Below are positions 1 to 64,000 of a stretch of 64,000 nt of DNA, piece by piece. Every line of letters begins with the position of its first letter. Positions within the stretch are counted from its first letter, which is position 1. The DNA comes from Rhytidiadelphus loreus (lineage: Eukaryota > Streptophyta > Bryopsida > Hypnales > Hylocomiaceae), in the NCBI GenBank assembly GCA_947034895.1, contig OX344763.1, positions 41,043,025 through 41,107,024 of the forward strand, in the 5' to 3' direction. A program made the translations under genes and the position numbers. Below the pieces are notes generated by a model. The model was not told the DNA's origin and ran no database searches. It saw only the letters and a program-made list of their open reading frames with translations.

Positions 1-3000
1 TCCGATACGGTAGACAATCATTCATTAGATGTCACCCGAATTTGACAAACTGAAGATGGTTGCACGAAGTATGTAAAACTCTTGGAGATATACCTGTAGT
101 TGCCGTGCAGTCGACGACAACAGATCCGGCTTCGCAGCACCCTTCCACAAGCATCGCCATGAAAGCAGAAGCCTTCTCTCTTGGACCACGCCATGGTTTC
201 TCACCATTCATGGTGACCTCTTCGGCAAAGCATAGATTCCAGAGGCAGTCATCCTTGCCCACTATGACGCCCACCTTTGCATGAGAGGGAACATGCTGGA
301 ATGGAAAGTTGTCCTCAGTTGACGGGCCGGACTTTTTGACTACAAGGGAGATTGAAAATCTCTGCGTCTGGAACAAATGGCAAGTCAGGGATTAGTAAAA
401 AGAAGTTTCAATTATCTTAGTAAGACAAAAAACCACAAGGTGAAATGGCTATTACTGTCTTCTTGGGATCAATGGCCGATGTCAAGTGAAGATGGTTCAT
501 ACCCCACCAATCGCAGAGAATCTTGAATCCGTATTCCTTGCAACATCCTAGAAGTTGGCTTCTGTGCGCTTTGGAGGAAGATGGGTACATCACGAGAAGT
601 GCTCCATTGTCGTGTAAATAACCACCTGCAAAGTCGAAGACTGGAATCAACCAGTCCTCTGAGAACTGATTCCACGCCGGAATAGGTGCAGGAGGAGCAG
701 ATACAGTAGGCACATGGAGACCTTCAGGTACATCAACAATAATCAAGTCGACTGCGGACTCTGTAGTCAAGACTCCGTCGAAGTATCTCTGTTTGTCGCT
801 TGCATGCTGCACCATGACAATAGAACGACAAGAAAGAAGTGAGAAGTGACATATAATTCATAATGGAGGAACATAATTAACCAGCATATGAAGAACTGAA
901 TGTGATGGTAACAGATTATGATTCTAATTCCACATAGAATCAATATGGAAGAGAAGGAAGACAACAAATTTACCATGGATAAGAAAGCTTCAACGGCTTC
1001 TAGGGCTTTCGGGTCACGGGTAAGTCCTTGCAACGAAATATTGAGAATGCATTCGTCAATGGCAGGGTCAGAATCCAAGTGATGAACTGTTGGCGTGAGA
1101 CCATGCACAAGGCGGTCTTGGGTGAGTGAAAAGCTGGATGATGTGTCCTTCACGTCTGCAGCACTTGTAGCCGGTTCCTGCAACGGAGTTTCTGCCTTCC
1201 TCTTCTTGCCCTTCTACATTGCCTTCTCTTGCTCCTTTTTCGCCTTTGCTGCCAATCTCTTGAGCTTCATATCCTCTGTCTTCTTCTTTGCCTCCTCCAG
1301 CCTCTCCACTTTCTTCTTGTCAAATGCATCCCGTTTGGCAATGGCTTTGGCTCGTGCTTCGGGATCAAGACCAGCAAACTCATCGAACTCTGGCTCTACC
1401 ACCGGCGTTTCCTTGAGTGACTTGAACAAAGGTGCCTCCTCTGGTGGAATGGATCCCAAGTTGCATTCGATGTACCAAGGGCACGCTTGCAGATGTGGAG
1501 TCGTCCAATTTCTGAGTTGCCATGGTGAGAACATGCAGTCATCCCGAGATCTATCCAACCAGGTTGTCAGAAAAGGAGGCAAGTCAGACTTCACTATGGC
1601 TTTCTTGGCGTACAACTCGAACTTGAAATACCTGCGAAGATAAGATGAAGCATGACCACAATGGAAGAGGTGAGAATTGATTGTCCTTCAATTAGTTACA
1701 CCAAGGGATATTCCTCCAACCACATGAGAGTACCAAGTACTCGGCCGCTGTAATCGAATATCGAAGAACAATTCGAAGAAAAAATACGAAAAAGAATAAA
1801 AGTCAGGCGAACGAGGTTGCAAGACTCAGGCCCTGACTACTGCAGTCTCGGCCCTGAGACTACCATTCCAAGTCCGCAATGCTTGCACCGAAGGAGTTAA
1901 TGAATCTAGAAATTACTTCAGAGAAGGACAACAAAATACCTGTAAATGACGCGGTGAACCGCAAGCATTGCACCTTTGTATTCCTTGAAGTTGTCAGACT
2001 TCTTGTAAGCGTCTGCACCTCGAAATATTCCTGTGTAGGCAATATCCCAAACCTTCATCCTCCATCCTTCTATATATTCCTTTAGAGTTTCTGGCTCACT
2101 TGGAACAGACATGTCCACAAGAATATTATCTGCCCGCATTACCGAATCCAGCAACTCAGAGGCTGCCTCCTCCAACTGTTACATATGAAAGTACATTAGT
2201 ATGATATGATATTAAACAAGCCTCATGATCAAAACCCACAGCATAAACAACAGTACTGAAAAGATGAATTTACAAAATCCATACCCCCGAGTACCAGCAA
2301 GCCCTGGCCAGAAACACAGCCAATTTATCCTCGTTTACGGGCCTCGGTGGAAACTGACGTGCCTCTCTTGTAGGCCCAGATGCATTCATCCACTTCAGCC
2401 ATTTCACTTTGGATTCCGCAGAGGCATTTGAAGTGGCCATCATCTGCAATTTCTCCAGAGTTAACTCTGAATTTGAAAACAGATTCCAATGCCGCTCGAT
2501 CTGAAGAAAACAGTAAGAAAATTAGGTAATCGAAAATTTCAGCAGATATTGTCACGAACAAAATCACAAGCAACGAAGAAAAATATTTGTGAGTCATCTA
2601 TACCTCCAATAGCCAATCAGGTCCAAGAGAGGGGTTTGCTACAGCCACTATCTTTGAGAGCTTCTTCTGGTACTTCTCATTAGAATCTTTGATGGAGACC
2701 CGCATAGCCGCGGCAACACCGTCGGCTGTGACCTCCTCCGACAATACGTCCTCTTTATATTTACGAATGGCCACCTCCGCCGAAGCAGAAATCTCTTGCT
2801 GAGAGAATGCAACACACCCATTAGAAATGAGAAATGAATCCATAAGAGAAGATGTGGTAATTGAATCCTAAGATGAGAATTAATTACCTTGAAGATAAAT
2901 GAGGTAAAGACCTCCAATGGCATAGTATACCATTTCGTTCGTGTATTGTTCTTGCAAATTGTTAATTCTTCGACGGATAACAACTCAGTGAACTTATCGA

Positions 3001-5466
3001 GGTCCATCATCCCGTACTTTTGGACACGGAAAAGAGTGTGCACGAGATTAGTCTTGACATGATAGTTTTCGGTATGCCTGCATATCACAAATGAAAACAG
3101 TGAATAACATGAAATCAATTTTAAGCCACGCAGTGGATTCAAATGAACGAAGAAGATGGAGGAAGATATTAAATCTTTATGCGATGGAGAGCTCACTTGT
3201 TTATATCGTGCATAGCCTGCATTGCAATTCCAATACGACCTCTTGTATCAAGGACGATAGAGTCAACGCTGATGTCCCAACTCCTCTCCGTGGCATGTAG
3301 CCGAGAAATGTGGTTCATCCACGCAATCCTTCGGTGGTTTCCATCACAAATAAAAAATTTCTGATCCACCAAATGCTTCAGCACAGGATCGGACCTCAAC
3401 AAGTTGTTAAACTCGTCATTGACGAAATTCTAGTGTAGTCCCCATTCAATCTTCTCTGCAGCAGAGAAGACCTCACCGTCCCCAACTTCGTTTGATATGG
3501 AAACATAGAAAACTCTGGCTCCCTCTTCATACCCCCCCCGTAAATTGATTCTCTAACAACGTTAAGTCGTATGCCAGCGTCGGACGAACAATCGGCATGG
3601 GCACGAGTCTGCACAACGGGATCTTCATGCGTGAAGCATCCATGGATGTCAACCTCAAGCCATAGAGAATTGACACGGTGTCCAATTTCTGTGACTTCCG
3701 AATGTCATCCTCCAGAGCATCCTTCCGCACACCAGGGATATCGACATCCTCTGATTCTGATTCGGAGACCACCTCTTGATTTGGAGTTACCTCAACAATA
3801 GCATCACAAGAAGGTTGGGGGGTCATAATCTCTGTCTCAGACTCAACGGTAGTCTGCGTCATAGTAGGAATGACAAACACAAAAATTAGAAACAAATAAT
3901 GAGCAGATAATATAGGAGATAATTTCCAATCCCATTTCCAATCGTATGCAGAGAATCCGTTTCATAAATGAACGAGATCCACACTCAAATCCCACAGTCG
4001 CATTTGTGACTGAGTGATCTATAATGCCCACAACACCAAATGAATATGTCCGCATCCGAGTCATCAGCGGATGTCACCTCTAAATCATTGTGATCACAAG
4101 TACAGTATTCAACACTCTCTCCCGGTAGAAATATCGACTCTCTCTCATCGGATGATCCAATGGATGATGCTGATGACATAACACCCTTAGTACGATTAAC
4201 TAATCCTCTATCACAATGTTGGGATGATGTCCACAGTGGCCTTACTAGAGGATTCTCTTGAGCTTCCGATAGTAATGCTGTCCCGTCAAGTAGCGTGACG
4301 TCCTTCTCCAAACCCGGGCGCAACAGTGGAGCTTCCTCCACCGCCAGAACAGCCTGCTCTTCAACCGCGACATTACCACCCTACATACCAATGAATAGAG
4401 GTGAACATATTTAAAACAGTGAAGGAAGTGCGAGGGGCGGCACTAGGCTCCTCTCCCCGCGAGCAAGTGCAAGGCCCGTCACCCCTTGGGGGATCCCTCG
4501 GGACCGAGACCGCCCTCGGGCTTGGGTGGGGTGTGCTCACCAGCCACCTTCCCACGAAACAAAATCCATAAACCGGAAATTTGAAAACAAAACAGCAAGT
4601 GCGAGGGGAGGCATTGGGATCCTCTCCCCGCGAGCAAGTGTAAGGCCCGTCACCCCTTGGGGGATCCCTCGGGACCGAGACCGCCCTCGGGCTTGGGTGG
4701 GGTGTGCTCACCAGCCACCTCCCCACGAAACAAAATCCATAAACCGGAAATTTGAAAACAAAACAGCAAGTGCGAAGGGAGGCACTAGGATCCTCTCCCC
4801 GCGAGCAAGTGCAAGGCCCGTCACCCCTTGGGGGATCCCTCGGGACCGAGACCGCCCTCGGGCTTGGGTGGGGTGTGCTCACCAACCACCTCCCCACGAA
4901 ACAAAATCCATAAACCGGAAATTTGAAAACAAAACAGAAAGTGCGAGGGGAGGCACTGGGCTCCCTCCCCGCGAGCAAGTGCAAGGCCCGTCACCCTTCA
5001 AGGGATCCCTCGGGACCGAGACCGCCCTCAGGCTTGGGTGGGGTGTGCTCACCGGCCACCTCCCCACGAAACAAAATCCATAAACCGGAAATTTGAAAAC
5101 AAAATAGAAAGTGCGAGGGGAGGCACTGGGCTCCCTCCCCGCGAGCAAGTGCAAGGCCCGTCACCCTTCAAGGGATCCCTCGGGACCGAGACCGCCCTCG
5201 GGCTTGGGAAGGGTGTGCTCACCAGCCACCTCCCCACGAAACAAAATCCATAAACCGGAAATTTGAAACAAAACATCAAGTGCGAGGGGAGGCACCGGGC
5301 TCCCTCCCCGCGAGCAAAGCTCCCTCTCGCCGCGGCAAGGTTCTGTATTCTCATCGAAGATTGACGGACATACCTCTCGCGTAGGGTTTGATGCATCTCG
5401 TCCCTCTTCCGTGGTTGCTGTCAATCCAGTCTGGCCTCTCTTCGACCTGAGGTTCCGATCCGCCAT
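1..5466 (-). pseudogene. Transposon-borne ParB-like/DNA methyltransferase gene, copy A (broken, 3' end outside window)
   Basis: Spliced minus-strand gene, start codon 5464-5466. Inferred exons: 5374-5466, 4078-4380, 3197-3853, 2888-3077, 2604-2798, 2285-2500, 1940-2175, 974-1631, 456-806 and 94-367, all with GT-AG borders. Exon lengths equal copy B or differ by multiples of three. Exon 3 encodes a ParB-like segment (CDGNHR near 3330-3350). Exon 9 encodes DLIIVDVPEG (methyltransferase motif IV position) and exon 10 ends with VVVDCTATTG (motif I, SAM binding). This IV-then-I order is that of beta-class N4/N6 DNA methyltransferases. Lesions: eight Cs at 3532-3539, where seven keep the frame; TAG at 3430-3432, where copy B has Trp; TAG at 1214-1216. 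The motif II exon lies left of the window. Target base and activity are unknown. Confidence 0.8.
4429..5325. repeat. About 170-bp tandem repeat, 5.3 copies, in intron 1 of methyltransferase copy A
   Basis: Units begin with GTGCGAGGGG-like sequence at 4429, 4599, 4770, 4941, 5111 and 5280 (spacing 169-171 bp). Each contains CCGCGAGCAAGTGCAAGG, GGGACCGAGACCGCC and an AT-rich tail with AAACCGGAAATTTGAAA. The array is GC-rich within an AT-rich neighbourhood and fills most of the intron between exon 1 (ends 5374) and exon 2 (starts 4380). Open frames through it are repeat artefacts. Confidence 0.95.
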
Positions 5467-6526
5467 GATGCCGATTGACAAAGCTGATACAACTGCCCCA
5501 ATTGCGGTCCGCAGCAAAGGCTTTCAATCTCCTTCCAATCTCCGACGACGATGTTTTGGTGAAGGCCTACTGTCGATGTAGGAATGTCGGCGTGAAATGT
5601 CGGGAACGACGGGTGCCCCGAAATGTGCGGATTTGCGGTGTACACTGAAAGGGGTATTAGGGTTCGGAAAATCCTTGACGCCTCAGACAACGGATGAAAG
5701 CGGATGGATGAATGGGCTTATGTTGGTATCGGGTGTTGTGTTTGGATGAATGGTACTTTTTCATATGGCGCATGAGTTTATATTTACTACGCTCTGTGCG
5801 AGATGACATTCTCCTCAATGGGAATATATTATAAGCATCCGTATAATTAAGACGTTACGAAGAGTTCATACCTGGACCATACAGAATCAATATTCTGACG
5901 ATTTAATCCTACTCCTATAATATCCCAATTCAATGGATCCAAATCCTTTTTCCTACATATTGTGTGACCAATGTTTCTGAAATTTCGATTACTATTTCTA
6001 CTATTTGTAGATGATTCAGTGAAAATCTGTGAGATTCATAGAATAACCAGCTTTCTACTATATAATAGATGATGACCATTTCAAGTTCCAAATTTAATGA
6101 TGATACCAAATATGAATTACTGGAGTGGTGGGCTGTCTTGATTATTCGTGTATGGTTTTCAGAATTTGACAAATTAGCTTGACGGGACATGTCTGTTTTA
6201 TGATAGTGGGATCCTTGTCTTTATTGGATGTCTCAATACTGCTTTAACTACGTAAAATATGGAAGGAATTCGGCCAATACAAATATTATTTTCAGTTGAG
6301 CGAATTAATGCTCTCCGCCGCCACTTGAGGGGCCGTCCTTTAATAATCAAATATGAAGACCCTGTTAATTTTGAACTACGGATTTCATATGTCCGTTTGA
6401 ATAGATGTCATCAGGATATATCAGTGGTGGGGTCTTCCTTTTGCTTTTCTCTGATATGTTACCTTGGTGTTCTTCTCATTTCATGTTCTTCACAGACATT
6501 GAAACTCTACTTCACATCCTCCTGTC
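5467..6526. promoter_or_regulatory. Divergent intergenic region of copy A
   Basis: About 1.06 kb separates the start codons of the two oppositely transcribed element genes, so both promoters should lie here. No specific promoter motif, RNA gene or further coding region is convincing. The half nearest the methyltransferase gene is GC-richer; the rest is AT-rich. Confidence 0.4.
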
Positions 6527-9500
6527 ATGGAAGCCCTCTTGGAAATGGTGGTCGTCACGGCCATAGATAAAGGTGTTCCTGTAATTTTCCCTGTAGGTGT
6601 AGATGGTTTTGCTATCGTTTCGGCATTGAGACTATCGCTTAGATTTGATCTTTTGCATGATTCCATTCATGTAGATGAAGAGGTCTATGATAAAGAGTCT
6701 GGTACCCTTCTTCACACTATTGGGCAAATGCCGACTACTGATTCTGAGAATAGATTGTGGAACCTGAGACCAGGACGATATCGGGCATACGGAGTGCCCG
6801 CTGTCATTCAATCATTGCCTACAGCTACGGGAACTTTGCCTGGGTCCAATTCATCCAGATTTCTCTCTCCGGCTTTGAACAATGTCAAGGTAGAAACTTT
6901 TTCAAACATAGTCACGAACTTGAGTTCTGACTCTGATGGAAATTCTCCAGCAACACGCTGCACTATGAAGAGTCCATCATTGGTTGAATCTAAACCCTCG
7001 TCTAGGGTACTGGAATCCAAGGAGTCGATAGACTTAGGTCCACTGGGTGATTCTAGAACATTTGTGGTCAGTTACTTGAGGACCTTGCGGACTTTGAAAG
7101 GTTGTAGGAACGTCTTATCGAAACTAGACTATGGTAGTATTCCAATTCGTAAAGTGGCAGTACTGCCTCCATCGTTCAATGGCGATGTTATATTTGAATT
7201 GCCCGCTCTTGATATCAGTAGTACCGTCTCATCAGCGAAACAAATGTACGGGATGGACAAGCGTTACGATGGACACGTCTGGTCAAAGACTGTGACCACG
7301 AATATAGTTAATCCAATGGGCTTGTCGTTCCGTAAATCTGTTTGCGTGGGTCACCTTCGTTGTGTGAATACTAAATGCGACTTCCTTCATCGAGTTCATA
7401 GAATGAGAGATGTAAACGAATTAGAGTGGGAAGGACTATCTCCGCTACCACTAGATGTTGGACAACCACATCCGCCTGGTTCCACGCTTGTATGCAAGAT
7501 TTGTAAGGAGCCGCCTGCTTGTATAGCGCGTTGTAATGTGCACGTGTATTACGTTGCAGGCAAGTGCACTTTTAGTAGGGCATACGTCCATCTTGGTCAT
7601 CACCAGCATCCAGTTAAGGATGGTGAACTCAGAGATATGAAATCCATATCTCGAACTCTTATTGGGGAGCAATTGGAAAGGACTCCTTCTGCCACGAATT
7701 CCGCTATAGTCCTAGAAGCAACAAAGGAGTTGTTAGGAGGTCTTCTTCTATGTCATGACAGAATGCAACCGAAGAGTATGGACCTTGCCACCCTTGTTCC
7801 TGTACTAGAAAAATGCAAGTACTTAAGCTCCCCAAGTATAAGGAATGAGGTAACTTCCTTCAAGTTCTTGCGTAAGTTCGGAGTTCTTGACAGCATTACA
7901 AGGTTGAGGGGGTCAAGCACATGGGCTTTTGTGCAGGAGAGCAAATTCCCAGGTCAAGGGACCGACATAGATAAGGTATTCCTTTTCAAAATGTCTGAAG
8001 TGGGGCCAGGGAGTGGAGTCGATTTGGTGAAGCGAATGCAAACTGGAGGAGACCTTGAGGAAGCATGGATTATGTTTGATCACGTGAAGCGTGTTAAGGA
8101 TTGGACGACCATGGCGTGTTACGTTTATGACTCCGGATTCTGTCGTGTGATGACAATCGCTTGTTGTGACATGCAATCTGAGGATTGCGCAGCGCAGGTT
8201 CTTTTTTGGACAAACCTCAATTTAGTTGTAGAACGACATGGTGTGGCTAGGACGCAATTCAAGGGCTTTATGGCAGACAGCGCGTAAGCAAACTGGAATG
8301 CGGTGAGGACGGTGTATGGATCGGGGGATATTTCCGTACCAATGCTCAACCGTGAAAGGACATGTCTTTTTCACTGGACTCAATCCATGGAAAAGCATAC
8401 AAAGGCAGACATTCGAGGAGACTTGCAGGATCAACATCGTTTGCTATGTAAGCAGTACAAGAACGCCACTTCAACGCAACAATCCGAGGAACGGTACTTA
8501 GCCATCAGGGCGTGGTGGTTGTCATCAGGTGCCACCACGGTGGAAGGATTGCGCAAACTAGAGTTGTGGCTTTCGTTCTGGCATTTCCGTTATCGCCAAT
8601 GGAGAGGCTTCATGGAACTTGTAATTTCCTCACTGTTTTCTCCTTCATTTGTAACAATGTTTGTTATGCCTTCTGTCAAATTAGTTCTATTGTTACATTG
8701 TCAAATGTTCCACTTCGGTTAGATGTGGTGCAGACGTAGGTTCCCCATAACAAACGTCTCGGTCCCGAGACGATGGTTAGTAACCTCAACGCTCTGCACG
8801 TTGACTAATTAAAACTCGCGTTTTTCCATTTCATCTGTGGTCATAGTCTTCAGTCTTCTGTGGTCTCTGACAAATATATTTATGCTTTTGCTTGGCATCC
8901 TGGGAAGACTCGCATGTAGAGCTGACACATGTATATACCCCTGTGATTTCAGGATCTAACTGCATCCGAGAAAGCCGAAATGCCGTCTTGCAACCTTGCG
9001 GAAACTGTGCACAATAAGTGGCTTCAGCAATCTGGGAAGCGTGGGAACGACTTATACGTAGCTACGGTCGATGACTTTGTCAGAGCATTCATGCAAATGG
9101 TCAAATATCACCAATATTTAAAGGGAAATGAAGGAGGGACGGGACCGGGGAAGGAAGAGTTATTGTTACGAGTTGCCCAACGTTCGGCAGAGCGAACTGG
9201 TAACCCGAAGTCACTCACTGAAGCACTGTCGTCTATTCCAAGTGTTGAAGCTTTCATCAACAGAGAGCCTCATCTCGAAGGTCAAGAAGTTTTTGGATCA
9301 CAGAAGAGGAAAGCAGACATGCCACTTGGATGCGAGTACGACTCACACTGACCGGACAAAGTGAACTTCTCACATCCTCGTCGGCAAACAAGATCCTTCA
9401 GAGCGAGTTCAAGTGTTCAAAATTTGAACACAATAGTGGAGGACATTACTCCAAGTGAAGATGTTGAAGTTCTAGATGCATTTTCAGTGGAGGTGAATTT

Positions 9501-10421
9501 GAGGCAGACTGCAATTCCAAATTCGACTCATGTATCAGTAGTTCAAGAAAGCATGTGTGACGAGATGCAGTGGCACATTTCACGACTACCAAAAACATCA
9601 GCGAAGGCGTGCTTTGCTCTTCAGGCAATGACAAAGAAAAAATGCACAGCTCTAATAGTGCAAAACAGCACTGCAACAGCGGCTCCGACATACACAGGTA
9701 TGATGGTCAATTACAAGCAAAATCGTAATGATCGTATGCAATTTTTCTTTTGCAATGACGACATTGAACGATGTGTCAAAGGATCACGGCGGAAATGGGT
9801 GCTCTTTGTACCACCTGTTCCTGTTATTTGGCCGGTGAAATTAGGCACCCAATTGACGGTGGTCGAGATTCTAGCTCTTGAAGCGGCCGGTTTCCAACTT
9901 CCACAACGCCACTTCATTTCCCCACGGAGGTTGTTTGGTAGAGAAGCGGGCATTGAAATTGTGCGTAATTATCTCATTCCAGATTCAACTGATGAACATC
10001 CTACAACTCGGACTGGGAAGGTCGTTCGCCGAAATCCAAAGGCTCCCACAACAAAACACCAAAACAACTGTGCATCGGCCTTAACTCTGAATGCCCGCAT
10101 TGTAAGCGTAACTATGGTCCCTCACCCTGGTTTTGGATGCATAGTAGCAATGGACTCGGGAATAGAGCCCCGGATTGAGAAGTACATGCTTACTATTTCC
10201 TCATTTCCGGACTGCACCTGCCCTTATTTCAAGGAAATGAAGTTGAAGTGCTTGGGAAGCGTGGAGCTTGGTCAAATTGCAAGCATCTGTACTTTGTTCT
10301 CAATGTCATCTGCAACCTTCAATCTTCCTCAGATGTCTTCATCCATGCTTCAACATTTAGTTTCAATGAGGTCAAACGAGTGCTTCTTAGCGGAATCCTG
10401 AAACATTTGAGATCAAATTAG
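6527..10421 (+). pseudogene. MULE-like transposase with SWIM zinc finger, copy A (broken)
   Basis: Two exons, 6527-8620 and 8953-10421, joined by a GT-AG intron in the same phase as copy B; about 1,188 codons in all. The N-terminal part has Cys/His clusters (around 7255-7400 and 7490-7600). The central block includes FDHVKRVKDW, VMTIACCDMQSED and GFMADSA, the likely core of the DDE catalytic domain; the acidic catalytic residues are provisional. The C-terminal part has the start of a SWIM motif (CTCPYF). Lesions: TAA at 8285-8287 (copy B has CAA), TGA at 9349-9351 (copy B has an Arg CGT codon), and a 1-nt deletion between about 10225 and 10285. Past that deletion the frame resumes as CKHLYFVLN and FSFNEVKRVLL and ends at TAG 10419-10421. 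SWIM domains are characteristic of plant MULE transposases. Confidence 0.85.
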
Positions 10422-11204
10422 GATTATTTGAAGCATGGATACTATTGTCAATATGTTGATTTCGTTTCACATATATGAATGAAAATGTAGTGAGACTACA
10501 AGGGCCACTACTTCGATACATTGAACTTGCATTCTATTTGCTTTTTGCATGTTGTTAATGTATACATGTTCATAGTCATCTTCTGATTTTCTACATGTTC
10601 TGACATCCATCCATTTCTCTAATAAATTCAGTGATATCTGAAATGACTGTGTACCTTCAAATGGGATCTTCATTGTTAGTGTGCAAGCACATTGGCAATG
10701 TCTCAAGTAGTTCGGTGAATTACATTGAAAATAAGTCTTCTGCAGTTTTCCTGAATTGTAGCTACCACTCTGCAAGCTGTTATGCCACCGCGGTTATAGG
10801 GTACTTACTGTAAGCAGTTCTAGATCATACATTACAAGTGTAGACTTTTTGCAGCAGTACCTTCTTCCTCCATTGGGTTCAAAATATTCATATATTGTCG
10901 TAGAGATGTGAAGGTACTCTAAATCCTTCGTGCTATGCAAATCGCCTTAATGTAGGCCATTATTCACCCTAATCTTTGATGGATTCTAAATTTATTATGA
11001 AACTACTTTCATCCAATTCTGTAATTTAGTTCCATCGTCAACAAGTACTTCAGTCCTAAACTTTTTCAAAGTACTGTCTTCGTAACAAGGAGGTAATGTC
11101 TTCCATTTTATTAATCAACTTTCAACATGATCCTAGATTCCTAAACCCTTTAACTTTTATCATCTACGTTAATCTTCATTGTGCACTACTTCCATCCAAA
11201 ATGT
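10422..11204. other. 3' non-coding tail of copy A
   Basis: AT-rich sequence between the transposase stop and the subterminal repeat region. I see no credible reading frame or RNA gene; it presumably holds the transposase 3' end. Confidence 0.5.
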
Positions 11205-11610
11205 ACATCCAATATATTCACCCAAATTTTTCGTCCATTTTTTCCATCCGAATTCCTATTTCCAATATTTTCATCCAAGTTTTTCATCCAATTGTCTGTT
11301 TCGTATTTGTCATCCAAGTTTTTCATCCAACTCCATAATTTCAATATTTTCATCCAAGTTTTTCATCCAAGTTTTTCATCCAAATTCAATATTTCAATAT
11401 TTTCATACAAAATTTTCATCCATCTACCTCTTTCACGATTTCTCATCCAAATGTTTCATCCTAAATTTTCATCTACTTTCATCTCAATAGTGAACAACTT
11501 TCATCCATTTCTATCATATGCTTTCATCCCCGCTTACTCTACTTCCATCTACTTTTGGAATGGTATTTTTCCTATTATTTTTTTCTTTGCCTCTATTTAT
11601 TTTCATCCAT
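11205..11610. repeat. Degenerate TTTTCATCCAA repeats in the subterminal region of copy A
   Basis: The motif TTTTCATCCAA or TTCATCCA recurs many times at irregular 10-40 bp spacing in one orientation, embedded in T-rich sequence. It lies 200-600 bp inside the inferred right end of copy A. Relic C has a similar pyrimidine-rich stretch (25630-25960) after its transposase end. Subterminal repeats in DNA transposons often bind transposase; that role here is inference. Confidence 0.7.
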
Positions 11611-11749
11611 CTTATCATTGAACTTATTTTTAATTTACGCTAACTTGCATCCAAATTTCACAAAATATACTCAAATTCTATGTCATATTCCCCCTATTTC
11701 CCATTTTTTTCATTAATTATTTCCTATTCTTTCTTAAATCCCCGCTCCC

Positions 11750-11813
11750 TGCTCTTCATTCCCCACTCCCCGCTTCCCGCTCCCCGCTCTACGCTCACGC
11801 GCTAGCAACGTTG
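11750..11813 (-). repeat. Right terminal inverted repeat of copy A
   Basis: Read inward on the minus strand it starts CAACGTTGCTAGCGCGTGAG and continues with iterated GAGCGGG/GGGAGCGGG units. The first 21 bases match copy B's left end at 15 positions and relic C's right end at 16. The hAT coding frame starts directly outside. Confidence 0.7.
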
Positions 11814-13569
11814 GCCCGTGTTGATGGCTCTTCGAGAATTTGATGGAAAGCACCCGTGCTTGGACAAGGCATGGCTTGTGATGAAAAAGGTGGAAAAGCA
11901 TGTTTTATCTTTGAGGGATCCACCATTTTCATTAGAGCCACAGTATGCAATTTCCGCCATCGATGATTTCTACAAGCGTTGGGACATGCTCAGGACAGAT
12001 TTGCATTACGCCGGGGCTCTATTGAATCCCTTTTTACTTGACGAAGTCTTGCTAATGGATGATGATGAGGCAAGAGAAGGCATATTGAGAGTTTTGCGCA
12101 AATTGGCGGTTGGAGATCAAGCATTTGTGTCAGCTTTGTCTGAGTACCAAGCATTTAGAGATCGGCGAGGCATTTTCAGTGGACTCCCTGATGTAAACAC
12201 CTTGAATTTGCAGCCTCACGAATGGTGGGACCTTCTCAAAGCCAGTGCTCGTACACTTGCACCGATTGCCAAAAAGATCCTCGCACAAGTGTGTTCTGCA
12301 TCGTCATGTGAACGCAATTGGAGCATGTATTCGTTTGTCCACAACAAATCACGCAATAGATTGACATCTGAGCGTGCTGAGGAATTGGTTTACATTTATA
12401 CCAATTCCAAGACTCTAAGAGAAAGGGCTGCAGCAAATCCGACAAGGTGGTACACTGAAAACATGATGTCAGAGGATTCCATGACAGATGAATCTGATGG
12501 TCTAGACCGTGGTTCGGTTCGCTCTGATCCAGATGATGACGATTCAGATGATAGTTCCAATGACGATGATGAGCCACCATTTGATAGATTTCGTGGGGCG
12601 GGAGGAGTGCGTCCTCTAATTGATGCATCCGTATTTGACTTTGAAGAGGGGGATAATAACGACAATGACTCCGAGGGACATCAAGGAAGTCCACCATGAA
12701 TGCCACAAACATGGAATGCTGGGTCAAGTGGGGGTAATACAAATGAGGACGTTGTGGCACCGAGACCACTAAGTCCAGACCCTATGGATGTACAAATTGA
12801 TGCCACAATAGACAGAGATGGGGTTGACGTTGGAAGAGGACGTGAAGAAGAAGTAGTAATACCACCATCCTTGCCCATGAGGACCACTCGTAGAGAAGGG
12901 CCCCCTCAAGGTGGAGAAGCACATATGCCCCCTCCAAATCGAGTCTCGGTTCCACAACGGCAGATGCCAGTATTGGAAAATCTACAAATCCAAAGTTCAT
13001 CAAGGCCGTCTAGTTCCGAAGTTCGTCCACACGAACCAACTTCGTCGGTAGGTACACGATTGGCTGGTATGGTGTCACAACGTGTGACTAGAAATACGAA
13101 TTCATTGCAGCCACCTGTACATGCCAATAATCGAGGGAAGCGTCCCCGACCACAAGGTACTACCAGTGAACGTGTGAATACTAGAGCACGTAGAAGGCTG
13201 AGGAGGGAAGAAGCGGCTTCCCAACCATTTTTAAGAGAAGTTCAAACGGGAGGGCCCAATACAGATGGCATTATAGACGCAACGGGCCAACGACCTCTTC
13301 GGACGTTGTCTTCTATAGCTTGACCACAACGAAACCGCAATTCTGAGGCCTCCAACGAAAGTGATAGTACACCATCCAATCATTCCAATGATGATGGTGC
13401 ATCCATTGGTGGTACTATAGGTGAAGATGGTGAGGTTCCAGGAGATAGTGATTACAGGGGGCCGGTGCCTCGACAAGGTCCACTCGAAGAAATTGGTGGT
13501 AATGAACCAATAGTACAAGAAGCAAATGCAAATACTTTTGTGCGCATTCTTAGGCATGGAAGACGTTGA
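11814..13569 (+). pseudogene. hAT-family transposase, C-terminal half, interrupted by copy A
   Basis: One frame runs from the copy A boundary to TGA 13567-13569. It opens in mid-domain (LREFDGKHPCLDKAW resembles the conserved LRLVDGDKP region of plant hAT transposases). It carries the hAT dimerisation signature SSCERNWSMYSFVHNKSRNR at about 12300-12360. A long acidic stretch (poly-D/E, 12480-12680) follows, then a Pro/Arg-rich tail to 13569. Two in-frame TGA codons (12697-12699 and 13321-13323) break the tail; the frame continues unchanged through both. The N-terminal half, with any BED finger and the first catalytic residues, should lie on the far side of copy A outside the window. The tail is longer than usual for the family. 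Confidence 0.85.
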
Positions 13570-14919
13570 ATGTTTTTGAAAAGACAATAGGGTCTTCACA
13601 TTTTCAAATGCAAATTTTTTAGAGGCTCAATACCTTGCATATTGAAATCAGCATTAATATGAAATATGACTCAGGTTCCTTTCATTGTCATGGAACTATT
13701 TACCCCTAAAGTCCCAAAGTCATTACACAAAAAGGGACGCAAAACTGTTTTTTCTCTTGCATTTGCCTCAATATGTGGAAAAAAATGTTTTTTACAACAT
13801 CTAACCGTAAGATCTTGTACTTCACATGTTTTTTATCACGTGGAAAAAATTTCATGAAGTTTGACCGAATAGATTGAAAGATATTAGCATTCAAACTTGG
13901 AAGAACTAGTTTTCTGAATGCGGGCTTTGCAATTTCAAATTAACTTTCACTACGATTTATGGAAAATTAGGCCTCTAGAGTTTGGAGCACTATTGTTTTT
14001 GAATTTTTTTTTGTGAATACGAAAGAATCGAGGTCAAAATTTGAAAGAGTTATTGCAATTGAAAACTCCATGTGTTTAAATCCAAATAACACAGTCTGAC
14101 AGTTTGGTGTTTTTTTCATGTATGTTTTCTTTTTTTCAAATTTAATTTAAATTAAAATTCTAAAACTATGTTTTTCATTCATTCCTTCATTTATGACTTT
14201 ATGATAAGAGTTTCCGGTTATTCTGATACATATTCTAATTGATAAAATTTGATTTCCACGTTTAGCTTTATAAAATCACAATAAATTCATTTTTCCATTA
14301 AATTTTCTGAAAAAAATAAAATAAATTTAAAATAAATTCTTATGAGTGGGGAGAAATATTAAAATATTATGCTGATTTTCAATAAAAATATAAATTTGGT
14401 TTGATAGTCAAATTTGACTTCAAGCCCTTCTTTGTGGTTGTTTATTAGTTTCGGGTGTGAAAACTAAAATAACCAATTGAAAATTGGTTTGACTAGAAAT
14501 CTCTATTGATATTTGTACCTCTTGTAAAAAACTAAAAATTTAGAATCTCATGAGTTGTTTTTTCTATTTTTACTTATTTATGGCACGAAGTGCAACAAAA
14601 ATGATGACAATTACAATTGTGCACAAAACTAATTGGAATTTCTTGTAATGATATACAATTCAGAGTTTTTAGTACTAAAGATATAAGATTTTTGTTTAAA
14701 CTCAATTTAAATGATAAAGTTAGGAAAGACAATAAGTTCTTTACAACTCAATGTTTAGGTAAAATACTTTTATATCTTTATATAAACCAAAATGAGTACA
14801 AAATGCATTGAAGCCACAAAGTGTGCTACATTGCTACGTATGTCCTCAAGCCTACATTATAATAACCGCATGTGCTAAGTAAACACTAACTTTGCAACTA
14901 TATGGTAATACACTATTAT
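13570..14919. other. AT-rich spacer without recognised genes
   Basis: Low-GC sequence with many A/T runs and only short chance reading frames. No tRNA-like fold, inverted terminal repeat or protein similarity was recognised. Confidence 0.5.
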
Positions 14920-16617
14920 CTAATCTTCATTGCGCGCCTGCTCTTCTTGAAGGTCTTGTTCTTTGCGAGCCTCGCGATAGCAATCCACAGGTGGTGTCCA
15001 AAACGTTGGAGCACCACTTAGATGTTGCACAACGTATGTCACCGAGCGTCGTTGTAGTGGCTCCACCTTGCACAATTCACCCAACATGGTTTGAAATGCA
15101 CCAAATGCCGTATGGTCCGGAATCATCTCTAGATTTCCGCGATCTTTTTTCCATACCTTCATAGCCAATTTGCCTATGGAGTATCCATCTGTGTGTATAC
15201 TAACACACGGTGGCTTAACCCTGCGAGTAGGAGATGATGAAGTTCCTGTCTCTCCAGTCAAGTACATCAACTCAGGAGCCACCCACCAACGTTGCGCTCG
15301 GGTTGCCTGCAACTTCCTTGGACAATTGAATTGGTAAAGAGAAGGGGTTTCTTCGTTGATGCGGCTACCCATTCCCCAATCACATAGACCAATCCACACG
15401 GTTCTGCCATCATCATTCGGAAAATGAAGCATAATGTTCTCCGGTGTGATGTCGTTGTGCAATACAGAGCATTGTTGCACTGCATCCACAATGCAAATCA
15501 TTGCCCACGCAAGTTCAGTGCGCTTGCATCTATATGCCATGAGTCGTTTCATGGCTTGCATTGTTTGTGGAGTTGCATCGTAAGCCACCTCTCCAATTTC
15601 ATCTGGATCTCGGTTCTTTTCATCCAGTGTAAACATGGCGCCAAGAGTACCGCCATTCCACCACTGCGAATAACATTCCATCACTGCGAATAACATTCCA
15701 TGGTCATATCATTTATAGCAAAGAATTTGATGACCCCTGGATGCTCGCATGGACATACCAATGCCTCGATGGACAACTTCTCCCTGGACTTCTTCAATTC
15801 ATCCACGCGCAAAGTTGACTTCCCAGCTAATTCCATATTCTCCGGAATATGTTTTGAATTTTGAACACATACTTTGCGCACCCTCCCATGCCCCCCTTGT
15901 TTGCTATGGCCAGACAAAGGAACCACCACCACTCCGCGTTCAAGAAAAACCACTCCTCCTGCAGCCTGTTGACCAAAGGCCAAATTTTGACTTCGTTGAA
16001 ACTATGGAGCGGAACGGATGTTGTTTGAAGACAGTCCATGCATTGCTTCATGCCACCAATACACCTTCTTGTGCAACAAATTCAATGCTTGTTGTCTGGG
16101 CACTACACTCTTCTGAAAGCCTTTTATTTTTTCCGCAACTTGGGCAAGGTTGAAGATACACGTTTGCACTTGTGACTCCAACCAATGATCGAAGCATTCT
16201 TTCGTGCGGTCTTCATGCCACTCATCCGCGCTCATTGTTGTCCAAAACATGTGGTGGAACTTTTGTTTTATGACATCCACTCCCTGTAATCCACGCGAGA
16301 CGTATGTTGTGTTCAACTGCGAAATCGAATACTGCTCAAAAAAATCCAACGCCACTTCATGCAATTTTCACGTTGCACCCTTGCTTGGCCACTTCTCCGG
16401 ATTTGTAGCCTTGTGCCTCCTTCGTTTTTTTTTTCCCCTTCGAAGACTCTCCGCCCCCCCCAACAGCTGTGGCCCCTTCTGCAGCTACGGACCCTTCTGC
16501 AACTACGGCCTCTGAAACGGGCTCTGGTGATTCTGCATCCGAGTCCATCATCGGTGCATTTCCAATACCTGTGTACCAATCATCAACTTTTCTCTTTGAG
16601 AAATCTCGACCAGCCAT
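14920..16617 (-). pseudogene. Protein-kinase-domain gene, transposon-like, broken
   Basis: Minus-strand, apparently single-exon frame from ATG 16615-16617 (MAGRDFSKRKVDDW) to TAG 14920-14922. Residues 1-80 are low complexity (Ala/Glu/Gly, then Lys). A Trp-rich unknown region follows (HEVALDFFEQYS to WWHEAMHGLSS). The C-terminal half is a protein-kinase fold: Gly loop remnant GGHGRVRKV, catalytic loop VLHNDITPENIML (15437-15475, keeping the HxD and Asn), CDWG in place of DFG (about 15375), and WWVAPEL in place of APE. Lesions: a frame change near 16357-16364, TAG at 16002-16004, and a 20-bp tandem duplication at 15662-15701. A GGACGG array lies about 230 bp upstream. Substrate unknown. It could be a captured host kinase or an accessory gene of a large plant transposon. 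Confidence 0.7.
15662..15701. repeat. Perfect 20-bp tandem duplication that shifts the kinase frame
   Basis: The sequence CACTGCGAATAACATTCCAT occurs at 15662-15681 and again at 15682-15701. Twenty bases is not a multiple of three, so the kinase frame breaks here. With a single unit the frame runs on as MECYSQWWNGG. Confidence 0.95.
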
Positions 16618-16839
16618 CGTGACAGTAACAAGTAACAAATAATCAAAATGATAGGAATTAGGAATTCGGCTTCCACAAAGTGAAAAACCGCCCCCCTTAT
16701 TCCTCAAACCAACCTCTACCCAGCACCCGCGCTCGCAAGCAAGGACTGCAACCAATCCAAGACAAGAGAGCACCGTTAGAGCAAGAGAGACTATGGCGAA
16801 AGTACTCTAAAAACAGTCTTTATATACCCATTTCACGTC

Positions 16840-17160
16840 GACGGAAAGGCCGTCGAGAGGACGGACAGGGCGTCCAGAGGACGGGAAGGCCGTCCAGGGG
16901 GACAAGCCGTCCAGCCCGCGGACCAGCCGTCGAGAGGACGGACGGCCGTGCAGGGGCTGAGACCGTCCAGCCTAAACCCAGGGCGTCCAGAGGACGAGAA
17001 GGCCGTCCCCCCCCACGGACCAGTCGTCCAGGGGGCCAGGCCGTCCAGAGGACGGGAAGACTTTCGAGAGACGGCAAGGTCGTCGAGAGGACAGGAAGAT
17101 TCTCGAGAGACGGAAAGGCCGTCGAGAGGGCGGGAAGGTCGTCGAGCGGGACGTTCGAAA
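16840..17160. repeat. CpG-rich GGACGG minisatellite, array 1
   Basis: Degenerate units of roughly 20 bp such as GTCCAGAGGACGGGAAGGCC repeat about 15 times. Units are quasi-palindromic (GGACGG facing CCGTCC) and very CpG-rich. The array lies just upstream of the kinase pseudogene start. Open frames across it, in both strands, are low-complexity artefacts. Confidence 0.9.
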
Positions 17161-19504
17161 CAAGTGGAATTCATTTCTAATCCTTGTTCCACGAATTTTT
17201 CATTTATGTGGTTCGGCACTCTCGGACTTGTCAAGACAGGTGTCCTTCCTCTCAATCGGGCATTAGTCTACGGGGGCGGGTAGTTTAGGAGTGCTAATTT
17301 AATGTATTTATTTGTTTCAATTAGAGGACAAATAAATACCAAGGATGACATTCAAATGCTGAAAACGAGGTTTACTGCTCATTTGGAATGGAATTCTATT
17401 TTGTTGCACGTAAATAATGGGAGATACATAGAAAAAAATCATAGAAGGTCAAATTGAAAACTTCTTAATGTCGGTCTTTTAATGTTCTATTTGGATGTTC
17501 ATGTTAACATTTGATTCATTCTATTGATTCTAATTGCACCCATTTTCACGAAAGTTGTTGGCATTGGGCAATGTTTTTATTCCCAAAACCTCAGAATCTC
17601 GCAATCCCTTAAAATAATTTATAATCTGTAGGGCTCAAATTTGAATTCAAATGAATTTTATCAATTATACGTAGAACAATTTCACCTTTGGAATTATTGT
17701 ATTTTGATTCCATCCTTCCTTGCATGTAAGTGCACCTGACAATTTAGTATTTTGTTGAATTTTAAACCCTGTCTATACTAGTATACTCAATTCAAAGTCT
17801 CAATCATACAAACATTCAATAACTTACTGAGAACGGATCAAATATACAAAGACCAAGACAAAAACAACCCTCTAAATGCTCTAGTTAAAGGTAGTAAGAT
17901 TAATACTCTAAAATGGTTAATTATCAAATAAGTGAAAGACCTCCTAAACAACATATGTCATATACATATCATTGATTCATGTAAAACATTGTTTCTTCTT
18001 TCCATTCATACATTATATAAAAAAAATGTAGCCCTATACATCTATACTTAAGAATGTTTTACCTTTTACAGATATTGTTATGCCATTTTTTGGTGTCTTC
18101 AATATGTTTTCTAAAACTTTGAATTTAAATCATTAATCTATTTTTTTCCAATTCAAACTTCAAAGACTACATCTTGATTGAGTTTTGCACTTGTAATGCC
18201 AACTACCGAAATGAAGGACATGTTTCGTAGTTTCCGGTCCAACCTAGGTTTTGAAGTAAATCCTATAGGCCTATACCCTAAACCCTAAACCCTAAACCCT
18301 AAACGTTGTTGCAATTTTAAGAGAATTTGATGTTCAAGTTTATGTAACTATGACAAATAAGAGAGGATTGGTGTAAGTCCGTAAGATAAAGGAAAAAAAA
18401 AGGACGAATGGATTCTAATGTTCCATGTAGTCTTCCACACAAAGGGAAACTCTAAAACAATAACATAATAACATATGGCATTTGCCTTTTATTTTTATTC
18501 TCAAAATCAAAATGCAACATTGAGTACATGAACTTGACATTTTTGTGGTGTCTATATTTTTTTTATGGCTTCTAAATTATAATGCAACTAGCGGTGAATT
18601 ACTATAGTTTTTCTTATGGATTGTTTATTAATTGCTTATGTAGTATCGTATGTTAGCCACTAAACTGACTGAAGTCCCAAGGCCTCTTTTGAGTCTTTTC
18701 CATCCTAAATCTGAATAAATTGCCATTTCTAATTTTCTATAGCAAAGAATTAAAAAAAAAATGAATGTGTTTAGGCCTCTAAGGTGCACCTTTGCTTGTA
18801 GTATCTAGGATCTCATACTAGAGTACTAGACTAGTGTTCAATTGATCGGAAGAAATTTCACAAACTTGACCTATGTAGAATTGTAGATTGCAAGATATTT
18901 ACAATAAACTTCAACCTCTGAACACCCAACAGCATCATTTAGTGCCAATTTAATGGCAGTTCAATCACTTCAATGACATGGAAAGAAGTTGGAAGCGTTC
19001 ATTTCATTTTCTTGGGACCTGCCATGTTGAGTTACAAAGTGTATCCAATTGATTTTGTAGTCTTTCCAATATTTGCCTCCAAGTAATTCCGAGTTTAGAA
19101 AAAATAAAAATAAAAAAATATGCTCCTTTAGTGTATTTTAGGAAGTTGTTGCTCCTTACTCTAAATCTAAGATTTCTCCCCAAAATTGATATTTTGGGAG
19201 TTTGAGTCTAACTATCAAACAAAAGGTCCTTTTCTCTATTTTATGTAAAATCCCCCAACACAACCCTAAATTGAAATTTCATTATTGCGATTTGAACTTC
19301 GAATGTGTTTTTAATGTCTACTACATTGAGTACAAAACAAATATATCATGAAATGGAAATTAAGTTTACACTATGATGAATTCTAATGTCCTTGTCCTTG
19401 TGATATATACACATGGTGAAAAATTGAAAATCTGAAAATTACTTTTCTATTTAACGTGATTTTGTCAAAACTTCCACCCTGAACCAATTTAAAAAAAAAA
19501 AAAA
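17161..19504. other. AT-rich spacer between two GGACGG arrays
   Basis: About 2.3 kb with no credible reading frame over 60 codons. It lies between the upstream arrays of two genes that point away from each other. The one distinct feature is the telomere-like tract at 18276-18303. Confidence 0.5.
18276..18303 (-). repeat. Interstitial plant-type telomere repeat, four perfect units
   Basis: Four exact tandem copies of CCCTAAA on the plus strand (TTTAGGG on the minus strand). TTTAGGG is the usual plant telomere unit. The tract is too short to be a chromosome end and sits inside AT-rich DNA. Confidence 0.95.
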
Positions 19505-19507
19505 GTA

Positions 19508-19930
19508 TTGTGAAGGGTCGTCCAGAGGACGGAAAGGCCGTCCCAGACCACGAACAGGCCGTTGCGAGGATGGGTAGGTCGTTCCCGACCAGGGACAGGC
19601 CGTCTAGGATACGGGCAGACCGTCCTCCTGGACGGGCTTTCCGTCGAGGGGACGGAAAGGCCGTCCAGGACCAAATCCAGTCCGTCTAGGGGACGGAAAG
19701 CCCGTCCCCTCCCATGGAAAGGCCGTCGAGGGGACGGGCAGCCCGTCTAGAGGACGGAAAGGCCGTCCGTCGAACTCTCGGGCGGCGGTGTAATCATTCC
19801 CCGAACCTGGAGACGGCGCCCCAAACCCGTTGACGGCATTCTGACCCGAGGCCGGACGTCCGTGGACGGATCGGCCGTCCATTCCAGGGCCGTCCCCTGC
19901 CCTGGACGGTCTGGATTTGGGGGGGACGGG
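19508..19930. repeat. CpG-rich GGACGG minisatellite, array 2
   Basis: Same family as array 1: units such as GTCCAGAGGACGGAAAGGCC with CCGTCC/GGACGG half-sites, about 20-bp period, degenerate. It ends about 260 bp upstream of the RING-H2 pseudogene start. Preceded by an A-rich tract at 19490-19503. Confidence 0.9.
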
Positions 19931-20191
19931 CTGATTAGGTGTTAATTACCCTTGCTAACCGGGTCGGTAATTGGGGGGTATAAGTGACATTTTTTGCACA
20001 TTTGCCCTTGCTTCCTCTTTTGAGTTGCACTGTCCTAGCTTGAGAAAGCTTCGCATTGCAATTTGAGGGGAAGTGTTATACATTTGACATTGTTTTGCCA
20101 CATTTCAGTTGCCTTCACACAACAGAAGGCAAAGCAAGTTGTCATTGTATTCGCATACAGTATCGTGTGTGTCATTGTGCAGGTATCAAGA

Positions 20192-22384
20192 ATGGATGCA
20201 GAGGATGTAGCAAGAGGTTCGGGACCTAGAGGTGAGGGAAGCGGTAGAAAGAAGAGAGTAAATATAGCAACTTTGGATTGGGGCACACTTAATGCCCCAG
20301 CGATTATGGCAAACCCTAGGTGGTTGGAGGCAGAATCACCATGGACAAGAGCGACATGTCGGCGGTTTATAGATTGGGCCCACATCAACCGCCATTGGCC
20401 ACACGACCGGTACGAGGTGCACGTGAAATCTGGTGTGGTGAATATTGACCAGTGCACCCATCTGCACTTCAAGAAGATGATGATTGAAGTGTCATTGGCA
20501 CTTTGGGGTTTAAGATCGAAGAAGGACGGGACACTTTCATTGTGCCAAATGGCATATGTGGAGGTTTTTCTTGGCAAGGATGTGGATTGGAGAAGCTTTT
20601 TGGGTAGACAACGGGATAACAAGTTTCCAAATAGAACTCGCCACATTCCAACAAATCCTGCCGTGCCACTAGACAATGCACCAATTCCTGCCGTGCCATT
20701 GGTTGGTATTCAAAATGTGCAAATGGATGTGGTTCCACCCGTGGAGCAGCCAAGGACGGAGTTGATGGAAGTAGAAGTTGGTCAAAGCAGCGGTGCAAAT
20801 GTCAACCAACAAGATGTGATTGGTGGAGTTCAAGCTGACAGTGAAGAACTAATTCGCTTGCGCCAATTAGTACAAACACTGCAAGCGGAAAAAGAAGAAG
20901 CGCTACGACTTCATGCAGCAGAGTTTGAAGTTCAAAGTGCAAGGATGCAGGCCCTTGTAGATGAAAATGTGCGCCTCATCGCACGTGAAGCAGAGCTTGT
21001 AGAGCGCAACAGGCGGTTCAGCACAGACTCAGTTCCACCACTTGATGTTGTAGTGGAACGTGCTACATACGGGGCAGACGAAGACAGAGCAGGCCCGAGC
21101 AATACACCTAAGTTTGTGGTACAACCACGGGCCATTTTTCCAAGTGCAGAAAGTGCCACGTTGGATATTATGCGTGCACGTGCTGAGCGGGCTGAAGCAG
21201 AGGTTGGAAGTACTCGCACAAGCATGGAAGAATTAACAAGCGCCATGCGTGCTTTGGAACTCCGTGCCAACAACGCTGAGGCAGATGTGGCGGTGTTGAC
21301 TGCAGCTCGAACTGACATGGAACAGACCATGACCGCAATGAATGCTCAAAACATGTGGTTGGTCCACAATCCTCAGAAGGAACAGATGGTGCTTCAAATG
21401 TGCAATATGAAGTTGACATGCAGCATGGCGCTAAACGAGGCTGAGCAAATGCAGCGTGAAGTGAGGAGAGTGGCTACGGAATTCAATGATGGCGGTCAAC
21501 GTTATTTTGGCTTGACCTCGTGGCCTCGGGTGGAAGAAATGTTCACCGACAATTTACCAGTGTTCGCCGAGAATTCAAGCATCGATTGGAATGCCCGTGC
21601 AGACTTGGAATTCCAGTACAATATCGAGCGCCAACGGTACGGGCCACCCAACTGCGATGGCATTACACCACTAGTGTGGCCGTCCGTTCCAGCTTTTGTA
21701 TAAGATGGAACAAAATGTATAATTTGCCAAGAACCGTTTGGCCCAGAAGGTGGATGGAATCTTGGTACATGTGGCCATCTATACCACTCCGGGTGTCTCA
21801 TTCCTCACATGGTCACCAGAAAGAGATGTGCACAATGTAGAGCTCCATTTCATGCACGACTGTACAAAACGTTTGGCCTTCAAGACCACATGCCTGCACA
21901 TTACGAGTACAATGAAGAAAATTTACCGGGCCTCGGTAATAGAGTACATTGGGGTTCGGACGTGACATGGCTTTGGAAGTAGGGCCACGACAACCGACAC
22001 CTCCCGGCAGGAACGGTCACTGAGATACATTGGCAGAGTGATGCCCAAGTGACAGAGGTGATCAGGAGGGTGTTTGGAGAGGGTGATCCAGGGAGTCGAC
22101 TATATTTTGGTCAGATTGCGGGTGGACATTGGGACCAAGACCGCTCCATTTTTGTGCGTGCGCCACATCCACAGCGCATCATGTTTAACTCTCAAGGCGC
22201 GCTAGTCGGATTTGAGGGTGAACTGAGTTTTGAGGAACAAATGACGTACATTGAAGACAATACCTTCCATGAGCCAGCTCTCGTGAGTGCCATTTATTCC
22301 CACTTACATAATAGATACGACATTGACGCATTTCAACTTTTGACGACTTTGCAATCGCGACGAGAATTGCAACAATTTTTGTGA
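20192..22384 (+). pseudogene. Coiled-coil/RING-H2 protein, transposon-like, broken by two stops
   Basis: One continuous 731-codon frame from ATG 20192 (MDAEDVARGSG) to the stop at 22382-22384, interrupted by TAA 21701-21703 and TAG 21980-21982. Residues 1-130 form an unknown globular region (NPRWLEAESPW, CTHLHFKKMMIEVSLALWGL). Residues 210-280 and 320-440 are coiled coil with heptad-like Ala/Glu/Leu/Arg. Beyond the first stop, residues about 509-550 form a RING: CIICQEPF, CGHLYH, C, then CAQCRAPF, with spacing that fits a C3H2C3 RING-H2 zinc-binding site. RING-H2 domains usually act as E3 ubiquitin ligases. The tail (DRSIFVRAPHPQRI and onwards) is unrecognised. Both stops could derive from Gln codons. 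The next gene upstream, on the opposite strand, is the kinase pseudogene. Confidence 0.75.
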
Positions 22385-24284
22385 AACAGCATAGCACGAG
22401 GCGTTGTAATCGAAGAAGTAGAATAGATAGTTTTGGACTAGATTGTGTATAACTAGATAGATGTATAGAATTAAATACCGGAAGTTGTACAAAGCGAACA
22501 TTTGTAATTATATAAAGCCTTTATTAGTTTATTATGTACTTCAGCGGATTTATAAAGTATGTACATTTATCGTTTTCTTTCCACCTTGTGTATTGTTGCT
22601 TCGCCTTTGTCTATTTTTGTAATCTATTGTACCTTTTTGTAATAGTATAGAAGAAGCTTGTATGCTTAGATGGTAGGTAAAAGAGTGTTCTATCTTTATT
22701 TTGGGTGTTGCCCTAAAGTCCGAAGTCCATTTTTTGGCCCAAACCACCCTAAACCACCCCTTTTGCTATGTTCACCTATGAATTAAATTTTCCAATTTTT
22801 TTTTGAATCGAACCAAAGGATCTTGTTCTACACTTGTCTTAGATGACGTGATAATAAATTTGTGATGTTTGACCGTATGGATTGAAAGTTATTAGCATTC
22901 GAAGTGAAAGCTCCAAATCTATTTAAAGAAGTGGCTAGGATTGCCTGCTCCATAGAAAAATCCATAACTTTTCCATTCCTAATCCAAATGGGATGAATGA
23001 AAGCCTCCCATTTAAAAGAAAATATAATGCAACTAGAAAAAAATATACAAATTTGTATTTCATTTTTTTGTGGATTTTTTTGTCTACCCGGAGTCCTGGA
23101 CTGCCCAGTGTCCCGATCTCCCCTATTTGAGGTTATTTTGTTCTTGTGGCATATCCCTAACCCCTTGCTCCTAGGCACCGATTGGAATAGAAATTGTATT
23201 ATGAATAAACTCATAAGTTTATCTATCATTCTATAATTCTATTTTATCATTCTTATGAAAAAGTTTTCAAAAGTTTGAGTAAAAAATTAGATCATGGGCG
23301 CCTATCGAAAATCCATTTTGTCCCTTGCAGCAAGGACAATGAGAGTATGTTACTTTAGGGTCTAAGAAATAAAAACAATGGAAATTCTTTACCAAAGCCT
23401 AAAATAATAAACAAAAATCTCTATTGCTTCATATTTGATGAAATCTCCTTTAAGTCTTTAGAATTAAACCCTAAATAATTCACGTTTTGTAACTTCTTTT
23501 CTATTAGTTTGAATCTTTTTTTAGTTGGACACATGATTGACTACTCCCTCATTTTTTTAAAAATCCAAAGTTTACAAATTAAAGTATTTAACATTTTCCA
23601 TTTTTTCTCAAATGGCATTATGGCATTATTGAACAAAATGTCAACATTTTTGATTAGGAGACTAGGTGTATCAATTTGCAAAAAATTGTAACCGTATAAA
23701 TTCAAACAAGACATGTTAGCAATCTCATAGGTTGCTAAAACACAACAATATCACTTATAGAGTAAAAGATTATAATGTTTGAACATGAGGGTGTTAAAAC
23801 TACAAAAATGATGTGAAGTCTTCCAATCCTCTTTTCAGTTTTCACAAGTAAAATTTAAAATAATTTAGACCCAAAAAATATGAGGTTAAATTGCCTAACA
23901 TGTATAACCCAAACAATTTATGGCTTTTAAAAGTATACTCCATATTTTTTTTTTAATTAAAAAAAAAATTTGAATGTGATGTTTTCTCCAAGATCTTGTT
24001 GTGTTTTCGAGGCACATTTCCAAAAGCTCTCAATGCTACAAGAAGTCAAGATTGCAATGGGTACCCTTGCACAAAGTCTTGAAACGATAAATCACTATCA
24101 TTTATTTTTAAGAATAGACTATTGATGCTAAAACTAGACTTCAAGAAGAACTTCCTAAAAATAGCAACTTGGATACTACTAAAAATAGCAATTTGGTTAG
24201 GTTTTATTTAACTTCAAAGTTTTGCCAACACCAAATTTGGGTGCTTCGGGCATTTAGGCAAAAAATCCAATCCCACCGTCTAGA
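22385..24284. other. AT-rich spacer without recognised genes
   Basis: Low-GC sequence with poly-A/T runs. Only short chance frames are present; no structural RNA or transposon terminus was recognised. Confidence 0.5.
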
Positions 24285-25010
24285 TGCCCGTCTATTTTTC
24301 CGTCCACAGAACCGTCTAGTTACCCGTCCACAGAACCGTCCACTTACCCGTCCAGATGCCCGTCCACCCGCCCGTCCACATGCCCGTCCAGAGAACTGTC
24401 CATTTACCCGTCCAGATGCCCGTCCACATGCCCGTCCAGTTTTCCGTCCAAATACCCGTCCATCCCGCCCGTCCAGATACCCGTCCACACAACCGCCCAC
24501 CCTTCCGTCCACATGCCCGTCCAGATGCCCGTCCAGTTTTCCGTCCACATACCCGTCCATCCCGCCCGTCCAGATACCCGTCCACACAACCGCCCACCCT
24601 TCCGTCCACATGCCCGTCCAGATGCCCGTCCAGTTTTCCGTCCACATACCCGTCCATCCCGCCCGTCCAGATACCCGCCCACCCTCCCGTCCACATGCCC
24701 GTCCAAATGCCCGTCCACCCGCCCATCCAGTTTTCCGTCCACATACCCGTCCATCCAAACCGTCTAGATACCCTAAATTCCGCCCGTCCAGATACCCGTC
24801 CATCACGCCCGTTCCGTGCCTATCGACGGAAGCTCGCCCATCCAGCTCGCCTGTCCGGCGCGCCCGTCGACGAAGAACGTCCATCCATTTCCGTAGTTTT
24901 CATCCTCTGTGAACGGTTCTCGTCCAGATTTCATCCTGACGGACGCCGGGGTTGAATCCTGACGTCCGTCCGGACATCCTGACGGACGGACAGGACGTGA
25001 CGGGGACAAC
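24285..25010. repeat. CCGTCCA-rich minisatellite with 97-bp higher-order repeat, array 3
   Basis: About 12-bp subunits of the type CCCGTCCAGATG/CCCGTCCACATG fill this stretch. A marker subunit (CAGTTTTCCG) recurs at 24437, 24534, 24631 and 24728, an exact 97-bp spacing, which shows a higher-order repeat. The last part (24930-25010) returns to GGACG-type units as in arrays 1 and 2. Long Arg/Pro- or Gly/Trp-rich frames in both strands come from the repeat and are not genes. Confidence 0.92.
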
Positions 25011-25427
25011 CCTGAAACAACCGAAGCATACGACGAATCTCAAATGTGCCAACTACAGAACAGCACAACAAGTGGAAGTCTAAGTGCTAGTAACATCAAA
25101 GGAGAAATACTTGGTGTAACATTGTTGCCTTTTCCAGGGCTATGTGCAATTGTGTCACTTGAGCCCGGGCCTGAACATAACCAAAATGTGTATCAAATTA
25201 TAGTAGGTTTGTATCCCTCATGCACATGCCCGGACTTTACCAACATGTCTATTTCCACTATTGGAGGTTGTCAACAATATGTGAACTGCAAGCACTTGTA
25301 CTACTTATTTTGATACTTCTACAAGATGGACATGAATGAGGACAAATTCATTCATGCACCAAGTTATAACTTGAATGAGTTGAAGCTTCTTTTGGTTAAA
25401 GCAGGGATCATTACAATTCAAGTGTAG
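25011..25427 (+). pseudogene. Relic C: C-terminal SWIM-domain fragment of the MULE-like transposase
   Basis: The fragment aligns with the last about 130 residues of the copy B transposase (ILGVTLLPFPGL, CTCPDF, CKHLYYLF, then YFYKM and LKLLLVKAGI). The SWIM pattern CxC...CxH is intact. A 1-nt frame change lies near 25075 and an in-frame TGA at 25311-25313, where copy B has Arg (CGT). The frame otherwise continues to TAG 25425-25427. Everything upstream is missing: the homology starts at the edge of array 3. Confidence 0.88.
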
Positions 25428-26474
25428 TCATGGCTACATTATTTATGTACTACATTCTTATGTTATGAAATTACAATTGGTACAATTGAAATGACTTGAA
25501 GCGAATGTATTGAAAAGTGTCTATGCATTTATGAATTATGGGAGTATGTCTTACAAGTTACAATTGAATTTTTTTCAAAATGAAGTTATGAATGGTTGAG
25601 TTGTATAACCGTTAATCTGAAGGAATTTACACATGAATATGAAGGAATTTTTGTTTTTTTATGTTTAACTGACTCTCCATTTTATTTCCCATTTATTTCC
25701 ATTATCATTTCATTTTTTTTTAAATTCCATTTTTATTTTCATTCAAATTTCTTTTTCCTTCCATTTAATTTTTATTTTTATTCATTTTGTTCTCATTATT
25801 TTAATGACTCTTTAGCTTAATTTCCAACTTAATGGTTTTCATTTTTTTTCCTTTTGTTAACATATTCTATTCTTTTTTAAATGCTTCTTCAAATATTACT
25901 TTCTTTGTTTTTTTTACGAAGATGCCTTCCATTATTAATATTTTTTTCACAGATAATAGTCACTCCTTGAAGATGGAGTATATTTGTGAGAGGTCTACAA
26001 GATTTGAATGTGGTGGCCCGGGTAGAAATCCCATGGGTCTACAAATTATACTTGTGGTTGCGATGGATATACTAAATTTATAGTGAAGTGATCATTTAAA
26101 GTATCAACAATAGAGGCAAGGCTATAGCAACCTTTGTTTTTGTGAGTATCATTGGTTTAACAAACTATATTGTGGTCTTCAAATAAATTAGAAGAGGAGA
26201 CATATAGGAATTGTAGTGGGTGAACTAAATACTTTATGGTGCACAAAGATTTGAAGTTTTATTCCCAAAGAAAATGGTTATTGGTAGCGTATGACCGAAA
26301 TCATCAAAAACCATGGTAATAGGGGTTGTGGTAATAGGTCCTAAAATTTGCTAAAAATAATAAGTTTTTCAAATTTTCAAATTATTTTTCAAATTTTTTC
26401 TTTTTTGGTTAAAAAAGTTGCATTTAAATTTTTTTAAAGCTCCACACTCACAAACTTCATACTCACTACTTACA
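25428..26474. other. 3' flank of relic C
   Basis: T-rich, AT-rich sequence with repeated TTTCATT/TTCCATTT between 25630 and 25960, like the subterminal part of copy A. The end (26438-26474) has GCTCC/ACTCAC motifs. Joined to 39943-39968, it forms a right terminus of the copy A type. No gene recognised. Confidence 0.55.
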
Positions 26475-26484
26475 AGCTAGCTGC
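26475..26484. repeat. Left target-site duplication of copy B (AGCTAGCTGC)
   Basis: Exact match to 39933-39942 and directly outside the two inverted termini of copy B. A 10-bp duplication is within the range known for Mutator-like elements (commonly 8-11 bp) and unlike the 8 bp of hAT elements. Confidence 0.88.
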
Positions 26485-26545
26485 CAGGGTTGCTATTTTG
26501 TGAGCCTGTGAGCGTGCGACTGTGAGCCTAAGAGTTTATGAGCGG
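26485..26545 (+). repeat. Left terminal inverted repeat of copy B
   Basis: Starts CAGGGTTGCTA and contains GTGAGCC, GTGAGCG and GTGAGCC spaced 8-15 bp apart. The right end carries the same words in inverted order. The iterated GTGAGC hexamer is a candidate transposase binding site. Confidence 0.85.
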
Positions 26546-27593
26546 ATATTTTTGCGGTTTTAAAATTGATAAAGTACCCATGACCGTGGACTTTAGAATA
26601 ATGACTAGACCATAAAAATAAAAGGTCAAGTATATTTTTATATTAAAGAGTTTAGGAGTTGGGACATGCACAGGAAAATTCCTTTTGAATTCCTTGTTAC
26701 GAATTACAGTAATTATAAATCATGTTCACACTAAATCCTTGAATTATCTTCTTAGGGTATATTGGCCAGTTCTGGTTGATTAGGAGATAGTGGTAAATTC
26801 AACCATTAAAATGTAGGTTACAAACGGCCATTAGCACTACAATTCCAAAATTGCTCACAGGGTTCAAACAAAAATACTTCCCACAAATATAAAGTTATAA
26901 TTGTAACAATTTTTTCATTAATGAATTAAAGGAGAAAAAGGAGTTTTACGGGTTTATATAAGACGACATACAATGACATATGACAATAAAACAACAGAAC
27001 AAGGATTAAGGGTTATTTTTTATTTTATTTTATTTTTTTGAAACAAATGGAAATTCCATTGCAAAGTAGCAGAGTACAAAGCAGCCAAGCCCATAAGGGT
27101 TATTTAGAGAACATTTGTTTCATTCTCCATGCATTGAAACTAACATAGACATCTACACTGGAGAACTCTTCATTTCAAATGTTGTAAAGTCAAAGTAATT
27201 TTTAGGTTAGGATCGTCATAAATCTATTATGCCAAAATTATGTATAGGCATATGACGTCACCTATACATGATGAGAACTGTTATTTGATTATCTCCAACT
27301 CAGATTGAGGAGAATATAAAATACTGTGATTATTAGTCATCCTAGAAGTTAGTGCCTTAGTGGTCATATTAAAGCCCTACCAAGGATTTTTGAAATTGAG
27401 GCTCACATTCTCGAAGCTTTACAAGAAACTACATCCAATTTCATATAGAAGGTAAAAATGTTAAAAAGGTGGTTAAACTTTGAATACAACAATCATGTAG
27501 GTTATCTAGAATGTTGATGACAAAGGGGTAGAAAACAACGTATTAGAGACAATAAAATGTATGGCAAGAAGTGCAATGCAAACCCAAAATGAA
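26546..27593. other. Left non-coding arm of copy B
   Basis: AT-rich stretch between the left terminus and the methyltransferase stop codon. It should hold that gene's 3' untranslated region. No additional gene or repeat array recognised. Confidence 0.5.
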
Positions 27594-30500
27594 TCAAGTA
27601 GAAGATGATGACATAGACTGAGAGTGATCACTACTATGAGACGATGATGTCTCATTGTCTGATTCTAAGGCTATGACGTCTACGAACTGCAAGACTCGTG
27701 GCTCTATTGACCTAGAATTCTTCTTCATAGGAGCATTTGGTTGACATGCATATGTTGAAGCTAAAGCCTCTGCATACGACAGCAACATGAATGTCTTCTC
27801 CGGGCTTGGAAAAAAACTAGGTAAACTGAAGAAAGGGCGATGACCAACCTTCTCAGAAATCATGCTGCAATCAATCGGAAAAATTAGAAATCATATGCAA
27901 ATCCTTTGCATAGTGTTGAATGGAATGAACAGAAGTAGAAAGTGAACTTTTAAGAATGGTTAAGAAGACAACTTTGACATTAACTGTAAATGCTAGTATT
28001 GGATAGACTTACTTACTGAATCGAGATTTCTTGACAATGTGGGGAACTTCAACTTCCAGAGAGTCATCATCGTCAAAATGCTCCACAATTGTTGGCGTTG
28101 ACGTTGGAGCACTTGGAGGTACGCGAATCATTGGGGCCAAAATTGCATCATAGATGCCTTTGTCTTCCTCCAGTGCAACAATGTGCCTACTCAAAATCCT
28201 GCAAGCATGGATGGAGGCACCTAGTAGCACCACCAGTATAACACACCAATCAAGTCAATAAACAAAATTAATAAAGTCTAAGACAAAATAGAAATAAAGG
28301 TTGTATAAAATATGTTGTGAAGGCATCTAATATAACCTGTTGCAGCAGTGCAGTCTAGAACAACATCGTGCGGGAGTGAGCATGCTTCAATCAACATTTG
28401 CAGAAATCGAGGATCCTTTTCTCGTGCCCCTCTCCAAGGCTTGGAGTTCCTGTCCATACTCAGTGTCTCTACTTTCGTGAAATTTTGTAGAACATCGTCT
28501 CGGGCTACATCCACCCCTAATTTCTTCAAAGTCGGGCATGGTTGGAATTTGAACTTGGAAGGGCCAATCCCAGTGAAGTTCCTCACCAACAAAGATATCC
28601 CAAATCTTTGTGTCTGCATGAATGAACTCAATTAAGAAATTTGCACAAACTTTAGTAGGGCCATAGAAAGAGAATTACTGGAATGCATCAATTACAATTA
28701 AAATGGACAATAACTAAAACAAATGCAGTCATACAATTCCACTAGTATACAAACAATCACCAGATTTCATTACAAATGCAAGAGTGTAGGTAGAAAAATA
28801 AAATGCGCATAAGCTATAAGACAAACAAAAAAATTAAATACAAAGAGAATATACCGTTCTTGAAGGAGAAACCGGTGATGCCAAATGTAGTCAGTTCATT
28901 CCCCACCAGTCTTTTATCTTCTCAAAGGAGTAAGTACTACCATACTTGAGAATAGTGGCTTTCGTAATGGCCCTCAAAGGATAGATGATTATGAGAGCTC
29001 CATCGTCATGCAAGTGACCATCTGCAAATTCAAACACCGCCTCCAACCGAAGAGGGTCATCCACATTCCACTTTGGAATGCTAGTCGGAGGCACCGACAA
29101 ATCTGGAACAGGTAATCCCTCTGGCATGTCTGCAATTATGAGATCAATGCGTGGTTTATCACTCTTCATTCCTTTGAAAAATCAAAGTTTGTCTCCTTTG
29201 TGCTGCAACCAAGTGATGGTAATCAGTATAGAAAAATATATTCAATTACCAAACATTTATCGATAAAAATTGAAGAAGGAAAGTGAAAGTGCTAACCTTC
29301 TCAACAAAATCCAAAACGTCGTGGTACACTTGGGGTAGTGGATCACCCAATACATGTTGTAGTGAAAAATTCAGAATCAACTCGTGGATTGAAATCTCTA
29401 AGTCACTTAGGATCTCCACAGTTGAGGGACTGTGTACCATGCCACCATCGCTAAGTGAAATATACTCAACATCACGCTTGGTTCCTCGTGAAACGGACTG
29501 CTGGTGATGGGAGCCCTCGTCTTTAGTGGTAGAGGGCACAATTAGTTGCTTACCCTTTTTGCCCTTAGTTTGCTTAACTGCTGATGCCTCCCCCGTTTCA
29601 ACAAGTTTTGAAGCCTTCTTAGCGATCCTCTCCTTTGCCTTCTCCACTGCCTCCGAGTTCTTCAAAGCTATCTTCTTGTCAACTTCCTCTCTCTTCTTCA
29701 AAGCCCTTGCTTTGGCATCTTCATCAAGGCCGGCAAAGTCATTCATGTCTTGAGCAATCTCATGAGAAGCAATGGATTGTTTGAGGTGCACCTCCGATGG
29801 CGGTGTAAACTCTAGTGGGCAATCCAAATACCAAGCGCCGGATTTCAAATGTGAGCTGGTCCACCACTTTAGGTGCGAGGCTGAGAACATGCAGTGCTCG
29901 GAGGAGATATCCAACCATGTTCCCAGAAAAGGTGGAAGATCTCGCTTCAGTATGGCCCCTTTTGGAAGGAGCTCGTATTTGAAGTACCTGTAGAAACAAA
30001 TTTGATCAATCTAAGGAAAATGGTGTCACAGAATTGACAATAACAATGTTCAACCATCAATCAAATGTGGAAATATAGGAAAGAATTTATACGGGTAAAT
30101 CACTCGCTTCACAACTAGATCAGTGTCCTTACGTTTCTTGAAGTCGTCTGACTTCCTGAAAACGTCCTGCCCCTTAAAATTGGACAAGAACGCCTTGTCC
30201 CACAATTTGATTCTCCATCCTTCAATGTAATCTCCAAAACTCTCTGGATCACTAGGAGAATCCATAGACAAGGCCAACTGGTCCTTCTTCACAATGTCAT
30301 CAAACATTTCAAAACTTGTGTCTTCAATCTGCGCAATCGAAGGAGTTCAATTCTATGCATGGGAGACATATGACAATACCAATTAGAATGACATGAAGAA
30401 CAAAAAAAACTCGAAGAATATAGAGGAATGTAAAATAATGTAAAATAATGAGTATCACATACCCCGGCATACCAACAAGCCTTCGTCAAGAATGACTTCA

Positions 30501-31920
30501 AGTCATTCTCTCCAACTGGCTTTAGTGGAAATCTTCTAGCCTCTCGCGTTTGAACTGAAGAATTCCACCATTTCAACCACCTCACCTTGTGTTCACTCTT
30601 CACGTTGCAAGTGGCAATCATCTGCAACTTGTCAAGGGTCATTTCGGGAACTATATTGGAGCTCCAATGGCGCTCAATCTGTATAACCAGAACATTAATA
30701 TTAAAAGCATTACAAAAGAAGATAAATCAATAGAAGAAGTTTATACCGAAAATGATTATACCTCTTTGAGCCACTCACTCCCTAAATTCGGATTTGCAAC
30801 TGCTGTCATCTTCCCCAACTTTTGAATTAGTTTAGAAGTCTGCTCCTTAGTACCATGTCGCATAGCAGTCAAGACTCCTTCCTCTGACTGATCCTCAGTC
30901 ACCGTGTCTTCTTTGTATTTTCGAACAACTGTATTAGCAGCTGCCGCTATTTCATACTACAAAACCACTTCCATTTTAGTATGGTAAAAGGAAAATTCTA
31001 GGAAATCAAAACTTCATGCATGAGATAAATGAAGATTTTTACCCGAAAAATGAATGACGTAAACACCTCCAGGGACATTGTGTACCAACTCTTCCTTGTA
31101 TTTTGCTGGCACTGTGCCATCTCAGAGGCACTCAAATGCTCCGCAAACTTCTCAAGGGGAAGAATTCCATATTTCTGGACACAGTATAACGTGTGTACAA
31201 GACTCGTTTTTATAAACGAATTCTCTGTTTGCCTTCAAAAACAACAGATGAATATCAATACATCAAAATATGACCTAAGACAAATATAATATAATACAAG
31301 TCTATGAATCGCGCGTACTTGTTGATATCATGCATAGCATGCATGACGTGCCCAATTTTCCCCTTCGTCTCCAAAATTATAGAGTCGACAAAAATGTGCC
31401 ATTCCTTGTCACCAACATGATGTTTTGAAATGTACGATGACCACGCCAATAGCCTGTGGTTCCCATCACACACAAAAAACTTGGAGCCTTGCAAGTGGGC
31501 CAACCTAGGTGTTGCACTGAGTATGGCCTCGAAATCGTCATTCTCAACTGTCCATATAGGACCCCATGCTTCCTTTTCGGCCTCTGTCACTTGCTGCGTC
31601 TCTCCCTGCTCATTAATGGCGGATACGTAAAAAACAGAAGATCCATCTCGGTAGCCATGCACGAATTCCTGCTCTAGTCGTGTGAGGTCACATTTTAGAG
31701 CAAGACGAACCATCGGCATCTGGGCGAGACGACATAGTGGAATCCGGAGACGAGATATGGAGTGTGGCTTCAGTCTCAATGCGCCAATTGATGATACAGA
31801 ATTCACTTTCTGCGCTTTCCGAAATGCGTCCTCCGTGGTGAAGTCACGATTGGTATTCTCAGAGTCATCGTCAATAGATCTCTCCTCCTCATCGAAATCA
31901 CCACCATCTTCCTCACCCTC

Positions 31921-32012
31921 GACAGCCTACGACTCTGCATGCGCAGACTCCACGACCTACGACACTGGCTTTGCATCCTCCACGGCTTGCGACACAGGCT
32001 GGTCCACCTGAG
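31921..32012 (-). repeat. Three 30-bp repeats in methyltransferase exon 2
   Basis: On the minus strand a 10-residue unit of the type S-Q-A-V-E-x-A-K-P-V occurs three times. The first keeps the Gln codon (TCG CAA); the second and third have TAG at that position, giving two of this gene's nonsense codons. Confidence 0.75.
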
Positions 32013-32189
32013 CTTGCACCTCCTACAAGAAAACCGGACGTCAGTAATGGTGTCTACTGGTAATAGAAACCGACAATTATTTCAGTTTTAAATATGCACC
32101 AACATTGAAATCAGATGTACACCAATCTAACGGGCAAAGCGGGCACATCCAATCGGGCACCACCATCTACCATCGGCGCCGAGGGCCAA

Positions 32190-32720
32190 GGAGGGCAGCT
32201 CCCACTGGGGTCGAATTTTGTGCTCGGGGAGTCCTGATGATTAGCCAGTCGGGCAACACCAGCTCCCACTGGGGACGAATTTTGTGCTCGGGGAGTCCCG
32301 ATGATCAGCCAGTCAGAAAACACCAGCTCCCATCGGCGCCGAAGGCTCTCCCACTGGGGACGAGTTGTTTACTCGGGGAGTCCCGATGATCAGCTAGTCG
32401 GGCAACACGAGCTCCCATCGGCGTCGAGGGCTCTCCCACTGAGGACTAGTTCTTTTCTCGGGGAGTCCCGATGATCAGCCAGTTGGGAAACACCAGCTCC
32501 CATCGGCGCCAAGGGCCAAGGAGGGCAGCTCCCACTGGGGACGAATTTTGTGCTCGGGGAGTCCCGATGATCAGCCAGTCGGGCAACACCAGCTCCCATC
32601 GGCGCCGAAGGTTCTCCCACTGGGGACGAATTTTGTGCTCAGGGATTCCCAATGATCAGCCAATTCGGCACCACCATCTCCCATCGGTGCCGAAGGCGAA
32701 GTAAGTGAGTTCCGACCAGG
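32190..32720. repeat. GC-rich tandem repeat, about 65-96 bp spacing, in intron 1 of methyltransferase copy B
   Basis: The marker CTCGGGGAGTCCCGATGATC (with variants) recurs six times near 32222, 32287, 32374, 32459, 32555 and 32638. Between markers are CCAGTCGGGCAACACCAGC, CTCCCATCGGCGCCGA and CCCACTGGGGACGAATTTTG. The array lies in the same intron as the 170-bp array of copy A but shares no obvious sequence with it. Confidence 0.9.
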
Positions 32721-33123
32721 ATCAGTTTTCATACTCAGTCTAGAGTACTTCTCGTCTCCCACGCAGAATCAGAAATCAAAATCGACATTACAAGCAGTCT
32801 GACCCTTATCGTGATCTCCAATCAAACCAACATATGTGGGAATTCGGGAAGCAATCAAATATATCACCTCGGAGTCGACGGGAGTCCTACTGATGATTAG
32901 GGTTTCTATCAGCCCAAGGATATCGACGTCCATGTACACGAGTCACTTGACTTTTGCGGCAATAGAAGAGGTGATTGTTTCGGGTACTTACAGGGAGAGT
33001 TGTCTATGTTTCCTAATCGTTCTTTGCGAGAGGAATTCCAGAATCTTCATTGCTCCCGCTTCCATCGCCGTGATTCTGCTGACCTTCCATTGCCGCCCTT
33101 CGAGTGGCCGGTCTCCGCGCCAT

Positions 33124-35239
33124 TGCCTGTGCCTCCTTCTGAAAATGCCAAGCAATATTGAGACCTCAATTCAAATCAAGGCTCAAGAAGAAGGGTACTG
33201 AATAATGAGAATGTAGGCGGAACTCGATGCAAAGGCAATGCTCTGACCAGACAGACTGATGCTCACGCCGACTGGATGGGAGGGGTGGAACACACCGCGT
33301 CGAAACCCTTAGAAGAGCGGTCGCACCAAAATCTGACTGGCCAAGTGCGGTCCACCCGTAGACCCCGTCCCGAGGACCCTCTCACCATTCCCTCAGTACC
33401 GTAGTCGTTGACCTTCTGCGAACCCTTCCGTCTCTATTAATTTTAATCAGAATACTGCGCTAGAATATCTATTTATTTCAGAGCTTCGCAATATCTAATG
33501 TTAGTATGATGAGGCTCTACAATTTCCTTGAACCGTAGAATACGCTAATTCTACGGTGCTGAACGAAACGAATACTCAAAATGTAAGAATACCATTTTAT
33601 TATGCAGGGCGGTAGTTTGTTGTTCACAATGGTTTAATAGAATACGATTATTCTGTAAATCTGTGTCAATTGAAACTAACTTGGACGTTGTGTTGTTAGA
33701 GATGTTTGAGTGCTCATCTGGATTATGTATACATTGACAACCGTTAATTCCTGTTCTTCTGAGATGTAAGGGATTCTCTAGTACCATGAGGATTTGATCA
33801 TTCTTGGTTTTAGTACACCAGAAATATCCTAAACCATTCCAAACTTGACCTATAACTTATGTCCGCTAGACGTTCACTTACGTGTGAATTTGAAGTTGTT
33901 CCTACGTTGCGCAGTCCCGATATCTCCTCTCCAATGTTGGATGCCTCCCACTGACTTCCATGAGTATAATCAACTAATAGATTATTGTTTTCTATATCTA
34001 CTGTGGAGGATCCTAGCAGAAGTGCTGAAGATGTTACTGGAACTATCTTGCCTCTTCCTCTAGACCTTTGCAATTGTTTCTGCGACGAATATAGGAGTTT
34101 ATTCCTTTTCCTCCTCTTCCTAATTCTATGTTCTACAGCCTTTTCGATAATTCCTCTTGCAGCATGCATGAGACTAATTGCACATATTGCAGCTGAACTA
34201 AAAAAATGGATATTAGTCTATACGAAGATAGAGGTACACACAGAAAATATGTAGTCCAAATACTGCACATAATATACATGCTACTCTCAATAATCAGTAT
34301 GCCCGCCCATGTCTACTAGAAATGAGGTATGCTCACTTTCGATTTTATTTTATAAGCTATTTGGAAGTACGATTTCTTTTTATAATCATCTTGGAGTTTT
34401 AATTTCAACTTTTTGAAAATCTAACATCCTATATTTCTCTGCTCGTCACCATAATGTATAGCATAATGGTAAACTCATGTAGGTCGTTAAATACTTTGAA
34501 GATCACCGGAAACTAGCTTCTTCTTCTAAGATCATATCCCCCTGCAATGCTACTATAATTTGATTATTAGGGATGTTTTCTAGGTATAGTGCGATTAATA
34601 CTAAGCTATATCTTTAAGGCACTCTTCATGGTTTTATGAATTAGTCCCTAAACAAGATTTGCACATTTCTAAGATTTCGAATTACATTAATTTTTTCTTG
34701 ATTTGATATTTCTCGGCGTCAGATTTCTATATTGAATGATTAATAGACCATCATAACTGACGTAGAGGTGCTCATGAATTTGAATGTACAATTTTTTGTT
34801 GTCCAACTAGAACTTAATACAGGAATGCTTTGATGACACATTTGAAGATACTTGCAATTAAGTCTAGGACTGATGTAATGAATATTCTGGGTCCTTAGAT
34901 GGGTACTATGAAAGGAATGGGTGTTATGTAGGAATTTCGATTGTGCACCACATGTACTGACACCTAACCTGTACTTTAGTTTCTGCTTAACTCTTGTTTA
35001 TGAGTTAGGTATGTTGAGACGCCTTGCCTGCCCCGAATCTTTTTTGAATATCCGTATCAGCAACGTCTATACATATCTCATTAACTTTAATGTCATCAGC
35101 ATTCATCATATCCTCTTAAACGTCATTTTCATGCTTCTATCTTATATACATATAAACCCCATTCACTCACTCCATCTCTTATCTCATCTATGCTTTAGTC
35201 CTCCATCTCTCTTCGGGGTTGTGCGCCCACTTTCTGTCG
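33124..35239. promoter_or_regulatory. Divergent intergenic region of copy B
   Basis: About 2.1 kb between the two start codons, twice the length in copy A. The first 300 bp next to the methyltransferase start are GC-richer. A minus-strand frame at 33810-34169 (119 codons, basic start KRRKRNK) is the longest here, but I find no family for it and no counterpart in copy A. Promoters of both genes are expected here. Confidence 0.4.
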
Positions 35240-38200
35240 ATGGCCTCTATTCAAGCAGATGGTCATGAAATTCCAGTTGTTCTTCCTCTTGGAATAGAAG
35301 GATATGCTGTAGTGTCTTCACACCTTCTTCATGTCCGATTTGGTTTTATCCAATCCAGTATATATGTTGAAGAAGAGGTTATGTTTGATTCAGGTCAATT
35401 GAAGGAGTATGTCCACATGTTAAGGTTAGAAGTTGAAGACGGTCATGTCTGGCACCTTGGTCGTGGTCGATACAGAGCTTACAGATTGGCGTCTCTCATG
35501 ATGGGTGCCTCCATAGACATAGTACATCATCAGTCAAATCATTCTACTGTTAATATGCCTCCTGCTCGGCATGATGTTGAGAATTCTTTGGGACGAGAGC
35601 CCTTCACGATTACTAGTACACCACCTGATCATATTATGATGAAAAAAGAACTCCTTGATCCCATCATTGATATATCTAGTGAATCTGAGGGAGAGTCCCC
35701 TAGCCAGCCAAGTATGCAAGCAAGGCTTCCTAGTGAAGTACTTGAAGATGGCCTCAATACTACTTTGGGTACATACCGAACACCATCCAATAGTCTTTCG
35801 GCTTCAACTCACTCTCGCCCACCGATGTATCCGAATAGTACTGGAGCGTCTAGTATAGTTGGGTGCCTAAGGAATCTTGCATCAGTTCGGAGATCGAGGA
35901 ATGAAGTTGCTGTATTAGATTACAATTCACTTATCCACCACAAAGTGCAGTACCTTCCTGTTGCCTTTGATGGAGACGTAGTATTCGAATTGCCAGCACT
36001 TTGTGTCTCATCTTCGTCATGTAGCAAGGGAAATCTTCATGGTATGGATAAACGATACGATGGTCATGCTTGGTGTCGGACCATGACATCCAATATCCAC
36101 AATGACGATGGATTGAAGTTCAGGAAATCATCTTGTGCGGGACATCTGGTATGTACTAATTCTAACTGTTCATACTTCCATCGCTTTTCCAAGCGAAACG
36201 AGACAAAGTGGTGCGGATATATTGTTGCTCCATTCCAGGTTGGCTCTGATGCTCCAAGGGAATCAAGTCTTCTCTGCAAGATATGCAAATATACGCCGAG
36301 TTGTGTTAGTATATGTGACGCTAGAATATATTACGTGTTTAGCGATAATGCATTGATGACAAGAGCATGCATTCATTTAGGAAATCACATGCATCCTGTA
36401 GCTTCTGGAGTCTGTAGAGAGTCTTTAGATACTATTTCCGGTCTTATCGCAAGCGAGGTTGCCAAAACTCCTACTGCTACTAACTCAGCCATTGCACTCG
36501 CAGCTAGTAAGCAATTTCTAGACAGTCACTTGATACACAGTGGTGAAGGGCCTAAAGAGATGTTGCAAGGAAAATCGTTAGAAGATGTCATGGACAGGTT
36601 CCAAAGACTAAGTTCTCCTAACCATTAGAGGAGTTTTCGGGGTCGGGGAGGGCTGCGTGTTCCCCTGGCTACCAACAGCGGGGGAACAACAGTGGCAGCC
36701 GTTCCCTGGCCTGGGTGATGTGGATTGGAGACTGCCACGTCACCCACCAAAAAAAAGAAAAAAAAAAAAAAAACTGTTTTTTTTTGCATTTCAAACGTAA
36801 AAAAAAAATTTAATTTAAAAAAAAAAAAAAAAAAAATCTGACAGCGCCTGTTCACGTGATCTGCCAGCGGGACAAGGTTGGGGGAACAGGCCTGAAACGG
36901 CCCTCCCGAACCCCAAAACTCCTCTAATGATCCGTAATATCATTACTTCTTTCCGTAGTACTGGAAAGGGTGGAGTTATTGATAGTATTATGAATATGAA
37001 GCGCAATTTGAAGTTTGACTACATTCATGACAGTGTCTTCCCTGGACAAGGGAAAGATAAGGTGTACTTGTTTAAGATGTTGGTAGAAGGTCCTGGTAGT
37101 GGAGTAGACTTGGTGAAGCGCATGCAATCCGGCGGAGATTTAGAGAACGCATGGGTCATGTTTGACCACGTCAAACGGGTGAAGGATTGGACAACTATGG
37201 CTTGCCATGTCTATGATATGGGTTGTAGAAAAGTCATGACAATTGCTGTCTGTGACATGCAATCCGAAGATACTGAGGTGCAGAGCATTATGTGGAGGTC
37301 CTTAAACGAGGTCATGCGACGCAATGGAGTGCCAAATACAAACTTCAAGGGCTTTATGGCTGACAGTGCACAAGCAAATTGGAATGCTGTTCGCATTGTC
37401 TATGGTACAGGAGATTCTAAAATAGAGATGGTGAATCGTGAACGTACATGTCTCCTGCATTGGAGTACTTCCTTACACCGCCATACCCAGAAGCTCATTA
37501 AACCAAACATGCAACACCAACACAATCGTCTTTGCAAGCAGTACAAGGATTCAAAGACTATGGAGGAAGCGGAGACGCGGTACTTGGCGATCCGCTCTTG
37601 GTGGCTATCATCAGGAGCAACTTCAGAAGACGCTTTGAGGGAATTGGAGTTGTGGCTTGCATTCTGGCACTTCCGATATCGCCAATGGGGCGGGTTCATG
37701 CAAATGGTACTTCAAAAGATGTCCCTTTTCAATTGTTATATAAATTACTTATACACTCTTTACCATCTCATTATTTCATTTGTATATACAGAACCAATTC
37801 TTCGTCATTTTTATTTTTTGGGCACCTCAAATTATCATTTCTAATTTATTTGGAACTCTAGTCAGTATAGGGAGTGGAGCCATGGAAGATTGTCCCCTCG
37901 GCGCCGAGGGGACTCTTGACCTCCTCCTTTGGTGATCAAAATTCACGTGGTCTACCAGTATCTAGTTTTTTTAATTTTAAATGTCTACATGCAGGGCCTA
38001 ACTATACATGTGTTTTTCTTTCAAGGTTTGAGTCTCGAAGAAATAGCAGACTTGCCATCATGCAACTTATCGGAAACAGTTCACAACAAGTGGTTGCAGC
38101 AATCCAGTAATCGTGGTAATGATTTGTTTGCCGCGACTTGTGATGACTGCATCCGAGCCTTCATGCAAATGACGAATTATCGAGCATTCTTGAATGGTAC

Positions 38201-39431
38201 AACATCAAGGTCAAGGCCATCAAAAGAGGAATTGAAGTTAAGAGGCGCTAGACGAAGCGGCGACCCAAAGAAGATTGCGGAGGCTTTGAATGACTTGCCT
38301 GGCCCAAGTGATGTTGGAACACGTATTCCACATTTAGAAGGCGAAGAAGTGTTTGGTAGTAGCAAACGTAAACTCGACCTACCTATCGGGTCAGATGGTG
38401 ACTCTCATCGTTCGGACAAGGTCAACTTCTCTCAACCACGAGTGCAAATTCGATCAACATGTACACCCATAATGGCTTCCAATGAAGTAGCCCCTGTCAT
38501 TCACTTGCCACATGTACCGCATGTCTCAACTGCAATGGAGAGTGACTGTGATACTACACAATGGCACATTGCAAGATTGTCTCATAAATCAAGCTGTAAA
38601 TGTCACGCCCAACAGAGAGGGACAAACATTCGTTGCACTGCCAGAATTGCAAAGGGATCTAAAGGTACTCCAGCTCCAACGTATCGTGGGCGCAAGAAAC
38701 AATATGGTGGAAACAAGGAGATCATGACGGACTTCTGGTTTTGTCCAAATGACATTGAACGATGCGTAAGAGGCTCTAGGCGTCCTTGGGTTATTGATTG
38801 GCCCCAAGTACCAGACGTATGGCCAATGCTTAGTCACACCAGTTTGACTCGGCAAGAAACCCTGCTACTACAAGAGGCCGGTTTTCAACTCCAAGAACGG
38901 CCACCTATGTCACCTCGACGGTTGTTTACAATGTCAAATGTGTTCAAGGCGCCCTTTTACAATGAAGGTAGTCCGGTGAATGCGGACACATATCCAACAA
39001 CTCGAAGGAGCAAGGCCATTCGCCGTAATGCAAATGCTCCAACTACAGAGCATCGCAATAAATGGGAGAGTGCCGGTAATGTAAAAGGATTGATTTTGGG
39101 GGTTACCATGCTCCCTTTACCCGGACTTGGAGCCATTATCACTCTTCAATCTGGAACGGAGCCCACACAGAAGACTTATCGAATCACACTTGGCATGTAT
39201 TCTGAGTGCACTTGTCCTGATTTTGTAGATATGGCCGTCTCTGCAATTGGTGGTCGGCATCAGTATGTGAGTTGCAAACATCTTTACTACATATTCCGTT
39301 ATTTCTGCAAGATGAATCCACTAGTCGACAAGTTCATACACTCTCCAAGCTTTAGCTTCAATGAAGTGAAGTTGCTTCTCATTAGGGCGGGTATCATCAA
39401 GGATTCAAGTGACAGTCGTCAACAAGCCTAG
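35240..39431 (+). pseudogene. MULE-like transposase with SWIM zinc finger, copy B (disrupted only by a MITE-like insertion)
   Basis: Starts MASIQADGHEIP at 35240. Coding blocks are 35240-36622 (461 codons), 36930-37706 (259) and 37995-39431 (479 with stop). An intron with a GT donor at 37707 separates the last two; removing the 307-bp insertion at 36623 restores one frame. The N-terminal part has two Cys/His clusters (CAGHLVCTNSNCSYFH; CKICKYTPSC, then CIHLGNHMHP). The core has MFDHVKRVKDW, VMTIAVCDMQSED, GFMADSAQANWNAV and ELELWLAFWHFRYRQW, provisionally the DDE/RNase-H-like domain. The SWIM finger is CTCPDF ... CKHLYYIF near 39200-39290. No stops or frameshifts were found elsewhere, so this is the best-preserved gene of the family here. 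The acceptor at 37995 is less certain. Confidence 0.87.
36623..36929. mobile_element. 307-bp MITE-like insertion in the copy B transposase
   Basis: Ends are inverted: CATTAGAGGAGTTTTCGGGG on the left, and on the right the reverse of CATTAGAGGAGTTTTGGGGT. The interior is GC-rich near the ends and holds long A and T runs (36745-36837). Excising exactly these bases joins AGT TCT CCT AAC to ATC CGT AAT, which aligns with the uninterrupted copy A frame. No clear target duplication is seen, so its superfamily is open. Confidence 0.85.
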
Positions 39432-39864
39432 GAGACCAATAGTACTTCAATGATTGGTATTTCAAATTTAGAAATTCTACACTCACGTCTACAGATATAG
39501 CTTCAGCATGATTACTTTCTTTCTGGGTGAATACTATAATTTGGAAATGTACTCAATACAGACTATTCAGAATATCAATTCTGGTTTTAATATACTCTTA
39601 TGTCTCGTCTTTTTTATGTATACCCTAATGTTTAAATTCATACCGATAATAATCAATTCTACAAAGATTCACCCTAAACCACGATTAAAAGTCATTAGTA
39701 ATATGTCTGTAGCAATCGCTACACCTAAATAGTTCCACGGTTATAGGTCCTCAATAATAGGCACCCTAAACCTTCAAAGTAGTCATTGACCACAAAGTTC
39801 TGAAAATATTGTCTATTTGGAGCCTGAAATTGTTTTTTCTTCATATTTTTCTAATTCTGAATTC
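39432..39864. other. Right non-coding arm of copy B
   Basis: AT-rich sequence between the transposase stop and the right terminal repeat. Nothing gene-like is seen. Confidence 0.5.
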
Positions 39865-39932
39865 ACCGCTCACATAATCCCCGCTCACCGCTCTTGGGCT
39901 CGTGCTCACAGGCTCACAATCTAGCACCGCTG
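39865..39932 (-). repeat. Right terminal inverted repeat of copy B
   Basis: Read inward on the minus strand: CAGCGGTGCTAGATTGTGAG, then CCTGTGAGC, GAGCCCAAGAGC, GGTGAGCGGGG and TGTGAGCGG. It mirrors the left end and has the same GTGAGC hexamer clustering. Confidence 0.85.
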
Positions 39933-39942
39933 AGCTAGCTGC
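39933..39942. repeat. Right target-site duplication of copy B (AGCTAGCTGC)
   Basis: Exact copy of 26475-26484, directly outside the right terminus. Together they define the insertion site within relic C. Confidence 0.88.
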
Positions 39943-39968
39943 TCCAAGCTCCCACGCTAGCGTTGTTG
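39943..39968 (-). repeat. Outermost right terminus of relic C
   Basis: Read inward on the minus strand it starts CAACAACGCTAGCGTGGGAG, matching copy A's right end at 16 of 21 positions. It was cut off from the rest of relic C (up to 26474) by the insertion of copy B. Confidence 0.6.
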
Positions 39969-40413
39969 GATTTAAATATTCCAAAAAGATAATCATTTAT
40001 TGTAGTTCAAATTCTATATTTAAAAGTAAAATGTGTTTGAGCTGAAATTGACAAAATATAGAAAAACATAAATGGCTTATGTTGACAAGAATATTTCATG
40101 TTTTTCTTCAATGTATGTTTCCAAGCATCTTGGTGTACATTTTCAACATACTACCATATTGCTCTTGAAATGATATTATGAGACTTTGTCTTTTTTACAA
40201 ATAATTGTCCTAAAATGCTTAAAAAACAATCATCATTAGAGCAATCAGTAAAAGAAATACAAATGTTAATTCACTTAATCTCATTGTGAATGTTTTTTCC
40301 AATAGACATATGTGAGCATGTTACTAAAAATAATCACAAATATAGAAATCCCTCTTTAAAATATGATATTTGAAATGGAAATAAAAAAATATTTTGGTGT
40401 CATCTTTGTAGAC

Positions 40414-40665
40414 TACACTAAATAGTGAAATTAGGTTGCCTTAACAATTAGGTTGCCTTATTTCAAGAAAATCACTTTACAAGCCAACTAATTAACAAAT
40501 ATGTTTATTATTTTTTCTATTTGTACATAGAGATTCATAAGTCCCACATGCATAAATTTTTAATTCAAAAAAGTAGTAAATTCTTGTAAAGAAACAATGT
40601 ATATTTATATAGTGTAGAATGTCGAGAAATTAGTGTGGGGCAACCTAATTTCACTATTTAGTGTA
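40414..40665. mobile_element. 252-bp MITE-like element with perfect 27-bp inverted ends
   Basis: TACACTAAATAGTGAAATTA and the following seven bases at 40414-40440 reappear perfectly inverted at 40639-40665. Inside the outer TA, the ends read CACTA...TAGTG. There is no coding capacity. It fits a TA-flanked MITE or a small CACTA-derived element. Confidence 0.8.
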
Positions 40666-40929
40666 CATTAGTACAAAATTATATATGGGGGCTACAATCT
40701 ACGAAATTGAGTTCAAATAATTATGATTGAATTAATAATCTTAAACTAAAAGTGAAAATTAGTGCATGTGTAAAACAATTTAACATGCATCTTTAGCAAA
40801 GGATGTATTTGATAAAAGAAAGAACAATACTTTTTTGTTAATTTTGACATGAAATAAAAAAGAATCGATTGGCTAATGGTATATTATAGCAATCATCTTA
40901 CAAACTTACACCCTATAAAATCACACACG

Positions 40930-40931
<2 letters not shown>

Positions 40932-40998
<67 letters not shown>
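40932..40998. repeat. (AT)n microsatellite
   Basis: Uninterrupted alternating A and T for about 67 bp after ACACACGCAC. Confidence 0.95.
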
Positions 40999-41001
<3 letters not shown>

Positions 41002-42244
41002 AAATTTAATAAATATTAAACTTGAAAATGAGTTTCATATGATAATATTATTAATTAAAGAGGGTTAGATTTGTTCTAGTTACAATTTAAGAATACTAAT
41101 AATTTTCACTTCATACTAGCATATGATAATGAAATCATTCTAATATTTTTAATAGAGATGAAACCATTCAATTAGAATATTAATTATTTTCTTTAAATCC
41201 ATTTTTAGTGTTTGATTTTGAATTTTTCTTAAAACCACATTTTTAAAGTTTTAAATGAATAATCCTTTAAAAGTATGGGAGCTCAATAGATGTATATTTA
41301 CATGTATACTAAAAAATTCCAACAAAATTTTAAAAATTTTAAACCATATAAAACTGCACAAAATTAGCTTCAAAGTAACAACTGGCTTTTTCAATAATGA
41401 AGTTTAATAATTATTTCTATATTTTTCATATGTTACTTTATATGATATTAAAATTAATATTTTATGTTTCATATAGAACACATACTATATCAACGTATCA
41501 TATTTTCTTTCTCAATCACAATCACTTGAAAATATTAGTCATTATGCAATAATGAATACACAAAGTTAATAATGCACTAATATTTTAAGTGCAAAGACTT
41601 TTTGAAATTAAAAATAGTAATATTTGGATTTAATTTTAGAAATTAAGTACACCAATGTGTTCTAATTCTCATGCGTTTCCAAGTATGCAATTTTTTAATG
41701 AGAATTACCCAAATTGATGCAAACTATTCATTATTTTAAAAGTAGCCATCGATAAGGTTTGCATTCAATAACTAAAAAATTAATTGATTTGAAACTTTGA
41801 AACAAAAAATTGATCTTCAAAGTCAATATATTGATTTAGAATAATTGGAATATTTTGTCTTTTACTATAATTTATTGCAAAACATACATTGAGTAAGAAA
41901 TCATGTATCTACATTAAATGTTGAAAAATATGTTGAAAAATTGGATGGTCAAAATTCAAACTTGGCTAATCTGAATTAGTTATAAATTATAAATAAATAA
42001 ATATAAATATAATAAAGATTTGCAAAAATACTTCAAGAACTTGTATATGGAAAAAAAATCAAGTTAAATTTGCAAAGCTACAAAAAGATTGGATTTTGTT
42101 AATTCATTTGTCATTTTAATGATTTGATTTTCAAAAATTAATATTTTTTTTCCATAGAAATAATTAATTTCAAGCATTTGATTTATCTTACAATGAACAA
42201 ACAATTTATATATATTAATGCCATGATCTTTTTTTAAATTCAAA

Positions 42245-45200
42245 TTAAGACCATAGTTCTCGTTGTGAGAGTGGCATTAAGTTTGTAGAAGGTAATGAAT
42301 ATAAGCTTGGTTGATTCCAAGAACTTCCTAATGATGAAACATGTGGGTTTTCAAATGTTGAATGTCTAAAACTTGATGTAGGAGAAGAAGGTACAATATT
42401 GTTCCAACTTGTAGTGTAATCTTGAATTTTGGTTGTAGATTCATGATTTATGTCATTTCTATAAGAACCTAAAAGATCATTGCCTTGTGACAAATGCCTC
42501 CATGAATCTTCATGCATACTTTTGGATAAACTAGGAATGTTTGAGCTAATTAACGAACTTTGGGGGAAGTCATTGATTCCATAATCTCTTCTTGTATTTC
42601 CATCCAAACGATCAAAAGAATGTAGAGAATTCATGCCAAATCTTTGATTTGCATAACTACTTTCCACATCAAAGCAATTGAACTCTTTAGGTGAATTGCA
42701 AACTCCAAGAATATCATAATTGTTTCTTTGCATAAATGTCATTTCTTGAGGATTTGAATAATCTATTTTATGTCTTGGTGAATGAAGATCCACATAAGTA
42801 TCTCTAGTAAGATCTGAATAATCACTACTATATGTTTGTGAAGGCATTGAAAAATCTCGATTTCCATAATTTCCATGTAAAATTGGAAATTTTATATTAT
42901 CTTTTTCAAACGATTCATTTCCTAAATCAATGGGTAACTTTGTTGAACGACTATCTTCAACCCTTCCAAGACATGATGTATTTGTTTGAGCTGTAAACCA
43001 TTTGGGATATGCAAGTCTTTTTGATTCGTCTTCTAGACATTGACCCCTTGATATACCAACTTCTCTAGATTTTTCTGGTGATCTTTTCATATCAAGATCA
43101 TAATGTCTTAGGTTGTACTTATTATAGGCCTCTAATCTTTGTTCTTCTACCATATCCCGCAAAGTTGTCACTTGCCTTGATCGGGGGCTTAAATCTTGTG
43201 GCAATCTAAATCGTCTAACTTCAAGATCCAAATCTTGTAAACCATTGAGTTGTCTTGATTTAGGACTTAATTCTCTTGAGTACATGAATTGCCTTGATTC
43301 AGGGCTCATTTCTCGACCATTATAATGTCTCTTAGAATCTTCATATCTTGAATTATTCCTCTCAGTTACTTCCATTGCTATCTCAAAGTCTTGGATTTTA
43401 GACCTATCTCTTTTTTCAACATTATGCCTTCCATGATGTATTTTGTTTATACAATCTTGTTCAAATTCTTGCCTTCCATGATGTATTTTGTTTACACATT
43501 CTTGTTCAATTTCTTGCCTTTTATGACGTATTCTATTTGCGTGCCTTTGTTCAATATCTTGCCTTCCATAATGCAATCTATTGTGTCTTTCTTGTTCAAA
43601 ATCTTTCTTTTCGTGATGAGTTCTATTTATTCGTTCTTGTTTAACATCTTCCCTTCCAAAATGCATTCTACTTGCGTGGTCTCTTTCAACATTTTCTCGA
43701 TCCATATTGGATTTATTACAATGAAATATCTTTGCATCGCGCCTTGGTATTCTTTCACGATGTAAAATGTCTTTAGAAGAATCAAAGGCATTATTCCGTA
43801 TCTGTTTTTCATTTCTTGAATTTGGTCTTCTTAATTCTCTATTGCTAAAATTTATATTTTCATCTAGCCTTTTTGTCTTAGAATTCAAAGAATCTCCATG
43901 ATCAAATATCATGCTAGGAGATCTTGCTCTTTTTAATCTATTTGTGCTACTTTGTTTGTAAACAATATGTTCAGACTTTATTCCATTAGTGTAATCATTT
44001 CCTTCACCAATATAATTTGTTTCTTTGCTAAAACTTGTAGGATTTTTATTCTTATCTTTAGACAATTCATGTTGTATAGATGTGCTTTCTTTGGTTCTTT
44101 TTTCATCAATGGATTGTTTTGATGATTTTTCTCTCTCAAGTGTTTCATTCCTAGAAGGTCTTTCAGAGAATTCATTTACATTTGAATGATCTCTAGAACC
44201 ACCTTGATGTTTGTTTTTTGTAGTACTTTGTCTTTCAACTTTAATTGATTTTTCACCATTAATATCATTTATAGTTGCTTTTGCACTAATTTCTTGTGAA
44301 CTACACAACAAATTTTCTCACTCAGTAATTATGGTTTAGTTGCAATCAATAAAAAATTTGAAATTGTTTCATTGTTGTAAACATTTTAAAAATATAAACC
44401 AATTCTAGATGGTTATTAAAGATTTGAAGTACCTTGAACGCGGCTTCTTCAACAATTTTCGTCGCCTTGAATTTGACTTTGATTTCATCTCATCTTCAAT
44501 AAAAATGTCATGAGATTTCAAAGGTGTCTGCAACGGGTCTTCTATTAAAATGGGTTGTAGTGATTCTATAGATGTTTGTAGAGCTTCTTCAAGAGAACAA
44601 TCACTTTTTTCTTTTGTAACATCTTGGCTATTTTCATCATTTTTATGACTTTCAAGACTATTTGTATTTGTTTTGTCAACAGTTGATGGTTTCTGAGTTA
44701 TTTTTTTTAAAAACAAACACATTCATATCAAAAGAATTAATGAAACTATATATAAAGCCAAAAGTCCAAATATTATATTAATATGGAATATATTGAATAT
44801 AAAATTAAAAACTTCACAATATATGTTATTTAAAACAAAAATTAATAGTTTTTTCTTCCTATGAACATGTTTATCATTACATGACATTCATCAAAGTTTC
44901 GTTTTTTCTACTATAGTAACAAGAAAAGAGAGATCACTCCAACCATCTTTTGTATGATTGGCATAATTTAACTCTTAAAGCTCCTTTAAATCCAAAATGT
45001 TTTTTTGATGGAGGCATCCAAAGTGAAGTATTAGATTTTTTTTAACTCTCATTGTTTTTTGAGATTGGAAAATAAAACAATCTTCTAAGGAATCTAATTT
45101 CTACTAAGATCCAATGGTTGATTAAAAATTATTATTTTTTTGTTTTGACTTCCAATTTGGGTAGGTGGAATAGAGTATTATTTTGACTTGAAAATTTGCA

Positions 45201-46388
45201 TATTCTTCATAGCTTGAGGTTGTGCTCAAATTTGAAGTCTTTAGATCTTTTTGCAAAGTAGAATTTGAGTTATGGGTCTCAAACGGGGTCTTGAAAGCTT
45301 GACAAGCTACATTGTCAAAAGCTCGAGCAACCTTGAATAAAAAACTAAATTGTTTTTTACTCAGTCATATCTCACACATACATTATTCTTAGGCCCCAAG
45401 CTTTTTGGCCAAGATACTTGTCTTAGTTAAGAATGCAAGCCTACGGTTATAAATTCTAAAAAGTAAATAAATTTTGATTTATAGTCTTATTTTTAAAAGT
45501 TTCTTCTTGGCAATTTAGAGAATATTTTCTAATTTTTGACTCTAGAATTGTAGGTATTCAAGGCTAATTCATTTTGGGTCCCATGATGTCTCTTGAGGAC
45601 ATGATCGAGTGATTCCAAAATGGTAATAAGAGACGACATTAATCTTCATTTGATTAATATTATTTACATGCATTCAATGATAAAAGTTTCCTATAATAAC
45701 TATTAATTTTAATTATTTTTTTGCATATAAATTTGTAATTACTTTTTGCATTTTAAATATATTTTGAATTTAAACACAATTGATATTCTTACCAAACTAT
45801 TAATTTTGTCCCAATCAACTTTGCTTTTGTAAAATAAATTGAATTGTTGTGATTCCTTGTTTGAATTTAGATCACTTATATGACCTTGTTGTTGTGCAAT
45901 TTCTAAGTGGTCCACAACCCAATCTTTTCTACTCCAAAGATATAATGGTGGTGTATTTTTATTCCAATCTTCTCCAATAGTGAAATGTGTGGTTCCATTA
46001 GCATCTTTAACATCTTTGGATATCGAACCGGGTAAATAGAAAGCCTGCATATATATAGCTTAGTTATAATTAATGTTATCTTATCATTTTTAATCACATT
46101 TGAACATCTTATACACATTAAGCTTTCAGATTTTTTTAAATTAAATACAAAATTGATGTTTTATGATATATATTTCAACACCACAATTTTTTAAAGAAAA
46201 ACATGAAATTTATGAATAAAAAATAATTGCATATACATATTTAAATTAGAAATAAAATTTAGGTAATATAAACTTTAAAATTATATATTGCTTAGACATT
46301 AAAAAAATTACTTGAATTTTAATGAATCCGGAAAATAAACTAAATATATTATCATCAATATATTATACATACATACATACATATATTT

Positions 46389-46421
<33 letters not shown>

Positions 46422-49400
46422 GAGAGAGAGATATAGACACATGTATGATCTTAGTATTATGAATTAATATTAAAAAATTAGTAAATAAAAATGTATATTA
46501 TTGATTTCTCAACTTGTCCTCCAAGCAATTTAGAATCTTCCCAAATTAGTTCGTAACCATGTCCTTCAAGTCTGCAATATGAAAATTTCCTTTTTAAGAG
46601 AATTTAATCTAAAATTCTACAAATAAAAAATATCATACAAAAAATATGTATTATAAAAATTACAGATTTTACATTAAATAAAATTTCATCAATGAACTTT
46701 TGCCTCATTTAATTTACCTCTTTGTTGTTGGTGGAACTATCAAGATGATAATTTTTGGTTTAAAAGTGACTGCTCGGTCAATAAATGCATTTGCTAGAGC
46801 AGATCGCATTCCAAATGGAGGATTTAATCCCATAATCTACATAAAATTGATTCATTAGTTACATATAAATAGGTATATATGTAATATGCATAATCAATTG
46901 AATTTTTTACTTTAATTTTTACAAATTGCTCACTATGCATATAATTGTGTTCAAGCCTCATATCAAATTTATCATCATCAAAAACATTACTAAATGTTTT
47001 AAAATAATTTGAAAAAATATATAATTAATTAGTTGAAATATATTTTGAATTATGAGTTTGTAATATGTTTTTTTTTATTAGTTCACTAATTAGAAGCCTC
47101 AACAACAATTTAAGCCTTACCAACTTATCACTTGATGGAAGTTCATGACGTTGAATTGTAAACCAATCACGTTGTTCAAAGTTGAATGCATTCTTCATAC
47201 CAAACAATTTTTAATTTTTAAATTAATATTTTAAATAAAATTTCATATAATAATATTTTTAAGCTAGATATATTTTTACATAACATTCAAATCACAACTA
47301 TAAATTTTCTACTTGATATTTAGCATATAGGGGATGAATAACAAAATAAAATTCTGAATTGTAATTAATAAAAATGACATAAATAATGATGACATCTTCA
47401 ATCATATATTTTAGCTCATACACAAATATCAAAATATTATCAACTTACTTTTGGAGCTAAAATATCAAAATTTTTAAAATCACAATTCTTCTTTCCTACT
47501 TCATTCAACTTGCGATGTACTTCAAGTGAGAATTCATTTGCTCCACAACAGAAGTCAACAATCTGCCCATTGAAAACTAATAAGTAATGAACATTTGATG
47601 GATATAAATGATTTAAAAGCATATTTGAAAAAGCATTTATCAAAGATGAGCCTTTACCATATCTTTGTCTCTTATATACCATTGTAGCCTGTCCACAATC
47701 TACAAAAATTTATTAAATTAGACATTATTAGAAAAACAAAATTTAATTTAAAAATTTAAAACTAAATAACAAAATAATTTATTATATACAATTTATATTG
47801 TAAAATAAATTATTTTTTATTAAATTTGAAAAAATAAATTTAAATATAGAATTTATAAAAATGATTTATAAATGAAAAATATATTATTGCAATATGGTAA
47901 TTGTAGATGCCTCAATCAAAATATCTTTCTTTGTAAAATGACGCCCAAAAGATGTATATCGTTGGCCATATAAACATGGATTTAAAAAGGCTTCTAGCGC
48001 TTTCTGTAAAACATTATTGTACTTTGAAATTTCAAATTCTATAACATAAGACAATAGCTTATTCCAACAACTCATTTCATTTTCTTGCTTAGAAACATAT
48101 TTAGTGAAAAAAATTATTATCATGTTTCTATGATGAAGATTTTTGGGTTCAAATTTGAACAATGGAAGTATTATATCAAAATATTCAAAAAATCAATCAA
48201 TGGACATATTTATACAACTACATGTAGTGTGCATTACCTCAACTCGTTCTAGTTGAATGATAGATCTAAGAGGACACAAAGCCTTAGCTTCATCAATTCT
48301 CCGCCCACTTTTGATCCAATTCAATGCTTTTGGTATACTCTGTAATATATATTATCATTCAAAAATGAAATGAAAGACATGAAACTTGATGTATGAAAAA
48401 CAAAAAATTTGATGTATGAAATTTATGAAATTCATTAAATTTGATTTAGATTATTGTATATAATTCATTTTAGTAACTAAAAGATGATACTAACTTACAG
48501 TTAAAATTGATATCAATTCTCCTTCATGTATAAATTTTCCTTCTCTCTCTCCATTCTTATCAGTATAAAAACTAGGAGTGTATAGGTTCTTTTTTACTTC
48601 TTCAATTGTTTTACAATCTTTTGATTTTCGAATTATATCATCCACACTACAAACCAATTCAACATTGAATATGTAATCAATATTTAAAGCTCAAATTTAG
48701 TATATATACTTTAAAATGATGAATTTATATATTTCTATTAATATTTCTATTAATATTTCTATTAATGAAAAGTCAAATGTAATATCATAAATGAAAATTT
48801 TAATGATATAATTTACAATAAATAAGTAAATAAACTTTGGATTGTTAATTTTTAATGACGGAATTTTAGTAAAATATAAAAATAAACTTTTATTCTTAAA
48901 ACTTCAAATTTATTTTGTTGATTAAATTTTTTTTCAACCTTTTCTTAATGTCACTTAATGATACCAATGGTGGTTCAATTATATCATTTATGTTCTCTCT
49001 CAAGAAACATTTCTTCTTGGATGGTGTGTCTTTTGATTTTGAAGATTGCTTAAAGTCAATAGGCTCTTGTTCATCGAATATGTCCAGGGCTTTGGCATTA
49101 CTAATTAGATTTTTTCTTTGTTTACAAACTTTGGTTTTCTTAGTTTTTGGAAGAGATTGCTTTTCTTTCTCATTTTGTTGATTTATTTTGGTGAAAAAAT
49201 TTGAGTTTAAATTCTTTGATTGTACATTTTCTTTTGTAGTTGTTTCATGAAATAAATTTGAGCCTTCAACACATTTGAGTTGAGAATCTGGTCGATATGG
49301 AAATTTAACCATATCATAAGGACGAATGGGAAGGTCATGTTTTCTGTAACATCAATGAACATCATTATTAAAATTTACTTTGAATATTTTACTTATAATA

Positions 49401-52400
49401 ATGTTATACATAATAAACAAAATGAAAAAATGAAGTTGATTTGTAATTTATAATTATATATTATAAAACATTAACTAATATTACTAATACAAAAGTAAAA
49501 AAAATTGTACAAGTTTTTAATTTGCAAATTTTAAAAAATGAATCCCTTAAAAATTTAATTAAAAAACTCACGGGCAATAGATTCCGACACAAAAATGGTG
49601 TTTCTCATCTCCTAATTCTACCTTCCAAGCCCTTTGTGGTATGCCTTTAGCTTCTGCTTCTTCTTCAAATAAAATATTTCTGAAGTTCAAATATATATAT
49701 ATATATATCAAATAAATTTTGGAATCTCAAAATAAAATTATTTTTATTTATTTATTGCTATGGTATACCACAGCAATAAACTTTCTTAAAGAATTTATTA
49801 AAACATCAATGCTATAAAATATATGTTGATGATGTGTTCCCTAATATATATATTTGAAGTTTAGTTTAGTTTGATTTTTGAAAAATATCTTAATAGTAGT
49901 ATACATTTAAAAATATTTATGAAATCAAGCATAAAAAAATAGGAATTTTTTTTTGTTCCAATTATATTTTATAAAAATGAAATGGAACTAGTTTTAGTCA
50001 AATATTGTACTAGCTATAAGTCACATCTTAAGGATTTGATTTTAATTCTAAGAGAAAAGCTAACACTTGAGGTTAGGCTAGCACTTAATTTCATCTAATT
50101 TGTTACATGTGGCCATATTGAATTTAGTACAGAGTGCATAAGCTTATTCATCAATTATATTGAAGACCTCATCCAATTTTAAAGTGTTTATTTGGCCAAA
50201 ACTAAAAAATATTCTTAACTTTAAAATTTGAATTCAGTCATTATTATTATTAAATATAGTCAAATATGCTAATAGAAAGAGAAACATCTATGAAATAAAT
50301 ATATTTTATAGCAAGTTATTATAATTGACTACAATTTTTCTTTCAATTTACAAACATTAGGGTTTAAATTAATATTTTTACTGGTTAGAATAAAGTTTCT
50401 AATTACACTAATTTTTTTAGCAAATATGAACTCATAGATTACCTACTCCAACATAAAAAGATCAATATTGTTGAAAATATGATCAATAATGTTAAATTTA
50501 GTTTAAGTTATATATTCAGATTGGATTCAAGCACATAATACAAAAGAAATAAATACAAATAATAAACTCATAAGAGATCCCAAAATATTATTTTTCATTT
50601 CAATGACATTTAATATGCCCTCATTAATTTATCTGAAAACCATATTATTTTTTATTTTTCAGTAATTCATTGAAAAAAAAAATCTTAAAATTAGATACAT
50701 TCAAATATAAAAATTTGAAACTTACTTAGGAAGGCAATCAACATGCCAACCCACTGGGCATCGTCTACATTTTGCAAACTTTTTTTCTATATCAGTTGCA
50801 TCTTCAAGCTTTTTGCAACTCTTACATGTGTGTAAAGGGCAAAGAAATGTTTCCACATTTTGTTGAACTGATTCTGCAAATACTTTTTGTTTATCTTTGT
50901 CATTGGTGACCCACTTTGCTATACACATTGGATGGTAGAATTGCCCACAATGTGCTGAATGACAATTAAATACCTGAATATTTTTAATTAAAATTAATAT
51001 GAGTGATAATTAGAAATATCATTCAAAATAATATATTAAAACTTGCAATTTGTCAAAAACAATTGGATTTGGATAATTGTGTGGAAATGCAAGCAAGAAT
51101 AAATAGGTGAAATGAAGAAATACAAATTATATTGGCACACTAAAATGCACTCTTCCAAAACTTAATATCAATTAAAAAGCTATTTCTATTTTTTAAATTC
51201 AAAATTTAAAGTTGTATTGTGTTTATATGTAAGGGAGGATACTTGATTACTTTGCATTCTATTGCAAAATGGATTCCATATCATAATGACATCATTTAAA
51301 AAAATATTAGATGAGAATGAAAAAAATATGTATATTAAAAAAAATGAATGAAATGCATAGATGATATCTAAATAAAGAAATATAACCTCTTGATTAGGAC
51401 CAATAGATTTTCCCAATTGATGGCATAAAAAACATAATTGTTGATTTGTTTCACAATTTGGACATATCCATGTTTGAGCATTGACAATAATCTGCATGAA
51501 ATCAATTTTGATAAAATTTTATTTTTTAAACCATAAATGGATTTTTTAAACCATAATAGTATCAATTATTTGGTTATAGAAAGAATGAAAAATAAAAAAT
51601 AATCATTTGAAATTACTAACCTGATATTGTTCTTTTGTAAAACCAAGTGTTTTACAATCATGATCTTTTTTAGCAGAAACACAAGCATGAAAAGTTCGTA
51701 AACATGGACCATCACAACTGCATTGCCAAACAAAATGATCTTTAGGAAAATATATTGATCTACATAATTATGCTTAAAATATATGAATCGATATGAGTGT
51801 TTCAAGAATTTAAAAATGAATAAACAAAATTTATTAAAGACATTCAAATCAATTTGTAAATACAAATCATTTTATTTTTCCATTAATATAAAAAAATTGA
51901 ATAAAACCAAGAGACATTATACAAAATTTATCTTTGAGAATTAATTCAAATTTTCAAGTTGTATTTCAAGATCACTTTTGTGCATAATTTATTTTGAGTT
52001 TTAGCTTTTTCATGTATCACATTGTTTGATATATTTCTAAAGCATTTGATGGCTCATTGATGTACTAACAGCTAAATATTTTTTCAATTTAAAAATAAAA
52101 CTCCATACTTACAATAACAAATCCCCTCCATCATCACACAAAGAACACCAGAAATTTTCCCCAGCATGTAAGTCTTCTTCTTCCAAATCATCCAAATCAT
52201 CATGTTCATCAATATCAAGAAATTTTTCATCTTCAAATTCTAAAACCTTGTTTTCTTCTTTATTTTTAATATCAACTTCATTGTTATTGGTTGCATTATC
52301 ACATTTTAAGTGATCTATGTTTGCATCCAATTTATCTTGAATTGGATTGCTCTCAATTACAACTTTCTTTGTACAATCTTTGTCTTGTTCAATAACTTCT

Positions 52401-52813
52401 TTTGTATTTGGAACATCTGAGCTTGAAGATTCTTTGCCTACTTCACTAAGAGTATTTTCATGCTCCTCAATTTTATTACATCTGGACTCATATTAAAATG
52501 ACTTCATTCCAAAATAATAACACATAATCATTGAAATTCAGAGTGTACAATTGAGCTTCATTTTTATTATAAATTTTGATATATAAATAACGGGATTATA
52601 AAAATAAAAATATTAGTTTAATAAATTATCAAAATAAATGCATAGTTGTAAATGAATATATTTTGATTCAATTATTTTGTATGCCAAATTTTATTAGAAA
52701 AATAATAATTTCAAATTATATGGAAAGTATCATTATTGTATTATTGACAATTCACTCACATTGCACTTAAAGGCTCAATAGAATCCATTATTGCTTGTAG
52801 AGTTTTTGATACC
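42245..52813 (-). CDS. EDM2: EDM2-like PHD-finger and methyltransferase-fold chromatin protein (5' exons not found)
   Basis: In Arabidopsis, EDM2 is a nuclear chromatin reader that affects H3K9me2 and polyadenylation at transposon-containing introns. Exons read from high to low coordinates: 52760-52813 and 52113-52486 (borders uncertain), 51621-51717, 51387-51491, 50726-50973, 49572-49679, 48939-49343, 48499-48646, 48238-48339, 47911-48003 (GC donor), 47658-47699, 47459-47572, 47121-47192, 46718-46836, 46514-46571, 45793-46044, 44433-44692 and 42245-44300. PHD zinc pairs are visible (CSLCDDGGDLLLFCDGPC, CPNC, CFLC, CRRCPVGWHVDC). Next come RYTSFGRHF, IVDFCCGANEF (SAM motif I), MGLNPPFG (motif IV), LIVPPT and LYLWSRKDW, in EDM2 family order. 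The last exon encodes about 685 charged residues with a 15-residue repeat near 43390-43650. Introns are short and AT-rich. No stop was noticed in any assigned exon. The N-terminal exons were not recognised, so it could be 5'-truncated. Confidence 0.85.
43395..43655 (-). repeat. 45-bp coding repeat in the EDM2-like last exon
   Basis: About 5.5 units of a 15-residue repeat of the type R-Q-E-[IF]-E-Q-x-x-x-N-[KR]-I-H-H-G lie in tandem, in frame with the gene. It is a charged, His-rich expansion that I do not recall from Arabidopsis EDM2. Confidence 0.85.
46370..46440. repeat. Compound microsatellite (ATAC, CA, AT, AG) in an EDM2-like intron
   Basis: ATACATAC repeats are followed by about 18 bp of alternating AC, then AT and AG runs, inside the intron between exons 45793-46044 and 46514-46571. 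Confidence 0.85.
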
Positions 52814-55800
52814 CTAAAAAAGAGAAATCAAAACTTTATTCTTGTTAAAAACTTCAATTTGAGAATTCTAATGAAAAATAGTACACTTCATGGATAATTG
52901 TAAATAATCCTTTTAGCTACTAAACTATGAAGTTATATTTCTTAATGTTAGAAGCCCTAAAATTTAGTTGGAAAATATCATTAAATTTAATTCCCTCTAA
53001 AATTTTATTTCACATATAAAAATAAATGCATAGATCTTATTTCAAATACATGTATAAGATTGGATGGTAGTTATTGAATTTGAATAATTATATTGTTGGA
53101 TTTTTTGAACTACCAATACAATACTTGATTTCAATACATTGTGTACATTTTTTATGCCAATTTTTATCATTGCACTAAATTTTGCTTTTTATTTCTTCTA
53201 CTCATGAATAATTATAAGAATTATTTTCTTAAAAGCTTAGATTTGAAATTCATTGTAAAATTTATAAAATACATAATTCAAAAAGGTCTACATTTTTAAA
53301 TCTACAAAATGTATAAAGAAAATTTCATTTTTGGTTTAAAATTTTAAGATATATAAAAAATAGAAATTTTCACTTGACCTATAATTCAAATTTATCCAAA
53401 AAAAAGATATGAGGCCTAATTTAGATACATATTTTTGAATGAATGGAATTCTTTTTTTGTCAAGAATTATTTCTAAATGATGCAAAATACACTAGAAAAG
53501 AAATGAATGTATTACTTATTCTTACTTGAATGTAATTTCAAAAGATTGGAGTATCAAATTTTTAATATCAAATTTGAAAAGTCAAACTATTATTCACCAA
53601 TTGATGAAATTATCTAAGCATTTGATGACTATATTTTCCTTGCAAGTATTTAGGGTTTGTAATAAATTTTTGTTGATTGGCTACATTATCATTTCAATTT
53701 CAATTCTTTCAATTTATTGATATATTTTTTTGGAAAACAATCATATATTTAAATAAAAATTTGTAATTTTAAAACTGAAATTAATATAAAAGTCATATAC
53801 TGTACCAATTTTCAATCTTTTTTCAATTAAATAGGTTTGAAGCTTATAAAAAATAGCTTACAAACCTATAAAGCAAATTTTTGTCTTTAAATATCAATAG
53901 CACATAATAGTAGGTGGAAGCTTAAGCATTTTCTAATAATGATCTAATTCCACTATTGATTGTGATTGCTCCACACTTTAGCATATAAATAAATTTACTA
54001 TATTTCTTTCTTGCAATACAATATGTTCAATACAAATTAAACAAAGAAGATAATGAATAAGAAACAAATCCACTAGTTAAAAAAAAAAAATTCCACTTTG
54101 GCACAATTGCCAAATTATACAAGTTAGTTAGGTTCAAAATTTATTATTACCAAATTACAAGGCAAAAATGTAAGTTCATTGACCCAATGTGAATGGTTTG
54201 AGTATATTTTGTTGTATGTTGGTGTGAAATTTAGAAACATGAAAATACTTGGAAAAAATATGAGAAAACAAAGAAACACAATGATTATGATTGATTCCAT
54301 ATACATAATGTAAATGATGAGATGATACAAGTGTATAATCATCCAAATTTATTTAATTTCACAACTTAGGTATTGTAAGATTTTATATATATATTGATTG
54401 ATGATGTTCTCATATTGTAGAGATATCAATTAGATTGAAGCACAACTAGTTTGCAAATTTTTATTAGATGTTGGTATAAAAAGTTTGAGAGCTTTGAATC
54501 TTGCCTTTCATTTTAATGAAATAAATTGATAAAAGTTCAAATTTTATTTTATATATATTGAACTACTTGTTTGTACTATTGGAAATCATATCTTACTTTA
54601 ACCAAAAAATTCATCCAAAGTATCACAATTACTCACTAATGATGATTGGTTTTTCAAAATATTAAAACCTTTTGAAATTGTTATAAATTTTGTTGTTATT
54701 GGGTAAAAAATTTATTTATTTAAAACAACTTCAAGAACCCCAAATAATTTTATACAAGTGTGATTATTAAAAAAAAAACTTCAATTTAATAATTGTGGTG
54801 AATGTTCTATTTATATTTAGAAATTTTGATAGATTAAAATATGTTTGTTTTGGCTCATATTTATTTGATTCTTTCTTTGAGTGAGTCATTTTGTATGATT
54901 CATTTGGGGAGGGCACTTGTTGATACATGTGTGTACAAAGGGGTATAAAATGGGACCTATTATTTCTGTTCAAGTGATTTTATCCCTCTCTAATCTTATA
55001 TAAATTTTCAAAACTAACTAATAAATAGGGGGGTGTAAGTTATTTAAATCAAAACCAAATTGGATTAAGAATAGCCTTCAATACTTTAAAAAACTTTACA
55101 TACCAACAAAGACAAAACATGCATATGGGTTTAGTGTACAAGTTAATTGACCAGAATGAATTCAACTTAAACTTGGCAACACAAGCACAAACTAGGCCAA
55201 GAAATGCTTACAACCTTGGGTTCATATTGAGAAAAGTCGATTTGTTGGGTTCTACATCTAATTCATAGTAAGTACAAATATAACTTTAGTATGCTAGGAT
55301 ATTCAACAAAAATGAAACAACAATCAAAAGGCTATGTTGTAGTACTTGTAAAAACAAAAACATTGCAATGCCACCAAGCTTGAAGACTTAGGATTTAGGG
55401 TATGAAGAACCACAATTTTCACATCCTTCAATCTTAAATTTGGACTACATCACAAAAATGTAGACAATGCTCAAAGATCAACTCTTCATTTATAAAAAAG
55501 TGACAAGTGAGTTCTATGACTTTTATCAGGCATTGACAAATGCAAAATTGTACAACAATGTCACAACAATCGTCTACATCATGAGACAATTCAACATACA
55601 TGCCCTACTACAAAAATACCCAATTAAAGAAAAACCAATGCACACAAAAATCTCAATAGCTTTTGCAAACTCCAAAGAATTACTTCATAAAATATCGGGA
55701 AGACATTTAAAGAACTCATCCTACAACACTTGCAATCATTACACCAAAACCTACAACTAAACTCTTAACTTCAAGCTTCATTACTCATTAGTGATCCACA

Positions 55801-57667
55801 TTTGTATTTGTGTTGTCCAGGATGTCATCCTTGTCAACTTAATCTCATACCTTGAATCTTGTAGTGCATCATGAATAATTTGAATCCCTACCCAAATGAG
55901 GTCCCTAACCATTGCCTTAACAATTTAAACATTGATTTATGCCACCAATGGCATATTCCTCTGCAACAACTCTAAATTCTATTTGAAGCATCTTGTTGAG
56001 TAACTTTTAAGATCAGAATTGATCCAACATTAATCTTCAATTGGTTTTGCAAGTTGATGTTGACCAAATGAAGTGTAGTGCATATGATTGTGCTCTCCAA
56101 TAGTTTCTTCCATTCCTAAGACGTTGCCTTTGAATTCACAAAAGTTTGGAGCTCTTCAGAAATCTAGAACTCATATGGAAAGTTGCTCTACTCTTCATGA
56201 GCCCCCTTAAACCCTAAAAAAACTTTGGACCCTACTAAATTGCTAGAAGAGTTCCATGTCTAAATTCAATATGTCAAACCTGATGTTGTAAATTTTTGCC
56301 ACAGCCTAAATCTTTTGGATGATTCCAAGAAACACTTGTTCATTTTGTTGCATTTGAGAACTTTTTCATAGTACTACAAACTTCTGAAAATAATATTTGA
56401 AAATATGGATGATTAGTATAATATTAAAAATAATATATCACCAAAATTTGATAGCTAAAAAATATTTATGTCAAAATTTATTCATGAAATAGATTGACAA
56501 ATTTTTTTAAGAGAATAGATACTTCAATGTTTAAATTATTAGAAAATAGTTAAAACATTAAAAAAGTTAAAACAATAGTTGAACATTCTTAAATTTTTTA
56601 TAGATAAGATTATATTACAAATATGATGGAAAAGTGTTTTCAAGTGTCTCAAAATTTGAGTGCAAAGGAGCCTATTTTGCACCTATGTGGAAGATTTTCA
56701 ATTTTCAGTTTTTAATTGTCCCTTGCACTATAGGTTATATATATGCCTATTGTAAAATTATATATCTAGAAGCTTACCTTTGTAATGATGATTTTGGATA
56801 CTCAAAAGTCTTTGAAACTATAAAAATTCAAAGCAAGACAAATTAACAAAGTTTCTTTTTAAATCTTAAATCATTTTTAAAAAATCTTCAAAAATCTTAG
56901 CTTCAAAAAAAGTTTCCCATCTTCATTTTACATATCAAATCCATCAACTCCATATTTCAAAGTTATGATAGAAGATATGATTGAAACGCAACATATGACA
57001 TCCAAATAGTACTAGTAATTTTTGGAATCTCCCCTGTACAAAATGTACAAACCAAATAGACATGCAAGAAAACCCTAAACCAGAAGAACCAAAAAGCTAA
57101 GACATAACAAAGCCCTAAATTCACCCAAGAACGTAGTTGAACACTGATGTTGCTCCCGTTCAATTTGAACTTAGAAGTAGCAAGTGAAGCAACATAAAAG
57201 AAGATGTTGCAAATCCAAATGAGGAAGACACAATGGCACATAACCCAAAGAAAGACACCACCAAGTAAAGACAAACAAGGCAAGTGCTATAAATCCACTT
57301 GGAGCTCACAATACCCTTCTTAAACATGATTGAATTACTAGACCCCTATATACCTTTGAAGTCATGTTGTTTCTAAGACTTTTATACAATACCCTTCCCA
57401 AAATGATTCATTGATTAGAAATTAATTGTATTTAGATTTAGATTTTTAGTTAAAAATTTTAATACATTATTAAATGTTTAATGTATTTTTTAATCTCCAA
57501 AAAAATTCTTTGATGGAAATGTTGGAAGTGGATTTTTCAATTATGGGCAAGTTCCTATAAATGTAACTTTCAGTCAAATTTATTGAAATTTCTATGTAAA
57601 GTGAGATTCTTGTATGTGAGAAAATATTTGAATAATCCACCAACCAATATTCTTTTAGCGCTAGAGC

Positions 57668-57700
<33 letters not shown>

Positions 57701-60638
57701 TGTAGATATGGATTGGTTGTTTCTTGCATTTTTATCAAGTTAGAATAGAATACAAAATATTATTTGTTTTTGAATATAAATCAATAATTTGCCTAAAGTT
57801 AACATTTCTAATGGACAAATTGGAAAATACACCAACAAATTGTAACTAACTATTGGTTCTTTATGTACCTTAGGGAGTTCTTCTAATTTTCAAATGAGTC
57901 CATTTGTAAAATTAAAGAGCTTGTTACAAATTTTTATTGTTTTCAATTTCTCTTTACTTTAGATGGTTAAATAGAATTTAAAAAATAAAATAAAAAATAG
58001 ATCATATTGCATTATAGTTTCTAGAAGATATTTGTATTTATACAAAATCCCTTTATTCATTCCATTTTAATTGGATAAGATTAAAAACATGAGAATTTCT
58101 TTTAGGGCAATATAGGATTTTTTTAGGGAGAATTTCAAATGGGCTACATTGGATATTATGATTTCCAAAAATGCCATTGAAATTTGAATATCTTGGAAAT
58201 TGGTAGAGAAGTATTATATCTATATAAAGGTAGGTACAATATTTTTTTGTTAGAAATTGCTAAAGAGATAACTTCATTCCACCTAATTTCCAAGATGTGT
58301 TGTTATGTTGTAATAAACTCAAAAAATAGAGAATACTTTTAAGGGTTAACAATTGGCTTGTAGAGTGATGCTAATAAAATTTGAAGTGAACATAAAAAAT
58401 TAGCCTAGTATTAAAGATGAAGTGAAATGCACCAAATTTAACCATCCATTGAACATTGTTTCTTTTTTTCCTACCAAATTATTTTCTATTAAAATATATA
58501 TTGGAATATTTTTAAATTTATTATAGTAAAATTAATTCAATTTTCATTCTAGTAATTTTAACTTCATAAATGTACTTCCATCATCTTCAAAGGTCCCCAA
58601 TATCAATTGTACACTTTTAATAAGAAGTGTATAGTTTGATATATGTGAAAAGTATAGGAGAAAAGTATGACAATTTGACTTTGGGCCAATACATATAGTT
58701 GGAATATTAAGGGAAATTATTCCATCTCTAACTTTGGTGAAATGCATAAGTTAATTTTCCAAAAATCAAACCTTCTAAAAAACTTAAGTATATTTTTATA
58801 GAGGGACCTTTAGAAATCCTCGTTTAGCTACTTGAAACATTCAAATGTCTCTTTAAAACTACAAATGCATGCAATTTCTTGAAGTATTTTGGTAATCCTT
58901 CAAAGATTTTAAAGTATCTTGTAATGATAACAAATCTTGTCAAAATATCATTCTTGGGAGTCATATTCTTATGACTTTTATTTTATTTTTTTACCTTGGT
59001 GGCTTCTTCAACTCAAATGGATGTACTTATTATGATCAATGTCAATAAGTTCTTGAAATTAAGACAGGAAAAAACAATTCTAAATCAGAGTTTAGAAAGG
59101 CAAAGGTATTATTCTTGATGGACTTGGAGCCTTGGAAGTGTATACATGGCACATTCAAGAAATTTTTGAAACATATAAGGTATTAAGGTTCTTGGAATTG
59201 TTTGCAATTGTGATTGCTTGAATTACTCATTCAAGTATATTCAAGGCCTTTGATACATTTGTAAGCACCTTATCTATATTGTAAAATTCTAGTATGCTAA
59301 CAATTTGAACGGTAAATGAGTTAATTGTAATGTATATTTTCTATCTACTATTTTTACACTATATTTTAAGATTTAATAGTAAAATTATAAAATTAATTTA
59401 AAAAAAAATTGATTTCCAATATTTTATTCAAAGTGGAAAATAATAAATTTTGTTTGTATGATAACTATAAAAATCTATTTTTTTTCATTATGGTAAATGT
59501 AGTATCCTAAATTTTTCCTTTACATTTCAACCACACAATCACTAGAAATATATATATCTAATCATATATATGAATATAGTTTGCATCATGAATATTATAT
59601 TTGAATGGCGATATTATCCTTTAAAAGAAAATTTCACATTATTTATTGCCACAATATCAAATCTATCTATCGTAACTTACAACATTAATATCTCTAATTT
59701 CCTATAGATAAAAATGAATCCAAAGTTTAGTATATATCCAACAAAGCAACAACCAAAAGTCTCATGATATCTAGGGGGGTCACAATATAGCAATATTGAA
59801 AGTGTCATAGTGTTTTATAGTTTGTAACCCCTCTTTGGTCTACATTGAATACATGGCAATTCTTTTCTATATTGCATTTGAACTCTTGTTCAAACTCTCA
59901 ATGCTTCTTTAGAATGACAACTTACAACTACATAAATCTAATTAGCTCCATCTCCAAAATTGAAATATTGGTCCAAACCTCAAATAAGGACCAAAAGGCT
60001 TTTGCACTTCAATAGTTGTTAAAGTGAGATTGTCACTAGGTTTTGCCAATAGTTTCTTATTGTCTAAAGTGAAGCATTTGGACAATGACTTGAATCCCAT
60101 TGGATGCAAGCGTCCAAAATTGAGTAGAAAAATCACACCATACCTTTTCAAGGTTCAAACTCACATGACAACACATAAAATTTGGATTTTTTTGTGTGAA
60201 TCTAAATAGGAAAATACAATATTGTACTATACATAGGCATGGCAATATCAAGGTGAGAAGTAACAAGTTAATTTGATGTAATTGATGAAAGGCCATCAAT
60301 TTGCCCATGTTTATTGTTCTTGAAAATACCATTGAGAAGGGATCTCTAAAGAGAAGTTACGTAATCAATATCTAAGTTGCCCTTCAAGTTAACCCCTAAG
60401 CACTCCAACATCCATATTTTAGATGATGAATAGAGTGCTTTAGGCAAATGTTTCTTCTCATTCATCCAAAACAATTCTTGAATTATTAAGATGACCTTTC
60501 TTTATAACTAGTCTGATGAAATTGATGTAAATAATATATTTGTACAGAGATATAAACAAAAATGTACCGAAGTCCAAAAAAGGATTTAAGCATTAATCCT
60601 CGAAGGACGTGACTTTTGTCACTTACATGAGTATCTTA
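52814..60638. other. Long AT-rich region between the two host genes
   Basis: About 7.8 kb with very low GC. The EDM2-like N-terminus (before the first PHD finger) should be encoded here if the gene is complete, but I could not pick out its exons. Stretches at 55080-56340 and 57000-57300 have more even base composition and may be old, degraded insertions. The short frames there (for example 55467-55760, plus) match no family I recognise. Confidence 0.4.
57668..57706. repeat. (TATG)n microsatellite
   Basis: Nine to ten perfect tetranucleotide units of TATG/GTAT. Confidence 0.95.
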
Positions 60639-63600
60639 TCACAGTTTGAGTGTGTCCAGCAATTTGAAGGTGGGAGCAATATCGACAGGCACTTGGACAT
60701 CCTCCAAGGCATCAAAGGCCCGTTGCAGTTGCGGCGTTATAGCCGCATATTTCTCCAGCAATGCTTCAGCCCCTGCTTTGTCTCCTCTAGCTTCTATAGT
60801 TAATATCACCCTACTCAACTCCGTCACGCTTTGCCTCACCTGCAGAGTGCCCCAGCAGCAGCTGTCAACACACACGTCTCTATATGCCACCCGTGATTTC
60901 ATCAAAAATGTTTCTGCTCAATCAAAAACTCATGAGTCAGATTATTTACCTTTGTATAGTCAACGGAGAAAGTGCCATCTGGATGATAAGAAAACCCGCC
61001 CTTCTCCAGAATGAAGTTGAACTGCAGCGCTTGTCCTTTCCTAATATTGAAGACAATGTTCACAAATCCACCGTTAGTGTTAAAACTTCAAGCTGATGCA
61101 ATAACAGTCGTTGCCCAATAATGCTGTCAACACTTGGTAGTCTCAGGTGCAGTTTGATCATACCCATGAGCCTCTTCCAGTCCAAAACGAATGGATCGGA
61201 AACAACCAGCTAGAAATGAAACGTACATCGTGTCCTCCAAACTTTTTGATAGCAAACCCTGCAGCTCCGAGAGAGTGAGTGAACTAAGCAGCATATTGCA
61301 TGATAATGTTAGGGCATAGTCTCATCACCACTTCTCCAGATATCACTTTCATAAATACGGTACATATGTCAAGAGTCAGGCTGTATATGCTGTGTTAAAA
61401 CCTCATAGTAGTTTATCTCAATTCTGTCAGAGGGTCAAACTGTACCTTGTCAACTAGGAAGTGCAAGGCCCAGAGTCCAACGATGTCTGCCTTGGCTTCT
61501 TCAATCGCTGAGTAAACCTCCTGCAACTCCTGTTACCACAGACGGGTCCAAGTGTTTTCTTAGCTGCAGATGCTCCAGCGTGTAAGCTGAGTCAGATTGT
61601 AAGCACTAAATGCATTGATCTACAAAGATGTACACGACATGCAAAGGAAGACTCACCAGGCGAACGGTCGATTCTCGCCCATCGGGAGTCACAATACTAT
61701 GCGGACCAATCCCATGACAACACTCATGACAAATTGTATGTGTGAAAAATGAATTGAAATCAACAGCTCCCCTTTGTGATGCCTCCACACAAACTGTTGC
61801 AATTGGAAGTAATATGTAGTCAAACCTGCGGCAAATAATAGAACGATCCCATTGAGACCTGCCTTAGAGACTTAATAACATAAACGCTGAATTCCATAAA
61901 CGGTCTGTTATAATATGGAGTCCATGGTGACCCCTTCCATCTAAATATTCTGGTTCGCAGTCAACATATAGAGAGATAGAGCAGGTTAAGTCTTGTACTT
62001 GGCTTGGGAAATGTTTTTGAGCATGACCATAGCGGTTCCCCGCTCCTTCACAATCCTATCATCGTTAGGTAGGTTGAAGGCCACTGTCTGTGGTCCCTTC
62101 ACATCCTACAAACCACATCAAATGCTAATTTAGTGCCAAACATAATACCATGAGGACCACCAACATTTACAAGACACTGTACAAACCATAGTACAAAAAG
62201 TAGGTCTTGAATTCACTGACATAGAAATTAAAGAGAGTGGAAGGAAGACATCAAGAATCATACCCCGCTGTTAAAAAGCAGTTGAATGACACGGATGGGA
62301 GAAGCTGTGACGCCCTTAGACTTGTATTCGTCAGCCATTGGCAAATTATCTTCCAATTCCTGCCATACCACCATTGCTGAGCAAATACTCCTTCCACATT
62401 CCTTTTACACGACTACCTGGATCAAGTTACTTGATTCAACCTAGAAAATAACGTATAATTTTCTTCAATACCCCATTGAAAATTCTGCAAAATAAAGTTG
62501 GGACTTCAACTACAGAATGCACTTCTCTCGGAATTTAGAAGGAGGAAACAAAATCAACGCCTTGGCCCCTAAAGTGTTTCTCGCACCTGAAGATGATCAG
62601 AAAACAGCTTCAACTGATGAGTGGCTTCATCATCCCGGATACCAATGAAGGCCTCAAATGTCGCCTGTAAAAAGAAAGCAGTGCATATTACACTCTCCAT
62701 GAGGGAACAGGTATTACTAAACAGGAACAAACATCATATCTAACGCAAAAGGTGGAAAATAAAGTGCTATATTGTATGAAAACGTTGGGAAACGTGACTG
62801 AGCAAACTTGGTACACAGAATCCGTTTGGAAAGTACCTTATAGCCAAATAGACCATCTTCATATGTCTCGTACGGGCCAATAGTCACATCGATTGGAGAA
62901 TCCTAAAGATGATAGAATACAAAAGACACTACTAGTCAAAAACATTTCCTGAAATCCTAGCTGAAAACCTGAAAAGTTTGAAACGTAGCAAATAAAATCC
63001 GATCAAAAGTCCCTCAAGCTGGGAATAAATTAGAAACACCAACTGGACTTACTATCCTAATTCTTGAAAACATGCCTGCTCATCGATTCCACCACATGAA
63101 CAATAAGCAGAGTCATCAATGAACTATCCTCCTACATGCTGATGATGCGAGACAGGTAAACGCACACGTACAAGTTCCATCCAGGCAATGTCAGAGTCGT
63201 AGTAGTCATTTGATAAGAATGCATCTGCTTTGGCTTTGAGCAGTCGCTTCAAGCTGCAATATTCAAATCAAATACCAAGAAACAGAGGTCAGAAGTAATG
63301 TACACCACCTGAAGACAAAGACTTTACCTAGGAGCTTGATTAAATAATTCAACACATTACACATTCTTTATCCATCACTACAAACCAGATTCTACATTTC
63401 TACCTTTCTTAGTCTGTATCTACAAGTGCATGCTACATGCTTACAAATATGACTAAGTAAGACATCCGTAAAAGGAAAGGTGAATTGAAAATTGATTTGC
63501 CTTGGGGTGTCTGCAGAGTCTCCTGCTTTGTGCAAGAGATTGGAGGCCTCCTTTAGAATTGATGCATATTCCTTAGAATAAGGTGAAACTTTGAGATCAT

Positions 63601-64000
63601 GAACCTTGGCGCTGTCTTCATCATGGATATCACCTGATCTGCGAATGACTGTGAAGAATGAAGCCGCATCAGCCTTTTGTTCCTTACTAAGAGCACCCTT
63701 CCAAGTTTGGAATTCCTGGAAAACAATGAGTAAACGTTAACAGATGCTGTAGAACATCCTCTGTGCTCTCCCAGATCGTCATTCGGAGACTAGGAATGCA
63801 TCACGCTCGCTAGGACCTTAAGAAATCCAAAAGAATGGCTAAACGTTACAGCTTGTTGAAAAGCAAGGAGAGAAATGAGACAGAGTTCAGAAATGCCAGG
63901 TCCGTCCACCTTTTTGTCCATATCTACTGGATAGAAATTGGCACCAGCCGGCTTATCAACAGGAAAGGCTGCCCTATACAGAACTTTGCCACCCCAAGTA
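60639..64000 (-). CDS. NUDT3: NUDT3-type protein, peptidase M49 (dipeptidyl-peptidase III-like) part; 5' end outside window
   Basis: Plant NUDT3 proteins join an N-terminal Nudix hydrolase to a C-terminal M49 zinc-dipeptidase domain; only the latter is in the window. Exons read from high to low coordinates: 63910-64000 (open), 63501-63715 (GC donor), 63172-63253, 62837-62902, 62587-62664, 62264-62359, 61999-62105, 61657-61825, 61446-61529, 61164-61258, 60950-61040 and 60639-60839. The zinc-binding helix is HECCHGIGPHS (near 61700-61730), followed by the second metal-site helix EEAKADIVGLWAL (near 61470-61510). Family landmarks include VDKPAGANFYPVDMDKK, SNDYYDSDIAWMEL, TIGPYETYED and VPVDIAP. 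TGA at 60639-60641 ends the protein. No lesion was seen in the assigned exons. Codon use is like a host gene and unlike the transposon genes. Confidence 0.9.

Follow-up and report, generated by a model that had tools for sequence, protein, structure and literature searches.

We found that a family of transposons in the moss Rhytidiadelphus loreus regularly carries two genes, one for a Mutator-type transposase and the other for a protein that joins a ParB-like to an N6/N4-methyltransferase-like domain. This description, already put forward from an initial sequence-only reading, is supported by the pairing of the two genes in 34 of 40 scored copies and by the structure-based class of the transposase. 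We give about an even chance to the proposal that the second protein combines ParB and methyltransferase parts into a chromatin or anti-silencing factor that targets its own element, in the manner of VANC. The window referred to below is the whole stretch of 64,000 nucleotides that was analysed (assembly GCA_947034895.1, contig OX344763.1, positions 41,043,025 to 41,107,024 of the forward strand). It holds two copies of the element, A and B.

Two copies of the element in the window

Copy B extends from 26485 to 39932, between two perfect copies of the 10-bp target duplication AGCTAGCTGC (26475-26484 and again 39933-39942). The terminal inverted repeats are short, and 25 of 30 bases match. The two genes are divergent, with the transposase on the plus strand (35240-39431) and the ParB/methyltransferase gene on the minus strand (about 33123 to 27594). 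The exact boundaries and the match of the ends bear out the earlier description of copy B as having inverted ends, a 10-bp duplication and two divergent genes. Its description as a complete element did not hold, since both genes are broken. In the transposase, an insert of 307 bp that has inverted ends disrupts the gene at 36623-36929, and a splice acceptor is altered. The second gene contains four internal stops, of which those at 31959 and 31929 are TAG and those at 29184 and 28893 are TGA. The main features of copy B are:

26475..26484, no strand: target duplication, left copy, 10 bp
26485..26514, plus strand: left inverted end, 25 of 30 bases as in the right end
27594..33123, minus strand: ParB-like/methyltransferase-like gene, 11 proposed exons, four internal stops
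35240..39431, plus strand: IS256/Mutator-type transposase gene (35240-36622, 36930-37706, about 38028-39431)
36623..36929, no strand: 307-bp MITE-like insert disrupting the transposase
39903..39932, minus strand: right inverted end
39933..39942, no strand: target duplication, right copy, 10 bp

Copy A shows the same gene layout, with about 29-63% amino-acid identity per coding segment. Its left end lies outside the window, and it carries stops and a frameshift. Its genes are:

93..5466, minus strand: ParB/methyltransferase-like gene, running off the window, start proposed
6527..10401, plus strand: transposase with in-frame stops

Pairing, duplications and selection in the genome

The genome searched comprised 407 Mb in 489 contigs. 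It contains a LEAFY SAM domain (E 1.8e-27), which 14 control genomes lack and which identifies the host as a streptophyte. At the DNA level, 40 of 967 candidates for the transposase and 40 of 190 for the ParB exon were scored. We found 34 of the 40 scored ParB-exon matches at 4.4-13.1 kb from a transposase match, all in divergent orientation, where 0.04 pairs were expected. Among the remaining scored matches, one was 43 kb from a transposase, and five had no partner among the transposase matches listed. Thus, the recurrence of the same pair in the same layout in copy A is not accidental, as had been suspected. A protein search of the genome scored 150 of 1386 ParB-exon candidates, all with E values of 4.6e-64 or better. 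In a separate protein search, the complete spliced second protein matched nothing, probably because the database contains unspliced frames and selects by length, and the single ParB exon gave 359 homologues. A pattern of mostly single-copy host genes lacking the transposase was not seen in these 40 and 150 scored copies, and reading the second gene as a host gene was rejected because it pairs with the transposase.

The family shows several features of Mutator-like elements (MULEs). The structure model of the transposase resembles IS256/Mutator transposases, which places it among the DDE transposases of this type, and terminal inverted repeats are present. Zinc fingers of SWIM or WRKY/GCM type are a further feature of MULEs in general. 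The target-site duplications of 9-10 bp fall within the range of 8-11 bp given in a survey of MULEs (PMC6446971). A search of IMG/VR with the transposase gave no match.

Ten elements, including copy B, were compared in detail out of the 34 pairs. Five of them could be followed to both ends, and each of these is flanked by a perfect duplication of 9-10 bp; for the other five, an end or flank lay outside the stretch that was compared. The second gene is open across all ten exons examined in one of the ten elements (e6), and has two internal stops in each of two others (e1 and e7). The transposase is open in two of the ten (e2 and e7). An eleventh element (L049/L050) represents a third subfamily, with a ParB exon 57% identical; no stop was seen in either transposase exon or in any of the eight pieces of the second gene that were examined.

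To describe selection on the two genes, we compared their dN/dS ratios between pairs of elements. The second gene gave ratios of 0.10-0.48 with a median of 0.22 (45 of 45 pairs). The median for the transposase was 0.37, with a highest ratio of 1.32 (44 of 45 pairs, one being dropped for too low a dS). With medians of 0.22 versus 0.37, purifying selection acts on the cargo gene no less strongly than on the transposase. The layout is also conserved across three subfamilies whose protein sequences differ by 40% or more.

Folds and motifs of the second protein

Ten exons of the second gene were recovered with GT/AG introns, and most related copies keep their boundaries. Exon 1 is proposed, and the 11 exons reported earlier are thus ten recovered exons and one proposed first exon. 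The recovered exons of copy B, all on the minus strand, are:

31319..32022, minus strand: exon with the ParB/sulfiredoxin domain
31043..31232, minus strand: middle-region exon
30762..30956, minus strand: middle-region exon
30463..30678, minus strand: middle-region exon
30093..30328, minus strand: middle-region exon
29297..29987, minus strand: middle-region exon
28855..29202, minus strand: methyltransferase exon, motif IV (DMPEG)
28337..28613, minus strand: methyltransferase exon, motif I (VLDCTAATG)
28013..28220, minus strand: methyltransferase exon, LEED segment after motif I
27594..27864, minus strand: last exon of the second gene

The evidence supports a protein with a ParB/sulfiredoxin fold and a permuted N6/N4-methyltransferase-like domain. 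The first fold was supported by structure comparison, with a best Foldseek E of only 0.03. In its G-x-H-R motif, G131, N132 and H133 are invariant in 101 sequences, and R134 is found in 90% or more. No ParB family was matched in a Pfam search of single exons and 101 ParB homologues, and GTDB contigs searched with the ParB alignment contained no relative. The ParB search of IMG/VR gave a single match, to a phage-like ORF (34% over residues 72-139), which was rejected as a chance similarity on the letters CDGNH. The middle region gave no useful match in the PDB, and no helix-turn-helix was found after the ParB domain.

The methyltransferase fold was supported by profiles. The SAM-binding motif I is present and motif IV precedes it; the e6 protein scored 22.3 and 25.5 bits, under the Pfam curated cut-off of 26.7 bits. 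The catalytic DPPY position reads D(M/V)P(E/K), with DMPE, DMPK or DVPE in all four sequences examined, in place of (D/N/S)PP(Y/F/W). The earlier claim of a methyltransferase gene therefore holds for the domain fold, but activity would have to be inferred, because motif IV is not DPPY in these four sequences. This change favours binding over ordinary methylation.

As an alternative to a role in binding only, the second protein may be an active N6-adenine or N4-cytosine DNA methyltransferase, which would mark the element's DNA, for example at the palindromes described below, for discrimination by the transposase or host factors. The permuted domain with its SAM-binding motif and the purifying selection are consistent with this role, and in rotifers 4mC is written by N4CMT, an enzyme of bacterial type (PMC8885841). 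However, N4CMT lost its activity when Ala took the place of the Ser and Tyr in its SPPY motif (PMC8885841), and the motif IV of the four sequences examined here argues in the same direction. We consider an active enzyme rather unlikely.

Related combinations of parts have been described in other systems. Bacterial fusions join a ParB/sulfiredoxin domain to a domain of adenine-methylase type (PMC5512222), whereas the moss protein has about 1,100 residues from 11 proposed exons, a long unmatched middle and a changed motif IV. Fungal DNA transposons with TET/JBP dioxygenases also carry a gene for a DNA-modification enzyme, with a proposed escape from silencing; they differ in enzyme class and hosts, and Mutator is not among the superfamilies named in the account used here (PMC12730594). 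Dinoflagellates and charophytes, the latter a streptophyte lineage, likewise have mobile elements that encode a DNA methyltransferase domain, but these are retrotransposons with C5-cytosine enzymes, described with no mention of a ParB part in the text consulted (PMC5890265). The words ParB and methyltransferase are absent from the main text of a survey of Mutator clades (PMC6446971), where the VANDAL row gives SWIM, CCHC, PMD and DUF, and from that of a review from 2026 on genes captured by plant transposons (PMC13317346). In line with the sequence-only reading, which knew of no plant MULE family with a beta-class DNA methyltransferase, the open-access papers listed by our searches for ParB or methyltransferase in Mutator or plant transposons described no element with this combination.

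Palindromic arrays and a candidate self-targeting role

Copies A and B both have a tandem array in the first intron of the second gene, as do eight of the other nine elements examined; for the remaining one (e8), no array was reported there. The reported periods vary between copies, from 64 to 289 bp. The arrays contain a recurring palindromic core (TCGGCGCCGA in copy B and its relatives, CTCGGGACCGAG in copy A), and it is also found once in the transposase intron of each of the two copies. The sequence-only reading made no mention of these arrays. Their positions in the window are:

4426..5317, no strand: copy A, intron-1 array (171-bp tandem array) holding five CTCGGGACCGAG
8755..8772, no strand: copy A, palindrome CGTCTCGGTCCCGAGACG in the transposase intron
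32196..32697, no strand: copy B, intron-1 tandem array (second gene), with TCGGNNCCGA at 32333, 32599 and 32684, and at 32173 just outside
37892..37913, no strand: copy B, 22-bp perfect palindrome in the transposase intron

All 11 TCGGNNCCGA sites of the 64-kb window are located inside introns of the two elements, where shuffles gave 0.16 expected, and the three other GC-rich arrays of the window (62-66% GC) contain none. The transposase-intron sites CGTCTCGGTCCCGAGACG and GTCCCCTCGGCGCCGAGGGGAC are the window's only two GC-rich palindromes with arms of at least 7, and their outer arms differ yet remain complementary. Across 21 transposase introns, each of the eight 18-bp windows with the highest conservation overlaps the palindrome. 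Twelve further transposase introns carry the exact core in seven cases and differ at one or two bases, at CpG positions, in five. In 20 of 20 loci, at least three motif sites lie no more than 1.5 kb from the ParB exon, and 12 of these loci are outside the ten detailed elements. The third subfamily has an array of 72 units of 96 bp carrying TCTCGGTGGCGAGA, and one extra copy that lies 3' of the transposase and outside its intron.

Genome-wide, CCCTCGGCGCCGAGGG occurs at 146 places (reversed control, 0). Of 50 listed sites among these 146, 15 have a listed ParB copy at a distance of 20 kb or less and are always on the side of the transposase, with about 0.6 expected; the other 35 have no listed ParB copy within this distance. 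GTCTCGGNNCCGAGAC occurs at 236 places, strongly clustered (control, 1), and one of 50 listed sites among the 236 lies near a listed ParB copy versus 0.57 expected, which is no better than chance, in a list that probably has few relatives of copy A; the other 49 do not. An exact match of motif centres between an array and the paired intron was not upheld, as the arrays of two loci (L040 and L044) are mostly TCGGGGCCGA and their introns TCGGCGCCGA. This mismatch, the position of the extra site in the third subfamily and the listed sites away from any listed ParB copy all weigh against the self-targeting proposal set out below.

The palindromic arrays look made for self-recognition by the second protein. 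Other roles for the protein and the sites were also considered. ParB-type proteins act on DNA positioning, and the divergent layout in 34 of 40 copies would suit a transposition accessory factor for integration, end pairing or copy segregation, comparable to maize MURB and not involved in anti-silencing. The extra ORFs of other MULEs include some with integration or DNA-binding roles (PMC6446971). However, the motif is located in introns and internal arrays, and not at the element ends, which makes such a factor unlikely. The palindrome might instead work in RNA, as an intron hairpin tuning splicing or small-RNA production, with the arrays being ordinary, expanding GC-rich minisatellites. Both palindromes are intronic, their arms change in a complementary way, and the intron sequence is strongly conserved, all of which favours this reading. 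But the same core is present in the array units of both subfamilies and in none of the three other GC-rich arrays, and the extra copy of the third subfamily lies 3' of the transposase reading frame; we regard this explanation as quite improbable. That the second gene is mere captured passenger DNA is strongly disfavoured and hardly credible: gene capture is common in MULEs (PMC6446971) and many copies are broken, but dN/dS stayed within 0.10-0.48 in all 45 pairs and the layout persists across three subfamilies at 40% or more protein divergence.

In the proposed self-targeting mechanism, the second protein, probably a dimer, would recognise palindromic CTCGGNNCCGAG-type sites on its own element, namely the tandem array in intron 1 of its own gene and at least one site beside the transposase. 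It would load on these sites, perhaps spread in the manner of bacterial ParB, and perhaps modify or mask the DNA, with enzymatic activity that may have been kept or lost. The element's own promoters would thereby be kept from host silencing, as VANC does for the VANDAL elements of Arabidopsis. Such protection would be incomplete, because the family copies hold many stop codons, several of CAG-to-TAG or CpG type.

VANC proteins bind to short motifs that have multiplied into tandem repeats inside VANDAL elements, in their introns and other non-coding parts, and methylation is removed at these places by the proteins (PMC5735166, PMC10398659). By these accounts, both systems combine a Mutator-type element with an extra protein gene, and place short motifs in fast-changing tandem repeats of the element's own introns or non-coding DNA, which is also what we found in the moss. 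The VANC21 motif YAGTATTAY is non-palindromic by its letters, whereas the moss motif is palindromic, and the moss protein has a ParB/sulfiredoxin fold with a methyltransferase-like domain. The moss family would thus repeat the logic of VANC, with a second gene under selection, an array of sequence-specific sites inside an intron of that gene, and arrays that turn over from one subfamily to another.

Bacterial ParB/Noc proteins and their parS/NBS palindromes share a related fold and clustered palindromic sites with the moss family. The sequence of parS is unrelated to the palindromic sites of the family. Since bacterial ParB loads at parS palindromes and then spreads, a ParB-fold protein would suit clustered palindromic sites. 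A more far-reaching version, possible but doubtful, is a eukaryotic counterpart of ParB-parS, in which a ParB-like clamp of the transposon would load on the palindromic arrays of its own introns, spread, and set the chromatin state of the family. The methyltransferase domain would have turned into a reader or co-factor, and sites and protein would co-evolve in each subfamily.

With a large family in which some copies remain open, the question is directly testable, and the CTCGGNNCCGAG arrays offer a ready candidate target site for binding tests. If the proposal is true, selection would have retained a methyltransferase domain with a changed catalytic motif, and a plant transposon would have rebuilt bacterial-type parts for DNA segregation and methylation into a self-recognising chromatin tool. 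Anti-silencing of the VANC kind would then have been achieved a second time, by a protein of different construction.

Transposon remnants and the low-GC stretch

In copy B, the Mutator-type transposon, the transposase contains an insert of 307 bp at window 36623-36929; its ends are inverted (CATTAGAGGAGTTTT...), and it looks like a MITE. An ORF at window 11818-12699 is the leftover of a further DNA transposon: Pfam assigns it the C-terminal dimerisation domain of hAT elements at E 3.3e-10. Another ORF (window 14920-15696) matches protein-kinase (Pfam, E 8.1e-9). The GC-richer, transposon-dense part adjoins 20 kb at 23-31% GC (window 40001-60000), inside which a 688-aa ORF (window 42245-44311) had no match in Pfam.

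GC-rich minisatellites outside the elements

The palindromic core motif TCGGNNCCGA was absent from three other GC-rich minisatellites in the window:
window 24275-24851, GC-rich minisatellite
window 16823-17164, GC-rich minisatellite
window 19491-19788, GC-rich minisatellite

Paired palindrome sites elsewhere in the genome

On G000:C1, a contig of the host genome, sites of the palindrome GTCTCGGNNCCGAGAC were repeatedly found as pairs spaced 3015 bp apart, part of them with a third site ~7.2 kb off. Examples of these pairs are:
G000:C1 29891833/29894848
G000:C1 71317859/71320874
G000:C1 76732627/76735642
They are probably copies of a different repeat bearing the same palindrome.
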